Source: Cyathus striatus
Lineage: Eukaryota; Basidiomycota; Agaricomycetes; Agaricales; Nidulariaceae
Assembly (NCBI GenBank): GCA_025738555.1
Contig: JAOVFP010000003.1
Span: 3,038,001-3,102,000 of the forward strand
DNA length: 64,000 bases
Direction: 5' to 3'
Each line of letters opens with the position of its first letter. The stretch's first letter is position 1. Of the stretch, positions 1 through 64,000 are shown one piece after another. The notes under the pieces were generated by a model, which ran no database searches, was not told the DNA's origin, and saw only the letters and a program-made list of their open reading frames with translations. Position numbers and translations under genes: made by a program.

Positions 1-11
1 CCCCCCGGAGA

Positions 12-77
12 AATTTTGCTAATTTGCATGCGAAATAGCATATTATTTTACTGTTTCGCATGCAAATTAGCAAATTA
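12..77. repeat. Perfect-looking hairpin palindrome at window edge
   Basis: Two arms of about 24 bases, each containing GCTAATTTGCATGCGAAA or its complement, are separated by roughly 17 bases of AT-rich loop. The same words reappear around 1321-1425, so this may be one end of a mobile element whose interior is 78-1320. No target duplication can be tested because the outer flank is cut off by the window. Confidence 0.6.
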
Positions 78-1320
78 ACATCATGTGACGGTATATGCAC
101 ATTCAGATTCCTATTGGCCTCCGTACGACATACGATGCGACTGCAGACCTTGTACTATAGCTATCTATCCCTGTCTATCAAATAATTAACCAATCCTCTG
201 TGCTCAGAACGGTCTGATTTGCAAGAGAAGTAGCTTCAGCTGACAAGTTGCCAGTATCACAGTTGGCTATTGGTCCCACAGCACTTGAACCTCCATCTTC
301 AATACCTTCCTCATCTAGGATGTCACAGAACCAGGAGATGTCAAACTGGGAAGAAAGAGCAAAATATTCATCTTCAAGGGATACTTCATTTGGGAGTCCA
401 TCATCAAGTCATCCCAATACATCGTTGGCAGGATCTCACAGAATTGAACTATCTGACTTGGAGATTGTTTCATCAGGTATGTTATCATCATTCTCCTATA
501 TTTCTGTATCCATTTCTCTTGTTTTTTCAATTGTAGAACAGTTGTTACACCATCTAATGCATGGTGGTTTCTTCACCTGTTGATTAGCCTGATTATTGTA
601 AACACAGGGTATATGTCAGCAATATCATGGGGTACAGAGAAGTTAGAACAATGGTACATCTACCTTTCCTTTTGATATTTAGTTGAACTGACATATAGGT
701 AGGTAATTAAATGCCATGCCAACAGTGTGGCTTTTATGTTTAGGACTATTAAGCCAAGTTATAGCAGACATAGCTTGCTCTTCAGCCATTGACACCGGTA
801 TTACTGAGAATATCTTGATGGAAAGAGCCTGGTGCATAGGTAAGATATACAATATGGTGTACTCAATGCTTAAGTTTATCTTACCAATAGGAAATCTGCA
901 TTTTCATTGTTCAAATGTCAATCCCAATATCCACGAATGCACTGGTTAGGTTTCCAAGAACAATTAAATGGCTCATCACCATTACCATAAGCATTGAACT
1001 GGGCCCTCAGCCATGCCAGAGCTTCTATCAGAGTGTGGTTGAATAGTCTAGGGTTCACCAGCTTCATGGAAGCTTCATCCTATCCCACAGTGCACTGCCT
1101 TGATCATACTCTGTTCCATATTCATTTTTTAAGAGGACTTGTAGTGATATTAGACTTTCTTTTTCAATACCAGCCTTGGCTTCAAGTTTTAATTGATGGG
1201 GTGGTTCCAGTAGATTGATACTAGAATCATAGGTCAGCTAGATACATACATGTTTCAATTTCCAACTCCAGTGACTTCTCAACGGAATGTAGTAGGACAC
1301 TAGTAAATTTTGGTCCTGGC
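78..1320. other. Gene-free, CpG-poor stretch with a short coding relic
   Basis: I find no supportable gene here. The stretch is poorer in CpG than the DNA from 1.5 kb onward. On the minus strand at about 1072-928 there is a 47-codon open stretch, containing LVNPRLFNHTLIEALAW, that looks protein-like but has stops on both sides; I do not recognise it. The similar words at 12-77 and 1321-1425 suggest the interval is the body of a decayed mobile element. Confidence 0.4.
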
Positions 1321-1425
1321 GTGAATATGCTAATTAGCGCTATTTCGCATGGCATTTTCTAGGGGCTCGGAGGAACCGGCTAATTAGCAGCAAATTAGCG
1401 ATGCAAATTAGCACGTGCAAATTTC
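1321..1425. repeat. Cluster of GCAAATTAGC-type motifs
   Basis: Several forward and inverted copies of GCTAATTAGC and GCAAATTAGC, plus a GCTATTTCGCATG word shared with the hairpin at 12-77, lie within about 100 bases. They are best read as the opposite terminus of the element suspected at 12-1425. Confidence 0.45.
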
Positions 1426-1956
1426 AGGTGGCTGTTCCACACTGCACTAACCATTTAGGAGGGATGTTCGGTTTGTTCTTCTTTTTTTGTTTGTTTTTTT
1501 GTTTTTGAGGAGGGGCTGATGGTGGGGTGGTGTAGGCATGAAGTATTAGAACATTACTTACCGCTTTTTGGTGATGGGAGAGACCGGAGGGTGTGGATGT
1601 TCCTCCCCATCATTATTTGTTTCATTGTTATGTCTATCAGTACCATTTGATGCAGTTTACGGGGGTTGTTCTTGAGATGGTGTGTCCTTTCAACACGCAC
1701 TACAGCTCGACGCAGTTCTGCACCAGGAAGAAACGAGGGATAAACCGTGCCTGTGGACGCCCATATGCCGGTTGTTCAAGTGGAACAAGTACGATGCGCC
1801 GAAGAATCTTGAGAATGACAATGATGAGGATCCAGGTTCGTCCTCTCTTCCTTCCTGCATTCCCTCCTCACCCTACTCCCAGACGTAATCCAAGGCCTCC
1901 ACCAATCGAATCCATGGACCTAGGCATGCTAACACAACGAAACCCAGACGCCCTCC

Positions 1957-2151
1957 TGTTAGAATCTGGGTGTTCGTGTTGAGGCACAGCTGCATAGTTA
2001 CATAATATAGTTATGTAATCGTTCTCTGTATGTACGCGCGTCGTAGTTTCTGTGCAATACACGGCTTCGTCTGTCACTATTGTCGGTCAGTGTTTTCAAT
2101 CCGGTCTTCCTCCACGGTCAGCTCTTCAACTCTCCCCTTCTATTCTTGACA
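1957..2151 (+). repeat. 5' LTR of the TR-GAG element
   Basis: 195 bp, starting TGTTAGAATC and ending TTCTTGACA. It differs from the 3' LTR at four positions, all transitions at CpG dinucleotides; three of the decayed (TpG) forms are in this copy. Confidence 0.92.
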
Positions 2152-2163
2152 GGTTATGGGCCC
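2152..2163 (+). other. Primer-binding site, complementary to the initiator tRNA-Met anticodon arm
   Basis: GGTTATGGGCCC follows the 5' LTR directly. It is complementary to GGGCCCATAACC, the anticodon-arm region of a eukaryotic initiator tRNA-Met. Priming by a half-tRNA cut in the anticodon loop is established for Drosophila copia; its use here is inferred from the match. Confidence 0.65.
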
Positions 2164-2292
2164 CGCCTGCGCTTAAATTCTACACCACTCAACCTGCCAA
2201 CAAACTTTCAATCTCTTACCTTCCTCTTCTGATCTTTTGATCCCACACACCCTTCCTTCTTTCTTTGCCTCCCACCACTGTCAACCACCACC

Positions 2293-3332
2293 ATGGCCCC
2301 AACAGTCTATGAACTTCTCAGGACCTTTGATTCCCAGAACCGTTTTGATGGGACAAACTACCCTGCATGGAACAGGGAGCTGGAGATGACATTTGGAGAG
2401 GATGAGGATTTGCTGGGGCACATAAAAGGCACGTCTACTGCCCCTTCTGTTGAGGACTCCAAGGATCGCACTGCATGGATTGCTATCGACACCCGTGCTT
2501 GCATGGCTCTCTACAAGACCATTTCATCAAATGCCGTTCGTGATGCCCACTTTAAAGAAACATCCCCAGCTCAAACAGCATTTGCTGTTTACACCAGCCT
2601 CAAGTCTGAGTATCAGAAGGACTCACGTGCATCTCAGTTTGAGCTCAAGAAGCGCCTTTACAACCCTGTCCATGATATTGGGCAACCTGTGTCCGTGTAC
2701 ATTCAGGATATCATTGCCGCCTCTGACGCTCTCACTGCCCTTGGTCACCCCCTCTCCCCTTGATGTTGTTGACTCTATTCTCATGAATCTCCACCCATCC
2801 TTCGCCATCATTCGCACTCTCCTCACATCACAATCTACAGAGCCGACTCTCACATCTACGAAGAAGATGTTAACGGATCAGGAGGATACGAAAGTGGCCC
2901 TCAGTGGGGGGGATGTTCCCGAGTTGGCAAACTATGTCAAAAGGGGGGGGTCAGGGCAAGAACCCCAAGGCTAAGAAAGGTGATTCAGATTCTGAGGGTG
3001 ATGATCCCTCCTATGATTGGCTCAACCCCCGGAACAATGATGTTTGCCATCGTTGTGGTCTTCCTGGTCACCACTCTTCCCGTTGCATAGCCGACATGCC
3101 CCAACGCATCAAGGACAGGATTATCAAGGAAGCTCGTGACCATCGTCGTAAACGCTCTCCTTCACCTGTTGCCAATCACGCTCATTTCATTGCTTCTGAC
3201 TCTGACCTTGATTCCGATTCTGATGTGGAGACTTGTGAAGAGGGACATCTTGCCTTCTATGCCCAGGATATTGACACTCACCCTGTTTCCAAATCAGGTT
3301 CTGTGGGGGCTAGAAAGGGATGGAAAGGATGA
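2293..3332 (+). pseudogene. Copia-type gag polyprotein, two frameshifts
   Basis: The reading frame starts at ATG 2293 (MAPTVYELL) and encodes a capsid-like region typical of Copia gag (FDGTNYPAWNRELE; YTSLKSEYQ; SVYIQDI). The N-terminal part runs to about 2755, where a frame change occurs in a C/T-rich run and the product continues as SPLDVVDSILMNLHP. A second change lies in the G8 run at 2943-2950. The last frame carries a CCHC zinc knuckle (CHRCGLPGHHSSRC, CX2CX4HX4C) near 3045-3090 and an Asp/Ser-rich tail. Rejoined, it would be about 345 residues and ends before the purine tract. The homopolymer shifts could be sequencing errors or real decay. It would package element RNA if functional; no pol follows it. 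Confidence 0.8.
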
Positions 3333-3421
3333 TGGGCTAAGGATTTTAGTTTCAGTGGGGAGTATTTTATTGGTGTTTGTTTTATTTCTCTTTCACTCCC
3401 CTCTTCTCTGTGCCTCTCCCT

Positions 3422-3430
3422 GAGTGGGGG
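3422..3430 (+). other. Polypurine tract before the 3' LTR
   Basis: GAGTGGGGG ends exactly where the 3' LTR begins, the expected place for the plus-strand primer of an LTR element. Confidence 0.55.
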
Positions 3431-3625
3431 TGTTAGAATCTGGGTGTTCGTGTTGAGGCACAGCCGCATAGTTACATAATATAGTTATGTAATCATTCTC
3501 TGTATGTACGCGCGTCGTAGTTTCTGTGCAATACACGGCTTCGTCTGTCACTATCGTCGGTCAGCGTTTTCAATCCGGTCTTCCTCCACGGTCAGCTCTT
3601 CAACTCTCCCCTTCTATTCTTGACA
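3431..3625 (+). repeat. 3' LTR of the TR-GAG element
   Basis: 195 bp, same ends as 1957-2151, followed by the duplicated target CCTCC at 3626-3630. Confidence 0.92.
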
Positions 3626-4874
3626 CCTCCCACCCCGGAACGCATTCGAATGGGTCATGACGCTCCTTTACCATGCCGCGTCGAGCTTTACATATGGCAA
3701 TACGTTGTTTGCGGTTAAGGCGGGGGTGTTTACTGTGTTGCTGGCTCTGCCGTTTTTGATTAGGTATTCTGCTGAGTTTGCTTATAGTGAGTGTTTGCGT
3801 TTTACTTTTTGCTTGTTTGGGAGGGGCTGATGGGTGTGTAGAGAATAGGGTTGTTTGGGCTATGTGAGTCGTTTGTGTATGTAGGGTGAAAGGGATTGAT
3901 GGGGGTATGGTAGTATTATGGGACAGCTGACGATTGCGAGGTTTAGAGGTGATAACGGCGTTTGGACTTACTGCTAGGATCGTTAGTACGTTCATGGGTA
4001 GAGTGGTTGAGATGGTTATGTGGTATGTATCCTTTCTTTTTATTCTATTCGCGTTTGTGGTTCTGACGAGTGGAAAGGTACATATCTACTGGATCGGGAC
4101 ATGGAAATCCATACGGTCTCGTTGCCGTCTTCTTCGTATGCTTTTCGTTCTTCTTCTATGCGCGATTGTATTGGGCCGTGCATCCCATGATCAATATTAT
4201 ATATTTCGTTACTGTTTCTTTGGTGCGTTTCCTTTTGTTGTTTTTTGGGAAATGGCTGATGGGGGTGCGTAGGTGGTCGGATACTCGTATCAGGACTAGC
4301 ATGTTATTACGCCTAGTAGTCCGGGTGTTGGGTTTACGGTTGCTTGGGTGCGTTTTCCCCATTGTTTCTTGGTGGGAGATGCTGATTGGAGTGTAGAAAC
4401 GATTTACGCTTGTGACTGTTGGTGTTTTCTGTGCCTTGTAAGCTCCCTTTTCTCCTCCACCAACTACGCTGATCGTGCGCTAGTATCATATCATTCCTAC
4501 CACCGTCCACGACCCTGCGGAAGTACTAGCGCAATCTGCTTGCGACGAGCTCACGGGAGCTCGGAGCCATCTATTGCTCGATTATCTCGTTTGCTAATTC
4601 ACATGAGGAGCATGAGATTCAGGATATTGTGGCCAGTTTGATTGCTGTTCGGAGTAAGCTTAACAGGTCGATATTTATGAAAGCCAATGTCGTGTATGAG
4701 GTGTGTTTTTCCGTTTTCGTGGTGAACCCTGAACAGGTAGTAGGTACTAACTAGTAATAAGGTAGTACTTAATACTTTTGTATCTCTTCAAGTTAATTCA
4801 GAATATTGTTCTCACCCCGATACGCATGCTCATATATTTTGATAGACGCTGTGATGGTGGATTATTCGGCAGCT

Positions 4875-5582
4875 GAAGTTACCACTTCCGCCTCCGGTGC
4901 GCATTGCGACTTTAGAGAGAGGTATAATTACCGGTCCAAGGACATCGAGTACGTCTTCTTTCCCTTCATCCGTACCCACTAACTCTCGTACCTGCAGCCA
5001 CTGCTTAAAACGCGTAGTAGCATACCTTCACAACACGCAACATCCAAGCGGGGGATGGACCAGTTTCTGGGGTATATACATGTTCTACGGGACGTTCTTC
5101 GCCTTGCGCGGGCTGTCGAAGATCGGGAAGGAGTATTATTCCAATAGCGAGTATGTTAGGCGCGCTTGTGACTTTGTGGTTAGTGTGCAACATGATGATG
5201 GAGGGTGGGGAGAGGATCGCTCGGTGAGTTCGTCGACTTTTTCATATCATGAGGCGTTGATTTTTGAACTGGGCACTGATTATTTGCAATAGGGCGTGAA
5301 ACTGAAGAAGTTTGTGGAAGGGACGAAAGCGAATATGGCACAGACGAGCTGGGCTGTTCTCGGGTTGGTGTATGCAAAATATCCTGATAAGACTGTGATT
5401 CAGCGCGTAGTAAAGAGGGTTATGGATGAGCAGCTTCTTGTATGCTCTTTCTCTTTGCTTTTGCTTTTGCTTGGGATTGAGTTGTTGATAATGATATTTA
5501 TGTGGTAGGATGGATCGTGGCCAAGTGAGGGACCCACTAGGTTCGCGTTTACAACTTTTGCTGTGACGTATCCTTTTTACAA
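4875..5582 (+). pseudogene. Oxidosqualene cyclase (lanosterol synthase-like) C-terminal fragment
   Basis: Four exon-like pieces with usable splice sites (about 4875-4948, 4998-5223, 5293-5439, 5509-5582) translate to the C-terminal part of an oxidosqualene cyclase. Diagnostic segments are HPSGGWTSFWGIYMFYGTFFAL, read as two overlapping family blocks, then the QW motif DDGGWGED, MAQTSWAVLGLVYAKYPD and DGSWPSEGPTRFAFTT. The family converts oxidosqualene to lanosterol or other triterpenes at the ER membrane. The fragment lacks the N-terminal two thirds, the catalytic DCTAE region and the final FPIWALG block, so it is a relic and not a gene. It lies between the two ArAE copies; a second piece of the same exons follows at 5661. 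Confidence 0.75.
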
Positions 5583-5660
5583 GTAAGTGTTGGTTATGAA
5601 AAAAATTGGGCTAACGGGTGTTTATTGTCGATACTTTCGATGTGCACGTTGAAGTAAAGT

Positions 5661-5963
5661 TAGCGTCGCGGTGATTTTTGAACTGGGTACAGTGTTTTTG
5701 CAACGCGGCATAACACAACGCATGAAAGTGTACATGGCACAGACGAGCTGGGCTCTTCTTGGGTTGATTATGCCAAGTATCCTGATAAGAGTTTGATTGG
5801 AAGGGTGGTGAGAGGGGTATGGATGAACAGCTTCCTGTATGTCACCTTCCCATTCTTTCACTCTCCTTTTCGTGGAATTGGGTTGTTTTGGAGATAGGTG
5901 TATGAAGGATCGTGGCTGAATGAAGCACTCACTGGGTTCGCGTTTAAGACTTTTGGTATGACG
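5661..5963 (+). pseudogene. Second, shorter copy of the oxidosqualene cyclase exons
   Basis: Repeats in tandem the sequence around exons 3 and 4 of the preceding fragment (words equivalent to MAQTSWALLGL and to the exon ending TYPFY), with deletions and frame breaks. It arose by local duplication of an already truncated gene, or is a remnant of a second truncated copy. Confidence 0.7.
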
Positions 5964-7014
5964 TATCCTTTTTATACATGTCTTTTTTGTGCGTGTTTAA
6001 ATTGGGATCGGGAGGGAATGTTGAGTGTTGCGTACCGGTATATGAGCTTGTGTAGGGCTGAGTTTTGACAAGTAGTTGTTGTTGCTGATTAGCTATGTGT
6101 ATTCAAGTATATATCATGATACTTAATACATATATTTGTCTGTTTTGTTGTGATAATGGTTTCTACAAGTACGAAGCTGAATAAGTAGAGTAGGAGATAG
6201 TGCACTGTGCAAAAGCGGGAAAGAGTGGCTTGTTGTTGAATCGCACGACATACTTGGCGTCATCTCACCAGCAAACGAGTTTGGTCTTGCGGAAATGATA
6301 AGGTACTCATAGATTAGCTACGTATACAGCAGAGATAGTGAGATTTGTGCAGGGAGAGCGGGGTAGTGCGGCATACTTTTGAAGAAGTATACTTTAATAT
6401 GAATGCCATTCATACCCTTTCGTAGTAAGTACCACAGTTTGGTCATAGGGCATAAAAAGCGGGAAAGAGCGGCTTACTTTAGAATCATACGCTGTACGAG
6501 GTAACATCGTACCAGCACTCTGTACTATCAATATATCACACTGGATAACGTTGATCCAACCCTCGCCTCTCCTCCCCGTTTCTCCTACCACTACGATACG
6601 TCGCTTGAGGCTGATTCTGTTTATCCTAATCCTAGTCGACGATACCGTCGGTAGGGTAGGCGACATTTCCGGAGTCAGCAGCAGAAGATGGGTGGGCATG
6701 AAACGCCTTGGCGGGGCCGGCTGCCTGACTCTGCCTGCGCACTCGCAGTGAAATCGTTCACTCGGGTTCGCAGTACATGAGTGAAATGAAGAGAGGAGAA
6801 CATCAGACTGGCAGAGAACGTCCTGGAATTTCTCGTACAGGGACAATTGGAGGATAACCGGCGTTTGACCTATTTTTACAAGTAATTTTAAGAAAGCTCC
6901 GGATGCAGGTGTTACGACCATTGGCTGCTAATTTAAACTCCGTCAAGCGAGGATATCTGAGCCGGCGGCGTGATCACTGACTTCATACCTACCCCATTAT
7001 GGAAACACTAACAA
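5964..7014. other. Intergenic, no gene supported
   Basis: No coding stretch with family character is visible. A phrase of about 25 bases containing AAAGCGGGAAAGAG occurs twice (near 6212 and 6460), each followed by GGCTT and an AATC word, suggesting an old local duplication of roughly 250 bases. Confidence 0.4.
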
Positions 7015-7079
7015 TCAAACTCCCTCTCTTTCATTCTCCCTTCTCTCTTCTTCTCCTTCTCCCTCCTCCTCCCCCTTCA
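7015..7079 (+). promoter_or_regulatory. Pyrimidine-rich leader before the ArAE gene
   Basis: An almost pure C/T tract lies directly upstream of the start codon at 7082. Such CT-rich blocks are common at transcription starts of highly expressed fungal genes. Assignment as a promoter element is inferred from position only. Confidence 0.35.
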
Positions 7080-7081
7080 AG

Positions 7082-10000
7082 ATGAGCGACACCCAGCCCA
7101 GTCCCACTGAAAAATCAAAAAAGCTACACGTACGTATTCCAAAGGAATACTCGTCCAGCTCTTCATCCAGCGACGAAAACAGCGATGAAAAGCAAAAGAA
7201 GGGGTGGAATTGGAGGAGTATGATGGTGCTCCCTGCCAGACTTCAATGGATACCGGCGAATTGGACATGGTCCAAGATTAAAGCTGCGCTGAGGTGTGCG
7301 GTCGTTGCGTGGCTTTCTGGTGTGGTTTTTGTTATTCCGAGGGTTGAGGTGTTTTTGGGGAATGTGAGCGTTTCTTTTGTTCTTCTTGGGCGGGGGTGGT
7401 GTGTTAATGGTGTGATAGGCTTGTTTTCTTTTACTTATAGGTACGTTTTTCTACTTTTTGAAGGGGTTGAGCTAATGTTTGCGCAGCATCGGTCCTGTCT
7501 CCCCCGAGTGATCCATTCATAAGCGTTCTCGAGCGTGAACTTCTCATTTTGCTATTTGTAGCTATGGCCTGGGGGTACGTCTTCCCTCTCCTCCCCCTTC
7601 CCGCTTGCACTAACACCAACCAGGTGGTCATGCCTCGGCATGAAACTCGCCGACCTCGCAAGAAACTTCCACGATCCGAATGTAACCGTACGTATGGCCG
7701 CAACAGGACAATACGTCGAAGGCGGGGTACGTCCCTCTCCTTTCTCCTCTTTTCATAAGGCTGATAAGGAATAGTCATCGGTGGTGATAGCAGTCTTCCT
7801 CTTCCTAGGTAGCGCATTCTTCCTATACATCAAAGCGCGAATGGGACCAGGTCCATACCTCTTCGCGTCCATCTTTGCCTGCATCTGTCTCGGTACCTCT
7901 CTCCCTCTCCCTCCCCCTCCTCCCACGCTAACGTCCTTTAAAGATATATCACTAACAACAGCCGCCTTATTCCCCTTCCCATTCTACCTAATCGGCCGCT
8001 CAATAATCCTCCCCTTAACATTCCACTCCGCCCTCGCCATCCTAGGGAGCATATTCATCTTCCCAAGCACAATGTCAACAGAATACACAACACGCCTACA
8101 AGGCATCCTCGTACCCCTCCAAAACGCCATATCAACGCACAAATCATTCCTAACATCCACATCTTCCCAAAATCCATCCCCACACGCACCCGACTTCCTC
8201 ACAGTCACAAAAAGCATAACAGACCTAACAAAAAAAAGCGAAGCAGCGCTCGTCCCGCTTGCAGCCGCCAGCCGCCTCCTCTCGAATGATCTGGTATATG
8301 GGCGCTTTGCGCCTGACGATTTTCGTGTTTTTCAGGGATTGGTTAGGAGGTTGACTGGGAGGGCTCATGGGATGAGGGGGTACTTTGAGTTAGTTGAGTT
8401 GTCGAGGGAACGATTGGCTGTTGGAACGCCTTTTGGGACGCCTAGTGTTTCGAGGGTTCAGACGCCCGCTGTCTCCCGGCGGCCTTCGTTGGATTTCGAG
8501 AGGGAAAGGGAGAGGGGAAGGTCGCATGATTTACATCATGTTCGAAGTGATGGTAGCATGCCACATTCCCCTCCTACACCCACCTCCCCGCGCTCGCGCT
8601 CACACTCCAGACAAAGTAACAGTAACAGACACATAACACCCCGCCACCAACACCAACACCAACACCACCATCATCATCACCACCACCACGCCCTCCACCA
8701 CTCTCTCCTCCACCTAACCCTCTCCCGACACAGCAGGACCGAACATGCCGTAGGGACATTCGAATCGCAGCGATATATGGATTTGGAGAATGTCAAGTTC
8801 GGCGAACCGGGTGCTGTTCGGTACACTGAGCGGAGTATGGTCTTGCTTGGGATTAGTGCGGGGCCGCTTTTGGGTGTTTGTGAAGAGGGTGTGGGGATTT
8901 TGCGGGCGTGGTTTGGGGATGTGGGTGGGTCTAGGGGGTGTTGGTGGTGGGATTGCAAGCGGGGTAAGGGGAGGGGGGAGGGGGGTGTTGAGAGTGTTAG
9001 GAAGGTGAGGGAGGAGCTTGGACGGGTGTTGGATGAGTTTAGGCGGGATGTTAGGTTTGTCTTTTGTCTTCTTTTTTTTGAAATGAGAGGCTGATAGGGA
9101 TGTAGGCACGAGGTATTGGAACCTTACTTGCCGCTGTTTAGTGATGAGGAGAGACCGGAGGGTGTGGATGTTCCTCCGCATCACTATTTGTTTCATTGTT
9201 ATGTGTATCAGTACCATTTGATGCAGTTTGCGGGGTTGTTCTTGAGATGGTGTGTCCTTTTTCCCTTCCCTTTTTTCATCCTTCCTCTGTGAAGTGAAAC
9301 TGACAACAAGCACTACAGCTGGACGCAGTTCTGCACCTTGAAGAAACGAGGGATAAACCGCGCCTGTGGACGCCCATACGCCGGTTGTTCAAGTGGAACA
9401 AGTACGACGTGCCAGAGAATATTGAGAACGACGATGATGAGGATCCAGGTTCGCCCTTCCCCCCTTCCCTCCCCCCTATCCTCTTATCTAACCACCCCCC
9501 TCCCCACCCCAGACGTAATCCAAGGCCTCCACCCAATCGAGCCCATGGACCTAGGCATGCCAACCCAACGAGACCCAGACGCCCTTCCACCCCGGAACGC
9601 CTTCGAATGGGTCATGACGCTCTTTTACCATGCCGCATCGAGCTTTACACATGGTAATACGTTGTTTGCGGTTAAGGCGGGGGTGTTTACTGTGTTGCTG
9701 GCGTTGCCGTTTTTGATTAGGCATTCTGCTGAATTTGCTTATAGTACGTTGTTTTTTCTTTGTTTTGGTTGTTGGGAAGGGGCTGATGGGTGTGTGTAGA
9801 GAATAGGGTTGTTTGGGCTATGTGAGTCGTATGTGTATGTAGAGTGAAAGGAGCTGATGGGTATGATAGCATTATGGGACAGCTTACGATTGCGAGGTTT
9901 AGAGGTGATACGGCGTTTGGACTTACTGCTAGGATCGTTAGTACGTTCATGGGTGGAGTGGTTGGCTTGGTTATGTGGTATGTGTCTTTCTCTCCGTTTG

Positions 10001-11421
10001 CATTTGTGGTCCTGACGAGTGGAAAGGTACACATCCACTGGATCGGGACATGGAAATCCATACGGTCTCGCAGCGGTCTTCTTTGTCTGCTTCCCGTTCT
10101 TCTTCTATGCGCGATTGTATTGGGCCGTGCATCCCATGATCAATATTATCTTTTTCGTGACTGCTTCTTTGGTGCGTTTCCTTTTGTTGTTTTTTGGGAA
10201 AGGGCTGATGGGGGTGCGTAGGTGGTGGGATACTCGTATCAGGACGAGCATGTTATTACGCCTAGTAGTCCGGGTGTTGGGTTTACGGTTGCTTGGGTGC
10301 GTTTTCCTCGTTGTTTCGTGGTGGGAGGTGCTGATTGGAGTGTAGAAACGATTCACGCTTGTGACTGTTGGTGTCTTTTGTGCCTTGTAAGTTCCCTCTT
10401 CTCTCCACTAACTACGCTGATCGTGTGTTAGTATCATATCATTCCTACCACCATCCACGACCCTGCGAAAGTACCAGCGCAATTTGCTCGCGACGAGCTC
10501 ACAGGAGCTCGGCGCCATCTATTGCTCGATTATCTCGTTTGCTAATGCACATGAGGAACATGAGATTCAGGATATTGTGACTAGTTTGATTGCTGTTCGG
10601 AGTAAGCTCAACAGGTCGATATTTATGAAGGCCAATGTTGTCTATGAGGTGTGTTTTTTCCGTTTTCGTGATGGATGTGAAGCTGATTGTGAGGATAGTT
10701 TTCGTTGAGAGGAAGGTGGCCTGCGCAGCGGTATCAGCAGGTTTTGGATTTGCAACTGTGAGTTTGTGTTGTCCTTTGGAGGTGTGGATGTGACTTATGA
10801 GTTTGGTTGGTATAGGCAATTGGCGTATTCATTGTCGAATCTCATGTCTATCATGGAACATCTCGAGCCAAAGTGGACAAGGGCGTTTTTGCGCCGGACG
10901 AGGTTTATGGATTCGGATTTTCAGGGGGATGTATTGGCTGTTTATAGTATGTCCTTTTTTCTTACTATGACGTGGGCTGGGCTAAGGAGAGATGGTGTAG
11001 CGATGATTTCGTCTTCTCTGAGGACGGGTGAACCGCTGCCGCAGGTTACGCCTTCTCCACTTGTGCACCGGTTCCTTGCGAGGATGCATGGGCTTGAGGT
11101 TATTCATAAAGAGTCCGAGGAGGACTATGGGTTGCCTAGGACGCTTACGCTTGAAACGTTGAGGAATGAGCAGTATATGTGTGTCTTCCTTTCCCTTCCT
11201 TTGTAGTGTGATGCTGATGGTCACGTAGGATGTTCTGCGTAGGTGTATCGGTGGCTTTTGGGATTGTGAACCGCTTGGATAAGCTTATGGTCGCTACGAA
11301 GGAGATTGTAGGGGAGCAGTATCATATTCATGGGTTGGGTGTAAGGGCTGGGGTTGATCTTGGTCCGAGGGCGAGTGCGAGTGCTACTATGGGTCAGTTT
11401 AGGCCTCCTAGGGATGTTTAG
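7082..11421 (+). CDS. ArAE/BRE4-type fungal membrane transporter-like protein, 19 exons
   Basis: Splicing 7082-7363, 7419-7440, 7487-7574, 7624-7726, 7775-7892, 7944-9054, 9106-9251, 9311-9448, 9513-9743, 9800-9821, 9870-9977, 10027-10171, 10222-10296, 10346-10386, 10432-10648, 10699-10757, 10816-10946, 11001-11178 and 11229-11421 gives an open frame of 1,135 codons. The N-terminal block (about residues 75-260) holds six hydrophobic segments with SPPSDPFISVLERE and KARMGPGPYLFASIFAC, as in the aromatic-acid-exporter-like N-terminal family. A soluble insert contains a His-rich run near 430-465. A second hydrophobic block lies at about 715-880, then a cytosolic BRE4/DUF2421-like tail with RGRWPAQRYQQVL. 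The family sits in internal or plasma membranes; substrate unknown. Two exons are only 22 nt. Most introns are 45-65 nt; the 9251/9252 junction is the least certain. Confidence 0.88.
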
Positions 11422-11545
11422 GTTTTTGGGGTGATGAAATGAAAAAGTGCTTTGTATTTGTATTTCGGATTTTCGGATCGTTTTTGTAGCTTTATCGTTA
11501 TTAATTAGATTAAATGTTGGATTGGATTAGAGTGACTTGTTATTA

Positions 11546-12243
11546 CTGTACTAACACAATCAATTCGGCAGTAACGCATAACGCACCTGCCGAGTATGCC
11601 GAAATTTAAGCGTAAGTAACGCATCTGAAATAAAAATGCCGAATTTTCCCAAAATTTTTGTCTCCTTCGAAAAGTATCATTTTTAAGGTCTGTATTTTCT
11701 CTAAACTACCGTACAAGTTATTGTAGAACATTAACGTAGTTCGATGCACCTTAATCAATGTCCGAGCCATCGTAATGTGCCGCCATACTAATAGTTGAGT
11801 AGTTGGGTCTTAGGTCAAAAAATGCTCGTCAATCACACATTATACTCTTGCACCCAGCAACTATGTAGCACCAGTGCCGTCACAGTAGGATGTCATTTAA
11901 GCTGTAATCATACATAGTACTTAATTGAATAAGTATTCAAGGTTTGTGCTTAAACGGCTAACAACTGGTTAGATATTCAAAGTAAAATAATTGCGCACTG
12001 CAGGGATTTGAGCCATCAGTCATATGACACTACAGGCAAAATTCATCATAGAAACATTACTTATTGTACCATTTATCCGCTAGACAACATTGCTTTAACT
12101 CTAAAGTTACATGTAATGATAAAAATACCTGACATGCCGAAAATTACAATATGTAACGCCTAAAATCTTGAAGTGCCGAATGTATCTATGGGTTTGGAAT
12201 GTAACGCACTGTGAAGGGTGCCGAATTGATTGTGTTAGTACAG
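11546..12243. mobile_element. TA-flanked MITE with 25-bp perfect TIRs (698 bp)
   Basis: Begins CTGTACTAACACAATCAA and ends with its exact complement; the inverted match extends inward through TTCGGCA. TA dinucleotides at 11544-11545 and 12244-12245 are the TSD expected for Tc1/mariner-type transposition. No transposase is encoded. The interior has several dispersed GTAACGC and TGCCGAA words and a tRNA-like module on the minus strand. A related element starts only about 130 bp downstream. Confidence 0.88.
12005..12087 (-). ncRNA. tRNA-like Pol III promoter module inside the MITE
   Basis: On the minus strand, TTGTCTAGCGG (12087-12077) fits the tRNA A box at 10 of 11 positions, and GCTCAAATC (12013-12005) fits the B box at 8 of 9. 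They are 63 nt apart, within the range of split tRNA promoters. Acceptor and T stems do not pair well, so it is not a functional tRNA. It is either a captured tRNA relic or a SINE-like head. Confidence 0.45.
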
Positions 12244-12374
12244 TATGTTGTCTTGGGATTCTGTTGGACTTTAATTGGTATTCAGAATTCCGACTATGCC
12301 TTCCTTGCTAAAGTGGCGAGATACTGGATGGTGTTTTAAGTATCGTCTTGATCACTGCTTGGTGACTGGGGATA

Positions 12375-12760
12375 CTGTACTAATCAAAATACTTCGGCAC
12401 CCTTATATGTGCGTGACAGGTCCAACAGCGGAACCACTTCGTCAGGTCGAAAATGTTGTGTGACAATTTAAAAAATTCGGCATCTTTGCGAGTAGAAGAG
12501 CCCCAAATATATAGCTTTTAAGTGTAAATAATTTATAACATGTCATGGTCTAACGGTAAGTCGTATTTAAACGCTGTAAAGGGCAGAATTTGTGAAGAAA
12601 AATTGAAAAATCATTAGTTCGAACGCTCTTCAGCGAAATTTTTATCCGTGACCTCTCAGACCTTCCGTCAGTTGCAGTTATGACGCGTGACAAGTACCAA
12701 ATTTCGGCACGTCTGGTAGCTGTGTGACGCGTGACTGCCGAAGTATTTTGATCAGTACAG
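12375..12760. mobile_element. Second TA-flanked MITE, 386 bp, related termini
   Basis: Inverted ends start CTGTACTAATCAAAATACTT and match over about 25 bp with one difference (12375 onward against 12760 backward). TA is present at 12373-12374 and 12761-12762. It shares the tip CTGTACTAA and the inner word TTCGGCA with the 11546-12243 element but differs between, so the two are sister families likely moved by the same or similar transposases. Confidence 0.85.
12546..12625 (+). ncRNA. tRNA-like Pol III promoter module inside the second MITE
   Basis: TGGTCTAACGG (12546-12556) fits the A box, and GTTCGAACG (12617-12625) fits the B box at 8 of 9 positions, 60 nt apart. Stems are not convincing, so a working tRNA is unlikely. 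Position within the element and A-to-B spacing resemble the module in the neighbouring MITE, but the orientation is opposite. Confidence 0.45.
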
Positions 12761-12762
12761 TA

Positions 12763-14480
12763 TATTATGGTAGTCGCTGTTGGTTGGTCGTTGGTTTGTG
12801 ACGGTGTGACAATGTCACAGTCAGTGAGTAGCGTGACTTGTATTGTCAATGTAAGCAACCCGCATCTACTCTGGCAACTTCTTGCATTGCAAGCCTTGTG
12901 CAAGCCCGCATCCGATTATCCCAAGATTCTCCCTCCAATTTGCCATCCTCAAGCCTCCATTCAACATTCGACTCTCAACCGCTTGATAACTTCAACTTCT
13001 ATGCATTCCATCGAGAAAAATAATACAGGCGTCCTCCCCTAATTATCATGATAAGTATGGTTAAGATTGGTCTCTTCAGTTTCTCCATGGTTTCGGAGTC
13101 CATTGAAAGATTTCTCCTAAGTTTATCCCTCGAGATCCCTGGTACCTTATCAACTCAGCCTCAGCCTAGCATCTTACGAAGCTATCAAACTGATCTTGTG
13201 GACCCTTCTTTTGCCCTTCTTTCAAATTGTAGGCTTGTCACCTTGTAAGCACCTCGGAATCGGATCTTATTGAAGTCGCTAAAATTAGTTCTGTCCCCCT
13301 CTATCCGACATCAATTGCTCAACAGCTCTTGTTTTCATTTGGACCCACAGTAACTTCTGTACGCGTCAGCTACCGCCTTTTGAAACCTGTGGCTCTCGAG
13401 CCGCATGAGCTTGAACTGTGGCGTGGCGCGTCACGCAGCTAATTAGTATGGACCGTATTTCGATGCACGACAATAATTACCGACGAGAAGCTGGTAGTGA
13501 AAACACACAGATATTGACGGTCTGGCGGATTGTATTCGTATTAAATTGGTATCGAGGAAGATACATCGGTCAAGTGTGGCGAAGCTCCGGGAACCAAATT
13601 TAGTAAGTAATATTTTTCTCCTTCACAGAATTCGCAGAATTCAGTACTCATAGACCATGCACATTTTTTGTCGAAGCCTTCCAGCGGGAATGCTGTAAGC
13701 CTGAATCACATACCTGGTAAGAAAATATATAACTGCTTGAACTCCATTATCTCGTATATTCCACGTTTTTCCTTCATTTCGATCACCTATCCCACAGCAT
13801 TCGACTATTATCTCTCTCTGGAATAACGGCCTTCTTGAGGGATAATTTATCCCCTTCTTGCTTCCTGCAGCTCTCTTCCTTGTTTTTTACTAACCATTGT
13901 GACGAAATCGATGGATGAAAGAAGGACAACACGAGGTTATGTAGGACCCTGTAGCATGTGGTGGTGAGTAGCCATTCTCCTAACTTGGCATGTGTTTTAA
14001 TCAGTGGGCAACGGCGGACTCTGAGTCATGAGCTAGATTTTGACACGAAATCTTTTTGGGGGGACATCTGCTATTGTCCTCGTGTATTTTGCGTGTGTTC
14101 TACATCGCCCCCAGAACGTTGGAAGGAAACGGGAACAATGAGTATCATGCGTATGAGCTTGTAGGTCCCAACTAAATTTGTACTACCAGGACAAATTTCA
14201 GAGCGTAATAGCTTAACGGGTTACAGCAGGCAATGGTTTAGAGTATAAACTCATTTTTTTCTTGAGTACCATGCACGATCTAATTTCAATTTCAGATACA
14301 CAGGTTTCATGTGATTGTCCTCGCAAGCGACGCTCAGAAGATGTCTCTGTTACTTATTAAACTGTTGTTGTAATTTCAACCAACCATTGGGCTTCCATTT
14401 TTTAGAGTGATGGAACGGAAGTCGGAATCTGGTACTCGCCACACTTTCAGAACATCGCCACATCAAGTAGCCTCGAGTCT
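12763..14480. other. Intergenic, no gene supported
   Basis: Open frames here are short and show no domain character. Base composition is like the flanking host DNA, with normal CpG. It may hold decayed exons, but I cannot name any. Confidence 0.4.
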
Positions 14481-14484
14481 TCAC

Positions 14485-14490
14485 TATAAA
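14485..14490 (+). promoter_or_regulatory. TATA box of the first FunK1 gene
   Basis: TATAAA lies 50 nt before the ATG at 14540, within a sequence that turns C/T-rich just before the start codon. Confidence 0.5.
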
Positions 14491-14539
14491 GGTTTCCCCT
14501 GATTTCTACAATATACATTCTTCCCTATCTTAAACAACC

Positions 14540-16791
14540 ATGCCAGATCCTCTCCAAACTCCCCCCAGAAGTGGTACAGTTCCAGATTCGACAGTGCATA
14601 GTAGCACTCCCCTCAGCCAAGGTACTGGCACACACCACACCCACAAACAGGACTCGACCCATGATACCCATAAGCCTTACTTAATGGAAGACCTCAAAAG
14701 CCAGGTCGTTCTTCCCTGGCAGACGCTCTTGGGTATCGTTATCCCCGAGTATAGTACGATCCCCTGGTCTTTACGTCCTGCGAGAAGCCAAGAGATCCGA
14801 AAGGAAATTGACCTTTACAAGAGCACTAGCGTAGAAGAGAAGAGGTACGCGCCAATCGTAGCGATACTCAACGCAATCGTTGACGGTGATTTCGAAATGG
14901 ACTTCTGTCGAAATGACGATACATTTTTGTGGGGATCTCCCGCCAAGCGCAAACCCGACATCGTTGGGGTCCATAGTAAGGCGTTGGCACATGGAGATCG
15001 GTTCAGTGTCGACAACCTAAGCAAAAAAGGTCCAACCACAGATCCATTTCACTGGTCGGAACCAATGATATTTGTTGAAGTGGAGACATCCAAAGCACTT
15101 AAGCAGCCCGGCTCGATAGGTATTTACTGATCACTCCGTATATTGTTTTATTCTCTCAATATGCATCTTTCTCCAGCCCCGCCACCTCCAAAGGAATCGA
15201 AAGAATCCAACACTAAGTCGGCCACACAAAAGAAAGGCGCTTCAGTATCTCAGCCTCCGCGACGTTCAACACGGAATCCCACTCCGGCGACCTCAGCAAA
15301 CCTTGAGGCTGTTACGAAAGACTCTTCCTCCTTCTCTGCCGACTCAAGTAGTCAGAGGAAATCTGGAGACACCGATTTGATAGGCTTTAGCCAGGAAAAA
15401 CAGAAGCAATGTGCAAGCTATGCAATGGAACTTCTGTCGTACGGTGGACTTCGTCGGCATGTTCTTGGAATCTTCATCCGCGACGAAGTGTGTTACTTCC
15501 TCTACTATGATAGATCGGCAATAGTTATATCCCAGCCATTTTACTGGCTGCATGAAATCGAGACATTCAAAAAAATCATCTACTGCTTGGCTCGCTTAGA
15601 TCCCGGTGGACTGGGATTTGAAGACATACTGGCCGATAGTACATCCAAAGCTGCCAGTGGTCCTCCTTATCTCCCCACATTACCGAAACCGCGAGAAAAG
15701 TATGAACGATATGAATTTAGGGATACTTTCATAAACAAGAACTTGACGATCAAAGACATTACATATTCGCTAACGGATGTGATATATCAGCAGCATTGCA
15801 TTATTGGAAGGGGGACGAAGGTTGTACGGGCGAACTCTGCAGAGAATGGAGAATACCACGACAAGAAAATTGTGATAAAATTCAGCTACATGCCCCGACA
15901 ACGACTCTCAGAAGCCGCGATTATAGATATGGCTCAAGGAGCGGCGGCTTCAAATGAAAATAGTGTGAAGTTCTCGAAACACCTACCTAATCTGATTGCA
16001 GAACATGTTATAAAAGCATCAAACCTACAGGAGAACTTGTACAGGGAACTCACCTCGGAATACGAGTTACGCGATCTCCGAATTCTTGTCTTGGAGGAAT
16101 TGTTCCCTATTACTAAGGTAACCGATGACGCAGCTAAGTTTGGTAGAGTTTTTAAGGAGATATTTGAATGTCAGTCTGACGTATTCTATTTTATAAATGG
16201 AATTCCGAGTAACTAATTGATTATTCAGGTCATTATTGGCTCTATTCCGAGTTAAACATACTACACTGTGACATCAGCGAAAAAAATATGATGTATAGAG
16301 AAGAAGGTGGTGTCATATATGGAGTATTAAACGATTTCGATCTCTGCAAGAAAATGGACAACAATCTCTCCGGTCCTTCATCCCGTCAGCGGACAGGGAC
16401 GATTCCCATTCTTGCTATTGACCTCTTGAGTCGTCCAAAAGCACCACCCGCGCACCGCTATCGACATGATGTGGAATCATTCTTCTATGTGTTCTACTGT
16501 ATTATCACAAGTTATGACAAGAATGCACTTATCTCCAACCCCCCATTGGAGTGGTGGTTTACGGATGTACCCCTCAATGTGTCTAAGGGAAAGTCACAGG
16601 ACTTCTTTCTAAATTTGCATCATGATCCAACTCCTACTTTCCGTGAATTTGAAGATTATTCACTCGAAATGTTTGAAGCTATCAGACGCGGGTACTACGT
16701 GTTTCATTCTGGGCAAGACATCGAAACTGAGGATGGGGATATCTCATACGAAAAATTCTCGAAAGTATTTAAAAAGATCGCGTCACTTTAG
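14540..16791 (+). CDS. FunK1-type protein kinase, copy A (HCD variant)
   Basis: Exons 14540-15119, 15177-16169 and 16229-16791 give 711 codons. The N-terminal region (LPWQTLLGIVIPEY; DPFHWSEPMIFVEVE) and middle region (QKQCASYAMELLSYGG; FLYYDRSA) are typical of the FunK1 fungal-type kinase family, which is expanded in mushroom-forming fungi. The catalytic part lies mainly in exon 3: LHCDISEKNMM near residue 537, NDFDL near 560, a GTIP segment, and YRHDVESFFYVFYCIITSY. The catalytic-loop HRD arginine is Cys here. This removes the residue that normally contacts a phosphorylated activation loop but keeps the catalytic Asp. DFD replaces DFG, which is common in this family. Substrate unknown. It is convergent with copy B, 303 bp away. 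Both introns are phase 1 and conserved in all three copies. Confidence 0.87.
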
Positions 16792-17094
16792 GTAATCTCA
16801 ATAGAAACTATTAGGTAGCTACCTTAGTTTCGATGTTTCAATGTTTCAAATTCCAATGGAAAAGTTCTTCGACCGAGTGCAAACACACTCACAAACTTGA
16901 CAAGTGCAAGTTTCAATTTTAATTTAATCCAAGACAATTTCATAGCTATATTTTGTATTTATGTCATGGCAACAGGCGCTCATATTCTAGCTGCACACTG
17001 AGTTATCTAACAAAAACTATGGTAGAGGAAATCAAGAGGAAATATTTGCAATGAAGGCGGGTAATATAGAAGGACTCCATTGAACAGAGTAAAT

Positions 17095-19189
17095 CTACAA
17101 TGATCCAATTGTTGTAAATATTGTCGATATTTTTTCGTATGAAATATTTCCTTTCATAGTTTCGATGTCACCTTTGGGCATCCGATGCAGCTTACCAGTA
17201 GAACGAAACATATAGTACCCGTCTCTGATGGCATCAAACATTTCGCGGGAAGAATCTTCAAATGCGCGGAAAGTAGGAGTTGGACCATGATGCAAATTTA
17301 GAAAAAAGTCCTGTGATTTGCCCTTAGACACATCGCTGGGTGCATCCGTAAACCACCACTCCAATGGGGGGTTGGAGATAAGTGCATTCTTGTCGTAACT
17401 TGTGATAATATAGTAGAACACATAGAAGAATGATTCCACATCATGTCGATAGAGGTGTGCAGGGGCTGTCTCTGGACTGTGCAAAAGTTCCATAGCAACA
17501 AAGGGAATTGTTCCAATCCGCTGACGGTATGGAGGCTCAGAGAGATAATCATTTATGCGTCTGGAGAGATCAAAATCATTTAACACTCCGTAAATAACAT
17601 CACCGTCTTTCCGAAACATGAAGTTCCCAACGCTGATATCACAATGCAGTATGTTCAGCTGGGAATAGAGCCAATAATGACCTGAATTATTAATTAGTTA
17701 GTCATGGCACCTTTAATGTAATAGAACATGTCGGACTGACATTCGAATATTTCCCGAAAAACTTTACCGAACTTAGCTGCACCATCCGTTAACTGAGTAA
17801 TAGGGAATAACTCCTCCATAACAAGAATTCGGAGATCGCGCAATCTGTATTCTGAACATTCCATTCGCAGCTGCCTTTGCACTTCTGAAGCTGGTAGTAC
17901 CATTTGGGCGATCAGATTCGGTAGGTTCTTCGAGAACTTGAACGTGTTTTCATTCAAAGCAGCCGTTTCTTGAGCTGCCTTTATAATCTCGGCTTCTGAG
18001 CATTGGCATTGAGGAATATAGCTCATTTTAACAACAAGATTCATATTTCTGTGTTCCCCGTTCGTGGCTCTGGCACGAATTATCTTCATTCCTCTTCCAA
18101 GAATCCCATGCCGCTGATGAATAGTATCCTTCAGAGACAATTGCATGTCGTCCACCTCTAAGATCGAGTCCATAAATAAGTCCTTATATTTGTATCGTTC
18201 GTACTCGTGTCGCGGATTGGGCAGTACGGGACGATAAAGAGAGCCATTTGCTAAGGTATAAGCAGCGCCTTTCAATACAGTTTCAAATCCTAACGTGCCA
18301 TAATCTAAACGTGCCAACGAATAAATGATCTTCTCGAATGTCTGTATATCGTTGAGCCAATAGAATGGCTCAGACTTGGTCATAGCAGAACGATCATAGT
18401 AGAGAAATTGACATATTTCGTCATGGATGAAGATTCCGAGAACATAACGACGAAGGCCACCATACGATAGTAGCTCCTGCGCGTAACTGGCGCATTTCTC
18501 TTGCATTTTGTTGCTGAAAGCATTGAAAACGGCGCTATCATGTTCATTTCGTTCGCTTGAAGCGTACGTAGATGAAGTATAATTCGAAGATGTTTCGCGT
18601 GCCTCTGACGATAAATATGTATCATTGTTTATCGTAGAATTTGGTGCAAAACCATTTCTGTTGGTCTCCGTCGTTCTGGTAGCATGTTCCTGAGGTGAAT
18701 CTTCTAGGGGAAAATGTCAGTTAGATAAATAACATGGCAAGATAGCAAGCAATAAATACCTATTTGCACATGAAGCTCTCTTGTCGCGTCCACTTCAAGG
18801 AATATCAACGGTTCGGACCAATGAAATGGATCTTCGCTTGAGCCATTCTGGCTCTGGTTTTCCCTGAGTCGTGCTTGCGTTCCAATCCGTAACGACTTTT
18901 CATGAACCCCTAAAATGGATCGCTTACGCTCGGCAGGAGATCCCCACAAAGCAGAGAGACCGTTGCGGCAAAAAACCATGCTGGAAACACCAACGATTGC
19001 ATTGAGTATGTCGGTGAGTGGGTTTAATCTCCGCGTTTTTGAGCTAGTCCGAGTGTATTCCTTAACATGTTCTCCGATCTCTTTCTCCGTGGCAGGCGAT
19101 AAATACAATAAGTCTGAGCTATACCCTGGTACAATGATATCGAGCAGTTTCCTCCAGGGTAGTACGACGTAAGTATGGGGGTTCGACAT
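17095..19189 (-). CDS. FunK1-type protein kinase, copy B (HCD variant)
   Basis: On the minus strand, exons 19189-18760, 18703-17741 and 17681-17095 give 659 codons. The start at 19189 (MSNPHTYVVLPWRKLL) leaves a shorter N-terminus than copy A. Domain order matches copy A: N-terminal FunK1 block with FHWSEPLIFLEVD, a Ser/Thr-rich linker at about residues 145-205, CASYAQELLSYGG, FLYYDRSA, then exon 3 with HCDIS near residue 477, NDFDL, and YRHDVESFFYVFYYIITSY. The HRD Arg is Cys, as in copy A. Nucleotide identity to copy A is far higher in exon 3 than in exon 2, suggesting gene conversion. It is divergent from copy C, with about 930 bp between start codons. An insertion of about 15 residues, containing GKLHRMPKGD, lies near the C-terminus. 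Confidence 0.87.
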
Positions 19190-19259
19190 GGTTGTTCGAA
19201 CCTGAGTGGTGTCACGTATGTGACCGGTTGACCGTTGATTCTCTGATTGTTGATTCTTG

Positions 19260-19280
19260 TGACGTCACATATATATTCAA
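19260..19280 (-). promoter_or_regulatory. CRE-like palindrome and TATA-like run upstream of copy B
   Basis: TGACGTCA (19260-19267) is a perfect cAMP-response-element palindrome, overlapped by ATATATAT (19268-19276), about 75 nt upstream of the copy B start. Regulation by a bZIP factor is an inference from the motif alone. Confidence 0.35.
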
Positions 19281-19332
19281 GCTGCGCCTGATTCTCGTAT
19301 AGGCGCTTAAGTACGCCAACATATACAACCAA

Positions 19333-20040
19333 TTTGAACGAACGTCGAACGCTGAGAGATGCAGAGCTGTGGACTGTAGATATTCATACAAATCAATTAA
19401 TATCTACTCATATAGCATAAATACATCCGAATCAATGATGATGATATAGGAATTATATGTGGAAAAGGTACAGGATACGAGTCTTGCTACGCTGAACGAT
19501 CAAACACCGACTTTGGCCCCCCTCAGAGTTTACACAGCTCCAGCAACGATACAACATATGAAAAGTGCAAACGGTATGACCTTAACTCCAGTACTAGTGA
19601 CGAACATCATGCACCGAGAGAAAGTAGTAGTTAACGAAGAACTTAAAAGCTCTTGAAACCATAGAGAAGTGGTTGAAGAAAACGCAGGTGTAGGTCGCGT
19701 CATATTCCGTTGCTACAGATGCGGCGGTGCGAGAGACAGGGCTCTAATGATTGTACGTTCATAACCATGTAACCGTTAATTCGATACAGTTGCGGTTGCA
19801 CGAGGATCGCCAATTCGACAAGGAACACGAAGACGAATAGACCGAAGTTGTTTGGTAGTTGTTTAGAAGTTGTTGCAGACCGTCAAGCAGACCTGTTGGA
19901 CGTGACATTGAATTTGTGATTGTGTCACATTGTGATCTTGCCATGATGACCGAATATTGTATGGCACTGACTCGGTCACTACTGAAAGTCTGAACAACTT
20001 AATTGAATTAATTGAATGCCAACATCATCTTTCAATAACT
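19333..20040. other. Divergent intergenic region between FunK1 copies B and C
   Basis: No gene is supported. The region must hold the promoter of copy C; TTATTTAAA at 20047-20055, 65 nt before its ATG, is the best core-promoter candidate. Confidence 0.4.
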
Positions 20041-20119
20041 TTGCCTTATTTAAACCCATATCTTCTCTGCTTGTGACACAGATTTACATTCCAACAAGTC
20101 TCTCGAAGTTCGAAACAGC

Positions 20120-22097
20120 ATGTCAGTGGACTCGTCGTACTCCAGTGGGAAGGATAGCAGTATCACGTTAAGCTCCGACTCTAGTTGCTTTGATGAAAGC
20201 TGCATATCATGCGAATCTACTCAAAATAACTCCTTTCATTTGTCAAAGGAGGTTCTTAGCGGTCAGATCACGCTTCCTTGGCTAAAATTCCTCGAGATCC
20301 TTCTCCCTGAATACAAGTCCGAAACAGTTTTATCGCCAAAGAACTCACAACGTCCTATGGACAAGCACCCAATTCAAAGCTTTGCCATGGAGAAAGAAAG
20401 AAACTTTAACGCCTTCCTGAAGATGTTAAATGTGATGGTGGCAGGCACTGGCACTTATTTTCATCCGGAACATATTTGCCATATCGGTCAGGTCATCTTT
20501 GGCCTTCATTCAGAGGGGACCTTTCAAGAACAACTAGGATCTTTAGATCCAACACAATCATTAGAAGCATCGTGTTTCTTCTTGGTCGACTCTGAGTTGG
20601 TAGTAGAGCGTTATCATGGGGGTGAATAATTGTTCTTGTACTACCATGATATTGCTGAATTTAAAATGTTCATTACAGATTCTTCTTCAGAAGATATGTC
20701 TGAAGACAAAAGCGACAGCGGCTTTACCAAGGTAAAGCAAGTTTTGTGCGCCAAATACGCAGCGCGTTTATTATCATCATGTCAACGCCGTAATGCTCTT
20801 GGGGCATACATCTCCGAAGATCTAATGGTTCTTCTCTACTATGATCGCTCAACAATCATTATGTCTGAACCCCTCCGCTGGATCGATGATATCGAAATCT
20901 TTACATACATCATTCGCACCTTTGCGTGCTTGGAAAGTAGCAGCTATCTATTTGAGACGAGCAACTTCAGCATGCAGTCTCTTCGCAGCATCCTTGACAT
21001 TTCTTCCTCTGGAGATATAAAACTGGAAAAAAGACTATATTTGACGTTGGACAAACAAGCTGAACTGCTTCTACTTGAAGCCATTCAGCAAAGGCCCGGC
21101 CCCATGATAGGTTGCAGCACCTGGATTCATCGTGCAAGGGTATTAACTGGGAAACACAAATATCGGATGGTAGTTGTGAAATTTTGCTGTACTCCACGAG
21201 GTCAAACACAGGAAGCACATATAGTACAGCAGTGTCGGGAACAGGCAGCTTCGAACGAAAATTCGAAAGGATTTCTAATGAATCTCCCCGATATTATAGC
21301 CAGCACAGTTATACCAGCTTCGTCTTCACAAGAGAAGTTACATACAAAATACGGAGATAAATATAAGTTGTGCGAACTGCATGTTACTGTCTCGGAGGAG
21401 CTCTTGCCTATACACGAGGTGACAAATGCTATCGCCTTGGGTAAAGTCTTCGAAGATATTATTGAATGTATGTATTGTCGTTTCTCTATTTTTGAATTTG
21501 TTAAACTGATTGCTTCTTTCATTAGGCCACCATTGGTTGTATTCTGAGATGAAATTACTGCATCGTGACATTAGTGCGAGTAATTTGATGTATCGGGAAC
21601 AGAACAATGTCGTTTACGGCGTGCTCAACGACTTCAATCTCGCCACATTCTTGCCCAACAATGAATCTGGGCCTTATACTCCGAGTCAGCAGTGCATTGG
21701 AACACTCCCATTCATGGCATACGACCTCTTGGAAACTCCACCACCTATTCATCTCTACCGGCATGACCTCGAGTCTATATTCTACGTTTTTTATTATATA
21801 ATAACCAGCTATGAAAATGGTGAACTCCTCACCAAATATCCTACGAAGCACTGGTTCACTGGAGATGCAAAATACATTCATGCAGAAAAGTCTGCATTCT
21901 TATTAGCAAATACCTTTTGTTATCCAACTCCTACTTTCAGTAGATTAGGAAACATTTCATTTGAAATGTACGATGCTATCTTTGATGGTTATGCATACAA
22001 GAGAGCTAACTTTAAGGGACAAAATGGCGATACTTTGGGCGGTCATATTTCTTATACTCGGTTCTTACAGATTTTTCAAAAAATAAGATCGCCGTAG
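20120..22097 (+). CDS. FunK1-type protein kinase, copy C (canonical HRD)
   Basis: Exons 20120-20621, 20679-21467 and 21526-22097 give 620 codons. The N-terminus is Ser-rich, then ITLPWLKFLEILLPEYKSE and a short FunK1 N-terminal block without the FHWSEP segment. The middle region has CAKYAARLLSSCQRRNALG and LLYYDRSTIIMSEPLRW. Exon 3 carries LLHRDISASNLMY near residue 443 with an intact HRD, NDFNL in place of DFG, GTLPFMAYDLL, and YRHDLESIFYVFYYIITSY. It is more divergent than copies A and B, but both introns are at the same places and phase. The catalytic His falls at the same distance (35 nt) from the exon 3 start in all three genes. Asn instead of Gly after DF is unusual but does not itself remove the metal-binding Asp. 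Confidence 0.87.
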
Positions 22098-23434
22098 GAG
22101 ATGAATATTTGATTTGATTTGCCTCCCTTCTATCGTTATTGTTCATTTTTCTCGTAGTACTTGCTTCTTGTGCATACTTGTTTTAAATACTTAGTTCTGT
22201 GTTAGATTTTATGTTTGCTATGTTTTTGTTCATCCTTTAAGTTCTGCCTTCAAGTCCAGTACAGCCCATGTATATTATAGCGTTTGTAAGTGGCACGTAA
22301 AATAGAAAAATAATCGTTTTATAGTAGGGTAGAAGTACACTAGGCATATTACAGTATAATCACCATGCTGTAAGCCTGGTGCTCGTATTATCAATACTCA
22401 CTTCCAGTCTCACCATCAACGTGCCAGCACATGCCGCTCTTCAGGACATCCTCAAGACCAAACACACCCTGACACGACGGACACTGGACAGTGACTTGTC
22501 AATCACTTCCGCTTTTCTGTTTTTTCATATACATACCTTCTCTCCCCCATCTTCGTTGCTCATTCTTACTACATGCAACGAAGGTGTGTTTCATTCATTA
22601 TATCTGTTCTCTGCATTGTAATACCTACTACAGGATATGCATAACTTTAGTATCTGACCAGCTCAAATATCTGCCTACGAGTGCCTTCTGGCAATGCAAA
22701 GGCAATATAGGGCACTGTCCTTCAGGACCGACAGGTGTAGAATCGAGTGTTGAGCAAACCGAATAGCATTTGAACATCTTTCAAAGGCGAATGGATAGAT
22801 TCTGACGGTGCTTCTTCACTGTTACACTCCATGATGATCCGCCGCCCCGCTCTTACGCATTCCTCTACGTCATCAACTACTGCCGTCTGCCTGGCATCTG
22901 TCGGCTGTCCTCAATGAGGTGGCTTTCACGACGTTCAAATGTTGCGGGGCGAGAGGAGAGGGGTTATCGACGTGAACAGTGGAGCTCTGATGTCCCCGTT
23001 GTCGGCCACCACTCTACCATTGCCTCCCGTCGCAACGTCAAGGTTTCCATACCCCTCATCGTATTCGAAACAATGTAGTGGGTTTCACTACCATTCGCTA
23101 GCGAAAGGGCAATGAGGCGCAGCTTCGTTTCGACGTGTTGTACGCCAGTAGGACGAGAACGAACTGGGTATTTGATATTGTGACGTGCCGTCGGGTGCTT
23201 TCTCTCCTCCTCTGCCACACATAGGCTCTCTTACCGAAAGGAGCTTGGTGTCTTATACAGTGTTGAGATACGAGGAAGACGTGTAAAGCTGATTTGCATG
23301 GTGTCTGTGGGACAAGTAAGTAAGCCCCCTGAACAAAAGCACCATAGAAGATAGAACTCGGAGAAGAGGAAGGAGGGAGGAAGGAAGTGTGAACAACACT
23401 GAAGAAAGGACGGAGCTGAGTTTCTAGAATACTA
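22098..23434. other. Intergenic, no gene supported
   Basis: Nothing with family character is visible on either strand. Short open frames are present but lack start context, splice logic or recognisable motifs. Composition resembles the host DNA to the left. Confidence 0.4.
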
Positions 23435-23443
23435 GGAAAGTGG

Positions 23444-23633
23444 CAGTCTCCTTCCCAGACCCTATAGGAAGTTCCGATCCTAGAGCGGTATGTAGTTTTT
23501 AATCCAAGTTTGTGAGGTGATAAGAGAAATATACAAGTTGTTGTAATCAACCAATCATATCATTTGAATTGATCAATTCTCTTTTTTAATTCACTGAAAC
23601 TTCCTATAGGGTCTGGCACATAATATATACAAA
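23444..23633 (+). repeat. Left long TIR of the Mutator-like element
   Basis: Starts CAGTCTCCTTCCCAGACC; inverted partner at 24916-25126. It carries a 27-bp deletion relative to the right arm near 23586. Confidence 0.85.
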
Positions 23634-23736
23634 TAGGAGGGTTGAGCTGACTGCCGCACACGCCGTGAAGTTCTGAGTTCAAATTGACCATTTCCAAAAA
23701 TAGATGATAGTACAGTATCAAGGGTTTTCGATAGCA

Positions 23737-24815
23737 TCACGTCGCGTCAATTAAAGAGATCGATAACTCACAACAACGACTGCGATGGACAGCAAAGCCT
23801 ACAACGACATTGTGAATGCATTTGTAGTCATCTGACATATTGGCACTAAACCATATTATCTTTTCATGATATGCGGGCAGAATTTGTGAGCATAGGTACT
23901 CCCGAGCGGCGATGGACTCATTTATGTCATCAAAAAAAACGAGGAATTTCGGTGGCGGTGGATCTCCAACTTTCCAGTTGTTCAGGATGAACTTCAAGTC
24001 CTCAAATTTCGACAGCGGGCTCAATATCTTTTGGATACCCAAAAAAATGTTGGAACATTGGGTGGACTGTCGAAAAAAGCGAGATTTGTGGTACGAATTC
24101 TTAGGATATCGCGGACTTTGTTCAGGATATGTTTCGGAAGTGTTGCAGACGTTACCAAGATTGGTATTTCCTTTGGTAAAATATCTCGAAGACGCCCGAG
24201 CTCATTGTATTCCGGCCTGAAAGCACTCCATATGTAGACACAGTGCGCTTCATCAACAATGATACAGATTATGCGACTTGTGAAGTTCCGATTCTGGAGC
24301 AGTTGCTCAAAACCTCCCTTACTTTTGACCAACTGCTCTGGGCTAACGACAATTACTTGGTATTCAAAGTTTTCAATAGCCTAAGGTATGATAAGTATCC
24401 TTCACTGCATGTGCTGATGTATACTTACCTGGAAATTTGCAGCTGTAGCCGTGTCTCTCCCAATGAATATACCTTTCTTTCCTGCTTTACTCAGTGACTC
24501 AACGTGCTGCATCCCCAGGATGTTAAGAGGTGTAATAACAATAAGTATATCATTGTCCGGGCGAAATATGAGCAGCATCCAAAACGACAACATCTTCCCA
24601 AGGCCTGTTCCAGCAATTGAAATTATATCGCGATCGCATTTGAGAATTGCTTGAACCACGCTGATTTGCCAGAGACATGGGCGTATACCGAATGTAGCTA
24701 ATGTTTTTCTTCGAATGTTGACAATGGAAGGGATTGTAGACATACGGTGGTCCCAAACGTGGTAAGGTCTTTCACATTGCAATGAAATTGATGCGCGTTG
24801 ACGCGACTTGCCCAC
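23737..24815 (-). pseudogene. RecQ-like DEAH helicase fragment
   Basis: On the minus strand, exon 24815-24429 and the region 24380-23737 flank a 48-nt intron with good splice sites. Visible helicase motifs: motif I AGTGLGKML, Ia ITPLNILG, II DEAH in IIVDEAHCVYIWSAFRPEY, and III TSATL. After a frame break in a T7 run near 24045 comes the start of the second RecA-like domain (DPPPPKFLVFFDDINESIAA; WFSANMSDDY). Motifs V and VI, the RQC zinc region and the C-terminus are missing, because the frame stops at 23737 inside the transposon. Lys in motif I is kept, but the protein cannot be an active helicase. RecQ-like helicases are multicopy in Agaricomycetes, so the source could be a host or mobile copy. 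It lies entirely within the long-TIR element. Confidence 0.8.
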
Positions 24816-24915
24816 CTGTCAACGAAGAGTGTCCCTGAATACTTTTTCGTCCCTGAGCATTTGCTTTCATACTCAGAATGATGTCGGCCAGCTGGCCATC
24901 AAGGTGGCTGTGGTG

Positions 24916-25126
24916 TTTGTATATATTATGTGCCAGACCCTATAGGAAGTTTCAGTGAATTAAAGTTCAAAGGTACCTATTTCCAAAAAGAGAATTGATC
25001 AATTCAAATGATATGATTGGTTGATTACAACAACTTGTAATTTCTCTTGTCACCTCACAAACTTGGATTAAAAACTACATACTGCTCTAGGATCAGAACT
25101 TCCTATAGGGTCTGGGAAGGAGACTG
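24916..25126 (-). repeat. Right long TIR of the Mutator-like element
   Basis: Inverted copy of 23444-23633, ending GGGAAGGAGACTG, then the target duplicate GGAAAGTGG. Confidence 0.85.
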
Positions 25127-25135
25127 GGAAAGTGG

Positions 25136-26282
25136 ACGTGAAGAGAACGAGGAGATGAAGGGAGCGTCTTTGAGGGGACGCATAAGACGTAAGTGGGAAG
25201 GCGGAACAAGGACTAGGGCGGGGACATGGACAAGGAGAGGGACGGGAAAGAGAAAGGGGTGGAGAACGAGGAAGATAAGAGTGTGGTGAATGCTGTGGAG
25301 AAGGAGACGAGGAAGGGGTAGAGTATGAAAAAAGTACACGAACAAATGGAACAAAGAGAATGAGTGTGTAGCAGGAAGGAAAAACGAAGGGAAGAATGAA
25401 ACCCACCAAACGCAACTATAGCATATTTCGTTCATCATAGTTCATCATACATAGCTCCTCCCCACCAACGCCCAAGCTTCAACTCCACAACTCCGACATC
25501 TTCCACAGCGCAAAGCAACACGCGTATTCGTTAGCTTCCGCTCAGTTTCATCTGAACGACAAACGGGAAGAACGAGATCTACGAGGGAGGAGACGACGGC
25601 CAGGAGGACGACGAGCGCGATGATATTAGAAGGATGTCACTGTTGGGCATGTCAGCATGACGAGAAGATACGCGTAACAGAAGACATGGGGGAGAGTGAA
25701 GGTATAGAGAACGAAAGTAGATGGCAGGAACGTGGGGAGGGAGGGGATATGGGAAAGAAGAGATGAGAGGTACGACGAGGTAGACATAAGCGAGCTATAG
25801 AATGGGGAGAGGATGAGAGAGGGTGTGCGCGAGAAATAAGGACAGAGCGAGTGAGGAGGAAGGGTAGGAAAGAGGGAGAAGAGCGAACTGGGAGGGGAAG
25901 GGAGAGCGAACGTACTTAGTGGAAACAGAGTCCCCAGTTGGTCCTTGCACTACGCACATGCTACCCTGCCACCATCAGTACGACTTCAAGTTCACTGGTG
26001 GAAGAGAGCGGCGGACGCATACTGAAGCCGAGGCCTAGTTGAAAGAGCGGCCAGCTGGGAAGTTTGAACGGGGTGGGGCGGGTAAGCTCTCAGTCGGGGT
26101 GTATCCTGCACACGGCACTTACTCCATTCTGAGGTTACATGCGTGGTTGAGTCAGTCGATTTTTATGTTTCGAAGAGATGCATGCCGCATGCTCTGCAGA
26201 CGACGGACGAGACGTGTATATCTTACCACGCCGAACCGAGAGTGGTTTGATTTTGAGAAATGTTCCCACGAGGCGGTCAAGC
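25136..26282. other. Purine-rich intergenic stretch, no gene supported
   Basis: About 25.14-25.9 kb is strongly G/A-rich on the plus strand (GAGGA and AAGG words). This produces long but low-complexity open frames on the minus strand that I do not accept as genes. 25.9-26.28 kb shows nothing recognisable. Confidence 0.45.
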
Positions 26283-26289
26283 CCTAAGG

Positions 26290-27619
26290 CCCAGTCAAAA
26301 GTCAGTCTAGCGATATTGAGTCACATTGAACGAGATATAGCTGTTGGATTTCTGTCTAGCGAAATCTAGCAAGATCTAGAAATATTTTGCCAAGTGACTT
26401 ACAAGTGACAATTCAAGGTCTTGGCAACTTTACACAGTCAAATTTGCGAGACACCCTTCCCAATCCTTCTAAGCACAATCTAGGCATATCAAGGGATGTC
26501 TAGGATAAACAATATGGTGTGAAAACTGTCATGTAAGGTTCTTGTTTCATTCTCCATTAGTATAAACCGCCATTTACATGCAGCATGCGACAGATCTTTC
26601 CTTTCCCTCCCACCAACTTTTGCATTTCACACGATTATGCCAGCTGCCAATCTTTCCGATGCTCCCCTCTTCCAAGTCTGAGCTCCCTCCTGCTCCCTTC
26701 CTTTACTCAGATTCTTTCTCTAAATAGGAGGATATCGTACTCAGGCAGAGAAAGAGTGTCTATACCAGCAGAACCAGCCTATGTCACGATGACAAGCTTG
26801 TACATTTTGTAAGGTACGTGATACAGTTGCAGTTATATATTGACCTTATGGTTTTTTTTCTTGTGTGTCGTAATGTAGTACTCACCTCAACGGAACAACG
26901 AAGATCATCACGTCGACACACAACATGACATATCACCCTCGCTGCTGCACTTCGCCATTCAGCCCAAATTTCACCCTCCACCCTTGCATTGTTTCGCGCA
27001 CGATGGTCTATTGGAAGGGTTCAGCTCTGGTTGCGAGTAGGGGTTGTGAAGTCAAGTTTGGGGAGTGGTTTTGTGCTGTGAGGCGCGCCTGATGCGCGCA
27101 TGTATGCAAGGTATGCTTTAATAACTTTTTTATTGTCAATACTACTATGCATATTGTAGATATGTTAGCTCATACTGAACCATGTTTCGCATGCAGCACA
27201 TAGCACAAGTAGTTGGGAAGTGGTTGGTAAGGTAGATAGTGTTAGAACTGCTTAGATACCAATAGATGTCCCTAGAGATATTTCCAATATACAAATTTTA
27301 TCATAAATATGTTCATTAGATGTGCCTAAACGCCCTAAGATGAAGCTAGAATTTGGTTACGATAGGAATAGATGTCGCTATACCCAGCCAGAAAACAATA
27401 GCTAGGCGAATTGGACTTTTCTTGGCGCTAGACTACCCTCGACATGCTTAGATCTCACTAGAAAAAAATCTATGTATTCTATTTTTTCTGGCGAGATCTA
27501 GTGATATAAGTCTTTATATCTCAATGGATACGGCTCGATCTCCCTAGACCGACTTTTGACTGGGAGCTTTATATCTCAATGGATACGGCTCGATCTCCCT
27601 AGACCGACTTTTGACTGGG
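26290..27619. mobile_element. Non-autonomous TIR element, 1,330 bp, hAT- or KDZ-like TSD
   Basis: Ends CCCAGTCAAAAGTC and its complement. Directly outside lies CCTAAGG on both sides (26283-26289 and 27620-27626), a 7-bp TSD, or 8 bp if one terminal C is assigned to the flank. The right terminus is duplicated in tandem (55-bp unit at 27512-27566 and 27567-27619), so it offers two possible ends. Interior sequence has many CTAG and GATCTAG words and no coding frame. Superfamily is uncertain. Confidence 0.75.
27512..27619. repeat. Tandemly doubled terminal repeat (2 x about 55 bp)
   Basis: Two nearly identical units starting CTTTATATCTCAATGGATAC and ending TTTTGACTGGG. Only the second is followed by the target duplicate. 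Confidence 0.9.
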
Positions 27620-27718
27620 CCTAAGGCTGTACGCGTAGATTTCCCAGGGCCATATCGCTAATTCTAATATCTACCTATAGCACAATCGTTTCACCTTGAA
27701 TTAGAACGGTGCAGCATT

Positions 27719-28135
27719 TTATAGTACCACAATCTTACCATGGCGGTCAAATAATGGTATAATATAAGTACTTGCCGGAAGAAAACCTTCCTCAAAAATC
27801 TTGGCATTAAGTAGATGGCTCATCGCTTCGAAAGGTTTGGGACTCATGTTCGTTGGTCCAATTACAAAATTACAGGTATGCAAATCCCCTCTTCTACGTC
27901 CCTTAACCAAAGGCTCACCGAGAATAGGGAAATAAATATCTACTATTTTCAATGTTTGTTTCGCTGAGCGGACGATCAACGGTACCAACAACGAATAGTC
28001 GATACTAGTATACTCTATCTGCCGGCCACCCTCGCAGTCACTTATCGTGATGTTTGTATTCGTAACAGTAACGGCCCTCACTGTGTTGTGATTAACGATG
28101 GTCGATTCTCGTAAAGAGTAACTGTGAATGCGCAC
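27719..28135 (-). CDS. Hypothetical protein, possibly a gene remnant (138 aa)
   Basis: An uninterrupted minus-strand frame of 138 codons begins at 28135 (MRIHSYSLRES). It has a globular composition with SDCEGGRQIEYTSIDYSLLV and YFPILGEPLVKGRRRGDLH. I do not recognise the family, and see no signal peptide or transmembrane segment. Sequence around 28540-28620 resembles part of it weakly, suggesting an old duplication. It may be one exon of a larger gene or a decayed fragment. Confidence 0.3.
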   Translation of the reverse strand: MRIHSYSLRESTIVNHNTVRAVTVTNTNITISDCEGGRQIEYTSIDYSLLVPLIVRSAKQTLKIVDIYFPILGEPLVKGRRRGDLHTCNFVIGPTNMSPKPFEAMSHLLNAKIFEEGFLPASTYIIPLFDRHGKIVVL

Positions 28136-29600
28136 CGCGTGTTTCTGAGGTATACAGCGCTTTCTCTATTATTAAACACTCCTCTCACCATCGCTTTCCA
28201 ATACTTATCCCAGAAGCATGCTCGTGATCCCGCTAACCTGATAACCTACAGCCGCATACCTCGCAGCAGTATGACACTGCAGTGGAATCATGCCATTTAA
28301 ATATCAGGCTCAAACTTACATTTATCGTTCGGCCACGGGAGGAGGCATACAACAGCAACTTGTTTACTTAACGCTCATGTCAATCACTTAACTGATCGAT
28401 ATTTCAAGGTGGGACCAGAATAAGTACAGGTGATATCAGCGCTTTATCATCGCCTGGCGCAGATACTTATCTATCGTCGAATCTCAGATCTACGCGTGAT
28501 CGTTGCAGCATGGGAGTTTGAATTTGGTGTGAGACTACATGGTCGATTAGTGCCATTAAATATAAATAGGTTCGCTCTGCCAAGTTCTTTAACCAAACTG
28601 CTCGCCGAAAATAAATCAGAAACTTACATATTTACATTTGTCGACGTTCGTTGTTACTAAGAACCCAGAAATATACTTCTGGGCTCAGTAATTACTTTGA
28701 CTATTCATCTATCCATTGCTCTCGCAGTTACCCCTCATGCCACAGCAAGCTATCGTGTTGGTATTCATCGTAATTATGGTTCTCACTTGACCACGTGTAT
28801 ATCGTGTTAAGTACTCCCTTTTCCTCTCACAATCGTTGCCATCCAATATCCTAGAAGCTTTCCCGCCGTTCCGTCATTGCGCTATCACCTTACACCCTCC
28901 CATCAGTATTATAACCTACTACTACCGCTCATCTAGTAATCGTAGTTCACTGTGTTCGCATTGTGTCGCCTGAGCACTATGGTCAGCTGGTGCAAAAGCC
29001 ACCGTTTAGCTTCTCGATCGAAGATAGGTCGAAGACAGGTGATATTTGGGTGATATCAACCTACCTGTCGTACACGCTGTCATGAATAGCGCTGTGCACT
29101 TACATGCTGTTTAATTTTGTAGTGATCCTATCCGTGCATCGTGTTCGTATTTAAAATTGGTAACTGGTTGTAGTCCGTGTGCTCAACGTTTTCTCAGCGT
29201 GTCATGAGACAGTAATATCGATTGGGAGACAACGGCAGCCTGATTCACGATATGAATGACATGGCTCGCTATACTCTATCTGCCGTCTACTTTTTCACTA
29301 AAGGCTGTATCACTGTCCGCTGCTATCTCGAATTATCGGATCTCCGGTGGTCACGTACAACATGCTTCCTTGTGTCATTGCAAAAAAACCGAATGTGAGA
29401 TAACGTGTATGCCACAACTCTCTTTCGGGAAACATTATAGGGCACTTAAGACGGGGATCATCGGATAAATAAATATCCACATGGCTGTGAATGATCGTTC
29501 CGGGCTAAGGTAATACTAATAGTATAGAAGACGCACAGTGGGACAGTTCAATGTATTAATAGCAATGCTGATCTATAACAGTCGTGCCCGAACGGACAGT
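28136..29600. other. Intergenic, no gene supported
   Basis: No convincing coding region. Weak internal similarity between about 28.15-28.28 kb and 28.83-28.93 kb suggests an ancient duplication. This is the last stretch with normal CpG density before the CpG-poor half. Confidence 0.4.
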
Positions 29601-29702
29601 TAGAGTTTATTTTACATGACATTACAGCACACCCTCAGATTGCATAAATACATGGTGACTATTGAAGGAATCAATCCTTACTCTGTATTGAACATCGAAA
29701 AC

Positions 29703-32700
29703 ATGGCCTTTTCGAATGCAAGCAAATTTGTCATCAATTATCCTGTCATGATTGAGAAGTATATAAATACAGAGGTAACTTGTTTCAATGAAGCTGTATG
29801 TTCTAGTATAACAAAACATTAAATTCCAGGTCAATAATATGAAAGATGGGAAAATATCCCCAATTACTCAGACAACTCCAAGCACAACTGCAATGTTTAC
29901 TGGACAAGAAACATATCTTAATGCTTTATTGAGGCATTTTAAGTCTGAGGATCCAAATGACTTGAAAAGAAAGTACTTTCTTCTCTATGGAATGGGAGGA
30001 ATTGGTAAAACTCAAATCTGTCTCAAATTCATGGATGAAATGGATGACTAGTAAGTACAGTGCACTTTATTATAAATATGACATTAATTTCAGTCAGTTT
30101 TGACTATATATTCTGGATTGATAGCACTTCAGAAGACAGTGTTGTACAAAGCCTCAGAGATATTTATAAGATGCCTTTGGTTCCTCATTTCATGGAATTT
30201 TCTCCTCCTGTGGTTCTCAATTGGATATCTGCTCAGAAGTGCAAATGGCTGATGGTTTTTGACAATGCTGATGTAGCTCCAGAAGATGTTGAGAAATATT
30301 TCCCACCTAAGAATAAAGGAAATATTTTGATTACAAGCAGAAATCCAATATTGAGAAGGCTTACTACAGATGGACACTCCATGGAAGTGACTGAGATGAG
30401 TGAAGACACTGCAGCACAACTACTTCTAAAAGCTAGTAGGCTTCATGAGCAATCACACATACATCAGGATGTAGTAAAGGAGATTGTTTCAGAGCTTCAT
30501 GGTCTTCCATTAGCTATTGATCATGCAGGAGGATACATACTATCTGGAAGCTGTAATATAAGTGAATTCTTACATATATACAAGAGTCACAAAGAGAAAT
30601 TAATGAATAATGAAAAGTTTAAAGGTGCATCAAAGTATAACAAAACAGCTTATGGAACCTGGGAAATCTCTTATCAGAAGATAATTCAAATGTCTGAAGA
30701 TGTAACAAATAATGAAAGAGCAAGTGCAGCTAAATATGCAATTGTAATAATAAATATTTGTACCTTCTTACACCATCAAAGAATTCCTCATAGTATCTTT
30801 TGGAGGGCAGCGCAGAACTACCATTCAACAGTTGAGGAATGCTCAAATGAAAATATGACTTATCAACTCCAGAATCTGAACAAAGCATTATTCAACATTG
30901 ATGAATATGAACATTGGAATGAAATAGTGTTTAATGATGCAATATCTATGCTTATGTCTTTTTCATTAGTAAAGAAACATATGAATATGAGATCTCATAG
31001 TCTTCATCCACTAGTTCAAGATTGGTGCCAATTGAGATTATCAATATCAGATAGACAAAAGTGGGTTGAAAACACCAGGAGTATACTGGCAGCTTCAATA
31101 ACATTTGAAGATACCACAGAGGAGCGTATATATAGCCAAGAAATTATAATTCATATACTAAACATTCTACCAAATCATCATGAATATTATAACTATAAGA
31201 TACTATGGAAATTTGCAACAGTGTTAAACAAAACAGGCAAATATGAAGCTGAAGTGACTATATATAAAACTGTGGTAAAAGTAACAAAGCAAACTCTTGG
31301 TGAAGAGCATCCTGATACTCTTATAAGTATAAGTGATCTTGCAAACACTTACCAAAATCTTGGTAAATACACAGAGGCAGAGAAGCTAGAGAAACAAGTG
31401 CTGGAAATGAGAACAAGAATTCTTGGTGAAGAGCATCCTGATACTCTTGGGAGTATGGCCAATCTTGCAACCACTTATGAATGTCTTGGTAAATACATAG
31501 AGGCAGAGAAGCTAGGGAAGCAAGTACTGGAAATGTGTTCTAGAATTCTTGGTGAAGAGCATTCTGATACTCTTGGGAGTATGGACAATCTTGCAAATAT
31601 TTACCGAAATCTTGGTAAATACATGGAGGCAGAGAAGCTAGGTAAGCAAGTGCTGGAAATGAGTACTAGAATTCTAAGTGAAGAGCATCCTGATACTCTT
31701 AGGAGTATGGTCAATCTTGCAACCACTTATGAATGTCTTGGTAAATACATGGAAGCAGAGAAGCTAGGGAAGCAAGTACTGGAAATGTGTTCTAGAATTC
31801 TTGGTGAAGAGCATCCTCATACTCTTGGGAGTATGGGCAATCTTGCAAACACTTACCGAAATCTTGGTAAATACATGGAGGCAGAGAAGCTAGGTAAGCA
31901 AGTGCTGGAAATGAGTACTAGAATTCTTGGTGAAGAGCATCCTCACACTCTTATTGGCATGGCCAATCTTGCAATCAATTACCAAAATCTTGGTGAACAC
32001 ATGGAGGCAGAGAAGCTAGGGAAGCAAGTGCTGGAAGTCAGAATCAGAATTCTTGGTGAAGAGCATCATCATACTCTTATGAGTATGGGCAATCTTGCAA
32101 ACATCTATCAAAATCTTGGTAAATACATGGAAGCAGAGAAGCTAGAGAAGCAAGTGCTAGAAATGAGAACAAGAATTCTTGGTGAAGAACATTCTGATAC
32201 TCTTATAAGCATGGCCAATCTTGCAATCAATTACCAAAATCTTGGTAAATACATGGAAGCAGAGAAGCTAGAGAAGCAAGTGCTTGAAATGAGAACCAGA
32301 ATTCTTGGTGAAGAACATCCTCATACTCTTATGAGCATGGCCAATCTTGCAATCAATTACCAAAATCTTGGCAAATACATGGGGGCAGAGAAGCTAGAGA
32401 AGCAAGTGCTAGAAATGAGAACCAGAATTCTTGGTGAAGAGCATCATCATACTCTTATGAGCATGGGCAATCTTGCAATCACTTACCAAAATCTTGGTAA
32501 ATATATGGAGGCAGAGAAACTAGAGAAGCAAGTGCTGGAAATGAGAACAAGAATTCTTGGTGAAGAGTATCCTGATACTCTTGGGAGTATGGCCAATCTT
32601 GCAACCACTTATGAATGTCTTGGTAAATACATGGAGGCAGAGAAGCTAGGGAAGCAAGTACTGGAAATGTGTTCTAGAATTCTTGGTGAAGAGCACCCTG

Positions 32701-33575
32701 ATACTCTTATGAGCATGGGCAATCTTGCAAACACTTACCGAAATCTTGGTAAATACATGGAGGCAGAGAAGCTAGGGAAGCAAGTGCTGGAAATGAGTAC
32801 TAGAATTCTCAGTGAAGAGCATCCTCATACTCTTGGGAGTATGGCCAATCTTGCAACCACTTATGAATGTCTTGGTAAATACATGGAGGCAGAGAAGCTA
32901 GGTGAGCAAGTACTGGAAATGTGTTTTAGAATTCTTGGTGAAGAGCATCCTCATACTCTTGGAAGTATGGACAATCTTGCAAATATTTACCGAAATCTTG
33001 GTAAATACATGGAGGCAGAGAAGCTAGGGAAGCAAGTGCTGGAAATGAGTACTAGAATTCTCAGTGAAGAGCATCCTCATGCTCTTGAAGGTATGGCCAA
33101 TCTTGCAGATACTTACCAAAAACTTGGTAAATACATGGAAGCAGAGAAGCTAATAAAACATGTGCTGGAAATGAGAACTGGAATTCTTGGTGAAGAGCAT
33201 CCTCATACTCTTATGAGTATGAGCAATCTTGCAGCCACTTACCAAAGTATTGGTAAATACATGGAGGCAGAGAAACTAGAGAAGCAAGTACTGGAAATGA
33301 GAACCAGAATTCTTGGTGAAGAGCATCCTCATACTCTTATGAGCATGGCCAATCTTGCAATCACATACCAAAATCTTGGTAAATACATGGAAGCAGAGAA
33401 GCTAATAAAGCAAGTGCTTGAAATGAGAACCATAGTTCTTGGTGAAGAGCATCCTGATACTCTTGTGAGTATGGCTAATCTTAAAGCCAGACACTATAGA
33501 CCAGGAAAGTTAAGGAAGATAGCAAAGAAAATACAAATTGAATTTCTGAAAATGAAAGACAGAGTTATTTCTTGA
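29703..33575 (+). CDS. NLR-like NB-ARC protein with 18 TPR repeats
   Basis: Exons 29703-29774, 29830-30050 and 30098-33575 give 1,256 codons; the start at MAFSNASKFVINY is the most family-like, though ATG 29616 or 29652 is also in frame. It contains a P-loop GMGGIGKTQ (about residue 77), Walker B KWLMVFDNAD (about 146), ILITSRN (about 174) and GLPLAIDHAGG (about 231), i.e. a STAND-class NB-ARC ATPase. Then comes a helical region and, from about residue 470 to 1235, 18 repeats of 42 residues of the kinesin-light-chain-like TPR type, with GKYMEAEKLGKQVLEM and LGEEHPDTL in each. Such proteins act as intracellular non-self or death-signalling receptors in fungi; the ligand is unknown. No N-terminal effector domain is visible beyond a short leader. 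An upstream exon may be missing. Confidence 0.88.
31297..33480 (+). repeat. 126-bp tandem repeats encoding the TPR array
   Basis: Eighteen in-frame 126-bp units, very similar at DNA level. Several stretches alternate two subtypes (ECL-type and RNL-type), giving a 252-bp higher-order period, which indicates recent unequal exchange or conversion. Confidence 0.9.
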
Positions 33576-33674
33576 GTATCTTTTGAAAATTTCTACACAT
33601 TGTAGTTACTTGTAATACACTTACCTGTAACTATTATAATAAAAATAAATGTTTTAGCATAATGACACTAAGGG

Positions 33675-33741
33675 GAATTGAAACATCAACCACAGCCTTG
33701 ATTGTAATCATATCAAAATCATCACATTTACAGTTAAGCCA
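33675..33741 (-). ncRNA. tRNA-like (SINE-like) A/B-box remnant
   Basis: On the minus strand, TGGCTTAACTG (33741-33731) fits an A box and TTTCAATTC (33683-33675) an almost complete B box, 47 nt apart. No foldable tRNA is seen. A second such module lies at 34170-34232, just inside the KDZ transposon. Confidence 0.35.
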
Positions 33742-33790
33742 TCAGACCATATAATATAAATGAGACTAAGGCTACATAATGACCTGTGGC

Positions 33791-34110
33791 GAGCACTTTA
33801 TGGTCCCCCACACATTTATGTGGACTCCATGTGGACTCTGTGTAATTTTCTGGGAGCCTACATGGAGTCCACATAGACATTGGGAGACTTTATGTGGAGT
33901 GAATGTGGAGCTTACATGGAGTACAGAAGGATTGATACAGAGATAAGTCTGCATACAAACTCTACATGGACTCCATGTGGAATACAGGGAGTGTCAATGG
34001 ACTCTGGGTAAATTTTCCACATAAAATCCATGTATCCTCCATGTAAAGTCTACATAATCCTTGTGTACTCCATGTAATCCCTGTTCACTCCTTGTGCACC
34101 ACTAAAGTAA
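33791..34110. repeat. Left sub-terminal repeat array of the KDZ transposon
   Basis: Irregular copies of a roughly 12-bp word, TGTGGACTCCAT or its complement, partly arranged as short palindromes. Inverted partner array at about 45530-45915. Probable transposase-binding region, by analogy with other DNA transposons. Confidence 0.7.
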
Positions 34111-34169
34111 ACTATTCTTTACTTTATTATAGTAAAAATAATACAATTAACATAAAACATCCCTAACAG

Positions 34170-34232
34170 GAATTGAACTATGGACATAGTGGGTTAACTT
34201 ACCAAAGCATGGCACAACTTACCATTATGCCA
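34170..34232 (-). ncRNA. tRNA-like (SINE-like) module with strong A and B boxes
   Basis: On the minus strand, TGGCATAATGG (34232-34222) and GTTCAATTC (34178-34170) match the A- and B-box consensus without mismatch, 43 nt apart. The T stem does not pair, so it is probably the head of a SINE or a tRNA relic. Confidence 0.42.
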
Positions 34233-34484
34233 ATGCAGCTTATGTTTTGTATGGCACAAACTCCACAAGACCAGTAGGCACGCTCGGCAGTACCCAGCTG
34301 TCAGCAACGAAACATATGTGCTGTCAATGTTGACAATGAACATATCACTCTCCCTCTTCCCTCTTCCTCGCACCTCAACCCCTCCAGGTCTTCCCTCCTC
34401 ACTGCTCTCGAGCTTCACGCTCACAATGACGAATGACGAATGATGTTTCATTCTCTCCTTCCCTCCCTCCCATCCCCTCCCCTC

Positions 34485-35160
34485 GTTGTACAAGTGATGA
34501 AGACAGGTGCCATGCTGTCTTGCCCCTCCCTCACCTCCCTTGCCTCCCTTCATTGTGCAAGTAACAAAGACGGGCACCTTGCCATCTCCCTCCCCTCCCC
34601 TCCTCTCACCTCGTTGTGCATGTGATGAAGACAGGCAACGTGCCGTCTCGCACCTCCCTCACCTCGCCTCACCTCTCCTCGTCATGCAAGTGACGAAGAT
34701 GGGTGCCTTTCTGTCTCCCTCCCCTCCCCTCCTCTCACCTCATCATGCAAGTGAAAAAGACAGGTGCATTGCCATCTCCCTCCCCTCCCATCCTCTCACC
34801 TCATCATGCAAGTGACGAAGATGGGCGCCTTGCTGTCTCCCTCCCCTCCCCTCCTCTCACCTCATCGTGCAAGTGATGAAGACAGGCGCCTTGCCGTCTC
34901 CCTCCCCTCCCATCCTCTCACCTCATTGTGTAAGTGATGAAGACGGGCACCTTGCCATCTCCCTCCCCTCCCCTCCTCTCACCTTGTCATGCAAGTGACA
35001 ATCATGGGTGCCTTGCCATCTCCCTTGCCTTGCCGTCTCCTCTCGTCATGCAAGTGATGAAGACAGGAGCCTTGCCATCTCGCCCCTCCCTCCCCTCCCC
35101 TCCCCTCCCCTCTCCTTGTCATGCAAGTGACGAACACAGACGCCTTGCCATCTCACCCCT
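34485..35160. repeat. Minisatellite, about 61-bp unit, roughly 11 copies
   Basis: Tandem units contain GCAAGTGACGAAGA followed by a C/T-rich run (CTCCCTCCCCTCC) and CTCACCTC. Neighbouring copies differ by a few bases. Unusually for this half of the window, the units retain some CpGs. Open frames across it are repeat artefacts. Confidence 0.85.
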
Positions 35161-36426
35161 CCCTCCCCACTGTTTCCACTGTGTTGTCAGCACCATGTAG
35201 GACGTCTCCCCATGGCATGTGGAAGCCACACCAGTAGCAAGACACTCTCAAAGCATACATTGGATCTATGTAAGTGACATTCCCTGCTGAAGTCCCACTT
35301 GCTAACTCACGTCCCACAGCATCGTCTACACTCTGTAGACAGCCACATCGGCGCTGCGGTATTCAGCCCCCTCTCCTCCACCTCTGTGTCATAATGATGA
35401 TGACACCCTATCATCCACCCCCCTCTTCCCTCCTCCCTGTGACAAAAGAACAATGGCACCGCTGGCGGGAATGGCATCACTGCCACGTCATCCAGCCCTC
35501 CTCCTTCCTCTTCCATGTCAAGATGCAATGACACTGAACATTGTCAGCGCCATATCATCTGCCCCCACCCTCCCTCCTTCCCCATGTCATGATGACGATG
35601 GGGCCATGTCATCCAGCTCCCTCCAGCTCTCTTCTCCCCTGTGTTGCAATGATGGCATTGACGGTGTGTCGCCAGCCTTGTTTGCTGCCTGCTATGATGC
35701 CCCCGACCTCAACACTCTCCTACCTCCACCCCATCCTTGCCCACCTTGGTTCCCACAGCATCATCGGTTCTGCATGGGACCCTTCGCCCCACTGGCTTCA
35801 ACTGGTGGGCTTTGCTATTTCTGCCAAGAAGCGATCTATGTTAGATCGCTTCTCAGCAGAAATAGCAAAGCTTACCTATTGATCAGCCATGCCCATTTGA
35901 TGTGGCACATGGGCAACTGGCTGTTATTGCCTTGAATTGCTTCCCAGCACATGTCAATCAGCCATGCCCATTCAACTTGGCACATGGGTGACTGGCTGCC
36001 ATTCTGAATCACTTCCCAGCATATGTTAATCAGTCTTGCTCATTTGACATGGCTGATAGGTGATTCATGTATGGCCTTGTCCTTTTGAGTCAACTCTCTG
36101 CCTCGTCTTTTGTCTCAATGGTGGTTAGTGTAGGTGATGTATTAGGATAGTAGTTTGTTGTTTAGTATAGATATAGCATGAGTGATTTGTTGTTTAGCAT
36201 GAGATATTATTAGATGTATAAATAAGTTCAAGTTATATTTGGTGTGTGCCTTATGAATCACATGTGTTTTTCATGTGTGTGGGAGAAGAGTTAATTTTAG
36301 TACATCTGTGTACAGTATATATATTGCTCATGTGAACTATTTTACTTTCCTTCTCCCCCATCACTTGCCTAAGCACACAAATACTTTCAGCTTGAGTTTA
36401 CTTTTTGATAACTTTTTACAACTACA
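35161..36426. other. KDZ element interior without a supported gene
   Basis: 35.27-35.76 kb is C/T-rich low-complexity sequence. 35.88-36.1 kb has two similar copies of a phrase with GCCCATTTGA and CACATGGGCAACTGGCTG. The end, 36.1-36.43 kb, is AT-rich and probably the promoter and leader of the cargo gene that starts at 36427. Confidence 0.4.
35810..35870. repeat. Near-perfect 61-bp hairpin
   Basis: CTTTGCTATTTCTG pairs with CAGAAATAGCAAAG, and AGAAGCGATCT with AGATCGCTTCT, around a 5-base loop, with a small asymmetric bulge between the two stems. Confidence 0.85.
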
Positions 36427-37165
36427 ATGGCCCCCAAATCTTCCAAACAACAACAAAAATCCACAAAGTTAGATATTACTAAATTTCGCTTATTTTAAGA
36501 TTAATATTTCTAATTAACTATTTAGAAATTCTTCTAAGCCTGCTGTTGAAACTGACAAAGATACTATTAATAAACCAATTTCAAAACAACAAACAAAGTA
36601 AGATCTTTCATATGAATTATATACAAAGCTAATTATCATGTCATAGAAATTCCAACAAACCTTTGGTTGAGCCAGAGGAGTCTAAGTCTAAGATGAAAAA
36701 CCCAAGTAAGTATTGATATTGATAGTATAATTTTTTATTTATATCACTTTATATTTAGAAAAACAAGCACTCAGCGCATTCAAGAAGATATTAAGGAAGA
36801 TGCTAAAGGTGCCCCTGAGAAATTGACAAAAGCTGCAAAAATTCTTGAAATTGGAGGTGATGCTGTAGCCCCTCCACCTATTATTCAGGCCTCTGCTTCA
36901 ACTTTGCCACCTCGGCCCATGAGAGTTATTTCCTCTGATATTGCTGTATATTTCACTCCTCCACAAGATCAGGTGGACTCCGGGTAGAGTCCAGGACTCC
37001 AGGTGGACTCCAAGTGGACTCCAAGTGGACTCCAGGTGGACTCTACCTGGACTCTACCTGGACTCTACCTGGACTCTACCTGGACTCTACCTGGACTCTA
37101 CCTGGACTCTACCTGGACTCTACCTGGACTCTACCTGGACTCTACCTGGACTCCACTGAACTCAA

Positions 37166-37440
37166 GTGCCTAAGCTGTATGTAGACTCTATTGTTACATG
37201 TGTGTGAAAGTGTGACATGTTGAAAAATGTTGGAAAAAGCGTGACATGTGTGACAAGCGTGGGAAAAGTGTGACATGTTCGAAAAATGTCACATATCACA
37301 ATCATCACACTTGCCACACTTTTCGAACATGTCACACTTTTCCCACGCTTGTCACACATGTCACGCTTTTTCCAACATTTTTCAACATGTCACACTTTCA
37401 CACACATGTAACAATAGAGTCTACATGCAGCTTAGGCACC
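37166..37440. repeat. Long hairpin of GTGTGACATG-type sequence
   Basis: Two arms of about 110-120 bp are near-perfect complements of each other around a centre near 37.30 kb. They contain TTGGAAAAAGCGTGACATG-like and GACAAGCGTGGGAAAA-like words. A similar inverted block lies at 39.48-40.03 kb in the inner copy. Confidence 0.8.
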
Positions 37441-38167
37441 ACACTTTTTCTAACATTTTTCAATATGTCACACTTTTCCAACATTTTCCAACATGTCACA
37501 CTTTCACACATGTGTAACAAGTATGATGACTGTGGGAAACACATTACAACTATGACAATAGAGTCTAGATACAGCTTATACACTTGAGTTCAGTGGAGAC
37601 CAGGTAGAGTCCAGGTAGAGTCCATGTAGAGTCTAGGTAGAGTCCAATTGCTTGAGTCCAGGTAGAGTCCAGGTGGAGTCCAGGTAGAGTCTAGGTATAG
37701 TAAGGACTCTACCTAGACTCTACATGGACTACCTGGACTCTACTGAACTTGAATTTACTAAAGTCCAGGTAGAGTCCAGGTAGAGTCCATGTAGAGTCTA
37801 GGTAGAGTTCAATTGCTTGAGTTCAGGTAGAGTCCAGGTGGAGTCCAGGTAGAGTCTAGGTAGAGTAAGGACTCTACCTAGACTCTACATGGACTACCTG
37901 GACTCTACTGAACTTGAGTTTACTAAAGTCCAGGTAGAGTCCAGGTAGAGTCCAGATAGAGTCCAGGTAGAGTCCAGGTTCAGTCTAGATGCTTGAATTT
38001 ACTAAAGTCCAGGTAGAGTCCAGGTAGAATCCATGTAGAGTCCAGGTTCAGTCTAGGTACTTGAGTTTACTAAAGTCCAGGTAGAGTCCAGGTAGAATCC
38101 ATGTAGAGTCCAGGTTCAGTCTAGGTGCTTGAGTTTACTAAAGTCCAGGTAGAGTCCAGGTAGAGTT

Positions 38168-40342
38168 GAGGTCATTACACTCCTCCACGAAATCGTGTAG
38201 ACTCCATGTAGATTCCACCTGGACTCCAGGACTCTACCTGGACTCTACCTGGACTTCACTTGGACTCTACTTGGACTTCACCTGGACTTTACATATAGAA
38301 AATAATAGACTCTACATAGACTTCAGGTGGACTCCAGGTGTGAGCTGGACTGCACCTGGAGTCCACTGGACTCAAGCAACTGGACTCCAACTGGACTCCA
38401 CCTGGATTCTACCTGGACTCTACCTGGACTTAAGTAAATTCAAGCACCAAGACTGAACCTGGACTCTATCTGGACTCTACATGGACTCTACATGGACTCT
38501 ACCTGGACTTTAGTAGAATCAAGCACCTAAACTGAACCTGGACTCTACATGGACTCTACTTGGACTCTACCTGGACTCTACCTGGACTTTAGTAAACTCA
38601 AGCACCTAGACTGAACCTGGACTCTATCTGGACTCTACATGGACTCTACATGGACTCTACCTGGACTTTAGTAGAATCAAGCACCTAAACTGAACCTGGA
38701 CTCTACATGGACTCTACTTGGACTCTACCTGGACTCTACCTGGACTTTAGTAAACTCAAGCACCTAGACTGAACCTGGACTCTATCTGGACTCTACATGG
38801 ACTCTACATGGACTCTACCTGGACTTTAGTAGAATCAAGCACCTAAACTGAACCTGGACTCTACATGGACTCTACTTGGACTCTACCTGGACTCTACCTG
38901 GACTTTAGTAAACTCAAGCACCTAGACTGAACCTGGACTCTATCTGGACTCTACATGGACTCTACCTGGACTCTACCTGGACTTTAGTAAACTCAAGCAC
39001 CTAGACTGAACCTGGACTTTACCTGGACTCTACATGGACTCTACCTGGACTTTAGTAAACTCAAGCACCCAGACTGAACCTGGACTTTACCTGGACTCTA
39101 CCTGGACTCTACCTGGACTTTAGTAAACTCAAGCACCCAGACTGAACCTGGACTTTACCTGGACTCTACCTGGACTCTACCTGGACTTTAGTAAAATCAA
39201 GCACCCAGACTGAACCTGGAATCTACATGGAATCTACATGGACTCTACCTGGACTCTACCTGGACTCTACCTGAACTTTAGTAAACTCAAGCACCTAGAC
39301 TGAACCTGGACTCTACTTGGACTCCACCTGGACTTTATATAGAGAAAATTATAGACTCTACATGGACTCCAAGTGGACTTCAGGTAGAAGCTGGACTGCA
39401 CCCAGAGTCTGCTGGACTCAAGCAACAGACTCTACCTAGACTCTACCTGGTCTCCACTGAACTCAAGTGCCTAAGCTGTAAGTTGTAACATGTTTCCCAC
39501 AGTCATCATACTTGTCACACATGTGCGAAAGTGTGACATGTTGGAAAAAGTGTGGTGCTTAAGCTGTATGTAGACTCTATTGTCACATGTATGTGAAAGT
39601 GTGACATGTTGGAAAATGTTGGAAAAAGTGTGACATGTGTGACATGTTTAAAAAGTGTAGCAAGTGTGATGATTGTGATATGTGACATTTTTCGAATATG
39701 TCACACTTTTTCCCACGCTTGTCACACATGTCACGCTTTTTCCAACATTTTCCAACATGTCACACTTTTCCTACACTTCAAGTTTGATGACTGTAGGTGT
39801 TGGAAAATGTTTGAAAAAGTGTGACATGTGTGACAAGCGTGGGAAAAAGTGTGACATATTCGAAAAATGTCACATATCACAATCATCACACTTGCCACAC
39901 TTTTTAAACATGTCACACTTTTCCCACGCTTGTCACACATGTCACGCTTTTTCCAACATTTTCCAACATGTCACACTTTCACACACATGTGACAAGTTTG
40001 ACAACTAGGAAACATGTTACAACTGTGACAATAGAGTCCAGGTAAAGTCCAGGTAAAGTCTAGGTAGAGTCCACCTGGAGTCCACCTGGAGTCCACTTGG
40101 AGTCCAGGTAGAGTCTAGGTAGAGTCCAGGTAAAGTCCAGGTAGAGTCTAGGTAGAGTCCACCTGGAGTCCACTTGGAGTCCAGGTAGAGTCTAGGTAGA
40201 GTCCAGGTAAAGTCCAGGTAGAGTCTAGGTAGAGTCCACCTGGAGTCCACTTGGAGTCCACTTGGAGTCCATCTGGAGTCCACCTGGAGTCCTGGACTCT
40301 ACCCGGAGTTCACTTGATCTCGTGGAGGAGTGAAATATACAG
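38168..40342. mobile_element. Inner copy of the same satellite-like element, opposite orientation
   Basis: Starts GAGGTCATTACACTCCTCCA and ends with the complement of CTGTATATTTCACTCCTCCA, the reverse order of the outer element. The 8-bp direct repeat GTAGAGTT flanks it exactly (38160-38167 and 40343-40350). It is therefore a complete 2,175-bp copy that inserted into the body of the outer copy. It carries the same three sequence classes. Confidence 0.82.
38440..39310. repeat. Higher-order array of 79/158-bp units
   Basis: Each half unit has four to five CTACCTGGACTC-like 12-mers followed by a spacer with AAGCACCTA and ACTGAACC. Spacers at about 38594, 38752 and 38910 give a 158-bp higher-order period. 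Confidence 0.8.
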
Positions 40343-43095
40343 GTAGAGTTCAGGTAGAATCCATGTAGAATCCAGGTTCAGTCTAGGTGCTTGAGTTTAC
40401 TAAAGTCCAAGTAGAGTCCAGGTAGAGTTCATGTAGAGTTCAGGTTCAGTCTAGTTACTTGATTCTACTAAAGTCCAGGTAGAGTCCAGGTAGAGTCCAT
40501 GTAGAGTCCAGATTCAGTCTAGTTACTTGATTCTACTAAAGTCCAGGTAGAGTCCAGGTAGAGTCCATGTAGAGTCCAGGTTCAGTCTAGTTACTTGATT
40601 CTACTAAAGTCCAGGTAGAGTCCAGGTAGAGTCCATGTAGAGTCCAGGTTCAGTCTAGTTCCTTGATTCTACTAAAGCCCAGGTAGAGTCCAGGTAGAGT
40701 CCATGTAGAGTTCAGGTTCAGTCTAGTTACTTGGTTCTACTAAAGTCCAGGTAGAGTCCAGGTAGAGTCCAGGTAAAGTCCATGTAGAGTCCAGGTTCAG
40801 TCTAGGTGCTTGATTCTACTAAAGTCCAAGTAGAGTCCAGGTAGAGTCCAGGTAGAGTCCAGATAGAGTCCAGGTTCAGTCTAGGTGCTTGAATTTACTT
40901 AAGTCCAGGTAGAGTCCAGGTAGAATCCAGGTGGAGTCCAGGTGGAGTCCAGTTGCTTGAGTCCAGCTCACACCTGGAGTCCACCTGAACTCTATGTAGA
41001 GTCTATTATTTTCTATATGTAAAGTCCAGGTGAAGTCCAAGTAGAGTCCAAGTAGAGTCCAAGTGAAGTCCAAGTAGAGTCCAGGTAGAGTCCTGGAGTC
41101 CAGGTGGAATCTACATGGAGTCTACATGATTTCGTGGAGGAGTGTAATGACCTCTGATATTGAGGATGAGTTGAATACAGAACAAGCTGAGCTGATAGTA
41201 CAAAAGAACATGGAATCTGGGTCTAAAGCTGAAATTGGGACTAAAGCTGGATCTGAGTCTAAGGATGAAACTGGTTCTAAAGCTGAAACTGGGTCTAATA
41301 TTGAGCATGGGCTAGATGCTGATTTAGTTGACTTGAACAAACAGAAGGATGTTGAAGCAGAAATAGCAAACAAAATGCAAGTTGACACCCAGACTGGAAT
41401 AGGAAGGGTCAAATATGAATGCTGGTGAACTTGATGAGGAGACTGATAAAGAGGAATATGAAAAGAGAGCTGAGAGTGAAATAGATAATCATTCAGATGA
41501 AGAGAGTGAAAAAGAGAAAAGTGCAGAGAATGTAAATGAGAATGATACATTTGAGATGAAAAATAACAATAAAGATGGCAGTGAAGAGATGAGTAGTGAG
41601 CATGAAGAAGAAGATAATGATGAGAATGAGAATTTTGAGAATACTACTCCTAAGAAAGCAAATGTCAGTACAAAGAGATATCAAGATTCTACCCCAGAAA
41701 GTCATACAGGCAGCTCTATTAGTAGAGTTACTAAGAGTAGTCACAGATCTACATCTCATAACTCTGCTGCAACAGTTCCACCTGATAGCTCTTCTCCAAT
41801 TGAGCTTGAAGGTGCTTCTAGAACTCATGGTGGATTTTCTAGAGGAAGAGCTTTTGGAAATACATTTAACTCTGCTGATTTTAATACCAATGATGCATTG
41901 ATGCATATTGAGGAATCTGATTCAGGCCCTGTAATGGGAAGGGTTATAATATACTCTGATCGTTCTAAGCAAAGCCCACCATTTGTTGTTACACAGCCAC
42001 TTGGCACTAAGCTTGGAGATATTCTTCACAATATATGTGTAGAATATGAGTATACTGCTATTCAATGTGAGTTAGTTACAATATATAATATACTAATAAC
42101 TAATATTTGTATAGCTTGTTTTATCTATATTCAAGATGATAATATGTGGGTACTTAAGGGAAAATACCACAAAGCTTTGGAGAAAAATGAGGCTGTTCCT
42201 TGGATTAAAGATGAGAAGGGGAAGTATTCTATTTCTTTGTCAGCTGTAAGTTTCATATTATAACTTCTATAGCATTGCTTCTGAACTATATAACCAGGAG
42301 AGTATTTCTGAAATGGTTCCAGCACTGCCTGTAACTTTAGGTGGTGGTACTACATCTCAACACATGAAACCATCTGGATCAACTGTTGTGTCTTATCCAT
42401 TTGATTTAGACTCTGTTCAATACAAGATAGCTTCAGCATTCAATGTCTCTAAGGGACTCTGTGAAAGAAATGTAAAGAAAGATATTTGAGTTTCTTATCA
42501 GAAATACTTGGCTATTCATGACATTTTTGCAAAGTTTCCTGCAATGATAGCCAATAACATTTGGAAGGAGAAAAGACCTTCTAATAATGATATCATTGAG
42601 GTTTTTATGTCAAAGTCAACATACTATTTCTATTATAGTAACCCATTTTCTATGGTGCCCCAGATTCCTGAATTGGATAAATGGCTCAAAGGAGATTCAG
42701 ATGCACCACACACTGGTGAAGTTTGGGGTCATGGAGTAAAGCCCAGCTTGGACAACTTGAAGAAGTTGTTGAATAATATTAAGAGTGACCATTCCTCCAG
42801 AGCAAATGCAGAGAGCGAAGACAAGGAAGGATCCCACAAGAAAAAGAATGACAAAGGAAAAGGGAAGGCAAAAGGGAAGGAGAAGGAATTGGGAAAGGGA
42901 AAGGGCAAAGATAAAGAAGTGGAGGTTAAGTCTAAGGGGAAGAAGAAGAAAACTAACTTGTGAGTATTGTGCTTTATGTGAAATAGTTTTTGTATATACA
43001 TGAAACAAACAATTGATGTGTTGTTGATGTGTTGATGCTAATCTTTTCCAATTGATTTCTTAAATTATATAACTCTGGTCCTTCTACTGACAATT

Positions 43096-45406
43096 ATGAC
43101 TAACAGGAACATCTGGAAGATATTAAGCAATTTGATTATATTTTATATCTTCATTGGGTTATTTCCTGCAGTTTCAGCAATGCAAGATCCATTTCCATCA
43201 GTGAAATTTTCTATATTTGCACAATTTATTGAAGACAACTTCAGTTCAGAAATTAACTTGAATACAGTTATATTACTGCTATTAACATTAACTAACAATA
43301 CTGATTTATTAAACTTACATGCAAGACAACAAAATCCATCACTACAAGATGAACATGCACAAGTTCATACTAGTTGGATGAATGCATTAAGTAGAGCACT
43401 TTATGAAAAATTAAATGAAGATATTTACAAGTTGTTCACTTCAAATGAAAATACTGAAGTAGATGAAGAATCATTTATTATAGAAGTTGGATTGAAGATG
43501 AATGCATTTTCGAAGATATTGAAATTAGATCCATATGATGAGCATGGAAGATTTACTGAGTGGCTTAAACCAATATCTCACTCTGTCATTGAGCCAATCT
43601 TTTTAATTTGCCCTGCACGTGCAGAATGTAACAATTGCAATTGTTATAGAAGGTCATTAAGTCAGAAGTCTTGGTCTCGTGATATTCCACATGTTTCATT
43701 GATTAAAGACAGTAAACAATATCTGAATTCTCATGTTCTTAGTGGCAAATGTAGTTGTTGCAAAGCAATTTATTATGCAGACCATAAAAGTGTAATTAGT
43801 CCATTTAATTCTGCACAGCGGGACAGAATATACCTAAATCTGGCAAAGTACCTTAAAGTGGGAAAACAAGTTTGGGTTGATCATACATTTTCATCTGCTG
43901 TTGTAAATGCAATATACAGCTTTCATGCATCTGCATCTGCATTTTCAGAATTTTGGAATACAACATTTATTATAAATGAGGGAGAATCCAAGGCAATTTC
44001 ACGCTGGCAAGCTTGGCAAGCATTTGTACAGGAATCTATTCAACAAGTTGCCTTGAGTTCTAATACTGTTTTGAAAATAGCTGATGGAACAAAAATTGAT
44101 GATGTAACTAGACATGCCTTTACACATTTGGGAGAAGAAGGTATTGTACGAAGTGCAGAAAATCACCACTGCAGTGAATGTACACAGAGATACAAAGCTA
44201 ATGCTGATATAATTACACCTGATGATCCAGCTGCAGTAGCACAAGTAGATGAAAACCAAAATATACCTGCATTAACAGGTAGGGATGCAGATAGAGCAGC
44301 TAGAGATGCTGCTGAAGCAAGATATAATGCTCAAAATGCAATGAATGTTGATCCAAGTCCAAATGAGAGCTTAAATGAGAATTCAGCACTTGTAAATATG
44401 GTTGTTGTAGATGGCATTGTTATGGGACCTGCTCATTGTGCCATAGAGAACTGTACTCAAGATCTAGTCAATGCAAGACAAGGTGTTTTCTGTGCTATGC
44501 ATGAAGTACTACACAAAAATTTATGCAGAGTAAATGGCTGCAATAAAAATCTAGTTCAAAATACAAAGGCATGTGAAGAGCACCAGCAAAAGTGGCGATC
44601 ACATTTCACAAGATTTGGCAGACAGTCATTACTTGGTGTCCAAAGAATATTATGGCATACCCAGGAAGAACAACTCCCATGGTTACCTCAGATCAATAGA
44701 CGGGTTCAAGCACATGATATTATGAGCTCCAGGGAGGAAAAGAAAAAAAAGGACTACTTTTCTCCATCACGATTTTATTGTGTTGAAACAATCTGTGCAC
44801 CATGTGGTGTAGTCCTTGCTTGGGCAAAGTTTGATAAGTCTGAGTCTATAGATCAAATATTTGAATTTTTAGAAAAAGTATTTCCAACAGAGGATGTCCA
44901 GCCAAGTTATGTATGCATAGATAAAGCCTGTGTTCTTCTCAAAAGTGCAGCTACAAATGGGAAATGGATAGAGTGGAAAAATACAACACAATTTGTTGTT
45001 GACTCTTATCATTATATTAATCATAGGGTGACTGATTATATATGTCATAAATGGTGTAACCCAGCACCATTAAATGGATCTGCTCCAAATTTAGTTGTGG
45101 TTGAACATGATGTGAATGGTGTTCCACATTACAAACATGCATTTAATACACAAATTAGTTTTATATTCTTATAATTGTATAACTATTGCTAATTAGTAAC
45201 ATAAGGCATGTGAGCAATTAAATGCATGGATAGGTGGCTTCCAAACAATGTTGAACAGAATAACATTATCTAATTTTAACTGGACCATGCACACACTATT
45301 GTTTTTACACACACAAAGGGTTATAAAGAGGCAACAAATGAAAGATCAAGTGGTAGAAGAAGATGACAGTGAGGAAATAGGAATTGATATAGAGAGGGAT
45401 GACTAA
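43096..45406 (+). CDS. KDZ transposase with CxC5/CxC6-like cysteine clusters
   Basis: Exons 43096-45153 and 45206-45406 give 752 codons; the true start may be the in-frame ATG at 43180 (MQDPFPSVKFSIF). A first cysteine cluster (CNNCNCY, then CSCCKAIYY) at about residues 176-235 resembles the CxC5 domain. A second (CAIENCTQ, CAMHE, CRVNGCNKN, CEEHQQKW) at about 448-505 resembles CxC6. The catalytic core follows, with SYVCIDKAC, DSYHYINHR, WCNPAPLNGSAPN and, after the intron, CEQLNAWIGGF. These are candidate acidic catalytic positions of the KDZ family, which moves KDZ DNA transposons in fungi. Length is normal. The intron donor reads AT instead of GT (45154), which may block splicing and truncate the protein before the last catalytic Glu. 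The cargo gene lies 133 bp upstream. Confidence 0.82.
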
Positions 45407-45529
45407 TACACCAAGTGCTGCTAAGTAGTATAGGTTAGTACAATATTTATTGTTCATTTTCAATATATGTGTATGATGCTAGTTGTATCATTAAAATTCA
45501 TGTATAAGATAGACAACTCCATGTAAATT

Positions 45530-45915
45530 TTATGTGGACTCTATATAAGGCTTATACATATCAGACATCATGAACTGTTCATAAAGTTCACTAGATTCCA
45601 TGTGTACTCCATGTGGAGTATACATAAACCTCTACAATGTTCTTCACATATGAATGAGGAGTGTATGTGGACTTTTATTACTACATGTGGACTCCATGTG
45701 GGTGCAATGTGGAGTAAATATGAATTTTAATCTATGTGTAAAGTTCATATATACTCCATGTGGACTCCACATGGAACTATGTAGACTCCACAAGGAGTTT
45801 ACATGGAATTTATGGACTCAATGTGGACTTTACATGGACTTCACATGGACTCCATATAGAATTTATGGAGGCTACATGGAGTCCACATATACCTGTGGGG
45901 GAGCATAAATTACTG
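45530..45915. repeat. Right sub-terminal repeat array of the KDZ transposon
   Basis: CATGTGGACTCC-like 12-mers in both orientations, inverted counterpart of 33791-34110, ending at GAGCATAAATTACTG. Confidence 0.7.
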
Positions 45916-46004
45916 CCTGTGGCACATTTCCATGCATATACATCATGTGACATATTGCTAACACATTGCCAGCTCATCATTTCTTGCCCCACTACTTCAC
46001 TCCA

Positions 46005-46290
46005 CATGTGGAGGGCAGGAAAGGTGGGGAATGGCAAGCATGGAGGGCGGGAACAGGGGGAACAGCATGCATGGAGAGTGGGAACAGTGAGGAATGACAC
46101 ACATAGAGAGTGGGAACAGGGGGAATGATGCATGTGGAGGGTGGGAAAGGCAGGAAATGACAAGTATGGGGGGTGGGAACAGCAAGGTGATGACAAGCAC
46201 ACATAGCATGCTGGGAAGGGAGACAAAAATAGCAGAGGGGGAGAGTGTTGACAATGATGAGCAGGCAAGGTGGTGGGGCAGGGCAGAGGG
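46005..46290. repeat. G-rich minisatellite, about 36-45 bp irregular unit
   Basis: Repeated GGAGGGTGGGAACAGGG-like phrases alternating with GGAATGACA or GCATG words. Copies are uneven, and the open frames across it are not genes. Confidence 0.7.
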
Positions 46291-46320
46291 TGGGGTGCAA
46301 TATCACATCCCAACTGCAAT

Positions 46321-46478
46321 CCACAAATTGCCTTATATGGAAATCCAAAGGTCCCTATAACCCAACCAACTTAAAAGGTAGTGGGAATAAATTTTCTAAT
46401 TAGGTAGGTATTCCCACTACCTTTTAAGGTAGTTGGATTATAGGGACATCTGGATTTCCCTATAAGGTAATTTACAGG
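46321..46478. repeat. Inverted repeat, arms about 65 bp (repeat family X)
   Basis: Words such as CTACCTTTTAAGGTAGTTGG and TATAGGGACATCTGGATTTC appear in both orientations around an AT-rich centre near 46.40 kb. Another copy of the family is at 60250-60273 plus 61870-61915, split by a Tc1-type element. Confidence 0.8.
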
Positions 46479-48906
46479 TTTGTGAATGGGATCACAATCT
46501 GATTGGCTGGAGCCTTGTGACTATCCTGTGACTGCTGATGAATTTCACTTGTCTCAGATCCTTTTTCCCCCTGTCATCATCTTCTCATTTTTGTCTTTCT
46601 CACTAACTTTGCTGCTCATTCAATCCTGGCTGCCTGCTCTGTTTCCCTCAATCTTGATGTAGTTTTGATGTCACACCCACCACCATGTCCTCCCTTCTAT
46701 GTGCTCAACGATGGCAAGGGCAGTCTTGATGCTCCCATCTTTCATGTCCAATTCTTTGATGAGAGTGATGAACACCTGTGATCTCAACTGGTGCAACTGG
46801 AAGGGCATCATAACTCCAAATAGTGTTGGTATGCTTTAAACCACTAGTGGGACAACAGGTATTCCAAAGGGTGTAAGAGAGTGACACTATAGTTTATCAC
46901 ATTTCTTTCCCTGGATGGGAGAGAGATTCAGACTTGGAGAAGATGCAAGATTTACTATTCTTAGTGGGATTGTGTATGCTTCTATTCACCAAGACAATAT
47001 GTAACTTTAAATTGTGTATAAATATCCAATTGCTAATCAGGTGCTACAGTGTTCAGTCCCTTGTTCTTCAGTGCACAAATACACATTCCCACTGCAGATG
47101 ACATCAGTACACCTGGACATGTTGCAGGTCTCCTTCCCACCCATCACCTGCTAGCTATTCATGGTGGGCTACTCTTAGGCCTCTGCTGATCAGTGCTCTG
47201 CAATTACAACACTATGTGAGGGCATCATCAGCATTTCACTAGACCTCTATGTTGGCTATACTGGTATGAAGGAGAATGCTGGATAGGAGGCAGATCTAGG
47301 GATTGGGGTATTAGGGGGTAGGTGATATAAGTTGAAATGGAATGTAGGGGATGTAACAAATGTGGTGTATGAATGTGGCATATGATGTGATGGTGTGCTG
47401 GGAAATACAAATGGCATCATGTTATCAGCATAGCACATATGGCAATATATATATTCCTTCCAGTTTTTTATATCTTGGGAACACTTCTTCATTTGTCTGT
47501 TATTTTCCTTGTTGACTTACTTTACATATATAGGATGATGAAGAATTTATAATATACACATTAACCCTCTCAAAAAGGAATACTGCCACTCAATATGCTG
47601 CTTTAGTACATAAAGTTGTTCAAGAAGGGGAAGGCATTTTTGCTTTCATGAATAATTGGTATCATGAGCTGTGCATCCCTGAATTGTGGCAAAAAAAATT
47701 TTCTCCTGTAGTTTTGACTTTCAGAAAATTCTGTCTTACAGTTTTATTCATATTCTAAAAATAAACAATTCTGTAAGATGGATAAGAGATATACCAAAAT
47801 TTGAGTGGGAAATTTATCTTGTATAAAACCAGCAGCTCTCAGGCAAAATGCTCCATAAGGGCTTTCTTATAAATAGAACACTATTGTACACAATTCATTA
47901 TTTATTGTACTTGGGTAAATAAGCTTTGTTTAAAAAATTCCAAGATGGATACATGCCCTGAATGATACTTCAGTCAATAGGAGACATGAACAAATTTTAT
48001 GTCAGTCACACATCAGAAAGGGCAATGAACAGAACAATATTGAAACATTGGTGTCACACTGAAAATCCATGAACAATTGGTTGAAAGTATCCAGTACCCT
48101 AATAGTAAGATCTATTCAAATCATATTCACTTCTTGTTCAACTCTTCAGGATGTTGCCACTGGCCTCTTACCACCAAGTTACCTGAACAAACATTGTTTG
48201 AAACAGTCCACAATGACAACCTGGCAGTTTATGATATAAATGGACTTGACATCCATCCTAGTGAGTATTGACAATGTCTAGTCAATGCTACCATAGAAGT
48301 ACACTTTAAACTCACACTTTCCCCAGTTCCTCCTAAACACCTAGGAGACATTGCCTATGACATCTTCTCTGCCAACCTCATCCCAATGTGTTCCATTCTT
48401 CCACCTCCTTCCAAGACATATACCTAAATAACTTGCTAACTGGACTCTTCACATACAAATAATACACCCTTTTTACTTCATTTTATATTTACTTTTCCCT
48501 TGTATTTTGGTTCTAGATAGCAGCCTAATCTGAAACAGACCTATGACTACTGAAGCTGCATGCAATGCCATCCCATCCTTTTACTACACCCACAGCATTC
48601 TCCACCCTACTATAAATGATGTCAACAGATTTGAAATTCATTCTGCCATACCATCCTCCCACCACCTAACTTGCCTACCAACCTTCCTCCTCTCACCATA
48701 ACCTCCATCCAAACTCATTGTACCAAATATTTTGGATATTGTCATTATTCTCTTTAGTTTATATATATCTATATCTGTATCTCATACAAACTCACCCATC
48801 ATGTTTGATGAATAAACAGCATGGGAATTGCACCTCCCTTGTCCACATTACATGATTCACTCCAAATACTTGATCTACCTAGCAGTCATCAAATGTATTG
48901 ATATGT
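46479..48906. other. CpG-poor transposon debris, no gene supported
   Basis: 46.48-46.55 kb resembles sequence after 61.92 kb, so both may belong to one larger decayed repeat. Fragments at 47.53-47.70 and 48.08-48.27 kb have protein-like codon patterns but no recognisable motif or splice structure. Confidence 0.4.
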
Positions 48907-49180
48907 CAGCTTTTAAAATATACTTATTTTTCTATTATTATTTCATTTTATTCAAACTTCTATATTTAAAGCTGTACAAGGAACTACCCCATGAGTACAA
49001 GAGTTGAAATGAGGCCTGAGTTGCCAACTATAGTATTTTCTACAAAATATGCTACTAAGGGATGAGTACAAGGGCTGGGACTGAGGCCTGTGCTGCCAGC
49101 CAAAGTATCTCAATGATACAAACCAAGGGTACCAGAAGTATATCATATGGGTTGTCCATTTCCTGTACTCAATTAATATA

Positions 49181-49549
49181 CTGTAGTTACATGTATGGAA
49201 GAAATGGTCACGCATAATGGGGGCCTTGTTTCGTTGCTAAAATGGCATGCTGTCATGCATAATGGAGCCTCTGTTTCTAAGCAAAAAGTGTGACAGGCAG
49301 TTTTCATTTTTGAAAAACAAGGTAGAAATCCATGCTAAAGCTACTACTTACTATATATTATTACTATTAAATAATTGGTGGATTGAAACCTAACAAAGAG
49401 TGCAACAAGAGCCCAAAAGGTGAAATTTTAAGCTACTGATGTTGCCAAATTTCATATCCGTCACACACAAAATAGCTCTGTTGCTAAGCACAGATTGAAA
49501 TTTTCAATCACGCACTACCCCCCCGTTTCTTCCATACATGTAACTACAG
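49181..49549. mobile_element. TA-flanked MITE, 369 bp
   Basis: Inverted ends start CTGTAGTTACATGTATGGAA and match perfectly for about 24 bp. TA lies on both sides (49179-49180 and 49550-49551). It retains several CpGs that surrounding DNA lacks, so it is probably younger than its host sequence. Confidence 0.85.
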
Positions 49550-50639
49550 TACTACTCTTATTCATTAGTAGCTGTTACAATTATCATTATTATTCTACAA
49601 AGAAGCTACTGTATCACTCTTGTACACCTTGAATAGTGTTCTAGCATGAAGTCTGACACATCACATGCTGCTGTATATAACTGCAAAGCAAATTCTAATC
49701 AAGGTACCTATGCTGGTATCACTCAAATCTGGAGCTTTAATAGAATGTGACTCATACCCCCTATATGAGAGGCCAGATGGTTGCATGGATTTAAGGCTCC
49801 AACCCTATAGTATACAAACCATATATACAGTTATTTTTGTAAGTGTATATGTATAAACTCCAAATACCTATGTATACAGCAAATATACATTATATAGACA
49901 GTTGTATATAGTTCACACTTTTGCAACATAGGCATAATATAATTGGCTCTTCAATTGCATGTAACCTGATATCTTCAGTCTATGAGATAGCTGACCTGAC
50001 ACAGGTTGAATGGAACAAGGGCCAGGGCTCATGAGCACAAGCACTCAGAAGACAATAGCAACACAGTTACAGACTTACAAGACAAAGGTCTGTCTGATTA
50101 TATACTGAGTGTCAGTCAGCAATAAGTTATTGTTTAAATCCACAATTCACAATTCCAAGGGTGATATGATATTGTGGAGAGCACAAGAGGATGCTAGATT
50201 CTGACTTTGATGACTCAAATTGAAACTTGGAAGATAAATATACCAGTCCTGATGTGCAGATGGAAGGAATTCATCAAGACCTGAGATCAGTGGTACTGTC
50301 ATTTTTGCATGGAAAGATGAACAGTGGTTCATCTGACCATTTCATCACAAAGGTAAGTAGCTATACTGGTTTATAAGTCAACTTAAACTAATGAATCTAT
50401 ACAGATTGATCATGGGATGCAGCAACAACATCCAGATGCTGCTGAATGTGTTAAAGTAATGCTACCATTACTTTTTGATCATGGCCTGGACCAAGATATG
50501 CTTCTCAGATTTGATTCAGAACTAAAGAAGTATGAGCTACTACCACCTGTTTTCTTTTCAGATGGGAACACAAAAGACAAACATATCTTCAGTTCAAACA
50601 TATTGATTAATGTAAGATCTTTTTGATCAGTTATTAATG

Positions 50640-51116
50640 TGCTGATGTTGATACTACAGCTTGTATTGTGTCTACTCCACAGCCCTAGTGCCCTTCAGGC
50701 TTGAAAGGAGGGAAAGTTGGTTATTAATTCAAATACTGTGGCTAAGCACTGGGGATTAACCTCTGTTATGCCAGGATTCATCACATTTGTCACCATTCTG
50801 GTAAGTACTTATATGTCTCATATTGGATTAATTGCTTATAACTGCAAAGGTATGCTTTGGCTTAGCAGGTGATCCAGAGTTTGTATCAGTTGGAGAATCA
50901 GGTATTCATTATGTTGAGGACTTCAGAGCATGCAAGAAAATGTTATATAAGCTTTACAACAAACATAGTATTTGTGGGGTCATCTGGCAGTACAACAATG
51001 TTATTTTTCCTAACCAACCTTCCAATGGGGAATCTGCTTTGGAATGCAATGATACATGCTACAATAAATTGATGGACTGCATAGCTAATGAGTCAGAAGT
51101 TGAATTATTGATGTAA
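50640..51116 (+). pseudogene. DUF6698-like basidiomycete protein fragment
   Basis: Two exon-like parts (about 50690-50800 and 50851-51116) flank a 50-nt intron with good splice sites. They read NTVAKHWGLTSVMPGFITFV, then LAGDPEFVSVGESGIHY, VEDFRACKKMLYKLY and GVIWQYNNVIFPNQP. This spacing and the PGFI and GDPEF segments resemble DUF6698-type proteins common in Agaricomycetes and often found near transposons. A stop upstream and loss of the N-terminal part mark it as a relic. A further piece may lie at 50417-50623. Function of the family is unknown. Confidence 0.45.
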
Positions 51117-52237
51117 TCTAAGTAGTATGTCATTGTCTATCAAATCATTGACATAATATTCATGTTCCAATTCTGCCTTCACAATATAAACTCCTCAAAT
51201 AACTGATTCAAGGGGAATGAACATAGTGTCCTTGACCTCTTTTAGTTGATGAAATCCTAAATCATGATCCTTCTGATATGACTAACTTTTAGTAGTACTT
51301 TATTATGTCAGTAGTAGCACCACCAACATAAAATAGTTAATTACATTAGTTATATTTAGTACAAAGGGTATCTGGTTCACAATAATGAAATAGAACAATT
51401 TAAAGACTATGATTGCTTTCTAAGACTTGGTTTTAATAATTCAATTGCAGTACTAGTTCAAAACCTCAGAAAACCAATATTCAATTCAATTCAATAGCAC
51501 TCAGTACTTCAAATTCTACTAAAAACTTCAGATACTGATTTCAGAATGTTACTCTACTTTGAGAATGGAAGGACAGCTCATGCAGTGCTTGCTTTACTTA
51601 TTCTACTATCCCTAAGTTATATACTAAAATCCTACCTACTTTATTTGTAACAGTAGATAGTGTATAGTAGATGTAAATAGATTGCATGTGCTATTTCTAA
51701 GACTATCCATATGTTCCCTAAGGTGTGGGGAACCCTCCATATGGCAAATCATATGGATGCACCTCATTTCAGAGGTGCCTTGAATGCTGTGGCATTGGTA
51801 CTATTTTGGTACATGCACTAGGACACACACTTGTGTAGGTACATGCTTGGTTACAGGGATTCCCAGAGTTACCAGCTCTTTCTGACACACACATCAATAG
51901 TGTGTGATGGCATATGGACAATTTTTGGCTGTTTCATGCACCTCTGTCCATGAGGTTTTACACATGTAAACCATGCCACCATTCAGAATCTGACACAGGT
52001 GGTATGAGACCCATTTAGTAAGACTATGGATCTGAGCAATCCCAGCCTCTGTACCCTGATTGGGATTTTCTTTGGAGTCATGGCACATGACACATTGGAC
52101 TTCATGCTGGAACATCATTCAAGGCATACAAGAGTGGTGCAACAGCTTTTATCAGAGGATAATAATCAAATAAGTAGCTTAGTGGCTACTGTGAAATGAA
52201 TATAGCATATTTAATAAGTGCAGAAGGCCAGCAGCCC
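51117..52237. other. AT-rich, CpG-poor, no gene supported
   Basis: No coding signal that I can defend. The ORF-like stretch at 51894-52118 on the minus strand (CHDSKENPNQ) has no family features. Confidence 0.4.
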
Positions 52238-52854
52238 ATATAATATATCTTTTTATACCCTTAGTTTGTATCAAGGAGATAATTTAGCTGGCAGCACAGG
52301 TCTTAGCCCCAGCCCTTGTACTCTTCCCTTAGTAATGTATTTTATAGAAAATACTATAATTGGCAACTCAGGACCCATTCCAAGTCTTGTACTCATGGGG
52401 TGGCTTCTGCATGGATATAATATAGAAGTTTGAATAAAATGCAATAATACTTAAAAAATAAGTCTATTCTAAAAGCTGGTGTATTGCTTCCAATTTAGTT
52501 TTGTGGCAGTGTCAAAAAGTTGAATAAGAGCCAATGGATGCTTGTCAGCCCCCATCATAACTTCAAATAAAAGCAACAGTCACACATAAGTGATATTGTT
52601 GTCCATGATTAGCATGATACAGTCATAACAAGGATAACCATGGTAGATATCTTTGCAGTGCAAGATCCTTTGCGATACAGTCCAGTCTTCTTCTGAGACA
52701 TAGCTAATATCAACTTTGAAAAATTGTTGAATCTGAATATGTAAAGATAAGATTAAAACAAGGACTTTAATAATAATTGTCATACATTTCCATTATTTCC
52801 TAACACTATTGTCCATTTTGAATTTGAGTAGATTTCAGATAGATAGCTATTTAG

Positions 52855-53794
52855 GAGCTCTTTACACTTAGCCAGGTGTTCTGTACAGATCCGTGCAGAA
52901 TCTGTATGGAATTTTCAGAATCTGTGTGGAATCTGCACAGATTTTTTTCTTTTTGGCAGAGGTTTTTTTGGGTCTGTACAGATTCTGCACAGATTCTGCA
53001 CAGAATCAAAAATTCCATGTGAATTCTGCAGAATTCCGCATTACAGACCTGAAAAATTCTGTACAGAATCTTATTATACTTATTTTCTTATGGAAAATTA
53101 GAATAGAAAATTGTGTGATACTAAGCACTAAGTGTGACACTCTGCAATAAGTGTGACACTAAGGTTTAAGTGTGACACTATACATTGATTGTGACACTAA
53201 GGGTTGAGTGTGACACTAAGTGTTGAGTGTGACACTAAGTGTTGAGTGTGACACTAAGCATTGAGCATGACACTCTGCATTAAGTGTGACACTAAGGGTT
53301 GAGTGTGACACTAAGGTGTTGAGTGTGACACTATGCATTGAGTGTGACACTATGCATTAAGCATGACACTATACATTAAGTGTGATACTATGCATTAAGC
53401 ATGAAACTATACATTAAGCATGACACTAAGTGTTGAGTGTGACACTATGCATTGAGTGTGATACTATACATTAAGCATGACACTATGCATTGAGCATAAT
53501 ACTATATATTGAGAGTATCACAGATTTTGTGTAGTGTCACACTTGACACCTGTGATAAGGCAGCAATGCGTGAATCCACACAGAATCCATGCAGAATATG
53601 TATGGAATCCATATAGAATAATCACCTCTAATAATAATAATAGCCACTATATAAATTCTGTATGGTATCTATACAGGTCTGTACGGGTCTGTATGGATCT
53701 GCATGGAATCTGCATGGATCCATACAGAATTTTCTGATTCCGTGCAGATTCTGTACAGATCTGTACAGACCTCTTGGGGGAGTGTAAATTACTG
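52855..53794. mobile_element. Small non-autonomous element with KDZ-type ends, 940 bp
   Basis: Left end GAGCTCTTTACACTTAGCCA, right end complementary to CAGTAATTTACACTCCCCCA, with the 8-bp TSD CTATTTAG (52847-52854 and 53795-53802). Sub-terminal arrays are built on a third 12-bp word, CTGTACAGATCT or CTGCACAGATTC. The centre is a minisatellite of about 20 bp. No coding capacity. Confidence 0.8.
53104..53530 (+). repeat. Minisatellite, about 20-bp unit, roughly 20 copies
   Basis: Units read GTGTGACACTAAGTGTTGA with variants (TATGCATTA, CATGACACT). It fills the middle of the 52855-53794 element. There are no unique spacers, so it is not a CRISPR array. Confidence 0.88.
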
Positions 53795-53802
53795 CTATTT
53801 AG

Positions 53803-54849
53803 CCACTTTGAAAACTTTGAAAATACATAATTTTCTGCTAGATTTGGCAGAAGTGATTTCAGATTAATTTTGGGGTCTTTTTCACATAACACAATATGTT
53901 GAATCTTCATGCCAAGACCAGCATTTCTACATAAGGTCAAAAGGGCAAAGGTAGGAAGTACAGAACAGGAAGGACTGTCAGCTTCAGCTTGTGTGCTGCA
54001 CCCCTTGTCATTCTCATGGTCCAGATATTTTGAAGTGCATGTTAGAAGTGATCTGACACTTCTCTGATGACTAATGAACCTTAGGTAGACTTAGGTAAAC
54101 TTAGGTACTGGACCTTGGTTGGGACCTTGGTTGGACCCTTAGACCCTTGGACTTTGGTAGATAAGCTAGTAGTATAATCCTGAGGTCCTACAGGGGCAAT
54201 CCCCACTTGCTCACTGTACATTGGACTTCAGACCCTATTGTGTCTCTCTCAGTCCTGCAGATCACTGCCCTGGTTGTACATCTCACAGTGCAGAGGTGTG
54301 GGACAGAGGTATGAGATAAGTGCAGAAGTGTGAGATAGGAGAGAGGCAGGAGTGCAGAATGCAGAATGCAGAGTCATTCCTGTGGAAGCAATGATTAAGC
54401 TGGAGGTGAGTAGAACTCAAGGACAAGTAAGGAGGACTGTAACTTAGTCAATATTTGAACTGAGTAGTAGTAGTACAAGTTGTGCTACTTAAACACTATG
54501 TGACTTCACTGATGACCAGTGAACAAATGGGATAATAGTATACTAGTTGATAAAGATAATAAGATGGTAGTGGAAGGTGGAGTAGTGTTTGAATATAATA
54601 TGTACCAAGGGCAGACTAAGAATTGAGATGAATGCTGATACTAGTATACCTGGGGTACAATGGAGAAAGCATAATGGAGAATGGATAATGAACCAGATGA
54701 GTAAGGTGACATAGGAGCTTGGTGACCTTCAGTCAGAAGAGCAGAAGGAGAACTGGATGAATGGAATAAATACAAGTCAATAAGTGCAGAGATTGTGGAA
54801 AGGAAGGTCAGGAAAAAGGTCAGAAAGTATGGCTATGACACTTCAATGG
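53803..54849. other. CpG-poor, no gene supported
   Basis: Contains short local repeats (CTTAGGTA and CCTTGGTTGG around 54.08-54.17 kb). The purine-rich 54.3-54.8 kb shows nothing recognisable. Confidence 0.4.
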
Positions 54850-55867
54850 TACACCTTCTTTCTCATATAATAGGTTATCTGTGGCTGTTATCATTATCAA
54901 AAGAGCAAATTGGTGATGTTCATTCTGCATTAGCTGCTAAAATTAAATAAATTATTTACTGGAGTAGTCATAAACACACCTGTCTTCCCAAAGTTTCCTG
55001 TTTATCATTAAAATGTTTTGCTGCTTCTTTCATGGGTCTATGAGCTTGCTCATTCAATTTATATATCAAGGTTACACCTTTCTCCTCAATGTCATCAAAC
55101 ATATGAGCAAAAAAAGCATGTACTTTTGGTATGTTCCATGTCCAGCCATATTTCTCAGTAGTACTCTGTTATAAAAATATCAACTGCTGAGCCTGCAATG
55201 CCAAGAGATGTTTAACTTACAATTAATAGTGTGCTGAACTGCTTGATCTCCTCCCATCTTTCAGCAATTGTACTTTCAGTATGCATTTTTAAGCAGGAAT
55301 AATTGTTTATAACACCAAAATATTGAACACATTGAATTATAAGCCAGTTTGTCTGTGTTATCTCTGGTGCAATCCCATGTAGGATAACCTGTAAGAAACC
55401 ATTTTCAGTGATAATAGCCAGTAAAATCATTGATTTAAAATTACTCTAAGCAGATCTGCATACTTGCTTCCATCTGCAAAATCCATGCTGAGTACATTAG
55501 GGAAAGATGGTAAACCACTCCAAGCTGGCAAATTTTCCATTCTAGATAAAATTAGTTATTGCATATGTCATTAGCCAAGGTCTCACCTATGCTGAATGCA
55601 TGCAGATGCAGCACAATCCTCATTAAAATACTGTTTGATATACTTCCATAGTTACTTTGTGATACCCAATTCATTTGCATGGAGCACATCATATGATATG
55701 GTACTGTAGATATCTGTATGTGGAAGAGATCAGTAGCAATTCTGCAGAGCAATATTAATATAAGATCTTTATTTCAGAATGATCATGTATATTTCATATT
55801 ACCTTGAGGTGTACAAGCCAAAGTGGTTTGTAGGTTTTCTCCCTTTCTTCAGCTGTCAATCACCAGT

Positions 55868-58111
55868 AGCTTTTAATTTGATTGATCACTTCTGGTAAGC
55901 TACAGGATAATGAACTGTTTAGTGAGCAGGGGTTTTATTGAGTGCATTTGGAATTATAATTGGCATGCAAGATCATTAAATTAATAAGTTTGGGATCAAT
56001 TCCAGTTCAATGAGAAATCATTAGAAATCATTAGAGTGAAATCAATGACAATTAAAAAAGAAATAAATGAGAAATAAATGTGCAATCAATGAGAAATCAA
56101 TCAAAAATCAATCAAAAATCAATGAATAACTCGAAATTGTTAGGTACCCAACTACAGGATATACTAAATAATAGGGTGGTTAACTACATACATACACTTA
56201 CTTTATCTACTAGACTAGGCCTGCGCATGGGTCGATCCACTGCAATCCGGTATCCGAATTATGGCTATCTGCTGGATATGGATACGGATCAACGATTAAT
56301 ACGGATTTTGCTTGCCATCTGTACTCATCCATACTAGCAGTTACTGCTGCTGATCTAGATCCTAGTCAATCTAGCATAAAATGTGAATTTTCTGCTCCAG
56401 TATCTACATTTCAAAAATAAAATGTGTGTGCTACATTATGTATCTATTTTGTATTATATCAGACTTTGAATCAGAATTTTTAACACCATCTTTGATATGC
56501 TATGAATATTTTCATGACTATTTTGTTAACCAGAACCTGGTCAGCGCATACTTAGTACTTAGGACCCTGGCAGGGTCTCAGTCTCATTGTCATTGTATAA
56601 TGTTTTCCTTCAGCTTTGGTGCGGATTCCTATTTACATTTAGTTATGTGCATTATTTTGTCTGTAATTTGGGTGAATTTATTTACACATATGTGCTCTAT
56701 TGCTATTTACTGCTACTGTACTGGAAACTAGCATTTCTCAGTGCTAGACATAATCTCATTATTAAATTTGAATATTATGTTACTATGATAGTTAAATACA
56801 AATATATATTAGAAAAATGAGCAGAGAGTGATTGTGGAAGTGGCAAGATGAAGATTGTTCAGGTTCCAGGTATGTGAGGTTCCATACAGCTGACAGTAGA
56901 TGGATGCCCTGGATGAGCCAAAAATATCCGGACACCCATGGGAAATTATCCAGACCCATCCGTTGATGCCTAAATTCAGATAATATCCGTGGGTATTCGG
57001 ATACCGGCCATCCATGTGCAGCCCTATACTAGACCATGAGTCCTTTTCTAACAAGTCAACTTTTCTCTATATTACACATACCTGGAGAGCAAAATCAATG
57101 TTGAAATCAATCATTTATACTTAGTTCAAATCACATTTCAAAGTGAAATCATTGCTGAAATAAATGATAGTTCAATAGAAAGTCAATGGGAAATAAATGT
57201 GAAAATCAATGCTATTTCAATACTTGTCTTATATTTATTTTCATCATACATAAATGCACATATTATGTAAAAAGTATTATATTAGTAATAATGCTACAGC
57301 TTAGAAAATATGATTACATGATTTCATCATTCTAGCATTTTTGACACTAGTACACCTCTGTGAAGGCTGTAGAATAGAATGAAATAATATATTGATCTTA
57401 TTCTTTATTTTGCATTTATTACCAATTTGATTTCCCTGTAATATAATATTGATTTTAGTATTTGTTTTGCATTTATTATCAATCTGTTTCTCATTGATTT
57501 CCCTGTGATATAACATGGATTTTAGTATTTATTTCGCATTTATTACCCATTGATTTCCCATTGATTTCCCACTGATTTCCATTACTTTCCCATTGATTTC
57601 CCTATGTAATAACATTGATTTTAGCATTGATTTCAGCAATGATTTCACTTTGAAATGTGATTTGAACTAAGTATAAATGATTGATTTCAACATTGATTTT
57701 GCTCTCCAGGTATGTGTAATATAGAGAAAAGTTGACTTGTTAGAAAAGGACTCATGGTCTAGTAGATAAAGTAAGTGTATGTATGTAGTTAACCACCCTA
57801 TTATTTAGTATATCCTGTAGTTGGGTACCTAACAATTTCGAGTTATTCATTGATTTTTGATTGATTTTTGATTGATTTCTCATTGATTGCACATTTATTT
57901 CTCATTTATTTCTTTTTTAATTGTCATTGATTTCACTCTAATGATTTCTAATGATTTCTCATTGAACTGGAATTGATCCCAAACTTATTAATTTAATGAT
58001 CTTGCATGCCAATTATAATTCCAAATGCACTCAATAAAACCCCTGCTCACTAAACAGTTCATTATCCTGCAGCTTACTGGAAGTGATCAATCAAATTGAA
58101 AGCCATGACTC
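55868..58111. mobile_element. Foldback-type element with about 480-bp arms inside the Plavaka gene
   Basis: The left arm is 55868-56215 plus 57035-57165; the right arm is 57633-58111. They are near-identical complements once the 811-bp insertion at 56216-57026 is removed. The loop (57.17-57.63 kb) repeats TTGATTTCCCATTGATTTCC-like words. The arms extend into sequence that also reads as transposase coding DNA on the left (LPEVINQIKS), so the inverted duplication seems to have copied a few tens of bases of its host gene. I could not define a TSD. Confidence 0.75.
56216..57026. mobile_element. hAT-like non-autonomous element, 811 bp
   Basis: Ends TAGGCCTGCGCATGG and the complement of TAGGGCTGCACATGG, with inner inverted CCGGTATCCGAAT. 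The perfect 8-bp TSD TACTAGAC is at 56208-56215 and 57027-57034. TAGGGCTG-type ends and an 8-bp TSD are typical of hAT elements. It keeps CpGs near its ends, so it is young relative to its surroundings. Confidence 0.87.
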
Positions 58112-59837
58112 TGTCAATCTCACTGAATTGTTCCAAATTTGGATGTATTTACTAGTTGAGCATTGAACTCCACTAGCTAGAGACTTCACAAAGTTGATGG
58201 TTGGTTCTTCACAGGTAGGACAAGCTGCTTCTCCATTTACATCACAATTCAGAACTACTATAATCCTGTGATTTTCCATTAGTAAAATGAATAAAACACA
58301 TAATTAAATTGATATACTGCTCTTCATAATCAAGTGAGTGTATTAATATGGATGGGAATAGTTGCCTATTTATTTCATCCCCACATTTGAACCATTCTCC
58401 AGTAGTAGCCAACTCAGCAAGTGATTCAAGCACATGAGACATAGCTTTATGCCAAACAGTCCAGTGGTGATTAGCTCAGGAATGTTTACCAGAATGCTCA
58501 ATGGTCTTGTTAACCTTCAGATTTCAGTAAAACTGAATATTAATATTCAAAAGAATGATACATATAATTGGAAGCCATCCAATGATACAGCCACTGCAAA
58601 TTTATTCATATTTCTAATCCAAGAAGGAAGATTTAGAATTCTAGCAATAACTGGATAGCTTTTGCAGCCTCTGAAGTTTGACACTTGTCCCTTGTCACTC
58701 CAAAGCAACAAGCAAATTGGAACACTATTTTTTGGAAGCTCACTCTGAGTCAATGACTGAGTGAAAGCTATAAAATATTGTATTAGTACTTGCCCGTAGC
58801 CTCCAAAACTTATCACCAGTCCATGGTTCATTTCAGAAGTGAGCTTTCTTGTTTCCAATTACATGATATTGCTGTTCTGCATACCAAACAATTTTTTGCA
58901 ATGTGATTGGATCAGAAATAACTTCTTTTACCCAATCCCAAATAGGTCTACAAAGGACCTCATGATGATAATCTTTATTTCTATATGGAACAGTGAATCT
59001 GATAGTATCAAACTGATCTTTCCAGGTCAGCTTTACTGTATGATAATATAAGGAAAATAAGTTATACCCCAAGAAAAACTGATGCTGCTGATTCAATAAT
59101 CTGGTTCATCTCAGCAGCAGAAGAAAATGACACATTATTGGTGGGCTCCAGTTGCATTTTTATAAAACCTAGCCATTCTTGACTGATTTTGTTGCTAAAG
59201 TTGAGCCTTACACACTTCTCTGCAAACTCAAGATCTTGTACAGTCCAAAATGGATGCCATGGCTTTGACTCACTATGCAACTCTTCCATAACACCTCCTT
59301 GTGTGGTTGTAGAGGAGTTGAACATAGCATCATATTCCTCAATTGGTATATGAATTGGCTCCTTTTGACTATGAGGGTGATACCCTATCTCAATAAACTC
59401 TTGTGTCTCATCTAAATTTATAAATTAGCTGCCAGAATCAGTAGTATTTGAGTTAATAAAATGAATCATTTACCACTTTTCAGTGATTCTAAATTATTTT
59501 CATATTGATTGTCAGTGTCAACATCCATAAACTCACTGTTTGCAGCATTCAAATCTGTAAAACATATCTGTAAGCCTTTGTAATTTGAACAAGTAGTCTC
59601 CTAATAACTGAGATCATGAATAGCATTCAAATTTGAAGTTGTAGAGTCCACATCCATATCACTAATGGCAGAAATTCGATTTTCTGTGGCTTCCACATGT
59701 TGATGCAGCTGGTTACTGTGTAGCCAAGCACATGCTGTAAGGTGGTTGTGCAAGCCAACTGATTTGAAATAATGGTAACAAAAGTGACATTCACTATCAC
59801 CAGTAGTTTTGGTGCACTTTCCTGTTTTGCAGGGCAT

Positions 59838-60249
59838 TGATCAATGAAGATGAAAACAGAGTGTCAACTGCAAGCCTCTGAGAAATTGAAGTTAAATCAA
59901 TGGTCCATCATAAGCAGAGTGTTCATTGATGGCTAACAAAAAAAGTACACCACAAATTAATACATCTGAAAACTTGCTGAGGGTGACAATACATGTTATT
60001 ACAATGAGTTAATAATATTTTATTGATATTAGAAATCAGGCTTGAGATTATAGAAGTTGTAAAATATGTTGTGTTGTACTCTACTATCACATGAAGCCTT
60101 GGCAGAATAGGTTGCATCTTAAATGCTCTTGTGTCTGCATCACAATTGCTTTGCTTATGCCTTACAACAACCCTAACATGCATGATGATGGCAATAAAGG
60201 CTTAAGATCTTATAAGATGTTTTTTGTTTTCATGACATACCTACTTGAT
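59838..60249. other. CpG-poor, no gene supported
   Basis: Upstream region of the Plavaka reading frame; no motif that I can support. Confidence 0.35.
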
Positions 60250-60273
60250 TTATTTCCACTACCTTTTAAGGTA

Positions 60274-61869
60274 CAGTGGCATCCAAATGTATTGCACAAC
60301 AAATGCAAACAATAGATAATGGCTTCATAAAACAGCAAAACACAATGTATGTACATGAAATAAAGATCATATTGTAGCTAGATATATATATTATGTGTAG
60401 CATATATGTATTAGTTCATAGGAAAATAAATGGAAGCTAAATATCAAATGTATTGAGAAAACCACTGTGCAATACTTATGGACACCCCCTATACAGTAGA
60501 CAGATTAGCATATATTTCCATACAGATTGAATAAAAACTCACAGCCTGCTAGTACTTTGCATTACCACCCCAGGCCTTCAATAATGCCTCAATACAACAA
60601 GGCATACTGTCATATAAATCTCACAATTGCTCCATGGGAATATTATACCATTCTTCCTGAAGAGCCTCCCAGAACTCCTCTTGGTTGCAAGGGAGAGGGT
60701 CATGAGCATGAATAAGATGATCTATCTGCCCATACATGTTCTATGATGTTTATATCAGGGCTAGAAGGTGGCCAAGGGAGGTGTTGAATGCATTTCTTGG
60801 TAAACCACTCTTCTGCCATGCAGGAATGGTGCTTTGGATCATTATCTTGCTGGAAAATATAGCTGCCAGTTTTTGTAAATGATATTTTTAGATCCTTGGC
60901 AGTCTTGGTAAGTGATGTATTCAAGATCCTGACATATTTGGCACCATCCATGATGCCATCAATACAATGAAGTTCTCCCACGCCCCCAGAAGTCACCACT
61001 CCACATACCATGATGTTCCCACCCCCATGTTTGATGTTTTTTTTAGTAAATTGTGGGTCTAGAGCCTGTCCAGGCCTAAACCATGCATACTGCCAGCCAT
61101 CAGACTTAAACAGCATGAATTTGGACTCATCTGAAAATCCAACATAATCTCAATCCTCCTGAGTCCATGCTGCATGCTCCTTGGCCCAGAGGTGCCACTT
61201 CCTCTAAATGGTTGCAGAAATGTAGGGTCTAGACTTATGAACACAGCATACAAGTCCAAGGTCCTGGAGAGTGTGTGCCATAGTTTGGCAAGACACATTA
61301 GGAAAGTCATGTTTTACCAGTTCTGTAGCATTAGATGCCTTTGTTTCAGCAAGTTTCCAGCCTGCCAATTGAATGTCTCTCTCTCCAAGCTTTCAGGGGT
61401 GACCAAGCTTAGGTCAATGATAGTAAATATCACCTGAAGCATTGTACCACTCCATTATATGAAGCACTGTTGTCCTGTGTACCCCAAGCTGACTAGCAAC
61501 ATCTTGATCACACTGTCCCAAATCCTTTAATTGAACAACTCAAGTGACTTTGCTGGGAGATGCATAGACCATAGCTAGTAGAAGATGATGTAGAAAGTTC
61601 AGGGGTGAATGCTACAGTACTCATGGAATAAATGTCCTTTTATTTCAGAAGATCTCTCTGCTCAGAAGTAATGCACAGTAAATTTTGAAGTAAAACATAA
61701 ATATTGTACTAAGGAGACATTAATTACACTACTATGCAACAGGAATGAATAACAAACATCCTACACTACACAATGTACATGGTTTGAAGCAAGGATATTG
61801 CATTGCAGTGAAATGTGTCATGCATTAATGAATCACATGATGTGCATGCAATACTTTTGGATGCCACTG
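60274..61869 (-). mobile_element. Tc1/mariner element, dead, 1,596 bp
   Basis: Inverted ends start CAGTGGCATCCAAA and match for about 23 bp with one difference. TA lies on both sides (60272-60273 and 61870-61871). Full length for Tc1 (about 1.6 kb). It inserted into a family X repeat, whose CTACCTTTTAAGG and GTTGGGTTAT halves now lie on either side. Confidence 0.9.
60560..61590 (-). pseudogene. Tc1-type DD34E transposase, multiple stops
   Basis: On the minus strand the parts read CDQDVASQLGVH (helix-turn-helix region), HDFPNVSCQTMAHTLQDLGL, FSDESKFMLFKSDGWQYAW, KHGGGNIMVCG, SYIFQQDNDPKH and SPDINIIEHVWA. The three catalytic acids are recognisable: Asp in SDES, Asp in QQDND and Glu in NIIEH. 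Frame breaks and stops occur, for example near 61140-61210, before 60700 and through the C-terminus. The expected VWG is VCG. The enzyme would have cut and pasted the element at TA sites; it is inactive here. Confidence 0.85.
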
Positions 61870-61871
61870 TA

Positions 61872-64000
61872 GTTGGGTTATGGGATGTTTGGATTCTCTA
61901 GGAAGGCAATTTGTGGATCGGTGTCTGGGATCTCACTATCTGGCCCACTGATTGGCAAATAGCTTTTGAATGCCATTTTGTGACTGATTACTGTACACTC
62001 TCTCATGTAATCAATGGCATGTGACATTGTAACATTATCTTACTTTTCCATAGCCTGCACCCTCTCCCTCACTAATTACTGCCACCAGCTCAGTCTAACT
62101 CTCCTGACTGCTTTAGGATTGTTGCCAGTGACTGGCAAATCCCTGATTCTCAGATGAATCCAAAACTTTATGTAGCTCAACATCCAAAGTTCATTGCTCT
62201 GTTAGCCTTCTTCTCCCAGCTGGTTTTTGCTGTCCTCAACCCCCCATCATTTCCACTGGCTCCATACTGGCTTTTGTCTCCAATGCTTATGGCAGACTTT
62301 CCTGTTGAACATGGTTGAATTGATAATGTTGTCAGTCCACTGCCAGTAATAACCATTTCCCCTGTCTCCTCTTGTTATGTATGTTTCAAAATTTCTAATC
62401 ATGCCTATAGAACTCACATTATGCCTCACCACTCACAGCTGAATCCATAATGATCCAGTATTTGGCTTGTTCTGTTCCACCTCTGCTACTTATATCACTC
62501 AAACTTCCTGTTCTTTACCCCTGCCCACTGTAATGGCTGGGTGTCAGACTGGTGGCCATTCCTAGAATAGAATGTTTGATGCACTCAAAACATATGCAGG
62601 TCAGTAACTCACATATGTTGTTCCCTTTCCTTTGTTACTTACCTCTGAAATAAATACATGATGTATTCTCATTCTTCTCAGATCTCTGACATTCCCCTAG
62701 ACTCCTTTGACATATCACAAACACCCCATGACTTGACAGGGTGATAATAACAAAGGGTAAATGTCTCACACTCTTTATTTAGTAGCACTATACATACTGT
62801 AGTAGAATTTATATTTAAGTAGTTGGATTTGTATGTAGATACCTTAGTTCTTGAATTGAGACTTATCCATACTCTTACCTCTTCCTTAAGTTTTCAAGAC
62901 ATGAACTTTGTGTTTTACCATCATTTTTTGACTTTATGGTTGACTTACATCAGTGTTTTCACCTGCCTTCTCTCAACCTTCTTCCATGGTACCACCTCCC
63001 AACCTCTCCTGAAAACAAGTCCCCTTCACTAACCACCCCCACCATCTCAACACCAGCAGCACAGTTTCATCAATGCCACACATTATGTCAAATGTTCAAA
63101 ACCTTATCCAACATCCCTCCTCTTCAGCCTCCTTTCATCTCCATTGTGTATCTACTTCAATGATACTGGTCTTGACTCTGAACTTATTAATATCTTGTCA
63201 GCTATCAAGTATTGTGTCCACAACATTATATAGCTATAATATAATTAGGGCCAGAACCTGTACATGTACTCAATCATTTTCTGTATTAACAAATATAAAA
63301 CTGAATGCCCAAAATTCCAGATCCTTGATCTCTTTCAGATTTTTGAATTGTTCACTCTTTTTAAATTATTCCCCACCTTTCTGCTTTTCATTATCAGCTC
63401 TCCTGCAACACCCTTGCTATTCTCACCAGCTATTCTCATCTAACTATTTTCACATCATGAGTATCCAGCCTTTATTGTATGATTCTTATGTTTTGTGTTT
63501 CACATTAATTGATCTAATTATTTGTTAGGACTGAACTTGTTCAGGATGAGAACCAACCTGTGGCTAGCCACACCCACAACTGTCTTTTGGGCCCATATTC
63601 TGACACTCATCAACCAGGCTCTTACACTTTGAATGAAGTATATTTACTTTATTATAATACTGTCTACAGTGACATACTAATATCTTGTCTCAGCAAAGAT
63701 CCTTGTTAGGCAATCTTAATAAACTATCACTTTTGTTTACATCTATAAATTATTTGAAATATGTATTGAATAATCATGGCATTGCCACCAATGACTCTAA
63801 CTTTGCAATGGTGACTGATCTCTTGATTCAATTATTCTTAGAAGCATTGATCAACAACCTGGGAACATGATAAACATGTAATTTGTCCAAAACTTGTCAA
63901 TCAACTGGTGTGTTAACCTCTTCTCATAGGGAGCCAATGTTTAATTGGTGTATTATCCATTCTCCCTCAAGATTCTTGCAATCACCTCCCCCATCTTCAC
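61872..64000. other. CpG-poor transposon debris, no gene supported
   Basis: Starts with the other half of the family X repeat (to about 61.92 kb). Beyond it are C/T-rich and AT-rich tracts. The 61-codon frame at 63685 (RSLLGNLNKLSLLFTSINYL) is not recognisable. I see no RNA gene or complete element before the window end. Confidence 0.4.

Follow-up and report, generated by a model that had tools for sequence, protein, structure and literature searches.

Clade-specific subterminal arrays behind similar tips in KDZ-type transposons of Cyathus striatus

The ends of KDZ-type transposons in the genome of the mushroom-forming fungus Cyathus striatus carry a short tip, similar in several families, followed by an array of ~11-bp units whose sequence is specific to the transposase clade. 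The pattern is real and well organized; its principle is already known from CACTA elements, and for KDZ elements we found no description of it. Our analysis makes it probable that these ends consist of two parts, a common cleavage tip and family-specific subterminal arrays bound by an element-encoded protein, as in CACTA/En-Spm but in another superfamily. The first-pass annotation of this DNA knew of no description of such an arrangement, which is wrong in general: according to the available parts of two reports, CACTA elements have conserved terminal repeats together with family-varying subterminal motifs, and a parallel diversity of DNA-binding proteins has been proposed (PMC2613891, PMC8978399). 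In En/Spm, TNPA recognizes the subterminal repeats, and TNPD has been proposed to act at the 13-bp TIR (PMC2613891, available part), while Jozin elements of different species carry differing 12-bp words (PMC8978399, available part).

The window, i.e., the whole stretch of DNA analyzed, comprises 64,000 bp of contig JAOVFP010000003.1. A border check in the window placed all four elements where the first-pass annotation had located them, each flanked by an exact 8-bp TSD (4/4):

33791..45915, + strand: KDZ-type element of clade A, 12,125 bp with the nested 4,211-bp satellite included, based on exact TSD, tips, and right-end alignment
33783-33790 and 45916-45923: TSD of the clade A element, CCTGTGGC
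36944..41154, - strand: outer satellite-like element of clade B type, without transposase
36936-36943 and 41155-41162: TSD of the outer element, TGATATTG
38168..40342, + strand: inner satellite-like element of clade B type, of the same family as the outer one, orientation reversed
38160-38167 and 40343-40350: TSD of the inner element, GTAGAGTT
52855..53794, + strand: 940-bp element of clade S type, without transposase
52847-52854 and 53795-53802: TSD of the 940-bp element, CTATTTAG

A second clade A copy (L047) lacks the outer satellite, and the window flanks fused through a single TGATATTG align with it over 200 bases, ungapped, with 4 mismatches (score 192); insertion of the outer element is proven because L047 is an empty-site copy. 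The left end of the outer element matches the right end of the inner one, and the outer right end matches the inner left end. Both elements represent one family in opposite orientations, and the window therefore contains three families.

Periodic arrays are present inside both tips of every one of the four elements. Their unit had been described as a 12-bp word; this was rejected, since both Tandem Repeats Finder and lag analysis gave a period of 11 bp. The description of the arrays as dense applies to CTACCTGGACTC, found in 37 exact copies in the window, and not to TGTGGACTCCAT (4 copies) or CTGTACAGATCT (2 copies), both of which form imperfect arrays. The following arrays were delimited:

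33810..34110, no strand: left subterminal array of the clade A element, 11-bp unit CATGTGGACTC, imperfect, inner limit approximate and set by reading
45520..45896, no strand: right subterminal array of the clade A element, 11-bp unit CATGTGGACTC in both orientations, inner limit approximate and set by reading
37004..37153, + strand: array of TGGACTCTACC inside the outer element, 11-bp unit, 13.6 copies, 97% matches
53113..53494, + strand: 19-bp satellite inside the 940-bp element

In the clade A element, identity at lag 11 was 0.48 in the left array and 0.51 in the right array, with 3 and 5 word matches (at most 1 mismatch) per 300 bp, respectively. The 940-bp family shows unit steps mostly of 10, then of 21 and 11, and its 19-bp satellite varies among the S copies. 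Amplified arrays take up much of the outer and inner elements. An EM motif search merged overlapping registers and gave no usable result.

The clade A element encodes a transposase, located as follows:

43042..45174, + strand: main exon of the transposase, an open frame of 710 codons containing CxC5 and CxC6
about 45205-45404, + strand: probable further short exon of the transposase, from reading the DNA

The KDZ catalytic domain is of the D-D-E type, with a Pfam model named KDZ. Five proteins, one each from clades A, B, C, D, and S, were scanned with Pfam, and all of them (5/5) contained CxC5 and CxC6 above the cut-off; none matched the KDZ catalytic model, and no CACTA-type, tnp2-type, or hAT family was among their Pfam matches. 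Among 40 sequences, D599 is invariant and D626 nearly so, and the E residue would fall in the later exon seen by reading. No Foldseek match at E<=0.001 was obtained with an AlphaFold model (mean pLDDT 71.8). Protein-database homologues of the transposase numbered 563 at E<=0.001 among 7995 scored, and the named relatives among the matches listed (120/563) came from the mushroom-forming fungi Pleurotus, Amanita, Flammula, Infundibulicybe, and Rickenella. Searches of the genome (107.45 Mb, 24 contigs) yielded, as lower bounds, at least 85 matches with the transposase (65 of 925 candidates scored), at least 150 with the CxC5 family (150 of 471 scored), and at least 72 with an S-clade query (66 of 1008 scored). 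At least six clades of KDZ-type (CxC5/CxC6) transposases, designated A, B, C, D, S, and E, reside in this genome. A midpoint-rooted tree of the C-terminal part, built from 35/42 loci after seven that were too short had been dropped, had the topology ((S,E),(A,(B,(C,D)))), with the large element of the window in clade A. All six clades were monophyletic, each with an ultrafast bootstrap of 100, and the C+D fork received 90/87; clade E is small (5 ends, 4 tree rows).

Comparison of arrays with transposase clades was based on right ends: 59 regions comprised 49 with and 10 without a recognizable tip, and removal of two repeats of the same insertion left 47 ends. Clades were called by identity to the S-clade query for 14/17 S ends, and by similarity for four ends outside the tree (three of A, one of E). 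The own-clade word, chosen from the same data in which it was counted, was the sole best word in 41/47 ends (A 13/13, B 4/4, C 4/4, D 4/4, S 14/17, E 2/5), with three ties, three ends with none, and no end preferring a foreign word. The ties are E ends with low word counts, and the S word (at most 1 mismatch) was absent from 450 bp of three S ends (L063-L065). In an unbiased check based on 6-mers, with the first 66 bp excluded, the nearest neighbor belonged to the right clade in 47/47 ends. Lack of correlation between array words and transposase clades would have refuted the first-pass proposal, which survived this test for the ends covered. In each of the six clades a lag of ~11 bp ranked first or close to first, though the word differs, and identity at lag 11 exceeded that of shuffled sequences at z>3 in 39/47 ends, the remaining eight (z<=3) being all S ends. 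A constant phase between units and tip was considered and rejected, as the local spacing is kept and the phase is not. Word distance correlated with transposase distance when hand-picked units were used (r=0.60, 11/720 permutations), and k-mer spectra gave Mantel values of r=0.10 (250/720) for 5-mers, r=0.30 (92/720) for 6-mers, and r=0.41 (46/720) for 7-mers. Graded co-variation between clades depends on the measure and is weak with the unbiased k-mers; clade specificity of the arrays is firm, whereas graded co-evolution is not.

The tips follow a different course. They are of two types, GAG... at one end and CAG/CTG... at the other, and those of the clade A element are:

33791..33809, + strand: left tip GAGCACTTTATGGTCCCCC, 3 mismatches to SAGNNNTTTACACTCCCCC
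45897..45915, - strand: right tip CAGTAATTTATGCTCCCCC

All tips had been proposed to fit SAGNNNTTTACACTCCCCC; one of the eight does so exactly and the other seven deviate by 2-4 mismatches, and a single terminal code strictly common to all tips was rejected on this account. Even so, just six 19-mers in the window match SAGNNNTTTACACTCCCCC at no more than 3 mismatches, and all six are among the eight tips. Exact occurrences of the SAGNNNTTTACACTCCCCC pattern numbered 749 genome-wide (reversed control 0), and exact matches alone gave 19 A-type right ends and 50 satellite-type CTG ends. Tips of clades A, S, and E differ at 1-2 of 19 positions, yet their transposases are just 51-54% identical, and the clade A tip shows 5-7 differences from those of B, C, and D, the clades closer to A; tip distance and transposase distance do not agree (r=-0.20, 488/720 permutations as high). 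Clade A and S tips differ at 1 of 19 positions in the CG form, and the YG tip form precedes an S-type array start in seven genome copies. Two of these copies (L079, L080) carry, ahead of S-like arrays, CAGTAATTTACGCTCCCCC, identical to the clade A tip in its CG form. Ends of clades A and S can thus have an identical 19-bp tip, yet different arrays. Exact CAGTAATTTACACTCCCCC tips lead into the S array start in 426/456 cases (reversed control 0).

Elements without a transposase show the same association. At its right end, the 940-bp element scored up to 305 (median 174) against clade S and at most 51 against other clades. The CTG ends of the outer and inner elements reached 229 and 220, respectively, against clade B, and at most 59 and 56 against the others. 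The right end of the large element had a median score of 523 against 12 other clade A ends and at most 49 against other clades. By these alignments, each non-autonomous element of the window matches a single clade. The 12.1-kb element was rejected as the partner of the other three, as it belongs to clade A, the satellites to clade B, and the 940-bp element to clade S. Short copies without transposase have tips and arrays in common with one clade. Absence of tips and TSDs from most genomic copies would also have refuted the first-pass proposal; among ten sampled S-array right ends (L039, L070-L077) seven belonged to complete elements, 927-2463 bp long and each flanked by an exact 8-bp TSD, and for 3/10 the left tip was not found in the fetched stretch. 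A complete clade C element of 8,185 bp (L040) also has an exact 8-bp TSD (1/1); at clade D loci the left TSD copy was found in 0/3, with 10 kb fetched per locus.

A second coding region lies upstream of the transposase:

36430..42963, + strand: ORF1, several exons, limits set by reading, broken by the outer satellite at 36944
about 42490-42820, + strand: conserved C-terminal domain of ORF1

ORF1 may be a gene of its own or extend the transposase at its N terminus. Pieces of it precede the transposase in clades B, C, and D (25-49% identity), and in S and E by one locus each; the catalytic part of the transposase has a mean identity of 62% among five clades. ORF1 gave no convincing Pfam match, and none of 354 database candidates was homologous to a clade D piece of it at E<=0.001. 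By position and divergence, ORF1 is a candidate reader of the arrays; it is more divergent than the transposase and at least as good a candidate as the CxC region. In the mechanism that we propose, the slowly changing ~19-bp tip would be the site at which a DDE-type transposase cleaves, resulting in 8-bp TSDs, and the family-specific array, with units of ~11 bp or about one turn of the helix, would be bound by an element-encoded protein. This reader could be the zinc clusters (CxC5/CxC6) of the transposase, its N-terminal domain, or the co-encoded ORF1 protein; it would bring the transposase to the ends of its own family and in this way insulate families from one another.

Sorting of the arrays by clade is also predicted by linked descent. 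The arrays might be neutral satellites that arose by slippage and unequal exchange, their word following the transposase by common descent, with recognition residing in the tip and its immediate neighbors. Linkage of this kind would account for the own-word sorting of the 47 ends equally well, and the amplified arrays of the outer and inner elements, the variable 19-bp satellite of S copies, the weak k-mer Mantel tests, and the three S ends nearly devoid of arrays all agree with it. We nevertheless regard it as rather unlikely, given that arrays occur at both ends in the three window families and, in every one of the six clades, at right ends, that the ~11-bp lag is kept while the sequence differs between clades, that the median distance between tip and first unit is 4-22 bp in five clades (A, B, C, D, and S) and 37 bp in E, and that short copies without transposase retain the tips and arrays of one clade.

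Still less probable, in our judgment, is a mainly regulatory role, in which CpG-bearing, methylation-prone repeats would drive or silence transcription of the element and not tell families apart; in En/Spm, TNPA also has a regulatory function. CpG o/e is indeed low in the ends (0.00-0.26 vs 0.50 in the window), positions 11-12 of the clade A right tip read CG in five, TG in five, and CA in three of 13 copies, many differences in an aligned S pair are, by eye, CG vs TG or CA, and decayed transposase copies have TGA as their most frequent stop codon. In clades A and S the words look partly CpG-decayed, which suggests methylation. The words of B, C, and D, by contrast, contain no CpG, and arrays are retained in short elements without a transposase gene and present at both ends, which argues against regulation as their main role.

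The two-part end, with a common tip and family-specific arrays, may be taken one step further. It is conceivable, although we hold this more tentatively than the two-part end itself, that at least six co-resident KDZ-type families with a near-interchangeable tip are kept apart by an evolving "address" made of ~11-bp array units, the reader being either the co-encoded ORF1 protein, which diverges fast, or the CxC domain, and that a CACTA-like end code has thus arisen in a second superfamily. If so, hundreds of copies (426 ends counted in family S) would bear the address of one family. How co-resident transposon families avoid mobilizing each other's relatives is an open question, and one genome with at least six KDZ-type clades, some tips near-identical or identical, different arrays, and clade-matched non-autonomous partners represents a natural swap experiment.

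Among known systems, hAT elements (Hermes, Kat1) resemble those described here in the 8-bp TSD, which is usual in hAT (PMC12730594, available part), and in the subterminal repeats of Kat1, reported to matter for endonuclease activity (PMC4763223, available part). Kat1 differs in having six copies of a hexamer, in contrast to the long 11-bp arrays found here, and no hAT domain was among the Pfam matches here. Likeness to KDZ (Kyakuja-Dileera-Zisupton) elements comprises CxC5/CxC6, named by Pfam as KDZ-transposase-associated, and the 8-bp TSD, as in Zisupton and Dileera (PMC12730594) and in Cryptococcus KDZ1 (PMC12810828). In the available parts of the same two papers, TIRs are reported for KDZ elements (241 bp in KDZ1), with none in Kyakuja, whose TSD is 7 bp, and subterminal arrays are not mentioned ("subterminal" occurs 0 times in either). 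The open-access literature searched contained no description of such arrays in KDZ elements, to which the CACTA end layout would thus be extended. With CACTA/En-Spm (En/Spm, Tam1, Tgm, Jozin), the elements share a short conserved terminus, subterminal arrays whose 10-20-bp units are oriented directly or inversely and differ in their words, a second element-encoded protein (putative here), and non-autonomous partners. CACTA elements have a 3-bp TSD, CACTA tips, and a tnp2-type transposase, whereas an 8-bp TSD, GAG/CAG/CTG tips, and CxC5/CxC6 are found here; the window elements work like CACTA elements and are not CACTA by TSD, tips, or protein.

The clade B-type satellite family at 36944-41154, which carries no transposase, is found inserted within its own kind, the inner element lying inside the outer one, and also in ORF1 of the clade A element, the frame upstream of the KDZ-type transposase. 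Such self-nesting may explain satellite-like growth. Nested families also occur elsewhere in the genome: at L074, a clade S right end contains, 143 bp further in, a right end of E-like type whose array starts with CCCCAGTCCGTCCGG. Each of three clade S right ends (L043, L055, and L058) has a pair of S tips that point the same way and are separated by 190-252 bp. The inner one of the pair is flanked by the identical 8 bp, GAAAATTA, in all three; at these loci a second end is carried within the element.

Three other features of the window are as follows:

about 55875-56215 and 57757-58097, long inverted arms centred on 56986
31295-33482, tandem repeat of a 126-bp unit, 17.4 copies
60700-61146, minus strand, DDE_3 endonuclease fragment (E 3e-10)

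The arms contain 11-bp arrays of a different, GAAATCAATGA-like word (lag-11 identity 0.66), and 55875-58097 is possibly one more element with arrays. The 8-bp sequence ATTATAAT is repeated exactly in this region but was rejected as a target-site duplication because it is palindromic and located within the arms. The 126-bp repeat appears, by reading, to resemble TPR coding repeats, and the DDE_3 fragment is probably a Tc1/mariner-like relic.
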